Assembly: GCA_001692895.1 (NCBI GenBank) | Contig: KV748218.1 | Span: forward strand, 1,178,001-1,242,000 | Origin: Cenococcum geophilum 1.58 | Taxonomy: Eukaryota; Ascomycota; Dothideomycetes; Gloniales; Gloniaceae | Direction: 5' to 3' | DNA length: 64,000 nucleotides | Shown: positions 1-64,000 of the stretch, piece after piece | Position numbering within the stretch: the first letter of the stretch is position 1 | How the letters are laid out: every line of letters begins with the position of its first letter | The notes under the pieces: generated by a model | Told to the model about the DNA's origin: nothing | Databases searched by the model: none | What the model saw: the letters and a program-made list of their open reading frames with translations, nothing else | Made by a program: the position numbers and the translations under genes

Positions 1-1291
1 ACCGCTTACTAAGTTTACTATAAATAACCAGGTTAATAAGAGTATAGGCATCTTCCTATTTTTTATAAACTATAGCTTTAACCCTTGCCTTGGAATTAAG
101 CCTACTGGCCCCTACCTACTAATACTATTAGTATAAGCAAAGAAAGAGTTCTTCCGCGTAAACTCTATGGCCAACCACTTTAAGCGGATATTAATATAGC
201 TTAGGGCCCTAGCCCGGATTTTATAGTAACGCTATAAAGATAATACTAATACCTATAGGGATAAGAGCGCGTTATTCTATAAAGGTAATATAGTTATAGT
301 TAGCTTAGAAAATATAAAGATAAATAGACTTAAGAAGAAATAGGATATTAAATGGGACGGCCTGTACCCTATACTTGTAGTATACTAAGGGGTAGTTATA
401 GTAGACCTCCTGGACTATATCTGAGTAAATAAATCCTTCTATATATTTAAGGTCCGCCTTTAGGCTACTAAAGAGATCCCTAGCTAAGCAAATATTAATA
501 TTATAAAGCGTCGTAATATATAAGGATAAGTAGTAAAGAGAAATAATAATGGTAATATAGAAGATAAATAGGAGTTTAAGAAAATCCTTAATATATATAA
601 CAAAGACCCCTAAGGCCTAACTTATAAGATTAAATGGAAATATTATAAGGATATAACCTAGCAGCTAAAAGAAGACCTAAAGGATTATAAATAGGCTATA
701 CAGCGCTTCTATAAGCAACACCCTAAGAAACTAGGACCCCTAGACTAGGTCCAAAATAAGGAAAAGTTACGCTAAGGTTATAGCCGACTACCGTATTAAA
801 ATTTATGGTAGTTAAGATGTTATAGAACTTTAACCGGCGGTTAAAGTTGTCTAATTAGCCAGATTCTTGCTAAGAAATGCCACGCGGATTAATTTAGGTG
901 GCGGTATAAAGTTCTACTAACCTTACTTACTAAACTAACTAATTAGGATTTTCTATGCCCGGTATGGAAAATTGCTATTAGCTTAGTTAAGGGTGGTAAG
1001 CGGAACTAATATCTTTGCGGTAAAAAATAGGTGACCCCAAACACTGCCTATTTTAGAGTTATTTATTCGGTTTAGGGACTAAACTATTTAGGGGAAAGGA
1101 GTACTGTTATGGCACTGACCTAACGCATACTGTTTTATACTGTCTTGTACTGTTTTCTACTATTAGCTGGCCCACTACTAGTACCTTAGCGGCCGGCCCT
1201 ACTATTTATATACAATACCCCCTTTCCACCTTCTTCTCCTCTTTATACCATAACGTAGTTATTTAGTCTACTTTATTGCAGCACTGTGACA
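1..1291 (+). mobile_element. Ty3/gypsy chromovirus, 3' part (integrase end, chromodomain, 3' LTR)
   Basis: This is the 3' end of a gypsy element whose 5' part lies outside the window. The stretch to about 780 matches, in reverse orientation, the integrase/chromodomain end of the gypsy element at 11,211-18,125. A chromodomain-like segment reads around 560-700 (residues such as YKIKWKYYKDIT), which places it with the chromoviruses. A non-coding stretch of about 320 bp, a purine tract ending near 1,104 and a 187-bp LTR follow. The copy is heavily RIP-altered, with many breaks, so it is a fossil. No 5' flank is available to test a target duplication. Confidence 0.8.
1105..1291 (+). repeat. 3' LTR of the gypsy element (187 bp)
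   Basis: It begins TGTTATGGCACTGACC and ends GCACTGTGACA. Read in reverse it matches the LTRs at 11,211-11,397 and 17,939-18,125 along its whole length, and all three are 187 bp. The differences I see are almost all C/T or G/A transitions. Confidence 0.85.
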
Positions 1292-2099
1292 GCTTCGGTT
1301 AGGTAATAGTTAATATTACTAGTTAGCTTATTTTTAAACTAGCTTAGAAATAATTAGAGTTCTTATTATTTACTAATAAATACTAGGGGATCTAGTAGTC
1401 GTTTAGATCGTTTAAGTATAGTAGTTAGTTTAGGGTAGATAACTACTACGGGTTTAGGACTCTCGTTCCGCGTATTTATCTCTAGAAATAGTGTTTAGTT
1501 TTAGGGCCTTAGCGTAGGCATCTTAAGGGTACGGACTTCTTCTTAGAGGTCCTTAATTAATTATTAGTATTAAGCTTCTTATTCGGCTTATTATTAATTT
1601 AAAGTAGCTTAGTTTTATATAAGGGCGTCTATAAAAGACTTCTATATCTCTACTAATTATTTTTAAAGTGCGGATATAATACCGGCGGCCGTTATAGGAG
1701 CTTTAGGTTTGTTCTACATATTAATAGTAATATAGGTAGTTAACACAACGTAGTGTTATAAAGTAAGTATAAGCGATAATAATATATAGTAAGGTAGATA
1801 TTATTAAGCTATATATATAAACTATATAAGGAAGTTAAAGCGTTGTATAAGGAAAGAAGGTAGAAAAACGGGAAGAAAGGGTATATATTGTTAACTTAGT
1901 TACTTAGTTAATATATATATAAGGCAGAATAGGGTTTAGGTTATCGTCCTAGCAGAACTTAGTAGAATTTAGTAGAACTTGGTAGAATATGGCAAAATGC
2001 TATAGATTACCATTAGATTGCCGTTAGATTGCTATTTCGCGGTTAGTCTTTAATTGCTAAGTTAGTAGAAATAGGTAGACGTGTATAAGGTGTTATAGG
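1292..2099. other. Unassigned RIP-altered DNA
   Basis: AT-rich, with no readable coding frame. A short run around 1,955-1,995 (repeats of the type AGTAGAATTTAGTAGAACTT) is the reverse complement of the minisatellite motif at 32,945-33,290. The segment may be the LTR or leader of the gypsy fragment that follows. I could not fix an LTR boundary. Confidence 0.4.
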
Positions 2100-4035
2100 G
2101 GTGTCCCATAACAGTTATAACCTAAGATTTAATAGGCTATATAGGAGAAGGACGAAATTTCTACCTCTTAAGAAAAGCTTATTTCTAAAGCTACTTAGAT
2201 TAAGAATACTAAAAGAGACTATTTAGATAAGTAAAGGGAATAAGACGCTAATAATAAAGAGCGTAGGACTAGACCTAGCTTTAATAATAGGGGTAGATTC
2301 TAACCTAACCGCTCTGCAGAAGGATAACATAAGTAGGCTTTATAGCCCTAAAGCAACGCTGGTTAGCCCTAGAATAATAATAGGCAAAAACCTAATCTAA
2401 ATAAGTAGAACTAAGAAATATATATTTGTTATAACTATGGCAAAAAGGGCTATATAAAGTTCTTCTACTAGTAAAAGAAGTAAGAGAATGCTTAATTTAA
2501 AAAAAAAAGAGCCTAGTAGATCTTTACTTCCTTATACTAGGCTAGTAAAAAAAGGAGGGAGTAAGCTACCGTATAGTTATTCCCTTCTTTATTTAAGTTA
2601 ATAATAAATAGGTAACGTAAGACTGCCTTATAGACAGCGGCGTAACTATAGGGTTTATTTCTTAATTACTAGTAAATTAATTAGATTTGGACCTTAGTGG
2701 CTTATAGATGCGTACTATTTAAAGTATTAGAGGCTACTAGATTCCATACTATCCCTTAGCCCGTTAATTCGCGTTTAACAGTTATCGATAAGAACTCGCC
2801 AATTAATTAAACTAAATTCAATACCCGTGCTAAGAAATACAAAGCCTTAATAGAGGCAAATACTATAGTATTTTAATATATAAGCTTAATATTTAGAGTT
2901 TAGTCGCTTAATATAAGGTTGCTAGCACTTATCCTTTCTATAGAACGGTATTTTGCAGGTGCTGCAGCTAGGTAGAGTCCTTAGAGCACGCTCCTGCCTC
3001 TTTTATTTAATTTTAGTGTTCGTGCACGGGCTACTTGCTTATTAGACGCTAATGGGCCAAGGGATAGGGAATAAACTTTTTCCGTAGCTAGCTAGGACCG
3101 CGATAGTCTATAGGATACGCAGGAGATATGCTTTTACGCTGTAGAAATTAAAGGGTATAACCTTATTTTAGGATACCTCTGGCTTTAATAAGTCAATTTA
3201 AATATTAATTAGCCTTTAGCCTTGTATTAATACCGGAAGTCTTAACCGCGCATTTTAATTAAAGATTAAAAGACTTTTTTAAACTATATATAAGAAGAAG
3301 GGTAGGTATATACTATATATACTACTGTTAACACTAAGAATAGGGAGATAGGGTATTTATTTTTAGATATCTAGCTATATACAGTTAAGGAACTAAAGAT
3401 TCTATAGGAATATATAGACTTAAAAAATATTTCTAATAAAGAGGCTGTATAAACCTTACCTAATCCTATATTAGTTAAGCATAAGATAAATATAGGGGAT
3501 AAGCAACCTCCTTTTAGACCACTATATAACCTATTAAAAAATAAGCTAGCGGTATTATATTAATATATAGTAGACAATCTTTAAAAAGGATAGATTTGGC
3601 CTTTTATAAGCCTAGTAGGGGTACTAATTATATTTATACCCAAAAAGGATAGGACCCTACGTCTCTATATTAACCATTAGGCGCTTAATAGGGGAGCTTA
3701 TTAACGGACTGTTAGGCATAAAGATATTTATAAAATTAGATCTAAAAGATATATATTATTAAATCCGGATTAAAGCCGGCAATAAATAGAAAACGGCGTT
3801 CTAAACATAGTACGGCTATTTTAAGTACCTAGTAATGCTATTTAGGCTCACTAACGTACTAGTGACATTTTAGGCCTATATTAATAAGGCATTATTAGGC
3901 CTGTTAAATATAATATATATAGTCTACCTTAATAATATTATAGTCTACTCTAATAACTATAAAGCATATACGTACTACGTATAAATAGTACTAGAAAGAC
4001 CACGGGAATATAAGCTTTATATAAACCTAAAAAAA
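2100..4035 (+). mobile_element. Ty3/gypsy gag-pol fragment (zinc knuckle, protease, reverse transcriptase)
   Basis: A zinc-knuckle remnant (reading like CYNYGKKGYIK) lies near 2,425-2,465. A protease-like block (LIDSG) follows near 2,630, then reverse transcriptase near 3,640-3,960 with blocks such as KIFIKLDLKD and YGYFKYLVMLF and a degraded catalytic box. The order gag-PR-RT on the plus strand is that of Ty3/gypsy. The fragment stops within RT or shortly after it, near 4,035, with no RNase H or integrase. The protease region is interrupted by the MITE at 2,752-3,064. The copy is broken in many places and is an old fossil. Confidence 0.75.
2752..3064. mobile_element. MITE, 313 bp, TIR starting TCCCTTA, TA duplication
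   Basis: The left end reads TCCCTTAGCCCGTTAA and the right end is its imperfect reverse complement (GCTAATGGGCCAAGGGA). TA flanks both sides (2,750-2,751 and 3,065-3,066), as expected of a Tc1/mariner-type insertion. It lies in the protease region of a gypsy fragment. Internal blocks (GTTATCGATAAGA near the left end, GTGTTCGTGCACGGG near the right) recur in the 141-bp element at 30,276-30,416, so these are two members of one family. No coding capacity is seen, so it is non-autonomous. Confidence 0.75.
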
Positions 4036-5995
4036 AATTAATAATTATTCATTTCTTAACGTCTAATTCTAATCCCTATTAGGCCCACGCGGACTACTAC
4101 TTATTTACATATAGGGAAAAAACTCTATTAAGAAAACCCCGTAATCTATCTTCCTACCTTTTAGGACTTACCTACTTAACGCCTACGAGTTACCTATAGT
4201 GCTCTACTACCTTACTTTTTAACCTCTTTAGGAACCACTGCTGCCGTAATAAGCCTATAGACGCGCTAGTATTATAAACTTTACTTTACTACTGTAGAGT
4301 TATTAGGGGGCGCCTAATACTTACCCCTTTGCCTTCTATTACTATTTCCTTTGCAACTTAGAACTGGTCTAGTATATTTTAGCTAATAAGCTACTAGGTA
4401 ACCGCCTTAAGACCTTTTTATATTAAGAGTAGTGTATTATAGTTCTCTATGCCAGCTACTAAGTATTAGCGACTTAGTTAATTAAGGCACGAGCACGGTA
4501 AAAGTAACGCGTAAGCCTATATAATTGGTAGTTTATAAACAAGGATCTAAAGCTAGAGAAAGGAAAGGAGATAGAGGGCGGCGCTGCTTAACGTTATATA
4601 CAATTCTCTAGTCATATAACGGCAACTGTCTAGAACTTTGTAAATCTATCTACAACTATCTGCGACTATTTACTATAATCCACTAATATTTATTAGCTAT
4701 AATCTACTAGTTTCTACTAGCGCTGTAACATTATCCCCCCCCTCTAAAAAAGCCTGCCCTTAGGCTTTATACGTCCGTATTATATCCATAGGGTATTCTT
4801 ATCTTTATACTTAATAGGCAGCTTATTATCTTTGCTATTCTAGCACTTTATCTAATTGTTAAGGTACTTTAGGGGTCTAGGTTTGTTAGGGTAATAACTA
4901 TAAAACTTCTAAAGCTTATAGGGACTACCTATAAAGTTCTATATAGGGTATTAAGTAGGTTTAGGTTATACCCTTTCCAACTAATATAATATTTTAACGT
5001 TCCCCTTATAAGCTTACAGGTTAGTATTTCTTTAATTTCCCATTTATTATTACTATTAACTTAAATTAGTAGAGGAGGTTTATTATTTTATCCAGGTAAT
5101 AAGTTGTTTACGGCTTTTTATAGTTTATCTAGAGAGAAAATAGGGTAAACTTTAATTAAATCTAGGAGCTTTACTTTATACGCGTTACCTATCTTCTTAA
5201 GAACCTTATACGGTCCTACTATCTAATAGTCTAGCTTACGGCTAGGTCGTTCCGTCTTTTAGTTCTTTATTATAACCCAGACTATATCTCCTATAGTAAA
5301 ATCAGGCTCTCGCCTATACTTATTCGCCTATTATTGCATTAATTTTTAGGCCTTTTCTAGGTTTATACGAGCTACCATCTAGGCTTCTTTTAAGCGCTTA
5401 GTGTACTACCATACTTCCTTATAAGATAGTTTTTTACATATAGTCTAGGGTCCTTGTAGCCTTTCCCAGTTAAAGCTTATATAGGGTAACCTATTTCCAG
5501 TTAAATAGGGGCAAATCCTATAGAGTTGTGGGGTAGGGTTGCTTAGGTATAGTCTATTAGGGGTAGCAGTTTAGCCTAGTTATCTTAGAAGTAGTTAATA
5601 AAGGGCCAAAGTCTCTAATCTAAGTATTAATCTACAATTTCCGTCTAATTATCTGTCTAGGGGTAGTATACGGTAAAAAGCTTTAGCTTAATGCCTAAGA
5701 TCTAGGTAAATTTATTCTAGAAAGCTAATATAAATTACGGCCCGCAATCGGATATAATGGTATTTAGTAGTTCGTAGATTTAGTAGATATAGTGGATATA
5801 TAATCAGGCTACTTCTTTAATATTAATATTCTTATAATATAAGATTAAGAACGGGCGGTTACTAAAGCGGTTAACTAGAATTATAACTATATTATATTCG
5901 TTATGGTCTATAGGTAGCTTATAAAAGTCTATAAAGATATATTACTAAGGGCGTTCTTTTTATTTTTATTTTTATATCCGTTGTATTATACTACG
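4036..5995 (-). mobile_element. Ty3/gypsy 3' part on the minus strand (LTR edge, integrase)
   Basis: Read on the minus strand, 5,160-5,950 gives the gypsy integrase core and C-terminal region: a block like KYRREPDFTIGDIVWV, a downstream GPYKVLKKIGNAYKVKLL, and upstream a DxGPQFISAFW-type catalytic block. An LTR edge is visible at 4,730, where TGTAACA-type terminal bases precede a pyrimidine run (a polypurine tract on the minus strand). The LTR therefore occupies part of 4,036-4,730. The upper end is cut off near 5,995. It is heavily broken, with many breaks. Confidence 0.7.
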
Positions 5996-6250
5996 TATAA
6001 TACTGCGCATGCAGCCTCTAGGCTATGGCGCTATAGTCCTATATATATAAATCCCTTAGGGCAGCTTAACATGTACTAGTAACTATATCCTAGTAGTTTA
6101 TAAGCCCCTAAACTAGGGGTTTATAGTTCCTTAGTAAAACACTAAGTTACAAGTAACTACTAGGTAATGAGAAAACGGTAGAAGACTATAAGAAATAAGA
6201 AATCCTAACGCCTATCCCTATCCTTTTATAATTTAATTCTATCCTTTTAT
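5996..6250. other. Unassigned stretch between gypsy and LINE remnants
   Basis: A RIP-altered stretch with no readable frame. It probably contains the 3' untranslated tail of the LINE on the minus strand, but no poly(A)-like end or target duplication is clear. Confidence 0.35.
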
Positions 6251-7255
6251 TTACTAATATCTCTTTACTAAAAGCCTAGTAGGAGTTACCTCCTTCTATA
6301 GATCCTGCTGTTATTAGCTACTTTTTAGTAGCTATCCCTGTCCTACTTAGAAATAGGAAAAGCGCCTCTCTTCCTTTTGGTATATAAAATAGCTTCTTTA
6401 GAGAGAGAGAAGAGCTTAGTTTATTTTGCATTTCTCTTCTTTCTTCTCTATATAGGTTATAGTCTAGTAGTAGGTGCCTAGGGGTTTATAGTGCTCTATA
6501 TTCCCTAAAACATCTACCGTCTTTATCCTCCCCCCCTATTACTTTAGAGAAGGATTTAAAATAGCCTTTTAGGATATTTATCCTTAGGGGCTTTAAGAGA
6601 AAAGGAATGGCTTTCTTTACAGATCCTAGTATAGTGTTTTCCCTTATTCTTATTCTACTGCCAGTTGTTTTTCCACTATTTTAGTATCTTTTCTCTTGCT
6701 GCTCTCCCTATATAGGCTAGGGAGGTATAAGAAGATTATAGTTTTCTTCTAGAAAGGCCCTTTTTAGCTAGCTTATCTGCTATTTCGTTCCTATAGATTC
6801 CTAGATGGCTAGGAACCCAGTAGAAGTTAATAGAGATCCCCTTACTAGCTAAATAAGAACAGCTTTGCGTAATTTTAAAGACTAGTTTTTGCCCCCCTGT
6901 AAGAGATTTAAGCTGTAACCTTTTAATAGCTGCTTGGCTATCTATAAAGATATAGACTTATTTCTCTTCTAGTCTTTATTGTTTTAGGTGCTCTAGGGCC
7001 CTATAGACTGCATAAAGCTCTGTGTTTATAATTTCTATATAGGGTCCTAGATTCCAGTATATTGCATATTTAATCCTATTTCTCTCCCCTATTTTATATA
7101 TAGCAGCTACATTTAATTTATTATCTTTAGAGCCATTTATATAGTATAAATCTACTAGGTCCCACTCTAGGGATTCTTATAGATTTTCTACTAGTCTTAG
7201 ATATTCTTATGCAGCTTCTTCCTTACTACCTTTTAAGATAGAAAAGGATGCGGGC
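6250..7255 (-). mobile_element. Tad1-like LINE, 3' end of ORF2 (RNase H and C-terminal zinc region)
   Basis: Read on the minus strand, 7,060-6,740 gives a retroelement RNase H: an NTELYAVYRALEHL block, then YIFIDSQAAIKRLQL, then FYWVPSHLGIYRNEIADKLA. These carry the E, D and H/D positions of the type I RNase H fold used by Tad1/I-clade LINEs. Downstream lies an RHLLLD..YREERREM block (zf-RVT region), then an FLFLSRTG block near 6,350 and a likely C-terminus near 6,280. Upstream the ORF is missing, because the sequence joins directly to copies of the LINE's 5' unit at 7,256. That implies internal deletion or independent insertion. This piece is less RIP-damaged than its neighbours. Confidence 0.75.
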
Positions 7256-8606
7256 AGGTAGTTATATAGTAGAGTTCGACATACCTGCTTATCTAGGCCT
7301 CTACCCCAGTTTTCTAGTAGCTTTCCTATTTATCTAGGCCCGAGGGCCTAGGGCTTTCCATAAGCAGTTAGCTGCTACCACCTATAACATAGGGAATTTC
7401 ACCAGTTCTCTCGGATATCTTATAATAGGCTATTAGCCTAAGTACTAGCCTACCCCCCAGCAGTCTATATAAGAGTCTCCTCCTAGAGTTAGTACGCTTT
7501 TGCACGGCTTAGGAGCCTTCCATAGCCTCTAGTTTTACGCCTCTTTTCATTGTTTCCGCCGGCACGGGCATAGGCTGCCATTTTCAGGGGTCGCAACTCC
7601 CGTCTTACGCGCCTACTAACGTAATCCTACAAGGGCGTCGTAGCTGCATCCTGCAATGTGGTTAAAGCCTTAGGTACTATCTACAGTTAAGGCCTAGCCA
7701 AAAGCCTCCCCCGCCTAAGTAACTCCTGTTTGCTCCTTAAGCGTACCTCACTAGCGTACTGCCCTAGCGAGCAGTCGTACTGCCCTAGCGAATAGTCCTA
7801 TCTATTGGTCAGGTAGTTATATAGTAGAGTTTAACGTGCCTACTTATCCAGGCCTCTACCCTAGTTTTTTAGTATTTGTCCTAAAACCCAGGCCTAAAGG
7901 CCTAAGGGCTTTCTACAAGTAGTTAACTGCCACTACCTTAACGGGGGGTTTCACCAGTTCTTTTAGATATCTTATAATAGGATTAGCCCAAGCACCAGTC
8001 CGCCCCCCCGCGGTCTGTATTAGAGTCTCCTCCTAAAGTTAGTACGCTTTTATACGGCTTAGGAGCCTTCCATAGCCTCTAGTTTTACGCCTTTCTTTAT
8101 TATTTCCGCCGGCATAGGCATAGGCTGCCGTTTCTAGGGGTTGTAACTCCTATCTTATATGCCTACTAGCGTAATCCTATAAGGGTGTCGTGGCTGCATC
8201 CTGTAATATAGAAGCCTTAGGTACCTTTTACAGTTAAGGCCTAGACTAAAAAAGCCTCCCCTACCTAAGTAACTCCTATTTGCTCCTTAAGCATATCTTA
8301 CTAGTATACTGCCCTAAAGGCGAACAGTTCCGTCTATTGATATACCAATACGCGTATCCGTTCTCTTAAGCCATATAGTAGTCTCTAGAGCTAGGACGTA
8401 ATCCTACCTACCTACTAGGTGCACTAAGGGTTAGAGCCTAATAAAGAGGTAAGATTTTTAGAGCTAGCAGTAGCTACTACGTACTACGCCCTATAGAAGG
8501 CTAGTAGTAGTATAGAGGCGCAACACCCTATACTACTGCTAGTTCCCGTTTTACGTTGCCTATAAGAGTCTCCTTATAATAGGCCGACTGTGTCTTATAG
8601 GAAAGG
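7256..8606 (-). repeat. Two tandem copies of a Tad1-like LINE 5' unit (about 550 bp) plus 5' leader
   Basis: The segment starting near 7,256 (GGCAGGTAGTTATATAGTAG) repeats from about 7,807, giving a direct repeat of about 552 bp. The first copy is less changed than the second, which carries more C-to-T type changes. The same unit appears on the opposite strand at 57,897-58,250 and about 58,985-59,505. There it leads into LINE ORFs, and the leader at 58,736-58,985 matches 8,606-8,341 reversed. I therefore read the unit as a monomer of the LINE's 5' region. A short internal duplication (GTACTGCCCTAGCGA, twice) lies at about 7,755-7,800. Confidence 0.65.
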
Positions 8607-8612
8607 GGCTAT

Positions 8613-8785
8613 TGTTAGATAGTTTATATAGAGCTATTTATTAATGAAATGGGTTAATTAATTAATGATCTAATCGTTGCTTGACCTAGGGCCCTTAGGC
8701 TTAGACGAAGATATTTACAATATACGTAACCCGTGCACGTAACCAGTGCATATCCTACGCCACCGAGAATACAGATTATCTAACA
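8613..8785 (-). repeat. Copia LTR (173 bp)
   Basis: It begins TGTTAGATAG and ends TTATCTAACA, so the termini are short inverted repeats. A pyrimidine-rich tract follows at 8,786-8,795 (a polypurine tract on the minus strand), as expected for the 3' LTR of a minus-strand element. The matching 5' LTR was not found near 20,030, where the element stops. Confidence 0.7.
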
Positions 8786-11210
8786 TACCCCCTTAGCTTT
8801 GACCTAGTCGAGGACGAAGCTAGCCACCTTCTCGTGTCCGTTAATGCGTTAATTGAACTGTAATCTTATCTAAATCCTTCCGTCTCGCTCTGATATTCTC
8901 CCTTAGGTCCTCTAATTACTTCTCCTTATTCAGCCGCTCCTTAATATCCACTATTCTGATTATATTAATAAAGCTCTTAAACCTCTACTTGGGCAGGGCC
9001 TTCGTAAGTCCATTGGCGATTATCTCCTTCGTTACTTTCTATTAAAATAGCACTCGTCTTATTGCGTATTCTTAACGCAACTAGTATTAATAGATGTCAA
9101 CGTATTAGAGCTTCGTGATTAGCTTTACTATATCTTCTATAATTAATCGGAGTATCTAGGTATTATTGCAGTTAATAATTAAGGGCTCGTTTAGCCTTAA
9201 TGTTATTGCTTTAAGCATCCTACTAATAAAGATAGCTTCCTTTACTGTCTGTAATAGGGCTAACAACTTAGCTTCTGTGCTTAACATCATTACTATATTC
9301 TGCTTATTTGCTCTCTAGGCAATTAGTTCCCTAAATAGCTTTATAATATATCCTTATAAGCTCTTTCTATTAACGGAGTTATTTATAAACGATGCATCGC
9401 TAGTACAGATAAATGATTGCGCTTTACCTCTACTGTCTCCGTCATCTTGTCCTTTGTCACGTATTCCTTTATCTCTTCCTCTACCGTTTGTTCCTTCCTT
9501 ATCTCCTCTATAGTAGATTACTCTACTCCTCGTGCTATATAGGTATTAGATTACTCTATCTACCGCTTAATAATACTTTTAGCTTAGGTTCTAATTAAAC
9601 CTTATTAGCCGTAATACTGCAAAAGCAATATCTAAACGCGTTGTAGTGGCTATATAGAGTACTAAACCCAATTTTCTTTAATATAGCATTGTAGAAGCTA
9701 GTAGGGATATAGGACGGACTAATAGGTCTATATTAGGGGACGGACGCGTTAGACGGATTAATTAGTAATTAGTAGGGAGGAGTTCTGATTCTGCTATAGG
9801 AGTATCTAGAAGACGCCCTTTAAGATCTATCTTATACTAGTTAGCTATCTTTTTAATATAAGCTTCCTGCGATAGCCATTAGAGCCTCTAGCTATAATTG
9901 CGTAGTATATAGATTTCTAGGAACTATTTTAGCTCGCTAAGGGTACTTATCTGGTATTCCTTGCTTAGCTCCTTAATTACTTCTTAAGCTTTCTTTTTAT
10001 CTATCTTTTGGTAGTAGAAGATAATATCGTCGACGTAGAAGAAGACGACTATTCTACCTTTTAGTATAACGCATAGCTCCTAAGGGACCTCCTTAAAACC
10101 TAATTCGTTTAACGAGCTCGTAAGGTTCTTCTGCTATAATAGTGGTGATCGTTATAGTCCGTAAAGGGCTTTTCTTAAGCGCAGTACTTTATCTATCTTT
10201 CCTTTGGTGAACCCTAGCGGTAGCCTTATATAGACGACTTTGTTAAGATCGCAATAGATAAACGCGTTAACTGTATCTATCTATGTCGTCTTTAGGTTGA
10301 ATTTTGCGGTAATCGCCATAAGGGTTTAGAAGGTCGTACTCGCCAATATAGTAGCTCTTGTAGGTAGGTCTCCTAGGGCCTATTAATTTCTATATACTAC
10401 TAAGCGTGCCTTGTATTTTTAAAGGAATCCGTACTTGTCCGTCTTATAGATAAATACCTATATTAAGCTAAGGATCTACTGTCCCTTTACGTGCTTCTTA
10501 TTTGTTTCTTAAAATAACTTTACTTAATAATAAGATTGTAAGTGGGCTCGTTAAGCCTCTTGGAAATAATCTTAAAGAGGATATATATTAAGGTCGCGGA
10601 TTAACTAAGGTGGCGGAGGTAAGTTCTTCCTATATAATCTAATATTACGTATTCTACCTAATTTCAGCTTACTATTGTTAAGTTAACTATTAAGGTTAAA
10701 CTTCTTTCCTACTAAGAAGGCGCCGTAATAGGCTAAAGTAATCCTTTTAGTAATAAAGTCTTTAAACCTATAATCGCCGGTTTCCTTAAATAAGTCTTTA
10801 ACCGAGTCGTTAAATACCCCCTAAGTATAAAACCCATCTCCTATTGGTTGGATAATGTCCTAATCTTATATATCTAACTTTATAGGATACTTAACGTAAA
10901 AGGTATATGGAGATTCTTTATCTTCTTTCGTTGGAGGTGGTGTATAATATACGTCTTTAAGAGCTCTTATAAGCTTAAGATCTGCTAACTTATTAAAGGC
11001 TTAAACTGGCTTATCAACGTCGTCGTCTTCCTCTTAAATTAACGGTTTAAATACTTCTTTATTGTCTTCTAGAAGGACCTCGTTCTTAGTCTAGGTATTA
11101 GGTAGTTAAATCTTCTTAATTAGCATATCTAATTCAGCGTATAGATCCTTTAAGATGTCTATTTACTTGCTGTTAAAGAACGTCTTTTCATCAAATATAA
11201 TGTCCCTAGT
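8613..11210 (-). mobile_element. Ty1/copia element, 3' portion (LTR, RNase H, reverse transcriptase)
   Basis: The minus strand carries copia pol. An ANGLTKA block (RNase H end) lies near 9,015. The reverse transcriptase includes an ALYGL-type block near 10,150 and the catalytic FFYVDDIIF near 10,025-10,050. The LTR is at 8,613-8,785. The element continues after the gypsy insertion at 18,131. The 5-bp CTAGT at 11,206-11,210 is repeated at 18,126-18,130, showing that the gypsy element landed inside this copia copy. The element is broken, with many breaks, and is older than the gypsy insertion. Confidence 0.8.
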
Positions 11211-11397
11211 TGTCACAGTGCTGCAATGAAGTAGACTAAATAACTACGTTGTGGTATAAAGAGGGGAAGAAGGTGGAAAGGGGGTATTATATACAAATAG
11301 TAGGGCCGGCCGCTAAGTCGCTAGTAGTAGGCCAGCCAATAGTAGGGAACAGTACAAGATAGTATGAAACAGTATGCGTTAGGTTAGTGCCGTAATA
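11211..11397 (-). repeat. Gypsy LTR, low-coordinate copy (187 bp; 3' LTR of the minus-strand element)
   Basis: Starts TGTCACAGTGCTGCAATG and aligns without gaps to 17,939-18,125. The terminal bases are RIP-altered at its right edge. Confidence 0.85.
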
Positions 11398-14300
11398 GTA
11401 CTTCTCTCCCCTAGACGGTTTGGTCCCTAAACCAAATAGATAACTTAAAAATAGGCAGTATACAGGGTTGCCTATTTTCTACCGCAAAGATATCAGTTCC
11501 GCTTACCGCCCTTAACCAAGCCAATAGCAATTTTCTATGCTGGGCATGGAAAATCCTAATTGGTTAGTTTAGTAAGTAAGGTCAGTAGAACTCTATACTG
11601 CCACCTAAATCGGTCCGTGTGGCGTTTCTTAGCAAGAATTTGGTTAATTAGATAACTTTAACCGCTGGTTGAAGTTCTATAATATTTTAACTACCATAAA
11701 TTTTAATGCGGTGGTCAGCCGCGACCTTAGTGTAACTTTTCCTTATCTTATGCCTAGTCTGGGGGTCCTGGCTTCTTAGGGTATTGCTTATGGAAGTGCT
11801 GTACAGCTTATTTACAACCCTTTAGGTTTTCCTTTAGCTGCTAGGTTATATCCTTATAATATTTCCATTTAATCTTATAAGTTAGGCCCTAGGGGTCTTT
11901 ATTATATATATTAAGGATTTTCTTAAACTCCTATTTATCTTCTATATTACCGTTATTATCTCTCTCTACCACTCGTCCTTATATATTACGGCGCTTTATG
12001 GTATTAATATTTGCTTGGCCAGGGATCTCTTTAGTAGCCTAGAGGCGGACCTTAGATATATAAAAGGATTTGTTTACTCAAATGTGGTCTGGGAGGTCTA
12101 TTATAACTACCCTTTAGTATACTATAAGTACGGGGTATAGGCCGTCCCATTTATCGTCCCATTTCTTCTTAGGTTTATTTATCTTTATATTTTCTAAGCT
12201 AACTATAACTATATCACCTTCATAGAATAACGCGCTTTTATCCCTACAGGTATTAGTATTATCTTTATAGCGTTACTATAAAATCCAGGCTAGGGCCTTA
12301 AGCTATGTTAATATCCACTTAAAGCGGTTAGCCATAGAGTCTACGCGGAAGAACTCCTTCTTTACTTATGCTAATAGTGTTAGTAGGTAGAGGCTAGTAG
12401 GCTTAATTCCAAGGCAAGGGTTAAAGCCATAGTTTACAAAAAACGGGGAGATACCTATGCTCTTATTAACTTGGTTATTTATAGTAAACTTAGTAAGCAG
12501 CAGGTAGTTAACCTAGTTATCCTATATAAAGCTAATAAAAGTACAAAGGTATTTATTTACGGTGGCGTTAATAATTTTAGTTTAGCCGTCCATTTCTAGA
12601 TACTAGGCTAAGCTTAGTCGCAAGGTTATCTTAAGGCATTTACTTAGTCATCGCCAGAAGTCGCTGATAAATTATGTGCTATAATTAGAGATAATTATAC
12701 TTGGTATACCGTGGAGCTTATATACGTTATTAACAAAGCTATTAACTAACTCCTCTATTAAAAGTCCTGTTACTAAAATAAGGTATTACATTTTAGTTAG
12801 GTGGTCCACAATAATAAGGATATATTCGTATGCCTTACCGTAGCATTAGTATACTGGCAGTGTTGTGATATAGTTAATTAAGATATCAGTCTACGGGCGG
12901 GCGGGTAATTCTAGTAGCTTTAGGAAACCGGGCGGGGCAGAATAGGGGGTCTTAGTACAAAAGCATAAGGCATAGTCTTTAATAAAGGTAGCTATAAACT
13001 GGGAGATTCCTAGCTACCAGTATATTTAGTTTAAGAGGTTAAGAGTCTTAACCTGGCTAGAGTAACTAGCAGGGCCGCTGCTATAAGAGTAATAGGTAAC
13101 TTCTAGGCGGAGGTCTAGGGCGTTAGGGACAAAGAGATATTAGCGGAAGTAGATCTATCCATTAATAATACTATATTCTGACTTATCACAACAGAGTAAT
13201 TTCCTAATTTTCTTTAGCTAATAGCGAGCTTTCTAATCACGCAGGGCTGCCACTATATCTCTTATAAGTTTATTCTCCTAGTATCCCAGCTAGATTAACT
13301 CATCTAGTGACTTTTTAGCTATTTTAGGGTCTAGAGCGGCTACAAACTCCGCATTATTAGAGTTACGGGACTTATATAGTAATTCTTCTAAGATTATAGG
13401 GTTAACTTTCTAGGGCGGTATAACGACTTAGGCTTAGTAGTGGAGGCATTTATTATTAGCGTCCTTGGGCCTCATTCCTAGTAGCCAGCTTAGGGCGTTA
13501 GGGAGCGTGGCTTTACTACTAGGTTTATATATAATTATAAAGTTAAACTATAAAAGGAACTCTGCCTACCGGACTTAGCATTAGTTTAGCTGTTTAGTAG
13601 TTATAAACGTCTATAGGTTCTTATAGTCAGTAATAATTTTAAACGGCTCCTCAGTCCCTTACAGCTTAGGACGCTATTCCTCTAAAGCCTTAACAATAGC
13701 TAGGAGTTTTTTATTATAGATCTTATAGTTACATTTTAGCGCGGAGTGCTTTACGGAGAAGAATACAACCGGTCTTAATTTTCCGTTATTATTGTATTAG
13801 GAAAGGACTCCGCCGGAAGCCTAATTTAATACGTCTATCTCTACCACTGTTTTCTTTATATAGTTATAGTATGCTAATACTAGTGCTAAAGTAAAGGCTC
13901 CCTTAAGGGCCTTAAACGATTTAGCTTGTTCTAGTCCCTATAGCTATCCAATATCCTTCTTTAGAAGTTTTATTATAGGTATAGCAATAGCAGAGTAGCC
14001 TTAGATAAATTGTTGGTAGAAGTTCGCGAAGCCAAGAAATTGTTGTAGTTCTTTAATTAATGTTAGGTCCTTCTATTCCTATAAGGCCTATATCTTCTTA
14101 GGGTCTATAGTTATACTATTAGTCGAGATAATTAAGCTAAGGTATTTTGTTTTAGTAGAGTAGAACTTAGACTTATTAATATCAATCTAAAGTCCAGCAT
14201 TACCAAGTCTTTGGATGACTTCATTTACATACTTAATATGCTTGGCGCATGTTTTAGAAAAGACAAGGATATTATTAAAGTAGGCAGTGCAGTAGTTGTT

Positions 14301-17300
14301 AAGGGCGTTATATAGAATATAGTTAATATAGTTCTGGAATATAATAGGTACGTTATAGAGGCCAAATAGTATAACTAGCATCTTATAGAGTCCGAACCGG
14401 GTAATAAATGCTATAAGCCACTTATAGCCCTCCGCAATCCGGATCCGGTTAAACGCAGTAATTATATCAAGTTTAGTAAAGTACTTAGCGCCACAAAGTG
14501 CGTTAAGTGTCTCGTGGATTAGTAGTAGTAGGTATTAATTCTTAATAGTAACTATATTTAGGCCTTGGTAGTTATAGCAGATTTATATACTACCGCCAGG
14601 CTTAGCAGCAAGAAGGAGTGGTACGGCAGCTAGTGAGGTTAATTCGCGGATAAAACCCTTATCCAGCATCTTATTAATTCACTTCTTTACATACCTAAGT
14701 TCAGCAAGTAAGAGTAGTCTATTTTTATAGTATAGGGCTTAGTTTTCAGGGGTAATCTTAATTTTATAGTCCTATAGTTAGTAAGGGGGCAGCTTGTCTA
14801 TATTCTTAGGGAGGAAGTGCTTAATATATTTACTAAACTCCTTTAATAGGCGTTATAGAATATCTTCGCGGGTCAATCCTAGTTTACCTTTTAGGAATTT
14901 TTTAATATCGGTGTTAACTATCTTCCGATATAAAAGCTTAGGTTTAGTTTTTAGATTTATCTTAAGGAAGTTATAGAAATAGGGGGGGAGCGCTTTATAG
15001 GCTTCCTTCATTATATAGTCGCCTTCCACTAGCTAGCGGAAAGACCTTTCTAATAGGTTTAGTACTTCTATTAGGCCTATAGGCAGCTCTTTAAGCAGCT
15101 ATCAGTGCTTATCTTATTTAACTAGTTCTACCAGCTCCACTATATGGATCCTTATTACCTTTACGTCTTTTTATTTACAGAACTAGGTAAAATTAACAGC
15201 ATAGGTGCATTTAATATCGTCCAGGTTAGGGCGTATCTGGCTCTCCGGTGCTACGGCTAGGCTAGCACAGCTCGGTCAGCCTAGGGGGGCGGAAATAAGG
15301 CGGCGGCCCTATACGGTACGCGCGGGAGATGGATGTGAGGTTGGGCGTTACGGTGGCGCGGTTTCTATTATCCGGGTCTTAGTAGTTTCATAGCCAGTCC
15401 TTGCTATAACGCGAGCTATAGTGTGCGTATATGGCATATGGCTTAGTTCTAGGTATTAGGCTAGGCGGCCGGGGTTTAAATGGTGCCTAGGTTAGGGTTG
15501 GTTTCTTAGTAGTGGCGGCATAAAACGGACCTTTTTCCTTAGTCTCGGCAGGGCTAGCTAGCCTATTATTTTAGTCTTAAGTACTAGGTTAGTCTAGTCT
15601 TCTACTATCTCGTTTCTTTACAGCTATACGGGCTCCCCTTTATTAGGAACGTCTTCTACTATTAGGGCTTTATATATAGTCCTAGGCACTAGGCTTAGTA
15701 GTACTAAGTATCCACATAAGGCGTCCCTACTAACGTCGGCTATCCCCCATAGGAGGCAGTGCCTAGAGTAGTAGTCTAAGTTAAAGCGGATCTTAAGTTT
15801 CCTGAAGCTGGGACGGGGCTCGTGCTTCTGAAGCTAGGGTATGCCTAGGATAATTGGGGTAGTGGGCGAGAGTTTAGTAATAAAAAAGAGCATAGCTTTA
15901 GTATAGAGGCCAATTAACATTTAGGCGGTAAAGTAGTCTGTAATAAGCGAAGTTAGGATACTATTTACAAGGCGCAGTGGCCTAAGTGCCAGCAGCTTCT
16001 TAGTTATAACATTATACTTTCTTATAATAGACTCTACGTCGGCAAATGCCATTATAGTACTACTAGAGTCTATTAGGCTTACTATATTAATATAAACTTA
16101 GGGGTATAGGTTATATAATAAGGAGAGTTAGGTTTAAACAAGGATTAATTTCTTATCACTATTTACTAATTTAAGATTAAGTGGCAGTTTACTAATAGAA
16201 AGAACTAATTAATCTAGTAACAGGGACCTAATCTTCTTATCTTCCTCCTTATATGGTTTAGACCCTTAGGCGCAACTTAGTTTAAGGGTCTGCCTTTTAA
16301 CAACTAGGGTATAGGGCTATCTTAGCAGGGCGGTCCAGTGTCTATCTAGCTGGCGGTGTCTATCTCTATTTTAGTCAGGGTATAGGAAAATAATACCTCG
16401 CCAACAATATAGCCGTGTTCGTATTCGCTAGCGCGAAGTCGCCAATACTAGGCGTTATTAATAGGTTGGGCTCCTATATAGGGCATAGTTTAGAGTAACT
16501 AAGCCGTAGGGTTAAAGGGGGGGGGTTGTCCGCCGCGGCTATAATAGGCTCCGCGGTTGCTATATCCATAATAGACTCTACAGTCGCCGCGTCCGCGGTT
16601 ATTTATTCGCGTTATTTAACGGGGTGGCATTAGGACTGGGTTTGCTGTCTTAGCGGGGTCATAGGCATCCTTTTAGTAGCTAGGTAGGCCACAGGCAAGG
16701 CACAGTCTATTATTAATATAGCGCTTACGCTCTATATCTAAGATTCTATTAAGGTCCATAGGTTCTCCAGTTACTACTGGGGTTAAGGTTAACATAGGGG
16801 CAGGGGCTTAAGCAGGTAGGCGGTGGTTAGCGTTCTTCTTAAAGTTAGCTCGGTATATATAGTTCGCAAGGTTCTTAGTAAACACATCTATCTACTTACT
16901 CTAACCTATATAGTTACTATTATTAATTTCGTGGGCTAGTCTAAGTACCAGCTCTTCTATCTTTAAAGAGATAAACTTTTAGAGTAGGTCCACCTTCTAT
17001 TCGTCTGTCTTCTTAGCGCAGGCTATTAGCTTATTAAGCTCTCCCTTCCAAGACCAGTAATTACGCTCGCCTTAGGGGAAATGGTTAAGCTTGTTCTTTG
17101 CGACCTAGGTTATATTAAGGACCTTATAGTGGGCAGTAAGGTCTTTAAGCATATCTTCCTTAGTAGGCCATTTCCACGCAGATATGTTATTTAGGTTCTT
17201 ATGTATAAGCTCTAGGCCCTACTTAATAAACTTATAGGCCTTATCCTCTAGCATATCTAAGATATAAAGGATCTGGGACTAAACTATATTAAAGTAGTCC

Positions 17301-17938
17301 CAGTCCCAGTTAAAGACTCCCTTAATCTTAATGTGCCAGGTCTTAAAATTAGCTTATTATTCTAGCGGGGTACCTTTTCCGCTAAATATTGGCGGGTCTT
17401 TAGATCTCCGTTTTTTCTGCTAGGTTACTACTATTATTATAGGGGTTAATTATTTTAGAACAATAATAGTCTTTGCCTAGGAGTTAATAGTTCCTATCTA
17501 AGAAGTAATAAGGGTACTAAGGTTTTCATTAGCTTTCTTATTAGCGGTGTTTATATTATACATACACTATAGTCCTACTTTAATATTATTAAGGAACTCA
17601 TTGGTATAGTCAACAAGGGTAAGGTAAGCTTTGCTAGGCTTAAAGGTCTTAGGATATAGTAGGGAGCGGCGGATTGTCCACGCGATATTAAGGTATATTT
17701 CTATAAATAGGTCTACAAAAACGTTACGGGGGTTCTAGGTTTCGGCCATTTCGGCGTCGTTGGTGTCGCCCATCTAGGCGCTAGGTAAAAACTAAGGATT
17801 GTTCTAGGACTATACTAGGGACGTATCGGTTTCAGCAGAGGCGCGCGTAGGTCGCGATTGCTCTGGGGCGGAGGTTAATTAGTTAGGGTACGGGGAATTA
17901 GTGATCACGACAGGGCGCAAATTAAAGATACTATAAAC

Positions 17939-18125
17939 TGTCACAGTGCTGCAATAAAGTAGACTAAATAACTACGTTATAGTATAAAGAGGGGAAGAAG
18001 GTGGAAAGGGGGTATTATATACAAATAGTAGGGCCAGCCGCCAAGTCGCTAGTAGTGGGCCAGCTAACAGTAGGGAATAGTACGAGACAGTATGAAACAG
18101 TATGCGTCAGGTCAGTGCCGTGACA
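17939..18125 (-). repeat. Gypsy LTR, high-coordinate copy (187 bp; 5' LTR of the minus-strand element)
   Basis: Starts TGTCACAGTGCTGCAATA and ends CAGTGCCGTGACA, so the TGTCAC...GTGACA inverted termini are intact here. CTAGT follows directly as the target duplication. Confidence 0.87.
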
Positions 18126-18130
18126 CTAGT

Positions 18131-20030
18131 AAAGATAACGATACCCTTATATAGAATCTAGATCCTATAGATATTAGTAGAGTTATAGCTAACGAGGTAG
18201 CTAATATGGGCTTATGGATCTAGCTTACTTAGCCTTTTCTTCTTTAGCTAGGCATCCGACGTTATCACGTACGCCCTATAGCCGTAGGCTTTTAGGTGCG
18301 CTAATTACGGTTTTCTTAATCTTCTATTGGCCAGGAAGGTATAGAACCTCTTATATAGCGATTTCCATCTATTACTTTCTTATAGCGTTTAATCTTAAAG
18401 GTAGACTATATAGTTAACGATCTCGTTCTATAAGTTATGTAGTAGATTAGCAGCAATTCTTATTACACGTGCTCTCTTAATAATTACACCCCCTAAGCGT
18501 TTAACGGTACCGTTCTAAGCTTAGGTATATAGCGCTAAAGGCTTAAATATAATCCCTTAAGACCGTAGCTACTTAAAGGTTCTTCTTCTCCCTAGCTCGT
18601 TATCTAATCTAATAGTGTTAACTTTAAGGTTATACCTTAGACGAATCCATTAGGTGAAATCTTTAAGCACTTATAGTGTCTCCTTCTCCTTACTATGCGT
18701 TATTATAAAATACGGAAAGATTCTTCCTAAGAAGGTGTTATAGATAAGTATAACTTATATAAATCTAGTATACGCTTCCTTAAGGTCAGTCTAGTTAATA
18801 TAAAGGTTAAAATAGGGTTTATTAATTTTCTATTTTAAAAACCTTCTTAAGACCTAACGCTTAATTTTGGCAAGACTGCAGTGTTAACATTCCGTCGTCT
18901 TTAGGCCTTAAAGCTTAACTCCTAGGGCGTTAATACCTAGATAATGAAGGCTTATAGGTCCTGAGTGCCCTAGACGCAGATACTATAGTTATGCATTACC
19001 TTTTAAGTCTAAACGAACGTCTCTTAACGATACTCTGCGCTTCCGTTGGCGGCGTAGTAGTTAGCTTATATTAAACGCTAATAGACTTCCTAGTCGGACG
19101 TATTTAATAGTCTATTGTCTGTAATATTCTTCTATATAATATAGAATTGTGTTATCCTTCCAAACTAGAAGATTATTATCTCCTTTATTATCCTAGTAGT
19201 ACCCTTATTTTTAAAGTAGACGAAATAACACTAGATTGATGTTAAAGTTTATATAAAAGGCAACGTCCTTAAGACGTAGGGTTCCCTTACTCTTATCTAG
19301 TTTTGTAACTTAGATAGTAATATCGCCGTAACCTAGTATAGGCACTTCTAAGCTGCCGGCGATAACGTATTTGTATCTTAAAGCTTTCCTAAAGTTATAG
19401 AAATAAGAGAGATTATTAAAGATATAGAGAGTGGTTCCTAAGTTAAGAATAGTTAATAGCTTTAGCGGATAGAGTTAACCGGTGTAAAACGATTCTAGGA
19501 ATATCGCATTAGCTTATCCCCTGATCTTAACTATCTCTTAACTCTCGTCCTATTATTGTTAAGCTTTATTAGCATCTAATTCCTTAAGCTTAAGTTGTTC
19601 CACTTAGGTAGCTAGATCCTTATTATACTTTACCTTTTTACGCACCTTCTTTATACATATACCCTTGGCATTAAATCCTTTAGGCCTCTTACACTTAAAT
19701 AGATACTAATAGTTAGGAAGGGTATATCCCCTTATATCGCATACTAGGCATTTTAGGTTCTTCGACTTCTTAAAAGACATCTCTTTAGTTAAATTTATCC
19801 CTGCCCTTTTTTAACTGCGAGACAAGCTGTTCCCTCTTCCCTTTTAAACTTTAGTAGTAGAGATATCCTCTTTAGATTCTCCTGCGAAGTCTACGTTAAA
19901 TGCACTCCCTCTAGTAGTTAAGGATGGTACGACTTTTAAAAGGTTTGCGAATGCTTCCTGTAGCTTTATTACTACTTTACGGTATTCTAATAAGTAAGCC
20001 TTTTTGGTATTATTGGCCTGTTTAGTGTAT
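18131..20030 (-). mobile_element. Ty1/copia element, 5' portion (integrase, gag zinc knuckle)
   Basis: This continues the copia element of 8,613-11,210 beyond the gypsy insertion. On the minus strand, integrase-like text lies at about 18,200-19,300. A gag zinc-knuckle block (CDIRGYTLPN, with cysteines and a histidine-derived position) lies near 19,700-19,770. The copy stops near 20,030, where GC content jumps. No 5' LTR is seen, so the element is 5'-truncated as well as RIP-broken. Confidence 0.7.
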
Positions 20031-20039
20031 ATAACAAAA

Positions 20040-20870
20040 TAGGTTTCGCTTATAGGTTATATTATATTTATAAGCCCGCGAAGCCCTACTGCACGCGTCC
20101 ACGTCGCCGCGGGTGGAAACATCATCAGGAAATCGTTCCTTTTGATGGCTAAGTGCAGAGGCGATGGTAGGGAGCCGCCGCAGCGCATGCAGCGCTGTCG
20201 TCGCGGTCCTGTGGTGTTGAGCTCGCGACGCGTACCAAAGCATCGCCCTCAACAACACCAGGAGCCTTACTGCCTCCGCTGAGGCTCCTGCTCTACCACC
20301 TAGGGAGGCCTATCAAGGGATACTGGGATACGAAAACCACCCGATGTACGACTACCTGGCTCGTAGCCAGGCCCGAAACTGGCCTTATCATTAGCCAGTC
20401 GACGTGGACGCGTCCTAGGCGTACAACAGGACACCCTTGGGCTTGCACTAGCTCTGAGATCGCAAAAGGAATGCGACGAGGGCGTAGGGATCCTCTTTTT
20501 ATAAGAACCTGTTAAGGTTAACGCGTCGCAGATACCTTGTATGAAATTTGTTAAGGCCCCGAGGCCACCGCGAAGGACTTGTTAAGGCCCTACCTAGAGA
20601 ACTCGTTAAGGCTACCTCTACGAGGGCCTATCTGGTATCCGGTACACCCAGGTGACTCAGAAGAGGGTCTTAATAGGCGTGGTGCGCGCGACCTGGACAG
20701 AGACGCGACGGCGACGCGACGGCAACGCGACGGCGACTAGACGGCTTGACGAGGTGGAAACACGGGCAAAGCTCTAGGTAGCGGAAACACAGGCCAGCTT
20801 CGACGGCCCTATGGCGTTCGACCTACGGTCGCAGGTGACTTACAGGAGGGTCTTAATAGGCGTGTCCAGG
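20040..20870. repeat. GC-rich LINE-associated repeat with GACGCGACGGC minisatellite
   Basis: GC and CpG content is high here, unlike the AT-rich elements on the left. From about 20,615 to 20,860 it matches 58,252-58,560 closely, including runs of CGACGCGACGG at 20,700-20,745 and the phrase GGGTCTTAATAGGCGTG twice. At 58 kb this segment sits among LINE 5' units, so it probably belongs to the LINE leader. The phrase GTTAAGGC recurs at 20,513, 20,550, 20,582 and 20,610. A reading frame near 20,300-20,400 (YQGILGYENHPMYDYLARSQ) looks protein-like, but I cannot place it. Confidence 0.55.
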
Positions 20871-21487
20871 TTTTAGCGAACCGTACTCCGTTCTTTACTC
20901 TTACCCCGCATTTCAACATTTATTCGTGAAACTCCACGCGACTTTCATCCACGTTCCATCTTATCTCTTCCAGGTCTGATTGGCCTCTTGCCTGTGTCGT
21001 GGTGTCACTAACCTACGCATCGAAGTGTGGTGTACTCCTACCGGACCAGAGTAAATCCTCTTTACGCATCTGCCAGAAGATAAAAAAAGGTGGGAAAGTA
21101 TAGTAAACCGGTAAGCTCGGCCAAGAATTTCGCTGTCCGAGTTTCCCGAGCTTGATGAAGATATTGGTCGGGAAGGGATTGCCGCACGTTGTGCGATTTG
21201 GTGATGCTCGTTAATCGAGTGGTTGATTGACCGGGTCGTTTGCAGGGGTGAAAAAAAACAAAGCGGTTGTTGTTGTTATAGCGAAGAACCCTGGGTGATC
21301 GGCTTCAGCTAAAAGATGGTTGCAGTTGGCGTTATATCAACGTCCTGGAACTTTGGATCAGTTGCATTGCTGGAGAGGGAGCAAAAGTGCATTTTGGATG
21401 CCCTGGTGAGAAAAGTTATGACATGGCTCGGAATGTGAATGGTGTTGGATCGCGGGTATTCACGTGGTATTTTATGACTTCAAATGG
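20871..21487. other. Intergenic DNA at the edge of the gene island
   Basis: Base composition is normal, with no RIP signature and no gene I can support. An A-run and a GTTGTTGTT run occur near 21,250-21,275. An ATG at 21,316 opens a short frame with a possible GT donor at 21,406, but I found no acceptor keeping phase with the ORF at 21,488. Confidence 0.4.
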
Positions 21488-21829
21488 ATGTGGCACTGTG
21501 GGTTCCTTACTGTGCATCATATATGGGCAATGGTTGCATATGCATGTGCCGCAGATGACTCAACCAAGAGGCCTAATAATCCTTACCAATCCAGCAAAGA
21601 CAGCACATCGGCACTGCCAGCAGCTCAACCATATGTCGCTGCACTGGATCAAATATGTAACAAAGGCGAGGAAAGTGCGAGTTTCGGAGACGCATGCCGT
21701 GTTGTTTGCTATGTCGATGGGAAAATTCCCATGGCTTTCGATGAAGCATTTGCATCGTTTCTGCCTAGGTGCCGCCCCATGCCAAGGGATTTCTTGCACC
21801 AGCCGGAAGCGCACGGAAGGATTTTGTGA
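21488..21829 (+). CDS. Hypothetical small, possibly secreted protein (113 aa)
   Basis: This is an open frame of 113 codons from ATG at 21,488. I do not recognise the family. The first 21 residues are fairly hydrophobic and end in AYACA before ADDSTKR, which fits the A-x-A rule for signal peptide cleavage, though the core contains two histidines and is weak. The remaining 92 or so residues carry four cysteines (in the contexts ICNKG, ACRVV, VCYVD, RCRPM). It lies between transposon-rich DNA and the first conserved gene, with normal base composition. The frame is also open upstream of the ATG, so an upstream exon is possible. An overlapping 182-codon frame (21,387-21,935) and a minus-strand frame (21,560-21,991) look less protein-like. 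It could be a chance ORF. Confidence 0.3.
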   Translation: MWHCGFLTVHHIWAMVAYACAADDSTKRPNNPYQSSKDSTSALPAAQPYVAALDQICNKGEESASFGDACRVVCYVDGKIPMAFDEAFASFLPRCRPMPRDFLHQPEAHGRIL

Positions 21830-22647
21830 CCGAGGCCGAAAAGAGACTAGGATGACGGGCCGTTTGGTGATCAAGGCGCTGGACTTTGAGAAAAATTGTG
21901 CGGCTTTAACTCCGCGGTCCTGCGCGCGCGGGTAGGGTCGCCAAGCCCAGAACAAAGCTTGTTGGTGACCTGATGGCGTCGATCTCCACATCTTCAGCGA
22001 TGCTGAGGCGCAGAGTCAAGCAACACGCTGATTGCACCGCTCACCTACACCCCCGATTCCCTCGAGATAATGCGCCTGCGATCACGCGATGCTCGTGTCA
22101 TCGCGAAGGAGGGTGCAAGGCGGGGAATCTGTCGTCTTGGCCAGTTCACCTTCATTATGTCTCAGGGCTCTGAAGCAGTTTTCGCTGCGGAGGTCGGCGT
22201 TTGAGAGCCTGTTTTAATCGTGAGGCATCGGATAGTTCGGAGGCGCTAGCACAGGGCTTAAGCCGAAATTCCTAGACCCACGTCACAAATCGCCAGCCGC
22301 TAGAAGAGTGAGAAGTTGCATCCAACATGTTGACATGCTGACATATGCAACTGCCCTCTCTCGTGATTGCCTCCTAAGGCTCAGAGCCTTCGGGAGCGGA
22401 GCGGACACCGACAAGGAGGATATCTATAATATCTTACCTCTTGGCCCCGGTCCACCATTCTCATTTTTTCCACGCATTCCTCGTGTCCCACGGCTTCAAT
22501 CAGCATAAGCCGGCCTAATTTAGTAGCTATCTGCCCAGCTACTCAAAACTTCTCCCTCACCCTCTAACGCCGCGAGCCTCCGCTTCCAAACACTCTTTCC
22601 TCGTGCCCTAATATTCTACCGCCGCAGCTTCTGGTGATCCAGGATAC
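21830..22647. promoter_or_regulatory. Upstream region of the YTP1-like gene
   Basis: Unaltered host DNA without a supported gene. The last 150 bases before the ATG at 22,648 are pyrimidine-rich (for example CTTCTCCCTCACCCTC near 22,550), a common feature of filamentous-fungal promoters and leaders. I see no clear TATA box. Short frames here (such as 22,308-22,508) are not supported. Confidence 0.4.
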
Positions 22648-24666
22648 ATGCCGAGAGGTCGCATCCTTACTCTAGCCACCGCAGCGCTCCTGCTAGAGGC
22701 ACTACCTCTAGTAGTCGCTCACGGGACTGACCATAATGACGGAATGGATATGGGCGGAATGCCTGAAGCTCCAGCGACAAATCCAGAAGCCCATACGAGG
22801 TCGATGAGCTATTGGAGCTATTCCGAACATGCTGGTTTGATGTATATGCACATCTTGCTCATGGTGATAGGGTGGGCTATAGTGTTGCCTGTCGGTATGT
22901 GTTGAACATCTACCTCTACTGCCTGTGCATGTTTGCTAATGTTCTTATCCAGGTGTGATGTTGAGCATTGCTCGATCTCGCTTCTCGCTGATTACACAAT
23001 TTGCTTTCCTCGTTGTAAATGCCTTCGGCCTGCTAACCGGCGTTATCTACGACCATAAAACCCCAGAGCTCTACGAGAATAACTCGCATAATAAGATTGG
23101 ATGGGCGATAACATGGATAGCGTCGGCATGGGTCTTCATGGGCCTCGTGCAGGCCTATACGGATCGAGCGAAGTCCCATTCCATGGAGGATCATGCCGCG
23201 CAGCCGGTTTCTGTCGCAGCCATGGCACAGTACCAGCGCGTACAGGATGCGGAACTTCCAAACATTTCTAGATGGTCTAACGACTCTGGTCAAGGCACAG
23301 AGCGCAATTCGGCGTCCTTATGCGGCCATTCCAGATCGCCGAGCGTTGAGTCGGAGAACCAGCAATTCCCCGAGCCTCAACATGCCTATCACCAGGATGA
23401 CGATGAGGGCTTCGACGACGATTCTGAGAAGCGCGGCTTTTTACGAAATACATCCGTTGACCGATTCCTCTCCCGGAACATTCCACGCTTCGCCGTCGGC
23501 CGAACTCTTAAGGCGATCCGGATTCTCTATGTGATGATTGACCGATCGATTCTTATGCTGGGTTTCTTAGCCATCACAACAGGTACTGTGGTGTACGGAG
23601 GCATTAGTGTAAGTTTTTGCGTCGTATGAAGTGTCGTTGGGTAAAGTAAACTAATGCAACCTTAGCGTGGAAATAATGTCTTCAGCGTCCTCGCGCATTA
23701 CGTCAAAGGAGGAATATTCTTCTGGTATGGCTTGCTTACTCTAGGTCGCTGGATGGGCGCGTTTGCCGATTTTGGGTGGGCATGGAACATGAAGCCGCCG
23801 AAAGAGGTTGTTGGACGTCGGCGTGCGGCCATAGCCACAGCCGAATTCACAGAGTCTTTCGTCATATGGCTTTATGGCGCCTCAAACATCTTCTTGGAGC
23901 ACTTAGCGGCTTGGGGTGGTGCTTGGAGTGCTCAGGACCTGGAACATGTCTCCATCTCTATTATGTTCTTTGGTGGCGGTTTGGTGAGTATTCCGCCTTT
24001 CTCGAGTTGAAACCGCAGCTAACCCCCCGCAGCTGGGCATGATTGTCGAATCACGATGGATGAGAGACCTTCTCAATATTTCCATCTCATCCTCTCGCGC
24101 CGCTTCACATTATGCCGACGAGTCGTGGGAGCCTCCAAAGACTTATCGCTTTTCGATGAACCCTCTCCCGGGACTCGTCATCTTGCTTCTGGGCACCATG
24201 ATGAGTGGGCATCATCAAGATTCGATGCTCTCCACCATGATCCATAAGCAGTGGGGTACCATGTTCGTGGGATTCGCTCTCGCTCGTGCAGTGACCTACG
24301 TTCTCTTATACATTTCTCCTCCAACTTCATTCCTCCCCTCGAGGCCTCCTTCTGAGATCATCTCTGCATTCTGCCTCATCGCTGGTGGCATAACATTCGT
24401 GGAGAGCGTAAGTTCCATACCCACGCTTGGTCGCAAGGCCAATGCGCGTATTCGATGCCGTTTGCTGACTTGCTGCACAGAACAAGGACACCATTGCCGC
24501 GCTGGAGTCCTATGAACTAGACGCCATGTTCACCTTCACGGTGACCATCGGCTTCACCACCCTCANCATGGCCTGGACAACCGTGCTCGTCGCCATCAAA
24601 GGCTGGGCCGTGCGAAAAGAGAGCACGAGTTCGTTCGCCAAACATAGCGCTGGTGCGCTGGCATAA
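22648..24666 (+). CDS. YTP1: YTP1-like multi-pass membrane protein (5 exons, 593 aa)
   Basis: Exons at 22,648-22,894, 22,953-23,608, 23,666-23,983, 24,033-24,407 and 24,481-24,666 join in phase to 593 residues. All four introns are short (49-73 bp) with GT-AG ends, and CTAAT/CTAAC branch sites are visible in the first three. Residues 1-24 look like a signal peptide (cut after VVA). A His/Met-rich stretch (HGTDHNDGMDMGGM) follows, then about nine or ten hydrophobic segments. The first, with HAGLMYMHILLMVIGWAIVL, is the DUF2427 signature. A long acidic loop (about residues 165-260) separates it from the Ytp1 C-terminal domain (KGGIFFWYGLLTLGRWMG onwards). Yeast Ytp1 has no settled function; it was noted for resemblance to respiratory-chain proteins. 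The start ATG is chosen because it opens the signal peptide. One ambiguous base at 24,566 leaves one residue undefined. Confidence 0.88.
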
Positions 24667-25701
24667 TAGACGTTGTGTATCGCCATAAACCGTCTGCTGA
24701 CCTGGCTTTGACGGCTTTAGGACGGACCGAGTAAGAAATTGGGTTGGGATTGTTCGCTCGCTCGCTCGCTCAACTGCGCTTGGGAGCTTTAAGTTGGTCT
24801 AGCGACGTTGGTTACGATGACGGCATCGGGAGGGAGGGGGTGGTGATGGTTTTGATCTTTGGTTTTTTTTTAAACGCATTATGATACCACTGCAGCGATT
24901 TACTCGCGTTGGCACTGCTGCACTTCGCTCTCGGACAATAGCTCGATCATTGTTATCGGATGGATGAGGGGGGATGGTTAATGTCGTGATGAATAACGGG
25001 GTTCGACGTAGGGACGAGCGGGGGAGAGACAGTGGTAATGAGCGGAGGGAAATTTATTCTGAGTTGGGAACTTGAACCCTGAGTTTTTTTGCATTTGAGA
25101 GTACGGTATATACACCTTGATGATGCGGCCCAGGCATCTGGAGGTATAAAAGCAACATAGCGGAGTAATCTCCGTGGGGGTAGAGAATCCGGATTCAGCC
25201 CTGATACCACTCACCTCACTCTATTCGTTCCTTTCCCTACGCGTGGCCACCAGCTAACACCATCCTGGAAGTAAGATTCGGATAATGCGAGGCTGGACGC
25301 GTGTTTGCGAACAGCCCGAAGCGGAATGCGAAGTTTCCGAATTAGGACTTGCATTTCGCATAATGCGAGCCTATCAGAACAAACGCGTTGGGAAAAGCCT
25401 TAGTGGACAGGTGTGTAAGTTGCCTCATCGCACCGCCCCTCTTCCTCTTCCCCTACCCGTCGCTCGCGCCAATCCGCTTCCGCGTGTCCCGCGTCCTCCA
25501 CGCACAGGTATACCCTTCCGACCTATTCGCGAGGGAGGTGCTGGGGTGGAGAATTTGGATACGGTTTTTGAAGAGGGCGGGTTTTCAACAAAGGATGTGT
25601 CGGTTGTTCTATTGCATCCAGTTAATATCACACTTACTCGTCAAGAGCCATCCTTATGGATTGATAGGGTGGAGTGTGCTAGCGTAGAGTAGATAGGAAT
25701 C
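24667..25701. other. Intergenic region between the convergent YTP1-like and DAM1 genes
   Basis: A GCTC microsatellite lies near 24,753-24,770, likely in the 3' untranslated region of the YTP1-like gene. A TATA-like box (TATAAAAG) lies at 25,145-25,152 on the plus strand, 132 bp before an ATG at 25,285 that opens a 135-codon frame (25,285-25,692). I recognise nothing in that frame; it overlaps other open frames and is proline/arginine-rich, so I list it only as a possibility. It would end 10 bases before the DAM1 stop codon on the other strand. Confidence 0.35.
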
Positions 25702-26346
25702 TTACAAGAATGTCGCCTCGGGGTCGTTGTCGTGTGGACCTTGTGAGCGACTCGGACCGAACGATTCGTTCAGCGAGGCCTGTTGCTGGGCCCGTTTGAA
25801 GGATTCCGGGACTGGCGCCTGTGTGGTGAAGTAGTCAGCATACAATTCTTTGCTGTCTCGTTCCAATTCGTCCCGGCTGCCGCAAGTGAGCATATCCCAC
25901 CGGTATCTTCCTCCTCCCTATTATATCCCCGCTCTTTCCGTGGCAAACCCCTATATTACGGCACCAGGAAGCACTATTGGTCATGAAGATGGGATTGGCC
26001 TCACCTCCGGAAAATCAACGCAAAAAGCGTTCATATTCATGCCATACAAGAACCCAGCAAAGCTCTCGCTGAACCGCGCTAAACTCTCATGCATGAGCTG
26101 TAAGTGCATGAAGTTGGCCTCCAGATCTGCCATAGAATCCGACAACTCTGCGAAAGCTGGCTCGAGCGATTCGAGCGGCGTAGAGGTCGTGTACGGCCCT
26201 GCAGCGCGTTGTGATGATTCGCGAAGGGATGAGCGGGATGAGGGGCGGAGCGGCGTGGTAGGGCGCGAGGGTGGATTGCGGCTGCGGGACGCAGAATTGG
26301 AGCGCCTAGTCGATGAGGGCGCGGTTTGGGGGGTTGTGGATGCCAT
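25702..26346 (-). CDS. DAM1: DASH complex subunit Dam1 (2 exons, 152 aa)
   Basis: Exon 1 is 26,346-26,005 and exon 2 is 25,818-25,702 (minus strand), separated by a 186-bp GT-AG intron. They join in phase after DFPE to give APVPESFKRA. Residues 1-50 are serine/proline/arginine-rich and basic. Residues 58-118 are the Dam1 signature: LEPAFAELSDSMADLEANF, then HLQLMHESLARFSESFAGFL, then YGMNMNAFCVDFPEAP. Dam1 is part of the fungal DASH/Dam1 ring, which couples kinetochores to microtubule plus ends and is controlled by Aurora B phosphorylation of serines. The serine-rich ends fit that regulation by inference. The length is near the short end for filamentous fungi. The intron is long for this locus, so a small extra exon is possible, but the conserved DFPE-APxPESF join argues for the model given. 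Upstream it faces the CRAL-TRIO gene. Confidence 0.9.
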
Positions 26347-26986
26347 TTTGGATATGCAGGAAGGTAATGTTGGCGTAGTGAGTGCGGAACGGTGTGTTAC
26401 CTGTAGAATGTTTTCATTTGGCGAATCACTCTCCTATAGGCGGGAGCAGACGGGTAATTAACGCGTTTGCTTTGCGTTACAACTCGAAAATTCAATTCCT
26501 GGGCTTTATGGTGAAACTGTAGCAAGTAGCGCATTCAAGAGAGGGCTGCGGATGTTTTTGGCGTCTCGTATAGTGTCTATCAGATAGTGAAATGTTGTTT
26601 TCATTATGCGCAATTAGACAAACAATACAAACAGTTGCATATTTCCACAAAAGCACAATGACGCCGTACAGCCCACTACGCCTGCAAACCCTCAGTCGGA
26701 TGTTGTGTGTTGGGCTGCAAGGCTGAAGATACCCTCCTATACCAACAAAAAATTACCTATAATGTGTTGCTAACGTTGCTTCTACCTTCCGTAAACGCTC
26801 CGTTCAACTCGGCATCCGCGCCATTGCTTGCACGACCTTACTCCGCCCCTCCGCGCACTGCCGGCCTCTTCAGCCCTACCGCGCAACCGCTGCACACTTT
26901 GGTATGACCTCCCCTAGCCTTTCTGATGCCATAAGTAGAAACAACTATCTAACTTCCTGTCTCCCTTAAGGTCCTATTCATCTTTT
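26347..26986. promoter_or_regulatory. Divergent promoter region shared by DAM1 and the CRAL-TRIO gene
   Basis: 640 bp lie between the two start codons. The base composition is normal. Pyrimidine-rich runs precede the plus-strand gene (about 26,950-26,980). A GTATGA...AAG stretch at 26,901-26,969 could be a leader intron of the CRAL-TRIO gene, but this is only a guess. A 66-codon frame at 26,707-26,907 is unsupported. Confidence 0.4.
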
Positions 26987-29009
<2,023 letters not shown>

Positions 29010-29799
29010 GGCCGTAATGGAGCAGCAGGGATGTAACGGATGGGGAGAAGGCTATAGAGAGTCTTGTACCCTGGTTTTTAGGCATTTATATGGTATTGTT
29101 TGATCTATATGGTTGGTGTGGACGTGCGGAAATCCACTGTTTTTCTATCTGGGATCCGCGGATTCATCAATCTATTATCTGTCCCATACTATACAACATC
29201 TAGCTACTCCTGGCTCGAATCACTAACTTTGAGAATGCAGCGTCTTACATTACATCATAACAGGTTTGGTGGTGGAACTGGTGGTGAAATTTATGTGAGT
29301 CGAAGGTTTATTTAATTGGGAAGTCTACTATCTCGCGCCAAGCGCTGACAACTACTCTCTTCTAGCTAGGATATCATACAAGGCTGCTAGCCTACAAAAA
29401 ATGAATCTACTTATCACCTCAATGAGTCTCCCGAAGAAGCCGCCTCTCTAAATAAAATGAAAAGGTGCCAGCACCACGCCGCGCCATCCACGCTGCGTGA
29501 CGTCTTACTCTAAGAAAACTCATATGCTCCGTAGTAGAATTTGATTATCCCATGCGCCGCTACGAAAGGTGCTCCTTTTACCAAGCCAACTAGAGGCTCT
29601 AGATTCAATTAAGTCTTGGCAAATAAAGCTGTAGACTTAATTAAGTATAACCCAATATTACGGTAATAAAGCTCAAATTTGATATATAATTCGACTCTAT
29701 CATGACTTAATTCGATCCAAGTGTTCCTGTAAGCAAGGCCTATGCGCGCAGAGGTTTAATCACAATAAGAAGCTATATAGATAACTATCACATATTAGG
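29010..29799. other. Intergenic DNA, right edge of the gene island
   Basis: Base composition shifts gradually to AT-rich after about 29,330. A 71-codon frame at 29,100-29,315 lies in the likely 3' untranslated region and is unsupported. The segment 29,600-29,720 has TTAATT-rich runs. I see no RNA gene. Confidence 0.4.
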
Positions 29800-30470
29800 G
29801 GGGGTCATTTGGCGCGGTTACGACCCAAGGTCCTTAGCGACTATAAGAATCTATAGTACTTTATAACCACAAAACAGCTAAGCTATTGTTAGGCCCGCTA
29901 GTTAGAATATCTATCTCGCTTCTAATTCTTAATTATGTACCTCCTAAGCGTCTAAAGCTAGAAGCCTAATACCCTAACCCGACGCTCGTAAGACACGTTA
30001 GCATTAAAAGAAGTACGCTCTTACCGAAATTAAACCCTGCTTTGTCCTAAACTATTTAATCTTCTTACTAAAGATCTTATAGTATACGTCCTTAAAATAA
30101 CTAACCGATTAATTAAATAGATTATAATTAATAAATACCTAAATAATAAGTTTATTTAAGAGACGCTTAAGCTAATATAAGATAGCATAAGACGCTTTAA
30201 AAAGATTTCTTTAAGTAAATACAAAGCTTGTGGAAACCTCTTATACTACTAGAACCGCCTAGTTATACCTAACTATCCCTTAACCCGTTAACCCGGGCAC
30301 GTAGGTTATCGATAAGAGCCTACTAATTAGATTAATAGGATTTAGTGGCCGTGCTTAGGAATACTTAGTGTTCGCGCACGGGCCTTTAACTCTACTTGCC
30401 CTGACGGGTTAAGGGATAACAAACTTAAGCTTAAACTCCTTAAACATATACGATTTACTAGTAGCCAGCT
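29800..30470 (+). mobile_element. Ty3/gypsy RNase H/integrase remnant
   Basis: Plus-strand text near 29,830-30,000 gives the gypsy RNase H end: a DYKNL-type block, ITTKQLS and LEYLSRF-like residues, then a block recalling the KPDALTRR signature. The following bases to about 30,470 read as a degraded linker/integrase start. The 141-bp MITE at 30,276-30,416 is inserted here. The remnant has many breaks and no LTR of its own could be assigned. Confidence 0.6.
30276..30416. mobile_element. MITE, 141 bp, same family as 2,752-3,064
   Basis: The left end reads TCCCTTAACCCGTTAACCCG and the right end GACGGGTTAAGGGA. TA flanks both sides (30,274-30,275 and 30,417-30,418). Inside are GTTATCGATAAGAGCC and GTGTTCGCGCACGGG, matching the corresponding blocks of the 313-bp copy; the longer copy has about 170 extra bp in the middle. 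It is inserted in a gypsy remnant. Confidence 0.78.
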
Positions 30471-31165
30471 ACCTAGGCTAAGGAAAGACCTTATATCTAC
30501 TCTAATGGGAGTACTATTAGTTAAATATATATAATATAATACAAAGGTATATCTCTAGCTACTATTATAAGGTGAGGATGTAAATAGGGAGTCTAATAAT
30601 AGAACAATAGGTATATTGTATAGACAGAGACGAATCCTTAAGGGAAAAGGAGGAGTCTGTGTGCGAGGTAGGAAGGGTTTTCCCTAGGTATGTGCAGAGC
30701 ACGTACCTTACGGGCGAGTCACCCCTGGGTTGCCCTAGGGTCGCCTATACCTTGCGGCTATATAACTATCTACTTAGGTTTTACCTAATAATGCCCCCCC
30801 CTTTAAAAAGGGTCGTCCCCAATCCTTTATATACTTAAGCCTTAATAAAACCCTATAAAAAACCTTAGTAAGAAAAAAATTTAGAGGGGAAAGAGCGTTT
30901 TAATTTTGCATATAAAGAGACGGGTATTGTATATATGCGGCGCAAAGATGTTAAGGAACTTTAACTAGCGGTTAAAGTTGTCTAATTAGTTAGATTGCCT
31001 TGCTAAGACTCCTCCGCATTTAACTAAGCTAGTAGTAATTTTATATGCCCGGCATGGAAAATCCTAATTGGTCTATTTAATAGGTAGAGCTAGTAGAGCT
31101 TAATACCGTCGCCTAAATTTAGTAGACTAGAAATATTCTAAAGCTCGCTTATATAGGTAGGTCGC
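30471..31165. mobile_element. LTR-retrotransposon debris (LTR edge and 3' non-coding module)
   Basis: A CCCCCCCC tract at 30,794-30,801 just after an ATAATG-type edge resembles the LTR/polypurine boundary at 4,730. From about 30,955 to 31,100 the sequence matches the non-coding module before the LTR in the gypsy element at 1-1,291 (positions about 820-970), including an imperfect copy of the AACTTTAACCG palindrome and the ATGCCCGGCATGGAAAATCC phrase. It is a broken fossil and the ends are approximate. Confidence 0.55.
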
Positions 31166-31191
31166 TAGTACCTTGCGGATAGGTTATAGAC

Positions 31192-31935
31192 ATGGCCATG
31201 AGTTCTGACGACAAGAGTCTGGATGAAGTTTTCGACTTCTTAATCGCACGCGCCAATGACGAAAATGTCCCAGCGCACCCTGACAGGATTTCCGCTCCCG
31301 CGATCTTTTGCAAGAAAACCAAACACGTCACATTCCAGAAAGAACTCCCAGAGCTCGATATTCCTCGGCCCGAGACACATCATTACGGCGATGATGACGG
31401 CCTGAATCTCGCACTCCGCGCCTGCTTCGACCGTATCGGTTGGTCCGTACATGGGATAAACATCATGGACATACCGTGGGAGCTAAATGGCGAGATTGAC
31501 TTCTCAGGAATTAGCATCTACGATGGTGCGCGCCAGAAAATCACACTCGAGGTCTTCCGCGAGCTAAATCAGGACTTCGATATATTTGGTACGAGTTTCA
31601 AAGATGTGTTTCCGAAATTCGATAAAGGTGATGAGAAGGAGGAGATGAAGCGGTATTGGGAGTTTATGGAGGGCATGCAGTGGGGTGATTGAGTACTTCC
31701 GGAGGGAAGATTGGTTATGATGGAGAAGGGGTGGCTGGGAGCGGCGATGTGTGATATTTGTTCGGGAGATGTGGTCGCTGTTTTGGAAGGTTGTAAATTA
31801 CCGGTTGTATTGAGGGCCTTTGGAAAGAGGTGGAGGTTGGTGGGTTCAATTTATGTGCATGGCATTATGGAAGGTGAGGTGATGGCGGTGGATAATAGGG
31901 AAAAGAGAACAGTTGAAATTTTCGAGATATATTGA
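31192..31935 (+). pseudogene. C-terminal part of a HET-type protein, split by an in-frame TGA
   Basis: ATG at 31,192 opens 166 codons ending at TGA (31,690-31,692). The same frame continues without another stop to TGA at 31,933-31,935. The downstream part reads SGDVVAVLEGCKLPVVLRAF and then YVHGIMEGEVMA, the typical C-terminal block of fungal heterokaryon-incompatibility (HET) proteins. The upstream part holds an unassigned region with HHYGDDDGLNLALRACFDRI and MKRYWEFMEGMQWGD. The N-terminal HET domain itself is absent: transposon debris ends about 25 bp upstream, and an in-frame TAG sits at 31,180-31,182. Composition is normal apart from the stop. The internal stop is consistent with one RIP-type transition at a tryptophan codon. 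Alternatively the first ORF is a real short protein. Confidence 0.6.
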
Positions 31936-32940
31936 TTCGGCCATCTAAGCAGTCTTTATGCGAGAAATTGAGCACTTGATGTAAATATCTCAATTTCTGA
32001 AACTGTTTCACACATTGACTTCACGTAGAATGAGTTATTTCATAAATCAGATCCTCCATGGATCGTTGGGGCGCACGGACGTTCGTACTGCTCCTTATCC
32101 AACGAATTTTCCACTGAGAGTCTGAGAGCTTATGGGCGTCGTTTTAGTGGTATAAAATATACTTTAAGGTGGAAGCTCTTTAGCTTCTCTATCTATTGCA
32201 TCGAATAACGACGTCGTGGCTATAAGCTCGGACCCCTAGAACCCGGTTACCCCTGAACACGGCCACATCGTCAAAATCAAATCACTGATTAATTAACCTA
32301 TTTTCTCTACAACGAATGGATCAATATGGACCAAAAGGAGCAGAACTTATAAATAGGTATTATAGGTTTCGAATCTGGTGTTTATAAGGCTGCGCGAAAA
32401 GCTGTGCTCGCATATATTATTCCTCCATCGACTTTAAATGATTAATTAAATGGCAAGCTACTAAAACAATATATACACTAATATAAATAGCGATTAATCC
32501 CTATATAGGAGGCCTCCCTTACTAATTAGGTACTCGAATAAAACTTATGAAAATTTACTCCCTTATATATTATGATATTTAATTACGCTGTTGCGGCTCC
32601 TATTAGGGTCCATATAGTAGGTCTATATGGGTATATATATATATATATAAGAGGGAAACCGTATAGCTAGGGCCGGATAAAACCTCTCCTTCTCTTGTTA
32701 TACGGCCTATATAGCCTCTCTTCTAATTAGTAACTGCTAAGCACGAGTAGACGTCTCTTTAAGGCGCTATAGAAAAGCTATCTTAATGCATACTTCTAGG
32801 TTTATCTAGTAGGGTATATAGCTAGGGCCTAGGTTTCGTTCCTAGCTGCTCCGGTTATTTAGGTAGAGTATAGGCCGGTGGCCTATAAGGCTAGTAGTAG
32901 TATAGAAGGTTCCGTTATCTATATCTACGTTAACGTACGC
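31936..32940. other. Transition from host-like to RIP-altered DNA, possible gene relic
   Basis: To about 32,300 the composition is normal. Around 32,205-32,280 a frame reads like NNDVVAISSDP and TPEHGHIVKIKSL, and 32,390-32,440 reads ESGVYKAARKAVLAYIIPPS. Both look protein-derived, but I cannot name a family. A TA dinucleotide run lies at 32,630-32,651. The rest to 32,940 is AT-rich with no frame. Confidence 0.35.
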
Positions 32941-32944
32941 AGCT

Positions 32945-33290
32945 TTGTAACTTGCTAAGTTTTACTAAGTTCTACTAGAATGTTAACTTCTACTAACTTC
33001 TACTAGGTTATTAAATTCTACTAAATTCTGTTAGGTTACCAACATTCTACCAAATTCTATTAGGTTATTAAATTCTATTAAATTCTGCTAGGTACCAAAT
33101 TCTACTAAATTTTACTAAATTCTGCTAAATTCTGTTAGGTTGCTAAAACTCTACTAAATTCTATTAGGTTGCTAAATTCTACCAAATTCTACTAGGTTAA
33201 TAAGTTCTGCTAAATTCTACTAGGTTGCTAAAGTTCTACTAACTTCTACTAGGTTGCCACCTATAAAATTCTACTATATTCTACCATTTC
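32945..33290. repeat. AT-rich minisatellite, core AAATTCTACTAGGTTGCTA
   Basis: About a dozen degenerate tandem copies alternate AAATTCTACTA with AGGTTGCTA-type spacers, with unit spacing of roughly 20-35 bp. Variation is mostly C/T and A/G. Degenerate copies reappear at 34,976-35,070 and, reversed, at 1,955-1,995. Confidence 0.8.
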
Positions 33291-33299
33291 TATAGTATT

Positions 33300-34930
33300 T
33301 ATCCTCCGCCTCTTGAAGCACTTTCTAGCCTCCTTTCTTTACCCTAGCCAGCTCTTTAGTAAATAAAAGGTGCGGTAAGAGGTTTGTTTATATAAACCAG
33401 TCTATAACTACCTTAGTAGCCTTTAGCTTAGTTAAGAGCTCTTTATATAAGGATATTCTAGTATAGTAATATATTTTCGCCTGGCTAGGAGTATATCTAG
33501 GGCAGAATACTACTATATATATTATTAATTATCGGCTATAGCCGTATAGGTAGGCCAGAGTTAGGTACCCTAGTACTTTTTAGTGGTAGAGGTATCTATT
33601 AAGCCCTATATACTTAGTTCTAAGTAGCGTATTAATCGTGCTCTCTACCTTTATAAGCCTCGCGTAGTATTTAAAGATTTCCTTATTCTATAGCTTGGCA
33701 TAGGCCGTTATATAGTAGGTAAGCGTGCTTTAGTACTTTTTTAATTCCCTTTTCTACCACTCCTTAAACGCCTTTTATACCCTAGCCCTTCTACTTCTCT
33801 TATACTATGCTTTAGATAAGTCTATTAGTTATATATCTATCCCTAAAATAGCGGCCGCTATCCTCTTAAGCTTATCCCGTCTAGTAGGCCGTATTAGTAG
33901 CTTTATTTTAAGCCGGAGTTAATAAGCTATTATGGCCCGTATAGTATTACACTCCCTTTTAATATACTCTCTTACTAGTCCTTCTAGTGTCCTTTCCGCG
34001 TAGGCTATAGTTAGCTCTTTAAGGTATATCTAAAGCGGCAAAAACCTAGTTTTATGCTCTAGTATTACTATTAGCGTTAATTTATACGCCCCCGTAATAG
34101 TGCGGAGGTATAGGTTCTATACTATACCTAGCTAGTATAGCTTAGTTTTACTTATCTCCTTAGGCTTTATTTACTCTAGTAGTAAATACTAGGTACTATA
34201 TCCGTATAAAATTACCGGCCAGACTATAGCAGAGTATACTATCCGCATCTTTTAGAAGGAGGCGCCCTATATAGAGGCTGTAAGCTAGGTTAGTGCGGCT
34301 ATTTAGGTAATCGCCTTTATTTTAATAATATTAACGTACGGTCCCTATTTAAGCTTTAAGTTAACCTATACCCTTAATACGCGTAGGTTACTAACTAGGC
34401 CTTCTGTAAAGCTATATATATTAACTATAGCCTTTATATTAAACTTCTTATGGCTCCTTATAAAATGGATAAGATAGTACTTTTTAGGGGTAAATACTAC
34501 CCTATACTAGTGTGCCTACGCCGTATATACCTTATGCGCCCTTTTTATAGTTTTATAGTTCTCCTCTATAGTCTTACTATATATTAGTATATTAGAGTTA
34601 TTAATAAATCTAAATGCTATAGTAGTTCCCCCTTATAGTTCTGGTAGGAGTATATAAGCAAAAAAAAGGAATAGGATTGGCGATAGCGCTAAGCTTTAGG
34701 GTATACTAGTATTTATTTATATTATTTATACTATATATCCTCTAATTAAGAGCCTTATTATTTAATCCTTAAGGAAGGACTTTATAAACTATACTATCTA
34801 GTAGGGTATAGCTTAGGCCTTTATATTATAGATTATTCTTTTATAAAAGACTTAGTTAAAGGCCCTAGAAATATTAAGGCTAAATAATAAGGCTACTAGG
34901 TTTAGGTTACTCCTTTACACTTATAATAGG
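33300..34930 (-). mobile_element. LINE reverse-transcriptase fragment (Tad1/I-clade type)
   Basis: On the minus strand, 34,720-34,640 reads like TGIPQSLALSPILFLFFAY, the LINE RT block 4-5 signature (GIPQGSxLSPILFLFF). LLPELYKG follows, then a degraded catalytic block, and further on a region like KGRIRYIRRRHT and PLKSTILSIL that recalls the RT thumb. Upstream (higher coordinates to about 34,930) is the FLKDQIIRLLI stretch before it. No endonuclease or RNase H was recognised, so this is an internal fragment. Many in-frame stops are consistent with RIP. Confidence 0.65.
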
Positions 34931-35100
34931 ACTAGCCCAGTTACAGTAGGAATGTCTTAGTAAAATACTTAACAGATAAATTCCAACGCTTTAACCAAAT
35001 TCTGCCGAATTCTAATAGCTTAATCGACTTCTGCCAAGTTCTACTAGATTAATCAAATTCTACTAAAGTCCGTTAAAGACCGCGTGCGTATATACGCACG
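34931..35100. repeat. Second patch of the AAATTCTACTA minisatellite
   Basis: 34,976-35,070 carries four or five degenerate units (CCAAATTCTGCCGAATTCTA, CAAATTCTACTAAAG). A short palindrome (GTGCGTATATACGCAC) lies near 35,085-35,100. Confidence 0.6.
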
Positions 35101-35856
35101 TATTAACCACTAAGCCCCTAACTATTTAGTTATATAATTCTCTTGTTATTCCCTTCTCTTCCTTATATAACGTCTTATTCTTAGCAAGAGCTATATACCT
35201 TAAATTTAAATAGAATTTATATTATTCCTTTAAATCTTCCTTAAAGTCTCTTCGCGCCCTTATATTACATTACGTTAAAACAACTACTATTAAAATAGTA
35301 AACGAACTCAAACTTACCGCGTTAACTATAAGCATTATAGCCCTAGTTAAGGAATAGTTAACTATAATATAACAGTTCTTTACGGATGCCTTAGCCTAAT
35401 AGCGAGCGATATTAGAAGCTTAGTACTAGTAATTAATAGAAGCAATCCGCAAAGAACTCTGTAACCTTAAAGCACTTGCGTTAAAGACCCTAATAGTAAT
35501 ACCTATAGATAAAATTAAAATAACTATATATAAACCTGGCTTGTTAAATATAAACCCTAAACTAGCAACGGTAGCTTAACTTATACCTATAATAAACCTA
35601 GTACCTACTATAAAATCTAAAAGGCTCCCTAACCCTCTAATATTTAATAGAAATTAAAATAACCTACGTCCCTTTATAACTAAGCTCCATCTTAAACTTT
35701 TAATAAACTATAACTAATACCCTACTAAAGCTAGCAAGATTGGCTATAGAATATCTTATTTAAGTAAAGACGCTACATAAACTATAGACCCATTCTTCTA
35801 TAACGACACCTTTATTAATTTTAAAATCTTTATCTCTCTATTAGAATAAATATATA
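35101..35856 (+). mobile_element. Ty3/gypsy gag, first part, interrupted by the giant element
   Basis: The plus strand carries a gypsy gag start: blocks like NPLIFNRN, LRPFITKLHLKLLIN and KIGYRISYLSKDAT, which match the N-terminal capsid region of fungal gypsy gag. The frame runs into the TIR at 35,857 and resumes after 55,165. No 5' LTR was identified. Broken, with many breaks. Confidence 0.7.
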
Positions 35857-35877
35857 CGTCAGGAAAACGGGGAGTGG
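35857..35877 (+). repeat. Left terminal inverted repeat of the giant element
   Basis: Begins CGTCAGGAAAACGGG followed by GAGTGG. A GC-rich subterminal stretch with GGGGCCTGGGGCTAGC lies at about 35,911-35,930, and a related GGGGCTAGC phrase occurs in the reversed right end. Confidence 0.8.
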
Positions 35878-36099
35878 CGTAGGAAATTTAGTTTCGCTAA
35901 AAGCGTTTTTGGGGCCTGGGGCTAGCTTTCCGCCATATTCGCCAAAGCCCAGAGCAATGCGCCAGCACTACGCTAGCTAAAAGTACAATACTCAAATGGC
36001 CATGGCTAAAAGAGCGCAATATTACACATATTGCAGCAATATGCCAGCTTATAGCTATAAAATAGACATTATTACTATTATTGCATTTATCGCAGATAT

Positions 36100-39000
36100 T
36101 ATATATCTTGCTATTATTAAAATCTATATTTATAATTATGCGTTTCTTTTACGGCTCTAACTCTTTACATATTTACTAGCAGCTTATTTACCTTTTAAAA
36201 GAAAATCCTTATTATACAATATATTAAACTAATTAAAATCAACCTAAGGATTAATAATAAAGCTCTAGGGCTCTAACCTAAGCTTTAATAGCACTATATA
36301 TGCGCTATAGAGCACCAATAAAAGGTCATAAATACAACGTCCACTAATACTTCGTTGGCACTTTACAAGAGATTACTGCCATAGCTCCACCTCTACTATA
36401 CCGTAAAAATTGTTTACCTGGCCTATATCTTTAAGACAAAGTAAATTAACCAAAACACCCGTATATTAAAGCCGCCTACCCTACAAGTTTAACCTCTCTT
36501 TGTCTATAACTATAATAATTAGTTAAGCTTTTCCAGGAAGTATACCACTAAAAGGGTATATCTGCCCAGAAATAGCAGTTTGCGTATACTCTTACACCCA
36601 TAAATAGTCTTATCTCCATTTACCTTAGCTCTACCAATTATATACGCATTAGATAAACTCTTTAGCCATAAAATCTAGGTTCTTTTTATCCCACTTTCAA
36701 TATTATACTAAGTTATAGATGCACATAAAGTATAAGCCTACTTTAGAAGAATCCTCTTCTCTACAATTTATTTAAATATTAGTAGTAGAGGTTCTATCCT
36801 GCTTATTATAATTCTTTTATAAAAACACAGCTAGTGCTTTAATAAAACCAGAAAGCCCTATTTTATTTTTAACTTAATATACCTAGCGCCATATTTTAAT
36901 TGGGATACTAGCCTCTTTCGCTATATATCTATCGTCCTAGTTAATAAACCAGCCTATATTAGTTAGGTCCACTAGTCGTGTTAGGGTTATAGCATAAACT
37001 ACCTTAGTAATATCTGCTGGCAATAAAGGTTTCGTCACTTTAAGTATACGGAGTTCTTCTATTGCTATTATTTAGAGGTACCGGGTATTATAATAAAGCA
37101 ATTACTCCTAGTAGTTAGAGCGCTTATTTATGCGGTTAAAGAATGCCTTTACTAAAAGTTTATGCATAACCTTACTATACTCAACGTCTATACTAGTAAG
37201 GCTACCTATCTCACGGATATAGTAGGGGTAGTAGGTAAAAGCATAAAGTTTTGGAATATTAAAGTGCCGTTTCTACATTACGTGGTATAATAGGCGAAAT
37301 CTAGAGAAGGCGGTTTTTATCTAGTCTATAATATAAAGTGCATATTCCATATACCTAATAGTATTATCGTTATATAAAGCGTATTATACAAGCATTATAA
37401 AGTCCAAGACTGCTTAAGTATATAGCATTACTTCCGTATATTCCTTTAGTATAAGGAGTACTAGTACCGCTATAAGCTATCGCATTATATCCTTCTAAAG
37501 ATAGCCCGTCTATTAACTAACCGATATAAATTCTTTAACCCGTTTTATACCAATAAATTCTAATATTTAACTAAATTATTTGTTTAGCACGGCATTAATA
37601 TAGTCTTCGATTAAACCCTACCACTTTAGTTACCCTTTTAATCGCTATAGTTTTGTATTTTTAAGTAAGAGATTCTTAGTCTAGTTAATTAGGTTGGTTG
37701 CTATCCCTTTTATAAGCTGGTGTAGTATGTCAGGAGTTATATATATATAGATATTTACTAAGTAATGCTTCTAGGTAAAGTTTTATTATAGGTAAACCTA
37801 AGTATTATCTAACTATTTAATATTCCTTCTAGATTGGAGCTCTATTAATTATCTTATGCTTATATAATTACAAAACTTCTATTTAGCCTAGAAATTTCCT
37901 TACTAGTCGGGCGGTATCTAGCATATAGTGTATTATTAAAGATTCTTTACACCTATAATTACGACTTGCTCCTTATAGTCTGCCATTATTAATAAGATAA
38001 TAGGGTAATATACTTTTATCTTTCCATCTATATAGGCAATATAAATACCAGTCTTTAAAATCATTTCTAGCGCTTAAGATGCTATTAGTTAGTAATATAC
38101 GGGTAGGTGGCTTAAAGCACTTACGGGCTAATATAAGTTCTATTGTAGTATGGTATACTTCTAATTTAACCTACCCCTTTATAACAGGAATAAACCTAAG
38201 TAATACTATACCCGGGCGTTTCTATATATAGCGAGTTCGGCTATCCAAGTTAAACACCAAAGCGTACACTAGATATATCGTTATTTCACCTTATTCGGAT
38301 AGTAAGGTCTTATTAGTCGCAATAACTAGCGGCACTATAGTAGCGCCCAGTAGAAGCTAGTCCTACTAATACTACTAACGGTTGCTAGTGTGAACTTCCA
38401 TATATATCCGTAAATTATTATCATTAAATAGTCAGACTGGGGCGTATGTAAGATTTAGGGCGAATAGCCGGTGGCCTAGTAAGAACTATAGTACCTATAC
38501 AATATTTCTGTATTAGATATAGTATTTAGTCTATTTAATTAAATCCTTTCCTTTATTAACTTACAACGTGCATTCTTTTTATTTTTTAGGCATAATAGCC
38601 TAGTTTAATTAATTATATCTCTAAAATAAGTCGTTTAAGTTCTTTATAGATATCTGATCTTATAGTAGCAGAGCAAGCCGGGGGTCTCGTAGAAATCAAT
38701 CAATAGCCCCCTATAACACTTTTTCTTAGACAAAGAATAGGGCAAGTGTATACTCTACTTTACTTTAAAATAGGTAGAATTTAGTTCTGCCGTTATTAGG
38801 TAGATTAGGGCATTGCTAATACAGCCACGTCTTGTCTTTAGTCGCATAGTATTACACTAGTTCACTAGCACCTCTCCTAGTAACCTCTATATAGCCTTCT
38901 ATCCTAATAGATATTGCAGTTAATAACAATCCTCTCTCTTATAGGGGGGGTTTCGGTTAGTTAATAGAGGTCTCTATAGTAGGTACCTCACAGCATATAG

Positions 39001-39400
39001 CCTAGTCGTTTAATAGTGGGGTAGATATCCCTTTAGTAGTAATAATTACTATATTATTATTGCGCAATATAAAGCCCTCGTCTTTAGAAGATATTTATCG
39101 GTTACAGTTAACAATTTCCAGTATATTATCAAATCCGTTATCAGCAGTTTAATAGTTAAATAGGACCGGTTCATTTCTATCCCTATATCTACGCCTTTTC
39201 TAAGGGTTACTTTGCCTTTAGATTTCATCCTTACATTTATATTTTATTTTATAATATTCCGCGCCGCCAGTAGAACATAGGATTGCACGGCATTGGCTAT
39301 ATCTTCTGTCTATAAAGTATACAGTAACTATTATAGATTTAGCTAGTGTTTACGGCTTATTAACGCTTAACTTACTCTTATACTAAGGTAGTAATATATT
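36100..39400 (-). pseudogene. Plavaka-type DDE transposase, degraded
   Basis: Minus-strand text carries several blocks characteristic of the Plavaka family (fungal DDE transposases). GATIVPLVIATNKTLLS lies near 38,300-38,340, followed by a VYALVFNLDSRTRYI-like stretch (family pattern GATIVPxIxxSDKTxL...VYLxxGNIxKxxR). IAYIDGKIKVYYPI and LMADYKEQ lie near 37,970-38,045 (family DGKxRxCYP...ADYPEQ). AVLDFIMLV, KRHFNIPKLYAFTYYPYYIR and VMHKLLVKAFFNRINKRSNY lie near 37,130-37,420 (family FNFPKLHxxxHYxxxIRxxG, then a conserved THKxxxK.aYxrTNkR). The order is right for one gene of about 1,000 codons. Stops are frequent throughout, and the N-terminal zinc-finger region was not resolved. The transposase lies next to the left end. 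Confidence 0.72.
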
Positions 39401-39769
39401 AAGCAGATACAATATTATTATTTCTAGCTTTATAGTTAGTAAGGAGTAGAGTAAATATATATAGAGGGTTTTTTATAAACTGTTTACGCGTGGAGTTTAT
39501 AAGGTATTATATAATCCGCTAATAATAAGACACCTAAAAATATAATATCTGCAATATTAATAACTAGAAATAGCCTATTTTAAAAAAGTTTAGGGGCCTA
39601 TAATTTATTACATGCTGCCAGCTCTATATTATAGTAATTCTTATAATATTATGGATATCTAACTTTTGTAAATCACCGACCTTAAAATCCTTGCCTTCTA
39701 TCTCCTATTAATACCACTAGATTTTAATTTCTTATAATTCTAGTTCTAGTGTACACTACCAAACCTATA

Positions 39770-40520
39770 CGTTAGTTTGGTTTGCAATATTATAAATATT
39801 AGCGTGCTGTATCGTATATCTAGGGCATACTATATATATAATAGTCACAATATCACCTCCTTATATCCTTGTCTCCTACCTCTTAGTAGGACCACCTAAG
39901 TTTTAGTTCCTGCGACCCCTAGCTCTAAAGTATATACTAGACCCGCGCGTTAGTATGGTTTGCAATATTATAAATATTAGCGTACTGTATTGTATACCTA
40001 AGGCATACTATATATGCAATAGTTATAATATTGCCTCCTCACAACCTTGGTTTCTGCCTCTTAGCAGCACCACCTAAGTTTTAGTTCCCTTAATCCCTAA
40101 CCTAGGGTATACTACTAGACTATTATATTAACATATTTTGCAATATTATAAATATTAACGTACTATATTATATACTTAAGGCATCTTATATCTGTAATAA
40201 TTATAAGCTTAACTTATTACCTTTTTACATCCTAGCTGCACCTAGCACTAATAGGTTTTACTTCCCTAGAATTTTAAATCTAGGGCATATTTACAGCTTT
40301 ACGCAACTATAAGATTCCGCAATATTACAGTTATTTAAGCATTGCGCCGTATACCTAAGGAATGGAATACGTGCATTGTCTATAATATCTAAATCCTTTA
40401 CCTAAGCTTTTAATCTATATCTTTTATATAATAATTATATTTTCCTAGAATCCTAGTTATAAGACACCTCTACCCTTAGGTAATTATACGTTTTCGCAAT
40501 ATTACCAATATCTAGGGTTA
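39770..40520. repeat. Tandem monomers (about 180 bp) with GCAATATTATAAATATT motif, array 1
   Basis: The block GCAATATTATAAATATTAGC plus about 160 following bases (including a CCTCTTAGTAGGACCACC-like phrase) recurs starting near 39,785, 39,962 and 40,140. More diverged copies start near 40,319 and 40,495. The same monomers form array 2 at 46,030-46,530. The array lies between the transposase and SNF2-like gene 1, which face away from each other, so it may be a shared promoter region. Confidence 0.75.
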
Positions 40521-40849
40521 GTGCACTTTTACTTTTACTTTTATGCTTATTTATAAAATTAATTTACCTTACTATCGCAATTCTGGCTTCTAGTCGTTTA
40601 CTTCTATAATATTTAACCTTTAACCTTCTCTTTTCTCTATTATATTTCCTACTATATTATAAGCAACTTATAAAATATTTTACTAACGGCGGTCTTCGTA
40701 TTATATCCTTTCTTATATTTAAGTTTAGTAAGTTATATATCTTAGTCCATTAGTGCTATACTGGTCTGCCTATTTGCTAATCACGCTAATTAATTATTCT
40801 AGAATCCGTATTTTAACCTACTGTTAGGGTTCTTCCCTTTATATAAATA

Positions 40850-43800
40850 CCGTTTAAGACGCCAAGACCGCTATCTAATTATCCTATAAGATAAACCCTA
40901 AGAGATTAAAACTTAAAGCGGTAATATTATAGGGAAGCTAGGACTAAGTTGGAAATATACTTAGCACTTATAATTATATTCGCGTTAAAGAATACGTTAA
41001 GTATAGGATATACGGCAATATAGAAGCGTTGGTATTTAATATAATTGCCGCCTTTAAGCAGTATCCTATTTAGCTGTTTATAGAGAGGAGCTGCTTAACA
41101 CTATCGCAGAGCGAAAATTAAAATAGTAAAAGGAGTAAGACTAGAATCGGTAAGCTAAAAGAGGGCAACACTATTTATAGGTAATAGGAATAATTCCGAC
41201 CTAGTGTCTTCTTGCTAGTTTAAAACACTAGAGCTCGCGGAGAAGCATTACTATAGTAAATTAAAAGCACCTCCGGCCAACGCCCTAAGTGGGATCTTAC
41301 CGCACTTTATTAAGAGTAAAGTAGCTCTATAGGCTTACTCCATAACAATATATACTAGTGCTGCTTATATTATTACCGGTTTTATCTCCGATTTATTATA
41401 AGGTAGAAGCCTTATAAGTCCACCTACTAGACACTAGTTAGCCTATATTAGGATAAGCTTATATTAATAGCTATCGCACCTAGTAGTAAGATTTAGCCTA
41501 TAGGCTTTAACACTAAGCGCCCTTATAATAACTATAGTCCCTACCTAATATAGGAAAAAGCTGGCTATTGCAACTAGCGACGCTATAAACTCTAGCTTAT
41601 ANATNCTAAAGCTAGAAGTCNAACTTCTANATAAGTACTTTATATTNTAGGTATTANAGCTTTTATAGNATATTACTAATATTTAAATCTAGTTATATCC
41701 TTATTAAATATATAGGTCACAGCTGGCCTATTTCCAACCCTAGATAGCATAACTTCTACGCCAATAACGCCTTAAACCGGTGTTTAAAAACCGGTCCCTA
41801 CTAGAATATCTACTAGTTCTAGTAATAATACCACCCTAACTAACCCGCTATTAATCCCCACCTATATTCCTAAAAATAGCAATTAGTCCACAGCTAGTAT
41901 TACTAAGATTACTACCGTTAGCAAAAATGATACTATAATAGGCGGAATATTTAAAAAGGGCAATGCTGATACTTATAAAAGTCAGCTATCTCCGCTACTA
42001 GCGTCAGTAGATACCCCCGAGCTGTACGGGATTAAGAAGATAGTATAATTAGAAAATAATCTAATAACTCTAGACAACGCTATAGACGTAGAGTCTACTA
42101 ATAGCAGTAATAATAAAGATAATAGCGCTCCCCTCCTTAGTAAAGATAATGGCGCTAAAAATAACTTTATAGATTATAAGAATAAAGGGGATATTAGTAA
42201 TCCTAATGCCACGTTTTTAAAATATATATATGTGCATATATCTCCAATATATCTAATATAGACGCTCTCTAAATTTAAAACTAATATTTATTTAGTTAAA
42301 ATTCTGGCTTTAGCTAAGCGATAAGGAAAGAATACGAGCATATTAACGAAAATTTATAGTTAGAGGTATGTAGATACCTCTATCTTAGTCCTAACGCCGA
42401 CCTTAACGCAGATAGCCTTTTATTGCCACTATAGCCGGTTACAAAATCCTTTAGGGAGAAAAAATATCAACTAATTGCCGCCTATTATTAGATTATATTT
42501 AAAGAAGATAACATTAATAGCGGTATACGCGCTAACTAGATAGGATTAGGCAAGACGGTAATTATAATTCTTGCCTATATACTAAACTAATTAATTATTT
42601 TTAATAAATAGGCCGTTTAGGATTCCTAAGCAAAAAAATATAGATTATATTTTACTTATTCCGAAGGGAAAGCTAAAAGCGCGTAATACTCCTTATAGGA
42701 TAGATTACAAAGGTAGTGTACCTATATTAGTAAGAATCCATATTCTAAATTTAAAGAGTTAATAGCCTAACGCTTCTTATAGCACTACCTAAACGTTTAT
42801 TAGCCTGGGTAAACGATATAAAAGTAGGGCTTAGTTATTAACATATTAAGGACATACGCAAATCCGTAGATATAAATAGTAAAAGGGATATTTGGTTTTA
42901 GCTAATCTATAATAATTATAATAAAATACACTACAAGTTCCTCTTTAATATTCTTAAGTACTATAAAAGTAATGTTATTTTTAATATAGATACCCCCGAC
43001 GTTAAATATTATACCCCGCTTATTAGCTTATCTAGATTTTATTATTACCACAATATTAGAGTATTTAAAAAAATCTCTTAAGTCCCCTAGGTATAAAAAT
43101 AACATAGACTATAAAGCCTAAAATACCCCGTTATATAGCACCATATACATCTTATCTAATTTCATTAAGAAGCGCTTAACCTAGAGCTAGTAGTCAATCG
43201 GCAGGTTTACAAAAATTGGCTAACTAGATAATGCCCTCGTTTAGTGATATTCCAGTACTCTAAAAGGCGCTATTTTTAGTAATCTTGGCGCCTTTCTAGG
43301 AACTCTATTAATAAGGCAAGGTGATAAATAGGAGAGTAAGCCTAGTTATAATCTGCCACTTGGTCCCAATGTCCACGTGCTATAGGGAAGTATTAATAGG
43401 ATAGTTAGGATAAAAGTAAAGCTAACTAAAGGTGCTAGGAAGAAAATATAAGAGATTATAAACGGCTTCCATAGTATTGTCCCCTAGTTTATTATTAGAT
43501 ATTTAATAAAGATAAAGTAGTTTATTAAGGAACTGCTTATTTAGATTAAAATAACGCAAACTAACCGGAACTCCTATACTACCTATAATCCCTCCACTAT
43601 AAAGCAGATAAACGAGGCCACTTATAACCTTAAAGCGGAGTTTAAGCCATTATATAGTAAGAAATTAGTCGGCTAGATATATAAAGTATTAAAACCATAA
43701 TATAAAACTATAGAATAATATTAGCTTAGTGTAGTATTATAAAAAGCCTTTATATCTATACCAGTTTTCCAAAATGGTATAATTAAAAGGATAAGGGTTA

Positions 43801-44300
43801 AGGTTTTAATATGCCTATTACACCTATATGCTTATTAAGACAAGAATAAATAAAATTATACCCTTAGCCGTTGCAAGAACCTTAATAATTTAATCCTTTA
43901 TGGTAAGTTAGACTCTTCTATACAGATAAGCCTAAGTGTGAATGCCTTAAAGACTATTCTTACTAAACTTTAGCCTACTCGCAAATGTAATCTATAGAAG
44001 TTAATTATATTCACCATATTCCCTATATTCGCATTTATAATACGCCTAGTATATTATATTTGCAATAAGCGCAATATTCTTATACCCCACTTATTGTTTA
44101 ATCTCTTAGATATAAATATAGTAAGAATACCTGCCGTCTTATAGCTAGCTAGATCTAGGTTAAAAGGGATAAAGTTATTATTAACGACTTTAACACTAAG
44201 GCCTACTAAGGCCTCTTACTTCTACCGGCCAGGATCCGTATAGTAACTCTTAGTAAGTTTTATTCTGCTAGTGTAAAATTAGTGACTTAGAGCTTATTTT
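40850..44300 (+). pseudogene. SNF2-family ATPase/helicase-like gene, copy 1, degraded
   Basis: Walker A reads IGLGKTVIIILAYILN at 42,540-42,590, inside a SNF2-type motif I context (family DExGLGKT). A motif I-upstream block precedes it, and a motif III-like block (degraded SGTP; then NLGAFLGTLL) lies near 43,230-43,300. The helicase C half follows, with KLIIFTIFPIFAFII, LLFNLLDINIVRIPA and a late TLTLRPTKA block at 43,990-44,220. The N-terminal 450 or so codons (40,850-42,300) are of unknown type and rich in N, S and K. It is paralogous to copy 2. SNF2 ATPases remodel nucleosomes or translocate on DNA; what this one did for the element is unknown. Many stops; ambiguous bases cluster at 41,602-41,670. 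Confidence 0.65.
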
Positions 44301-44569
44301 TAGTGTTATAAATCTAGACTTTAGAGCTGTAGATTAATTAATTAGTGTAGAGCCGTTATATTATAGTAAAGCTATATCTAGGCAATCTGCATTGTAATCC
44401 TTAGCATAGTGTTATATATAGAAATATTTAATTATAAGAATTAGGAAGGGGTTATATTTTAATTAAATTTATAAAATCACAACTAAAAGTCCTTGCGGCG
44501 TAGTGGTACGGTAAGTAATATAATTGCTGTAATTTAGAGCTAGCCCAATAAGATTAAAAATAGTTATCT

Positions 44570-44720
44570 CTAATATATATATATATATATATATACCGAG
44601 AAGCGTAACTTATGAAATTGGGCCTTAAGACTACTAAAACCCGCGTATTGGCACTTCTTATAATATTGCAAATATTAATATACTACGTTGTATGCTATAT
44701 ATGCAATATCTAAAATCTCG
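44570..44720. repeat. TA run and a single AATATT-motif monomer
   Basis: An (AT)n run lies at 44,573-44,595. AATATTGCAAATATTAATATAC at about 44,660-44,682 matches the head of the array monomers. A 64-codon frame at 44,688-44,882 is unsupported. Confidence 0.5.
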
Positions 44721-44899
44721 CCTACCGCCGGAGTTATGGTTTTTGTAACCCTGTATATACCTCTAAACCCACGCGATAGTATTTTTATTAAGTTTATTTC
44801 ATTTCTAATAGCTTATCGCACTACTTACGCAACTTTAATTGTTTCCACGTTATACACCGCCTACTTAAGATCCTTTAAATAGCCAAGATAGCAAACGCA

Positions 44900-45890
44900 T
44901 AGAGTAAAAGCCCTATCCCATCTTAATTTTAGGCATTTGCCGTTATAATCGCCTTAAAAGCTCCTTATTAACCCCTATTAGATTTTTATTAGACCGCCGT
45001 TTTATAGCTTACCCTTTAGCTTCTTAATCGCTCGGCCAGCCTCTCTATAACAATTATTAGCCATTAAACCGGCGTAGTTGCCGACGTCGCTTGCAGTTTA
45101 AAGAGCTGTCTATATTTATTATTTAGACAGATAAAGTTTTCTAAATACTATTAAGTCTTTAGTTTATAGCGTCTAGTTTAGCTATCTTAGACTCTTTTAA
45201 GTCCTTAAACTTGGTGTTAAGCTAGTTATACTTATGTTTTAGCGTAACTAGTTCTAGCAGCGCTTTCTTAATTTATTTAATTTCTGCTTTTAACTTATCG
45301 CGCTCCTTTATAAGACGGTCTTGCTTTATTACTTAAGCGTCCTAGATTAAATTAATAATGAATATATTTTAAGCCTTCTTAGCTTTTTAAAGTTCCTTAA
45401 TATTAGTCTTTAAACTCTTAATATTCTAGTAATTAGTAGCTAATGCAGTTTATAAAGTATTCTACTCCTCCTTTATACAACTAATTGTCTAACTTATAAT
45501 ATTAAAGAGGTCCCCCTTTTGTGGTTTTCTAGTTTCCGTAACAGCTATCTCTACAGCGCTGTTTTTATTTAACTTAGTTCTCTCTAGACTATATATGGCG
45601 GCATTTCCAGCGGCTAGTAGGACAGAATGGGTTTGCGAAGGCTTTTTAAGAGGTAGCTAAACTGTCTTCGTGGCTTTAGCTACCTTACTATTCTTCTCTT
45701 ACTTAATTAGAAACCCTCTAATCTCCTTTTAGTAACTATCCGCCGCCTTCTTCTTTCGCAGCTTTAGAGCTAGCTTTGTGGTTCCATCTCCGTTCTTTAA
45801 TAACGCCTTTTTAATATAGGGACGCTTAGTGCGCTTAGCTGAGGTAGCTATATACTTAAGTTTTTTATTTATCTATAATAACTAATTAGT
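44900..45890 (-). pseudogene. Coiled-coil protein gene, degraded
   Basis: On the minus strand the region reads as one protein about 320 codons long with scattered stops. A basic N-terminal part (ATSAKRTKRPYIKKALLKNG; LALKLRKKKAADSY) is followed by long heptad-like stretches rich in L, K and E (NIKSLKTNIKEL, VIKQDRLIKERDKLKAEIK, LLELVTLKHKYN). It lies between the two SNF2 copies and points the other way. I do not recognise the family. The predicted coiled coil suggests a structural or DNA-binding partner, but this is inference. Confidence 0.5.
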
Positions 45891-46029
45891 ATAAGATATT
45901 TATAACTCCTTACTAGTATATATACTATTGCCACGTTTACTTAAAATAGGTTAAGGGCTAGTGTAGTTAAGGCGAGAGGAAATTTATTCTAATATAAAGA
46001 GTAGGTAATAGATAGATGGATAAATAGAT

Positions 46030-46530
46030 GGATATATAGTTTATAATATTACAAATATCTATATACTAATTTATATACTTAGGGTATGCCATATATGCAA
46101 TAGTCGCAATATCGCCTCCTCGTAACCTTGGTTCCCGCCTCTTAACAGCACTACCTGGCTCTAGGGCATAGCACTAGACCTGTACGTTGGTATAGTTTGC
46201 AATATTATAAATATTAGTATGCTGTATCGTATACCCAAGGCATGCCATATATGCAATAGTTGTAATATTACCTCCTCGCAACCTTAGTTTCCGCCTCTTA
46301 ATAGCACCACCTAAGTTCTAGTTCCCCTAATCCCTAACCTAGGGTATACTACTAGACCATTACATTAATATATTTTGCAATATTACAAATATTAATATAC
46401 TATGTTGTATACTTAAGGCATCTTATATCTATAATAATTATAAGCTTAACTTATTACCTTCTTATATCCTAGCTATACCTAGCACTAACGGGTTTTACTT
46501 CCCTAGAATCCCTAATTTAGGGCACATCAC
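46030..46530. repeat. AATATT-motif monomer array 2
   Basis: Three monomers start near 46,040, 46,197 and 46,375, and closely match those of array 1 (for example GCAATATTACAAATATTAAT and the AGCACCACCTAAGTT phrase). It lies about 6.2 kb from array 1, upstream of SNF2-like gene 2, so array and gene were duplicated together. Confidence 0.75.
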
Positions 46531-46849
46531 CAGATTATTTTCATTTAATTTATTATACCTAGCTTAATATTGCTAATATTACGCGCAATAACTATTTATT
46601 TTATTTTATTTTAATTCTTAAATTAATTCACCTTACTAATATAATCTCAGTTGTCGGTTATTTACCTATATAATTAGTAGACCTTTTCTACCTTATGTCT
46701 TCTATTATAAGTCTACCATCTTACCTTTTTTATCCTAGTATAGATATCTTCTTACGCCGGATATTATTAAGAGGAGGCTCTTTATAATAACTTCTTAGGA
46801 AAGTAAGCTCAGTAAGTTAAACCATATAGGCTATTAAAGCTAAGCTAGT

Positions 46850-49800
46850 CTATCCTTTTACTATTTATACTAACCCGCTATTATAGGTCCTAAATTACAG
46901 CCCGTCGTTAATAATAAACCCTTATACCTGTATCCCGTCTAGTATGCCTTGGCTGCTATCTAGCTATTAGACGCAATAGTCTGTTAAGGTTTAGCAATTA
47001 ACGCGCTTAGGCTGCTTGCGGCTAAGGCCTAACTTTAAAAGATACTTAAGGAACATAGATATTTTAAGGCTAAATAATACCGCTAGACTAAGATCTGTAG
47101 CAATATAAAAGCAATTACACTTACTAAAATTAACGCCTTTAAGCGGTGTCCCAGTTAAACATTTGCGGGGAGGAGCTACTTAGCACTTATTATAAGAATA
47201 AAGTTAAATAAATTAAGAGTAAAATCGGAACCACTAAGTTAAAAGAGGCTAACTCTATTAATAGACGCAGAAGATAACTCTAACTTAATTTCTCTATATT
47301 TAAATAAAATCCGGAAAGGTTATAAGAGGTATTATTAAGTAAAACCGGAAATACCTAAAGCTAACTTTTATACTGGGATCTTACCATACTATATTAAGAG
47401 TGAAGTAACCCTATTAGCGTGCACCGTATATATATCTTACAGTTCTAATACTACCGTTATTTGGTTTCGTCTCTAAGCTATTATAAAAAATAAATTTTAT
47501 AGGTCCACTAATTAAACGCTAGATAGTTTATCTTAGAATAAGCTTATGTTAAAAGCCACTACATCTAGTAGCGCGTTTTATCCCGTTAACTTTAATACTA
47601 AGTATTTATAGAATAGCTTCGGCCCCATCGGGAATAAAGAAGAATTAGCTACTGTAATTAGCGATACTATAAACTCTAGCTTATAGATGCTAAAGCTGGA
47701 GGTCTAACCTCTACGTAAGTGCTTTATATTATAAGTATTGCGGCTCTTATAGTATATTACTAATATTAAAATCTAGCTATATTCTAATTAGATAGATGGA
47801 CTACATTAAACCTATTTTTAAACCTAAATAGCGTAACTTCCACGTTAACAACGCCTTAGACTAATATTCGGAAACCAGCTATTACTAGAAAATCCACTAG
47901 TTCTGGTAATAACGCCACCCTAACTAACTCGCTATTAATCTATACTAGTGTTTCTAATAATAGTAACTATCCTATACCTAGTATTACTGAGACTACTACC
48001 GTTGGCGGAAAGGATACTATAATAGGCGGAACCTCTAAGAAGGGCAATGCGGATACTTCTAATAGTTAACCACCTCCGCTACTAGCGTTAGCGGATACCA
48101 CAGAATACTATAAAATCGAGAAGATTATATAGGTTAAAAAAAATAGAATAAATATAATAAACGTAATAGAGGTGTTGTCTAATAATAGCAGTAATAATAA
48201 AGGTAATAATAATCCCCTTCCTAATACAGGTAATGAGGCTAAAAACAACTTTAAGGACTATGCGGATAATAAGAAAGGGAATAATCTTAATGCTATATTC
48301 TTTAGACGCATATACGTATATATATCTCTAATATATCTAATATAAATGTTCCCTTAATAGAAAACTAATTTTTTTTAGTTTAAATTCTAGTTTTAACTAG
48401 GCGATAAAAAAGGAATACAAACATATTAACGAAACTCTATAGTTAGAGGCATGTAGATACCTCCGTCTTAATCCTAACGCTAACCTTAACGCAGATAGCC
48501 TTTTATTACCGCTATAGCCAATTATAAAATTCTTTAGAGCGAAAAAATATTAACTAATTACCGCCTATTACTAAACCATAAACAAAAAATATAATATTAA
48601 TAGCGGAGTATACGCGAACTAGATAGGCTTAGGCAAGACAGTTACCATAATTCTTATCTATCTATTAAACAGATTAATTATTATTAATTAATAGGCTGTT
48701 TAGGATTCCTAAGCAAAAAAAGATGGATTATATTTTACTTATTCTATTAGGAAAGCTAAAAATACGCAATACCCCTTATAGGGTAGCCTACCAATTTGGT
48801 GTATATATATTAACAAGAATCTATACTCCGCATTTAAAAGACTTAATAACCTAACGCTTGTAATAGCACCACCTAAAGCTCTATTAGCATAGAAAAAGAA
48901 TATTAAGTTAGTACTTAGTAAAAATTACTTAGCTATAATGTGTGAGAATATAGGCAAGAATAAGGGCACCACGGATATTTAGTTTCAAATCATACATAGC
49001 AACTACGCGGGAACGGCCTAGGAGTACCGGAAAAATAACCCTAAATTCCTTCTTAGCTATAAGGAGCCTAATTTAGATAACCCAAACAATATATCATATA
49101 ATCCTCCCACCAACTCGTCCCGCTTCATTATCGCTATAACTATTAGATATTAGAAATAACGATTCCTATACTCTCTAAGCGAGTTTTTACCTAGGACACG
49201 CTATTGATTAAATGCAGTAGCATGGCTCCATATATTTCTTAATAAGTTTTATATTACTAAAAACAGCCAAACTTAGTTATAGACCATAACCAGAGAGCTC
49301 GCGATTTAGGCTTTACCGAATAATATCTATCTCTAGGGATATTCGGGCACCCCAGCAGGCACTAGCCCTAATAATCTTACTACATTTCTATAAACCTTAG
49401 CAATAGGGCGGGAGAAAGAATAGGCAGAAAAGCCTAATTGTAAACTGTTACTCGGTCCTAATATCCATGCGCTATAGGTAAAAATAAATAAAATAGTTTA
49501 AATAAAAGCTAAGCTATTAAAAAAGGCTAAGAAAAAAATAGGGGCCATTATTAACGGTTTTCGTAACGTTGTTTCGCAATTTATAATTAGGCGCTCTATA
49601 AATACACAATAGTTTAATAACAAACCATTAATTAAAATTAACGTACAAAGAGTAGACTAGAATATTCACGTTAAGTATATACCTAAGGTCTTAAAGCGAT
49701 TAAATAGGGCCATAGATAAACTAAAGAAAGAGATTAATGCAGCATATAAGAAGAAATTAGTTAAGTAAAAGCGAAAAGGATTAAACGCTAATTAAAAACC

Positions 49801-50750
49801 CATAAAACTACACTAGTCTAGCTCTGCATTTGCCTATAAGCTTTAAATCTTTACAAACTTCCCAGAGCTATAACTCTAGAAAAATAAGGGCGAAGACTTT
49901 AATGTGCCTTTCACTGGCTTATTTTTAGAAGGTAATAAAAAAAAGGGCTATACGCTCAACTATTACAAGAACCCTAATCAGTCTATATTTAAGTAAAAAC
50001 TGCCTTCTATTATAGCTTTAAGTCCAAAAATAAATGCCTTAAAGACAGTTTTTACTTAGCTAGGGACTAACTGCAAAGGTCATCCTAAGAAGTTAGTCAT
50101 CTTTATAGCATTCCCGGTAGCCGCCTTTATTATTTATCTAGTACATCTTATCTATTTATAAAGCAATGTTTTTATATTCTAACGCTAGATTAGTATCTTC
50201 TTAATAGGTATAGACTAGGTAGCTACAAGTTAGTTAGTGGTAGGCTTAAGATAAAAGAAAGGGAGACAATTATTAAAGAATTTAAAAATAACCCTACTCT
50301 AAGATTCCTTATATTAACTACCAGCCTAATATCTAAAGTATATACTCTAATCGGAGTAAGTAAAGTGTTTATATTTAAGCCACAGCCGCTACCCGCAGTT
50401 AAAGCTTAGGCATTTAGACGTGCCTATAGGATTAGACAGCTAGAAGATAAAGTTATAGATATTAGGGCCGTATCTAGTAAGGTTAATATAGAGGTATATA
50501 TTTAGCAGCAGGCTAAAAAACATAAGATCTTTATACTAGGCGCTTTCTCTAGAGCGCTAAAGCATTATACTAAAAAGAAGCGCCTTTCTAGTGCTTTACT
50601 ACTTAAGATTACTTAATATATATTAGAACCGGGTTCCACTAGTAAGGTTATATAGTAGGGTATAAACGGTTTCTTCTATATACTTAACTGGCTTAATTAG
50701 TACTACTAGCTAAGCAGGTACTGCCTCTGTAGTACACTAATTATAATATA
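46850..50750 (+). pseudogene. SNF2-family ATPase/helicase-like gene, copy 2, degraded
   Basis: Walker A reads IGLGKTVTIILIYLLN at 48,623-48,670, and motif III keeps the text GYSGTPAGTSPNNLTTFL at 49,337-49,390, the SNF2 SGTP box. The C-terminal half runs past 50,100 with RPKKLVIFIAFPVAAFIIYLV-like text. It is collinear with copy 1 over about 3.4 kb, with the Walker A motifs 6,083 bp apart. Divergence is large, with insertions and substitutions beyond simple transitions, so the duplication predates RIP. Copy 2 extends further at the 3' end (50,400-50,620, KIFILGAFSRALKHYTKKKR). Confidence 0.65.
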
Positions 50751-50759
50751 TTTTATAAT

Positions 50760-52010
50760 ACCTAGCTCTAAGTATATATAATAAAGATATTACGGTTATT
50801 ACATATATATAAATATTATAAGAGAGGTAATAAATATAATATTTGCTAATATAATATATTACAAATATTATAAATAATCGGTAGATATACCTATTTAGGT
50901 TTAGCCGCTATATAACTCCTTTTCCTTTACGCTAACCCCTACTTAATTATAATAACCACCATAAACTACCTAATGACAATCAACAGCACTATACTAGGCA
51001 TTTACGCGCAAATGGAACAACAATCCAAACCTATATCGCTTTCTTTAGTATATAAGGCCCACGCAATAAAGAACTGGTTAGTAAAGTTTATCTACCTAGG
51101 TCTAAAAATTAATAAAATATTATATAGCGACATTTATTCTACTATAGAATAGGGACTTACAGACATTTAAATGCTTGGTTTATAACTAAATAAGGTTAGA
51201 AACTAGTTAAGACTTAATTAAGTGTTTCGCAGTATAATTAAAACATTTCTTACTATTTTTATAGGCATACCAGAACCTTAGCAGAGTAGGTGTCTATTTA
51301 TAATTGCCTAAAAATATAATAATAATCGGAAGCGTTAAGTGTTAGATAGAGTAATAACCCCAGCATAAATTAAGTCCGTTACGTATTATCTTAAATTAAC
51401 TAATATACGCCAACCAAGCAAAGAAGACCTAGAGTTAGTTACTTAGAATAGCCTTATATTTAGGACGGTGCAAACTAAAGTAGTTTATAAAGAAGATGGC
51501 CAGGAAATACTATATAGTTACAGATACTTTACGGCTAGTAGTATACTAGATAATAAAATTACGTCAACCGATCTAGACTTTAGTCTATTTACTAGCGTAC
51601 TCTTAGAAGATATTAGCTTTAATCCTATAAAATATGGAATTTTCTATTATAATAGCTGAGGAAGGGAAATAAAAGTTCTTACCGAACAAACCTAAAGGGC
51701 TGCTATAGATGAAATATATACTAAAGGACTTAATTATTTTTATTTTATAGTAAGATATAAAGACTAAGGTAAGATAGATTATATAAGCAATTTTAGCAAT
51801 ATTAGAAATATTCTAACGCATTTAAATAGGTATACTATACCCAGCCACTATACCTATATATATTAAAACTATTATACCATAAGCCGTTATAAGCAACTTA
51901 TTGTTAACGCTACCTAGAACACAACTAGAGTTAGAGAGGAATTATTCTAGGCCTAGGGGTTTAAGGGCATCCATATAGGAAATTAGTGGTATACTTAAAC
52001 CAACGGTTTC
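50760..52010 (+). pseudogene. Unknown element-borne ORF, partly readable
   Basis: From about 50,980 to 52,010 the plus-strand frame reads as one protein of about 340 codons with few stops per length compared with its neighbours. The longest clean stretch is 51,468-51,659 (63 codons: YKEDGQEILYSYRYF, SSILDNKITSTDLDFSLF, SFNPIKYGIFYYNS). Upstream, KAHAIKNWLVKFIYLGLKIN and LRLNQ-like text is helical. I recognise no domain. AATATT motifs at 50,810-50,875 precede it. Confidence 0.4.
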
Positions 52011-52279
52011 TATATATAAAGTAGAATTAGCGAGTAATAAATCAAAGCGGAAACGGGAGACCTTTGTCTAGCCTAAAAAAAAAAAACCAAGGGCCTAATA
52101 TTATATTTATATTATACTAACCATCTCGCGCACTATATTACATTTTATATACCTAATATTTCCAATATAGTGTTAATATATACACGGTTATACATATTAT
52201 GCTAGCTTGGCTAGATATACTAGATAGCTTAACCTAAGTAAGCAGGGCTTAAAATTAAAAAGCCCTTTTACAATTTTTA

Positions 52280-53100
52280 CTTTTCTCCTCTCTCTTATTA
52301 ACAATCTACATTGGTACTCTTTCTATGGGCCATTAAATATATCTTTAACACCAATATATTAAACCAACACTATTCTCTACTATAGCTAAATCATCCAATA
52401 TATAGGTTATTGCAGCGTCTAGCAGCTAGGTGCAACTTATATCCGCTTTATAGTAGTAGTATATAGCTAATAAGGTAGAGCCTACAGTCTTAGTAAAACT
52501 CGCGCATGTCTAAGGACAAATCCAATAGTAATAAGATTCCACTGTACCCCTATCGCACTTAAGACACTTATCGCTATAGGACTAATATAACTTAATATAA
52601 GCTTAAATCTGCTACCTATTCCAAGTTATTAGTTTAGAAAACAGTAAGGCCTGCACATCTAGCATATAGATTAACCATTTACCTGCGTATATAGGGTTAT
52701 TATAATATATTACCTAATAAACGCCATTATTAACTAAGCACTACTAAGGACGGAAGCACTAATAGTATAAAATAATTAAGATATAAACCAGAACTACTCT
52801 GGTAGGGGGTATAACAGCGGGCCGAGTTTAATTCTACACCCGCATACGCACCTATACTAGCCCACGCTAGGCTGCTTATATAGGCTATAGTTATAATAGG
52901 CTACTTTAATCCTTTTTATAGACTCTTTCTATAGCCAGAAAGATAGAAGTCGGGCGTTAACGTACTAATCATTAATGCTTGGCAAAAGGCTAGTTTAAAT
53001 AATTAGGGGCGTATATTTAACAATGTTCGGCCTCTACTTAAACTAAAAGAAGCTTATAGGGCAAGTCTCTAAAATCTATACCTCCTACTAGCAATATTTA
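52280..53100 (-). pseudogene. Degraded ORF with a possible zinc-binding cluster
   Basis: Minus-strand text near 52,570-52,500 reads DKCLKCDRGTVESYYYWICP, with cysteines spaced C-x2-C and a later C, an arrangement like the zinc knuckle after LINE reverse transcriptases (zf-RVT). Upstream text (KWLIYMLDVQALLFSKLITW) is helical. It could be cargo of the giant element or the relic of a LINE inserted in it. Confidence 0.4.
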
Positions 53101-53499
53101 AAGTACTGCTAACACAGTATATATCGCAAAACTATAGTTATTTAACTGCATCGGCGACTTTAGATTATATATTCTAAGTAATATTTATACAGTCATATAT
53201 ATACATTATCCGTTCCTTAATATACTGGATACCTAAGCTCTAGTCTTTTAACTACTTAAAGATAATATATTTATATACACATATCTAAAGCTTATAAGCC
53301 CTACTATATACTCCTAGAGTTTACCTACTAATAACAGAAGGGGAAATAACGATTCGCAGCACCTATAATCATTAAGTGTATTACTTAATGCTTTTTTAAC
53401 CTAAACTTAAAAGGCTTAACTTTACACCCCTAGATATCTAAGTATTTTTACTTACTTTCGGCTTACACTATTATACTAATTACTACTTATATTTAATAT

Positions 53500-54394
53500 A
53501 CACTCACTAAATATAAAGAGGGAGGTCCGCGGTAAATAGTTAAAGTAGATATAATAAGAGAACTAAACAGTACGAGCAATACTCTAATCTACCTATATAT
53601 TATAAGATATTAATTTATAAAGCAACGTACTATTAAATCTAGAAGATATAGGACGCGTAAGCTTCTAATAGAAAAGTTAAACTATTATAGGTAATAGCTA
53701 GTCTTATTTAGAAGTAGATATATAAGACTAGCAACCTAGTTAAAAATACGCATACAGTATATAATCCATATGTAGATAACACTAATAATTTAGATAAGCT
53801 TAAGCTATATATAACCTAGTACGAGTTTAAGTTCTTAGCAATAGATGGCTTTCCTATCTCTAGTAACAATAACTTAGGGCCTACTAGTTTTTCCTCTTTT
53901 GCTTATATAGATAAGGTAACGCTAGCAAAAAGTAAAAATTTAGTTTTAGATTAAAGAGTAAGCAAAAGCGCATTTCTAATTATTATATTAATAACTTAAC
54001 TAGGGCACTTTACGCTTAACCTTAGTCTCTTCGCCGCCAACAACTATAGACAGCCCGCCTATCTAAAACTATAAGGCTTTTTGCTTTAGGGTTACTTAGC
54101 ACTACAACTCGGATAATAAACCGTATATACTCAATATACTATATACAATAACACCAGATAGACTATAAAACTTACTAGGTGTTAAAAAAGAAGATTTTCT
54201 TTAGTATACTCTTAAAATAAAGGAAAAGCTACTAAATAATAGTAGATTTAACGTATTTTTAGAGTTTATACAGTAAAAGGGAAATAGCAATATTAAAATA
54301 AGGCTAGGATTGCCTAAAGATAATAACCTAGATATATAGTTACTTCCTCTAAGGTATATAGATAATATTTCACTTTCTAAAATATTATAATTAT
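53500..54394 (+). pseudogene. Unknown degraded ORF next to the right-end array
   Basis: Plus-strand text at about 54,130-54,390 reads LLGVKKEDFL, TLKIKEKLLNNSRFNVFLEF and RLGLPKDNNLDI, ending in a stop just before the 27-bp array. Further upstream (53,780-54,050) the frame is plausible but less clear. No family recognised. Confidence 0.35.
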
Positions 54395-55030
54395 TACGGT
54401 TATAAAAAATATTGCNATTATTGCAGTTATAGAAAATATTGCGACTATTATAGTCGTGGGAAATATTATAACTATTATAGTTATAGGAAATATTATAACT
54501 ATTGCAGTTATAAGAAATATTGCGACTATTATAGCTATAAGAAATATTACAACTAGTGTAATCGCGGGAAACATTATAAATATTACAACTATTGTAGTTA
54601 TAGAAAATATTACACTTATTACAGTCGTGGGAAATATTGCAACTATTACAGTCGTAGGAAATATTGCAACTATTGCAGTTGTAGGAAATATTATAACTAT
54701 TGTAGTTACGGGAAATATTACGACTATTGCAGTCGTGGGAAATATTACGACTATTACAGTTGCGGGAAATATTATAAATATTGCAGTTATAGGAAATATT
54801 ATAAATATTACAGTCGTAGGAAATATTATAACTATTGCAGTTATAGGAAATATTGCAACTATTGCAGTTATAGGAAATATTACGACTATTGCAGTCGCGG
54901 GAAATATTATAAATATTATAGTCGTAGGAAATATTGCAACCATTGCAGTCGCGGGAAATATTATAAATATTGCAGTTGTAGGAAATATTACAACTATTAT
55001 AGTTATAGGAAATATTATAATTTTAAGATA
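54395..55030. repeat. 27-bp tandem array, about 23 units, at the right end of the giant element
   Basis: Each unit has three 9-bp blocks with cores AAATATT, AACTATT and AGTTAT/AGTCGT. Units vary by C/T and A/G changes (GTTATA, GTCGTG, GTCGCG). Because the period is a multiple of three, both strands stay open for about 190-200 codons (54,456-55,058 plus, 54,377-54,943 minus). That gives low-complexity GNITTIAVV-type or IFPTTAIVV-type text, which I take to be non-coding. The array ends about 140 bp inside the right TIR. The AATATT core is shared with arrays 1 and 2. One ambiguous base lies at 54,416. Confidence 0.85.
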
Positions 55031-55143
55031 TAAGGTTGCTAAAGTGGCCCTAGGCTAGCGTAAAGAAGTGTATATAAGCAGATCAGCGGATCCAGCTAAA
55101 ATAACCCCAGGCCAGCCCCGGGCTAGCCCCTAGCTAGCCCTAA

Positions 55144-55165
55144 CCACTCTCCCGTTTTCCTGACG
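55144..55165 (-). repeat. Right terminal inverted repeat of the giant element
   Basis: Ends CCCGTTTTCCTGACG, the exact reverse complement of the left 15 bases. It is preceded by a GC-rich run (CCAGCCCCGGGCTAGCCC near 55,112-55,130) that partly mirrors the left subterminal sequence. Confidence 0.8.
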
Positions 55166-57895
55166 TAATAACACTAGTTGTAAATATATAGCTATTACTA
55201 AACTTAAAAACCTATAATAATAAAACCAAGACTTTACTAGCTTCTTTTTAGAATTTTTAGGCCTTATTAGTAAACTAAATTAGAATAAAGCTACTAGGGT
55301 TACTGCTCTCCATTAAGCTATTTTAGATAAAATTAGAGCATAGTTAGTAGGTAGAGAACTGCTAAAAGACTTACCCGAATTTGCTATAATATATTAACAA
55401 ATTAATAAAAACCTCTAATATATTAAGCAGACTTATTCTCTAAAGCTAACTATATCTTATATTTAAAACTTTATAGAACTAATATATACCTTAAAGCGCG
55501 ATTCGTCTCTAAGACCTAAAAGCCCTATATATAACCCTATAGACCTTAACGCTACTTAATCCTATACACCCTTAGGAACTAANNAANNAAGAANATAAGC
55601 CNNAAATNGAGAATNTTTTNGATATANAAAAAAGNGATATATTTANAGNGATTACNAAANTTACCCTTTTAAAAAGGTCCGCCGTAGCTCCTCTTAGTCC
55701 TTAAGTCGCACTTATTTCACAAATTATACTTATTCTATAAATTATACTTAGTCGCTATAAAGCATTTTACCTTTAATTAATTTAGAAAATAAATTATCCT
55801 AGGGCCAAGTCGCGCCTTAGGATAAAAAGTAGAAGAGTATAAGTGTTTAGGCTCTTCTAGCGCTAATATATAACACAACTTCCTTAATATACTTAGCGAA
55901 ATTTAAATACTTAGAAAATAGCAGAGCTACTAGTATAGGCTTTATTAATATAAACTACGCGGGGACTTAATACTTGGGTTTGGGGAAACTTAATAAGCCT
56001 TAAGGCCTATAAGGCTTTAATAGCAAGCCTTTAATATATAGTAAATTAACGCACTACACTCTTATAAAGATACGGATAAGCAAATACCTTAAATATATTT
56101 CCCTATTTATAACACCCTTAAAGTATTATAAGGTAATACTTAGATATAAATAGCTAAAATAATATAACCCTTTAATTAGCTAGGTTAAAGAAATACTAAA
56201 ATTCCGTATAACCTACTGCCGAAGTTATTACTTAAAATATTACTTGCCCTATAAACATATATATAACTATTTAAATTTAATATAATATAAATTGCCCTTA
56301 CTATAAACCCTAAACCAATATAATAAAGTTATAACTACTAATTGCGGTAAAGAATGCGAAGATAATATATTAAAACCCCTTAAAATTTATATAGTATAAG
56401 CCGCACCCTTTTATTTATTAGCAAGAAAATAAAACTATAAGATCTTTACTATAACACTAAAAGATATTAAGAAGGCGTTGGAACTAAAGCAATATATTAA
56501 CCCCTAACCTCTTATACCTAAAGAATATTATAATCTAATTAATACGTTTAAGAAACGATTCGTAAACTAATTACCCCTACATTAAGATAAGCACAATTTT
56601 AAGATAGAACTTAAACCTAGTATAATGCCAAAGTTCGGCCTATTATATAGTATATTATAAGAAGAGCTACTTATAATGCGATAATACCTCAAAAAACACC
56701 TAGAGAAAGGATTTATTTGCCCTAGTTAATTACTATTTACCTTATTTATACTATTTATTAAGAAACCTAAAGGAGGCTTAAGGTTTTATATTAATTATTA
56801 AACCCTAAATATAATTACAATTTAAAACCAATATCTAATTCCTCTGCTTTAAGAAACGCTTAACTACTTAGTAAAAGTATAATACTTTATAAAGCTTAAC
56901 GTAGTCGCTACCTTTAATTAAATCTGTGTTTATAAAGGAAATAAGAAGTATATAGCTTTCTGTATATAATAGGGACTTTTTAAATACCTAGCAATGCTAT
57001 TTAGTATAAAGAATGGTCCTGGTATATTTTAGTAATATATTAATAATACACTTCGCGAATTCCTTAATGTATTTATTACTACATATATTAATAATATTTT
57101 TATTTATTTATTTTTACTTTCTAAGCATTAGAAGCACGTCTAAATAGTCCTTAAACGCCTATAAGACGCGGGCTTATAATATAACATTAAGAAATACAAG
57201 TTCTATGTGCCTAAAGTTACATACTTAGGCCTAATTATATCCTATAACGGAATTAAAATAGACCCTAAGAAAATCGCTATAATTATAAACTAAGAAAGTC
57301 CTAGTAGTGTATAAAATATCTAAGGATTTCTAAAATTTCTAAATTTTTATTATTAATTTATTAATCACTTTTTAAAAATTATTTAGCTATTAGTAAACTT
57401 AATAAGGAAGAATATAAGATTTAAATAGACTACTAAATACAAATAAGCTTTTAATAACCTAAAATATTATTTTATAACTACTTTAATTCTTACCTACTTT
57501 AATCTAAACCTTAAATATATTATTAAAACAGACCGTCTAAATTATATACTAGGAGGAGTATTATTATAATATAATAAGAACGGCGAGCTACGCCTAGTAG
57601 CCTTTCTCTCCTAAAAACTTACCCCTACTAAATTAAACTATAAGATTTATAATAAGGAACTGCTTATAATTATTANNTATTTTAAATAATAGCGTNTANA
57701 ACTTAAAGGATTNTTATNCCTAATACGCNTATTAANNGACTATAAAANCCTATAGTACTTTATAACTATAAAGCAATTAATATAACGCTAAATTTATTAG
57801 GCCAAATACCTTTTATAATTTAACTTTAAGATTATATATTAACCTAGCAAACTTAATTAAAAGCCTAACTTATTAATATAATAATTATAAAAATT
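55166..57895 (+). mobile_element. Ty3/gypsy gag-pol, continuation after the giant element
   Basis: Gag resumes in the same frame after the target TA (blocks TKLKNL, SFFLEFLGLISKLN, LVGRELLKDLPEFA). Reverse transcriptase follows at about 56,700-57,200 (PKGGLRFYI, YFIKLNVVATFN, LFKYLAMLF, INNIFIYL-like catalytic box). RNase H is at 57,500-57,840 (LAFFS-type, then KLNYKIYNKELLIII, TIKQLI). The element stops near 57,895, where a LINE unit begins, so integrase and the 3' LTR are missing. It is heavily broken. Ambiguous bases cluster at 55,583-55,657 and 57,677-57,748. Confidence 0.75.
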
Positions 57896-57896
57896 A

Positions 57897-58250
57897 CGTC
57901 AGTAGGCGCGAAGATGGGAGTTACGACCCCTGGAAACGGCAGCTTATGCCCGCGCCGGCGGAAACAATAAAGAAAGGCGTGAAACTAGAGGCTATGGAAG
58001 GCTCCCAAGCCGTACAAAAGCGCACCAACTCTAGGAGGAAACTCTTATACAGACTGCTGGGGGGCAGACTGGTACTCGGGTAATACCGTTATAAGATATC
58101 TAAAAGAACTAGTGAAACTCCCCGTAATTAGTGGTAGCAGCCAACTGCTTATAGATTGGGACTAAAGCACTAGAAAACTGGGGTAGAGGCCTAAATAAGT
58201 AGGCATGTTGAACTCTACTATATTACTAACTAATATATAACTACCTGCTC
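57897..58250 (+). repeat. Partial copy of the Tad1-like LINE 5' unit
   Basis: Matches, in reverse orientation, part of both units at 7,256-8,340 (GGCGCGAAGATGGGAGTTAC to AATATATAACTACCTGC). It keeps more GC than the copy at 59,150-59,505. Confidence 0.7.
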
Positions 58251-58735
58251 GTTAAGGCCCCTCTACGAGGGCCTATCTGGTATCCGGTTACACCCAGGTG
58301 ACTCAGAAGAGGGTCTTAATAGGCGTGGTGCGCGCGACCTGATACAGCGACAGCGACGCGACGGCGACGCGACGGCAACGCGACGGCGACCAGACGGCTC
58401 AACGAGGTGGAAACACGGGCAAAGTTCTAGGCAGCGGAAACACAGGCCAGCTTCGACGGCCCCATGGCGTCCGACTTACAGTCGACTTACGGTCGCCTCA
58501 CGGTCGACTCATAGGCGACTCACAGGAGGGTCTTAATAGGCGTGGTGCACGCAACCTAATGCATATATATGGGGGAGGCTGCAGGGGAAATACAGGCTAG
58601 TCGGACAAGGACTCGACAGTTAGAGACATAGGCCAGCTTATAAAAAGGGGGGACACAAGCTTAATTAGTAGGAGGGGGGAGAGTAGGTCGTCCGGTGCGG
58701 GACCTGGTATCTCTACGGCCCCCCTCCTACAAGAC
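58251..58735 (+). repeat. GC-rich LINE-associated repeat, second copy
   Basis: 58,252-58,560 matches 20,615-20,870, including the CGACGCGACGG run (58,345-58,390) and the GGGTCTTAATAGGCGTG phrases. A GTCGACTTACAGTCGACTTACGGTCGCC-type repeat of GTCG/CGAC words lies near 58,470-58,515. The segment keeps CpG and CpA, so it has largely escaped RIP although it is duplicated in the window. Confidence 0.65.
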
Positions 58736-61700
58736 ACGGTCGGCCTGTCATAAGGAGACTCTTATAGGCAACGCGAAATAGGAACTAGTAGTATATAGGG
58801 TGTTGTGCCCCTATATTACTACTAGCTTCCTATAGGGCGTAGTACGTAGTAGCCACTGCTGGCTCTAAAGACCTCACCCCTTAACTGGGCTTTGACCTTT
58901 AGTGCACCTAATAGGTAGGCAGGATTACACCCTAGCTAAAGAGACTACTACGTAGCTCGAGAAAACGGATGCGCGTGTTGGTATATTAATAGACGGAACC
59001 GTTTGCCTCTAGGGCGGCTTGCTGGTAAGATATGCTTAAGGAGTAAATAGGAGTTACTTAGGCGGGAGAGGCAGTAGCTCGGCCTTGTCCGTAGAAGGTA
59101 TACCTAACTATATTATAGGATATAGCTATGACGCCCCTATAGGATTACGTTAGTAGGCGTAAAGATGGGAGTTACAACCCCTAGAAACGGCAGCTTATAC
59201 CCGCGCTAGCGGAAATAATAAAGAAAGGCGTGAAACTAGAGGCTATAGAAGGCTCCTAAGCCGTATAAAAGCGCACTAACTTTAAGAGGAAACTCTTATA
59301 CAGACTACTGGGGGGTAGATTGGTACTTAGGTAATACCGTTATAAGATATCTAAAAGAACTAGTAAAACTCCCCGTAATTAGTAGTAGCAGCTAACTGCT
59401 TATAGATTGGGACTAAAGTATTAGAAAACTAGGGTAAAGGCCTAGATAAGTAGGTATATTAAACTTTACTATATTACTAACTAATATATAACTACCTGCC
59501 CTTATCATCAGTATATATATACTAGAAATGCAAAAACTCCTTATTTAAAAAGGAATAATTATAAATGGCCTTATATATAATATAAGGCTCTACAACTATA
59601 GACTACGCCTAGAATAATGCTATTGCTGTATATAATGGGGACACACCTAATCTATATGCGCAGTATAGGTGTGCTGCGGCCACTATGCAGGCCCCTATAA
59701 TATAAGACATTGCTTAAATTAAGACTAAATAAAATGCGTAAACTGCTACCGAAGCATATATAAGGCGTAGGAGAGAGAAGACTGCATTGAATACAGGAGA
59801 CGGAAGGCAAGGGCTTAACAGCTGCGGGAATAACTGCACGCTAGGTTATATAAATGGAAACAATAGGTAATAAGCCAAGGGGATATAGGTGCCTTCTCAG
59901 CGTTTTCTATCTTTAATACTAAAGGGCTAGGCCAGCCATCCCAAGCCTTAACGGGCCAGAAGCGACGCCGCGCGATATCACTAGACCAATTAGGGATATA
60001 AGGGTCATAGGGGACACAAGGGAGAGGACGCCCCGTAGGAAGACCCCTATAGACAGCGACAGCAGGCTTAAGACTAGGACAATTAAGAATTAAACTTAAT
60101 ATAGCAAATATAATATTTATAGCCGACCTATAAAGGGTATATAGCCGACTAATAAGAATAGGGGAAGAACTGGTAATAATAATAGATTTAGATATAGAAG
60201 CGCTAACAGGAACACAAGACACGGAAATAGAAAGCTCTATATAAAATAAGTAGTAATTAGGGTGTAGACACAAGAGACAGAAGCTCTAAATATCCTAAAG
60301 AAAGTAGAAATAGAAAAAGCGAGGAATAAAGGAAAGTCGAAGGACCCTCGCCAGGGGTCCGCTACCTATCCATTATATAGTATAACTGCGGCAATATAAA
60401 CCACCGCCTTGTAAGGCTCCTACTAGACAGTCTAGACCTAAAGAAATACTATATCCTTGCTATATAAGAGCTATATTACAATACCTTTATATAATTAACA
60501 TACTGCCCCTAAGGATTCTAGCTCCTATATAAACCAAAAGCAGCTACACACGTATGCTTTATAATTAGTAAGGCTATCAGCCTATCCTTATAGTTATAGT
60601 AGGCAGTTAACCTAGATATTATAGTTATAATAATTTAAATATATAGGGGACCGGTACAAATTATTAATGTATATAACCCTAGGGTTAAAGGGGTCCTATA
60701 AATAGAGAATATTATATTAGTAATAAGCTTACTAGAAACCGAAGGTATAGAGTTTATCCTATTAGGAGACATAAACCTCTACTACCCACAGTAGGGGGGT
60801 ATCTATGTTGCTGCAGATTAATAGTTAAAGTGCCTACTAAGAGCTATAGATATCTGGGGCCTTAAGCTAGCTACCCCCCTAAAAGCAATTATATGGCAAT
60901 AAGGCACCGCTAAAAGTATAATTAACCTTATATTTATAGATGAAGGCCTATATTAAAGACTTAAAAGGTATAACCCCGAAGAAGAATAGGCACTTACCCT
61001 AGAATATATCCCTATCTAGATACAGCTAGACTTAGATACTAAAGCGTAACTAAATAGAAAAAGATATGTAATAAGGAAGCTTAAGATAGACAGTTTCCTT
61101 AATATAGTTAAATAATAACTCTAAGACCTAGAAGAAATCCACCTAATACTAAACAAGTAAGGCTTATTAGCTACCCCTAAGGAAATTAACTAAAGATTAA
61201 AAAGGATCTAGGCAGCGATTAAAAATAGGCTAAAAAAGTACTACCCGATTTTAAAACCGGGCCCCTACGCGCAACACGTATAGTCTATATAATGCGCAGT
61301 TCTAGTTACTAGCTAATAATGAGTAAGAAGGAAATATATAAGCAGCCACGACCCTAAAGACAAGAGATAATATAAAGATATAAGAAACCAGCTAAAGAAT
61401 ACCCTAAAAAAGAAGTAAGGAATAACTAGAGACGGTTTATAAACGAGCATACTTTTAACCCGAGCCTCCCCCATAACAAGGGCCTTTGGGCTATAGCAAA
61501 ATAGGTAAAAAAAAAAGGCAGGGCGCCTAGCAGAAGACCNATACCTACTACCCCTATAAAGAGTAGGAGAATTATAGGCCATAAACGACAATAATAAGAA
61601 GGTAAAGATCCTTATAGAAAGGTTCTTCCCCTAACCGGCTCTAGTAGACCTTAGTAATATCACGGGCAAAACACCGGTAACTCGCCTGTGGGTTAACAGC

Positions 61701-62310
61701 GATATAATAATAGAGGAAATAGCTAGAACTATTAGCCGCCTTTTAAATAATATAGCACTAGGACTAGATAGGATTTTAAATAAGGCCCTAAAAATCTATA
61801 GGCCACTTATAGCACCTTAGCTTATAGATGTAGCTAAAGCATGCTTTACTATAGGCTACTACCCGTAACTTGGAAGATCTATAATAACGGTTATCTTATA
61901 AAAAGAAGGTAAAGTAGATTACTTAATCCCAGGAAGCTACCGCCCTATTGCCTTAAAAAACACCCTTAGCAAGATCTTAGAAAGGGTAATAGTAGAACGT
62001 ATAGTAGATACGGCAGAGGAATACGCCCTACTACTATAAAGCTAAATAGGGGCAAGAAAGAACCGCTTAATACTATTAGCACTTACGCTACTTGCTGCCA
62101 CTATTAAATCTATATAGGCGATGCGAAAGGACTTTATAGTATTAATACTTAGCCTAAATATTAGTGGTGCCTACGACAATATACCCTATAAGCGTCTCCT
62201 GTATATCCTTAGGGTAAAGGGCTTCCTAAAATAGATTATATAATTTATCTAAGGGTTTATAGGCTAGAAAGAAACATTACTAGTCTTTAGCGGATACTAA
62301 AGCCCCCCTA
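58736..62310 (+). mobile_element. Tad1-like LINE (5' region, ORF1 area, endonuclease, reverse transcriptase)
   Basis: A leader at 58,736-58,985 and a 5' unit to 59,505 precede an ORF1-like region (about 59,700-60,300). Endonuclease blocks follow: LQYNCG-type start near 60,380 and EFILLGDINLYYPQ near 60,750-60,790 (the GDFN box of AP-like endonucleases). Reverse transcriptase is at 61,740-62,300, with SYRPIALKNTLSKILERVI, GARKNRLILLALTLLAATIK and LSLNISGAYDNIPYKRLLYI. Many stops are present and the ORF is cut off at about 62,310 before the catalytic FADD box, where a gypsy fragment begins. The missing 3' half matches in type the RNase H fragment at 6,250-7,255. A 152-codon frame on the minus strand (59,815-60,273) is antisense to ORF1 and is not a gene. 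Confidence 0.75.
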
Positions 62311-62770
62311 GCCTGGTTCTATTACGTTTAATAAATATTAAGACCCGTTGACTATTAAAGAAGCTTAATATAAGATACCTAGGTCCCTTTTAAGTTAAGG
62401 AACAAATTAGTAAGCTAGCCTATCGTCTCTAGCTACCCCTATTTATGGCCCGTATATATCTAGTGTTTTATATAAACCTACTAAAGCTATAGTATAGACC
62501 ACCGCTAGAAAAGAACTTCTGTTTAGGCCCAATTAAATATCTTAAGGTAGTAGGCGAGCGGTATGAGGTTAAAGCTATACTATGCTATAAGTCTATTAAG
62601 AACAAGCTTTAATTTAAAGTTAAATGGCTAGGCTGGCCCGCTAAGGACTTTATATAGGAACTAGAGGATCACCTTAATTATTATAAAGATATTCTAAAAG
62701 AATATTAGGACCAAGGTCTACAATCTATAAATCGCAGAAAGCGCTCTAATACTATGGTATTATCGCGACC
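62311..62770 (+). mobile_element. Ty3/gypsy chromovirus integrase end and chromodomain fragment
   Basis: Plus-strand text reads KKLNIRYLGPFKV, ISKLAYRLQLP, then a chromodomain: YEVKAILCYKSIKNKL, FKVKWLGWPAKDFI, ELEDHL, DILKEY. This matches chromodomains at the C-terminus of fungal chromovirus integrases and is a different family from the elements at 1-1,291 and 11,211-18,125. A short fragment, broken in several places. Its LTR may lie in the following 300 bp. Confidence 0.75.
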
Positions 62771-64000
62771 TATAAAGAAAGCTCGCGAAAAGAGTAAATA
62801 GGTTAAATCGGATATGGAACAGACAAGCTCCGGAAACTATAAGGATTAGGGCTATATAGCCTAAGGCAGGACGGGTCCTTAGCCTTTTTATGTATATAGC
62901 ATAGAGTTAATAGGGCATTTTGCTAGAATTGTATTTCTATTCATTAATCTATACCAGGAACATTGTTCCTAGGGCTCCTAAGCCCTTCCTAAAAGCCTTT
63001 TAAGGCCTTCCTAAGCACCTAATTGAGGTCCTTAATTGCTACTATATATAAGAACAAATCCTAAAAGTCTAAACCACAAATGCCCAATCTAAAAAGCTAC
63101 TACGCCCTATTATTATTAGGAGTAGGATTAGTATCTATTGGGCTACTAAGTAATGGCTAACAAGAATAGGATCTAGATGCCTTAGTAGGCGTATGAGTAG
63201 GTATAAAAATAGGGGTAGGATAATAAGGTGTAGCTAGAGCAGAGACTCTTAAATACTTAATACTAATATTAGGTCCAAACCAATACTAATAAAGCTCTTA
63301 TGGTGTAAGCTTATAGTTAATAAAAACACGCTTAAGCCTAGAATAAATAGAGACGTTAGCTGGCTGGTATAGTTTAGAACCACTAAGACCTTATTACGGC
63401 AACTATTAGTTACTTATCCGCTAGGTACCTAAAGGGTAACCTACCTAATACCGTATTATATTATGCTCTTTTAAAACTTAACGCGTATATATAAACTCCT
63501 TCCTATAGTAGACAGCAACCTTCTTCTTATTATTTCTATCCCTTACCCTATCCTTAGTATACCAACCTTACTCTCGCATTAGGCGTTACTAGTTAGCTTA
63601 CTGGGAATTATAGGCAGTATAGATGGCCGTGGCATAGTCTTGAATTTGGCCAAGTTTTTTAGTATTTACGCTAGAATAAGAGAGAGCCCGGGCGATGTAG
63701 TAGTTAAGGATATTAAAGGAACGTCGCCACTTAGGCCTAGGCTATTATTAAAGCTTAAAGTCAGCAATAGAAATCTATTAAGGATAGAAAAACTTATTTT
63801 AACGTAACTGCCGCTCTTGGTACGTATGCATTGATTATAAGGACTAAAGGTATTAGATTTAATGTAATGCGTCTTATTATAAGCCTCTAGAATCCTATTA
63901 TTAGATTTCTGGTCTTTTAAAGACGTATAGGCAAAATTATTTAGGTAGGACTAGCACTAGTTGCGGGTTAGTGGGGGTTAGGGTTTTATATGCAAAGGTA
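62771..64000. other. Unassigned RIP-altered DNA at the window end
   Basis: 62,850-63,090 may include an LTR (TATA-like runs, several CCTTCCTAA/CCTTTTAAGG words), but no edges are clear. From about 63,130 to 63,620 the minus strand reads like a protein (SKLYQPANVSIYSRLKRVFI, LYQYWFGPNISIKYLR, ATPYYPTPIFIPTHTPTKAS) that I do not recognise. No tRNA or rRNA gene is seen. Confidence 0.35.

Follow-up and report, generated by a model that had tools for sequence, protein, structure and literature searches.

A probable 19.3-kb Plavaka-type transposon with SNF2-family cargo, inactivated by RIP-like mutation, in Cenococcum geophilum

The window, a 64,000-nucleotide stretch of contig KV748218.1 of Cenococcum geophilum 1.58, contains a 19.3-kb block bounded by terminal inverted repeats (TIRs) and filled with a broken transposase gene, two degraded SNF2-family genes, a weak DUF6532 domain, and repeat arrays (Table 1). 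The original prediction placed a Plavaka-type transposase on the minus strand at one end of this block, and a profile search of the window agrees, assigning it to PF18759 with two matches over the cut-off (1e-15 and 7e-13). An uninterrupted relative of the transposase, P0003, was also found on a public 12.2-kb contig, and 44 of 44 homologs carry PF18759. P0003 has no PDB match by sequence and no relatives in a viral-contig scan. Plavaka transposases are marked by C(2)C and H(3-4)H motifs between the second D and the last E. Reading these motifs here draws on degraded copies and one uninterrupted exon of the family.

Table 1. Features of the 19.3-kb element, in window coordinates
Feature	Position	Strand	Basis or remark
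Transposon, read as complete	35857-55165		19.3 kb; Plavaka transposase near left end, SNF2 cargo inside
TA target-site duplication, left	35855..35856	.	Sequence and empty-site comparison
Left TIR, CGTCAGGAAAACGGG, then GAGTGG	35857..35871	+	End comparison
Left subterminal stretch, related to the right-end 27-bp motif	36018..36100	+	Repeat families D3, D5
Plavaka transposase, several exon-like blocks, broken by stops	36148..38572	-	Pfam and tblastn
Transposase, Pfam blocks	38572-38174 and 38070-37696	-	Pfam
Transposase, tblastn blocks	38524-38117, 37422-37054, 36567-36148	-	tblastn
178-bp tandem array, before SNF2 gene A	39769..40199	+	2.4 copies
SNF2 gene A, diverged tandem copy, degraded	42321..44084	+	30-52% amino acid identity to P0001, three blocks
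Array of 178-bp family, before SNF2 gene B	46035..46490	+	
SNF2 gene B, ATPase lobe, degraded	48404..50179	+	68% amino acid identity to P0001
SNF2 gene B, C-terminal helicase lobe	50182..50433	+	PF00271, 4.8e-4, below Pfam gathering score
DUF6532 domain, weak	53320..53529	+	E 0.0057, below cut-off
Right subterminal tandem array, 27-bp unit	54380..55017	+	About 23 copies
Right TIR	55151..55165	-	End comparison
TA target-site duplication, right	55166..55167	.	Sequence and empty-site comparison

Both SNF2 genes that had been proposed for the element were found. A single degraded SNF2 copy as the query retrieved no homolog, and an alignment of 13 SNF2 copies led to P0001, an uninterrupted relative of 592 amino acids in public data, encoded on a 4.7-kb contig. 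P0001 retains a readable GLGKT motif and DEFH box, carries PF00176 at 1.7e-12, and is 69% identical to the copy on C36 and 68% identical to the window copy. Of the two parts expected of an SNF2 ATPase, PF00176 is thus recognized through P0001, and the helicase C-terminal lobe (PF00271) is seen in the window below the cut-off. Searches of PDB chains by sequence gave no match for the degraded window SNF2 copy, A1, or P0001, and P0001 had no relatives in the viral-contig scan. An AlphaFold model of P0001 has a mean pLDDT of 30.4, too low for a fold search.

The boundaries of the block are defined by its ends and by its insertion site. As predicted, the TIRs at 35857 and 55165 share 15 identical terminal bases, followed by GAGTGG offset by one base, and are flanked by TA on both sides. 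With up to 2 mismatches allowed, the end motif TACGTCAGGAAAACGGG occurs 277 times in the 177-Mb genome and its reversed control 5 times, an abundance that is not due to chance. The insertion lies within a repeat with 39 other listed matches; 12 loci were compared, one of which was the window itself. When the two flanks are joined at a single TA, they align without interruption to all 11 other copies, which thereby provide the empty sites that the original prediction had suggested looking for. The continuity of the repeat across the site therefore stands, but its description as a gypsy gag frame found no support, as three plus-strand frames of one empty-site copy gave no Pfam match to a gag domain. 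Similarly, the predicted subterminal arrays hold for the right end, with its many 27-bp units, but reduce on the left to a short stretch of related motif.

The same block recurs elsewhere in the genome. The window element matches a copy on contig C11 along its full length at 91.7% identity and a copy on C51 in blocks; both alignments stop at the TIRs, and the flanks of the three copies differ, which disfavors spread by segmental duplication. Pairing of ends yields eight large copies, window included, of 19.29-21.03 kb, and both SNF2 genes are present in all eight. This recurrence at loci with different flanks, together with the empty sites, demonstrates the mobility of the 19.3-kb element and agrees with its proposed insertion as a single unit. 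Of the other end pairs, 57 span 1.3-2.3 kb, one spans 4.3 kb, and one (C9) spans 60.7 kb, probably because insertions that came later interrupt it. Termini with unrelated interiors, which the original prediction had named as evidence against such a unit, do exist among the short pairs (14 of 14 read, out of 57), but every large pair keeps both SNF2 genes; for this reason, the short elements are read as non-autonomous passengers with matching ends. RIP-like mutation degrades every large copy read, the genes are broken in all copies read, and no intact copy was found among them in this genome.

Target-site duplication at TA is common in the family without being universal. Among 33 pairs in which both ends match longer end patterns exactly, an exact TA flanks both ends in 18, neither end in 13, and one end in 2. 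The two sides thus agree in 31 of 33 pairs, which fits a duplicated target that is often, not always, TA. Counted singly, 38 of the 65 exact-match left ends and 33 of the 69 right ones have an exact TA before them. A count of 17 of 17 pairs with TA on each side is biased, because the search pattern behind it itself opens with TA. The frequency of TA does not alter the confidence placed in the insertion, because the empty-site test is independent of the TA count.

The DUF6532 domain (PF20149) is more readily recognized outside the window. Against a gathering score of 24, it reaches 17 bits in the window and 23.1 or 25.1 in the C51 copy, and it exceeds the cut-off in copies C42, C36, C46, and C69, in stretches that align with 52.1-54.3 kb of the window. 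Genome-wide, 52 of 76 DUF6532 matches have a Plavaka match within 40 kb, mostly in fixed geometries, and this domain, so far devoid of assigned function, is thus likely to act as a partner of Plavaka; in the accessible literature, DUF6532 occurred in a single paper, within a list of domains. ZNFX1 matches behave similarly, with 58 of 65 within 40 kb of a Plavaka match, mostly in fixed geometries and all 58 on the same strand. For example, another Plavaka element of the same genome, about 19.5 kb long, has both DUF6532 and ZNFX1 domains. Sister Plavaka families carry, instead of SNF2, part of an RNAi-helicase gene with a ZNFX1 domain. This cargo may be a mere fragment, as no helicase core is visible by eye in the ZNFX1 parts of L065 and C16.

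Taken together, the stretch from 35857 to 55165 is probably (about 0.75) a complete, RIP-like-inactivated copy of a large cut-and-paste transposon of the Plavaka type with chromatin- or silencing-related cargo. Alternatively, the unit could have arisen by nesting of unrelated transposons within a small Plavaka element and never have moved whole, as the existence of short elements with the same ends and the 60.7-kb span of the C9 pair might suggest. However, this interior recurs between matching ends at several loci, with homology that ends at the TIRs and both SNF2 genes retained in each large pair, and clean empty-site counterparts exist for the insertion site; the nested arrangement is thus very improbable and was rejected. 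For the transposon, a cut-and-paste route is envisaged in which its own DDE-type transposase would act on the ends and excise the block, before the block inserted at a TA, which was duplicated. The ends, the duplicated TA at this site, the empty sites, and the whole-block copies at other loci are observed, whereas we infer the cutting chemistry, the excision, and the binding of ends or arrays. The cargo moved between the ends consists of a tandem pair of SNF2-family ATPases together with a DUF6532 protein.

What the cargo does can be read in several ways. The most likely reading, although a tentative one, is that the element benefits from the SNF2 proteins, which would remodel or open its chromatin and so let it escape silencing. 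The RNA-silencing gene piece in the sister elements hints that elements of this kind may be equipped against the host silencing machinery. A rather unlikely alternative assigns SNF2, along with DUF6532, to the transposition machinery, as ATP-driven helpers that assemble or disassemble transposase-DNA complexes over long elements. Such a role would accord with the presence of both SNF2 genes in all large pairs and with DUF6532 accompanying Plavaka in several families and geometries, as expected of an accessory transposition protein; however, C16 and C32, two further Plavaka elements from the genome, have no P0001 match at 1e-3, so SNF2 seems dispensable for Plavaka generally. Equally, it is improbable, if plausible, that the SNF2 genes are passively captured host DNA, or host-serving cargo as in Starships, with no role in the life of the element. 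DNA transposons do capture genes, and the ZNFX1 piece resembles a fragment, but against mere capture stand the duplication of the SNF2 gene, the retention of both copies throughout the large pairs, and the uninterrupted P0001 with its two legible motifs. An anti-silencing function would imply that transposons have recruited chromatin and RNAi factors in addition to TET enzymes, and the uninterrupted relatives in public data make this idea testable. It is possible, if doubtful, that several Plavaka families of this RIP-active fungus grew to about 20 kb with host silencing genes as anti-silencing kits, SNF2 remodelers in one and an Hrr1/ZNFX1-type RNAi-helicase module in others, often with DUF6532, as a counterpart of TET/JBP transposons.

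Among known systems, the PlavakaB lineage of Plavaka (CMCT clade) comes closest to the element. According to the accessible parts of the description of this superfamily, PlavakaA has TGT..ACA and PlavakaB CATCA..TGATG termini, and the target-site duplication measures 2 or 3 bp (Kojima, 2025; PMC12730594). The window family shares the PF18759 transposase, has termini (CGTCA..TGACG) one base from those of PlavakaB, and shows a 2-bp duplication at this site, all 11 empty sites compared having one TA only. It differs in its size of about 19-21 kb and in its cargo, SNF2 and DUF6532 rather than the TET/JBP genes known as extra genes of Plavaka in two Agaricales species (PMC12730594, accessible parts). 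As described there, fungal TET/JBP dioxygenases are carried by some Plavaka, KDZ, IS3EU, hAT, and Helitron elements, and a screen of Ascomycota, restricted to TET cargo, names only Helitron and IS3EU elements and no Plavaka. Both kinds of element bear genes thought to counter epigenetic silencing, the cargo here being an SNF2 ATPase in the window family or a ZNFX1 domain in sister families. Tet_JBP (PF12851) was not detected in Pfam scans of the element; a genome search likewise gave no match, but neither did its control anywhere, so absence is not proven.

Giant cargo transposons of filamentous fungi are mainly known as Starships. Here, a Plavaka element bounded by TIRs transports SNF2 genes within a mobile block of about 20 kb, and a second one of similar size in the same genome carries a ZNFX1 domain; Plavaka can thus serve as a cargo vehicle too. 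In the available accounts, the Starships of Pezizomycotina are likewise large, cargo-carrying mobile elements but are classified by a tyrosine recombinase, whereas the window element has TIRs, a TA duplication, and a Plavaka transposase as the sole recombinase found. A six-frame Pfam scan of 39.7-54.4 kb and a scan of the minus strand of 35.9-39.7 kb detected no tyrosine recombinase, at a sensitivity lowered by decay. No paper treating Plavaka together with SNF2 appeared among the accessible results of a literature search, and the main text of a study of fungal host-TE fusions mentions neither Plavaka nor KDZ (PMC10799480). Its accessible parts do report SNF2_N domains in fusion proteins such as SHREC/Mit1, which have in common with the window family the linkage of SNF2 domains to transposon-derived sequence; unlike in those host proteins, the SNF2 genes here lie inside a mobile element with ends.

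The large element in the window inserted at a TA with duplication of the target, whole-block copies of it occur elsewhere in the genome, and its genes are present in many copies. The ends proposed by the original prediction hold: the 15 terminal bases are identical, GAGTGG follows after a shift of one base, and TA lies on either side. Also borne out is the empty-site comparison it had called for, in which the sequence made by joining the two flanks through one TA aligns unbroken with 11/11 other copies of the flanking repeat (12 loci of 40 matches were sampled, the window's own locus among the 12), all 11 having a lone TA at that point. A 17-base end pattern allowing two mismatches has 277 matches in the genome (177 Mb, 162 contigs) versus five for the reversed control.

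Genome-wide, the target appears less uniform. TA flanks both sides of 17/17 end pairs (the window's, two other large copies and 14 short elements), a count biased by a search pattern that itself started with TA. With TA-free end patterns compared against the exact-TA list, the latter taken as complete to contig C115, exact TA lies outside 38/65 left and 33/69 right ends; among 33 pairs, it is found on both sides in 18, on neither in 13 and on one in two. The agreement of the two sides in 31 of the 33 is as would be expected from a 2-bp duplication that is often, though not always, TA. Nearly half of the exact-match ends across the genome have no exact TA outside, mostly both ends of a pair together, and the target of this family may be a variable 2-bp site.

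Coordinates and sizes of the elements, genes and stretches discussed (C-numbers are contigs of the same assembly, L-numbers the stretches read)
Feature	Location	Size	Content
Large element	window 35857-55165	19.31 kb	
Large copy	C11:509410-528702	19.29 kb	
Large copy	C2	19.34 kb	
Large copies	C2 (second copy), C22, C51, C36, C46	20.67-21.03 kb	
SNF2 gene A	window 42321-44084		
SNF2 gene B	window, starting 48404		
Second Plavaka element	C16:946372-965895 (L049, L050, L063)	~19.5 kb	DUF6532 and ZNFX1 domains; one copy read
Third Plavaka family	C32:1226400-1235399 (L064)	~8.3 kb between inverted repeats	transposase and DUF6532 on one strand
Plavaka stretch L065	C30:1710000-1719999		open frames 2370-3122, 3639-4229; ZNFX1 domain 6311-6631
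GC-rich island	window 20000-29000		open reading frames 22958-23629, 26987-28171

Movement as one block is evident from the copies. The window unit aligns with the C11 copy from terminal inverted repeat (TIR) to TIR at 91.7% identity and block-wise with the C51 copy, which has two alternative left ends and hence measures 20.8-21.0 kb; both alignments end at the TIRs. Pairing 100 of 145 left and 100 of 135 right ends (up to three mismatches), with the window's right end added by hand, gave at least 70 pairs less than 70 kb apart among the ends listed. Fifty-seven of these span 1.34-2.31 kb, one 4.3 kb and one (C9) 60.7 kb, and the remaining eleven represent eight large copies, three being counted twice through two left ends 239 bp apart. 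A left end doubled at this spacing is seen in five copies (C51, C36, C2 at 858 kb, C15 and C4 at 5.27 Mb), which probably share an ancestral left-end duplication. Fourteen short elements have 21-39% of their length in common with the large element, all at the two ends, and unrelated interiors; judged by these sequences, they look like non-autonomous passengers. The short elements (L014-L027) appear less RIP-mutated than the large copies, and the one scanned, L016, is made of many differing small tandem arrays.

The predicted Plavaka identity of the transposase was upheld by the Pfam Plavaka model, which matches two minus-strand blocks (1e-15 and 7e-13); tblastn finds more blocks, as far as 36148, when queried with the L065 transposase, which belongs to another family and is better preserved. 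PF18759, the Plavaka transposase family, is present in all 44 proteins recovered by a profile search. The closest uninterrupted relative, the public protein P0003 (327 aa), matches the C51 copy at 79% identity and the window copy at 71%. At least 123 Plavaka matches, out of 266 candidates, were scored in the genome. At the transposase exon, identity between the C51 copy and L065 is 34%, and between the C51 copy and C16 it is 29%. L065 holds the top-scoring match of the genome (230 bits); 3.4 kb downstream, in the same orientation, comes its stop-free ZNFX1 domain (3.8e-32).

Both SNF2 genes of the original prediction were recovered, in tandem. Gene B is found full-length at 14 or more genome places including the window, and a 0.6-kb part through gene A matches at least 16. 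Single degraded copies show a weak helicase C lobe and nothing more under Pfam, and a genome search gives the copy at C4:5283598 an SNF2-rel_dom match of 6.6e-4. An alignment of 13 copies led to a sole protein, the uninterrupted P0001 (592 aa; PF00176 at 1.7e-12), whose identity with the C36 copy is 69% and with the window copy 68%. The motifs GLGKT, DEFH and SGTP are readable in it by eye. P0001 had no match among PDB chains or in the C16 and C32 Plavaka elements, and its structure model was unusable. A further set of degraded PF00176 matches, with several stops each, occurs on C75, C71, C36 (7153, 35817), C100, C72, C93 and C52, more than 40 kb from every listed Plavaka match save C72 (~27 kb), and may represent a further SNF2-bearing mobile family.

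The copies have decayed in a RIP-like pattern. Among 703 variable sites in twelve copies of gene B, 325 are C/T, 350 G/A and 28 other; A follows 144/325 C/T sites, against 90/406 for C in the window copy, and T precedes 124/350 G/A sites, against 32/364. RIP is described as a process of Pezizomycotina in PMC12730594, and this pattern is the chief ground for regarding the host as an ascomycete. Uninterrupted relatives exist in public data, as P0001 and P0003 show.

Mechanistically, the transposase would act on the ends and arrays, excision would be cut-and-paste, and the cargo would work on the element's behalf. The most likely role of the SNF2 genes, at a probability of about 0.35, would be to keep the element's chromatin open, by analogy with two systems: Hrr1, the fission-yeast ZNFX-1 orthologue and partner of RNA-dependent RNA polymerase (PMC9276528), and the TET/JBP genes, thought to counter methylation, that fungal transposons carry (PMC12730594). 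A Tet_JBP profile search of the genome gave no match, which is not proof of absence since the control was likewise without one. Both SNF2 genes lie inside 8/8 large copies, and the cargo genes are broken in the copies read in this genome. Two rival readings, SNF2 as an accessory in transposition and SNF2 as passive or host-serving cargo, are each somewhat less probable than the chromatin role and equal to one another.

DUF6532 lies near the right end in the window's family. Two scans of the C51 copy score it at 25.1 and 23.1 bits, and in the window it reaches 17 bits, below cut-off; copies on C36, C42, C46 and C69 exceed the cut-off in stretches that align with window 52.1-54.3 kb. A listed Plavaka match lies within 40 kb of 52/76 DUF6532 matches genome-wide. 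Of these 52, 14 share the strand of the Plavaka match and lie 3.9-4.5 kb from it, 22 are on the opposite strand and 15.5-16.8 kb away (including C46, of the window's family), and 16 are at other distances. The other 24 have no listed Plavaka match within that range.

In the C16 copy of the opposite-strand family, a ZNFX1 domain (1.8e-9) adjoins DUF6532. Across the genome, 58/65 ZNFX1 matches have a Plavaka match within 40 kb, in all 58 cases on the same strand. Of these, 29 lie upstream of the transposase by 10.8-11.7 kb, nine downstream by 3.0-3.4 kb and 20 at other distances. In the window's own family, no ZNFX1 match falls inside any of the eight large copies. No helicase core was seen by eye in the ZNFX1 pieces. 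The limits of the C16 element rest on the start of homology on the left and the restart of the flanking repeat on the right. With the left query, homology to 37 other genome places begins at bases 1060-1071 (two matches are split, with the main piece from 1250), and two more places match solely bases before 1070; with the right query, the repeat restarts at base 600. The ends are CGGCAAAATATT and CGGGAAAATATT, with TIRs unlike those of the window's element; the AT outside each may either belong to the ends or represent a 2-bp duplication. The inverted repeats of the C32 element are about 340-360 bp long, with 80% identity.

Elsewhere in the window, the GC-rich island (50-54%) is flanked by AT-rich stretches, and its open reading frames are probably host genes.
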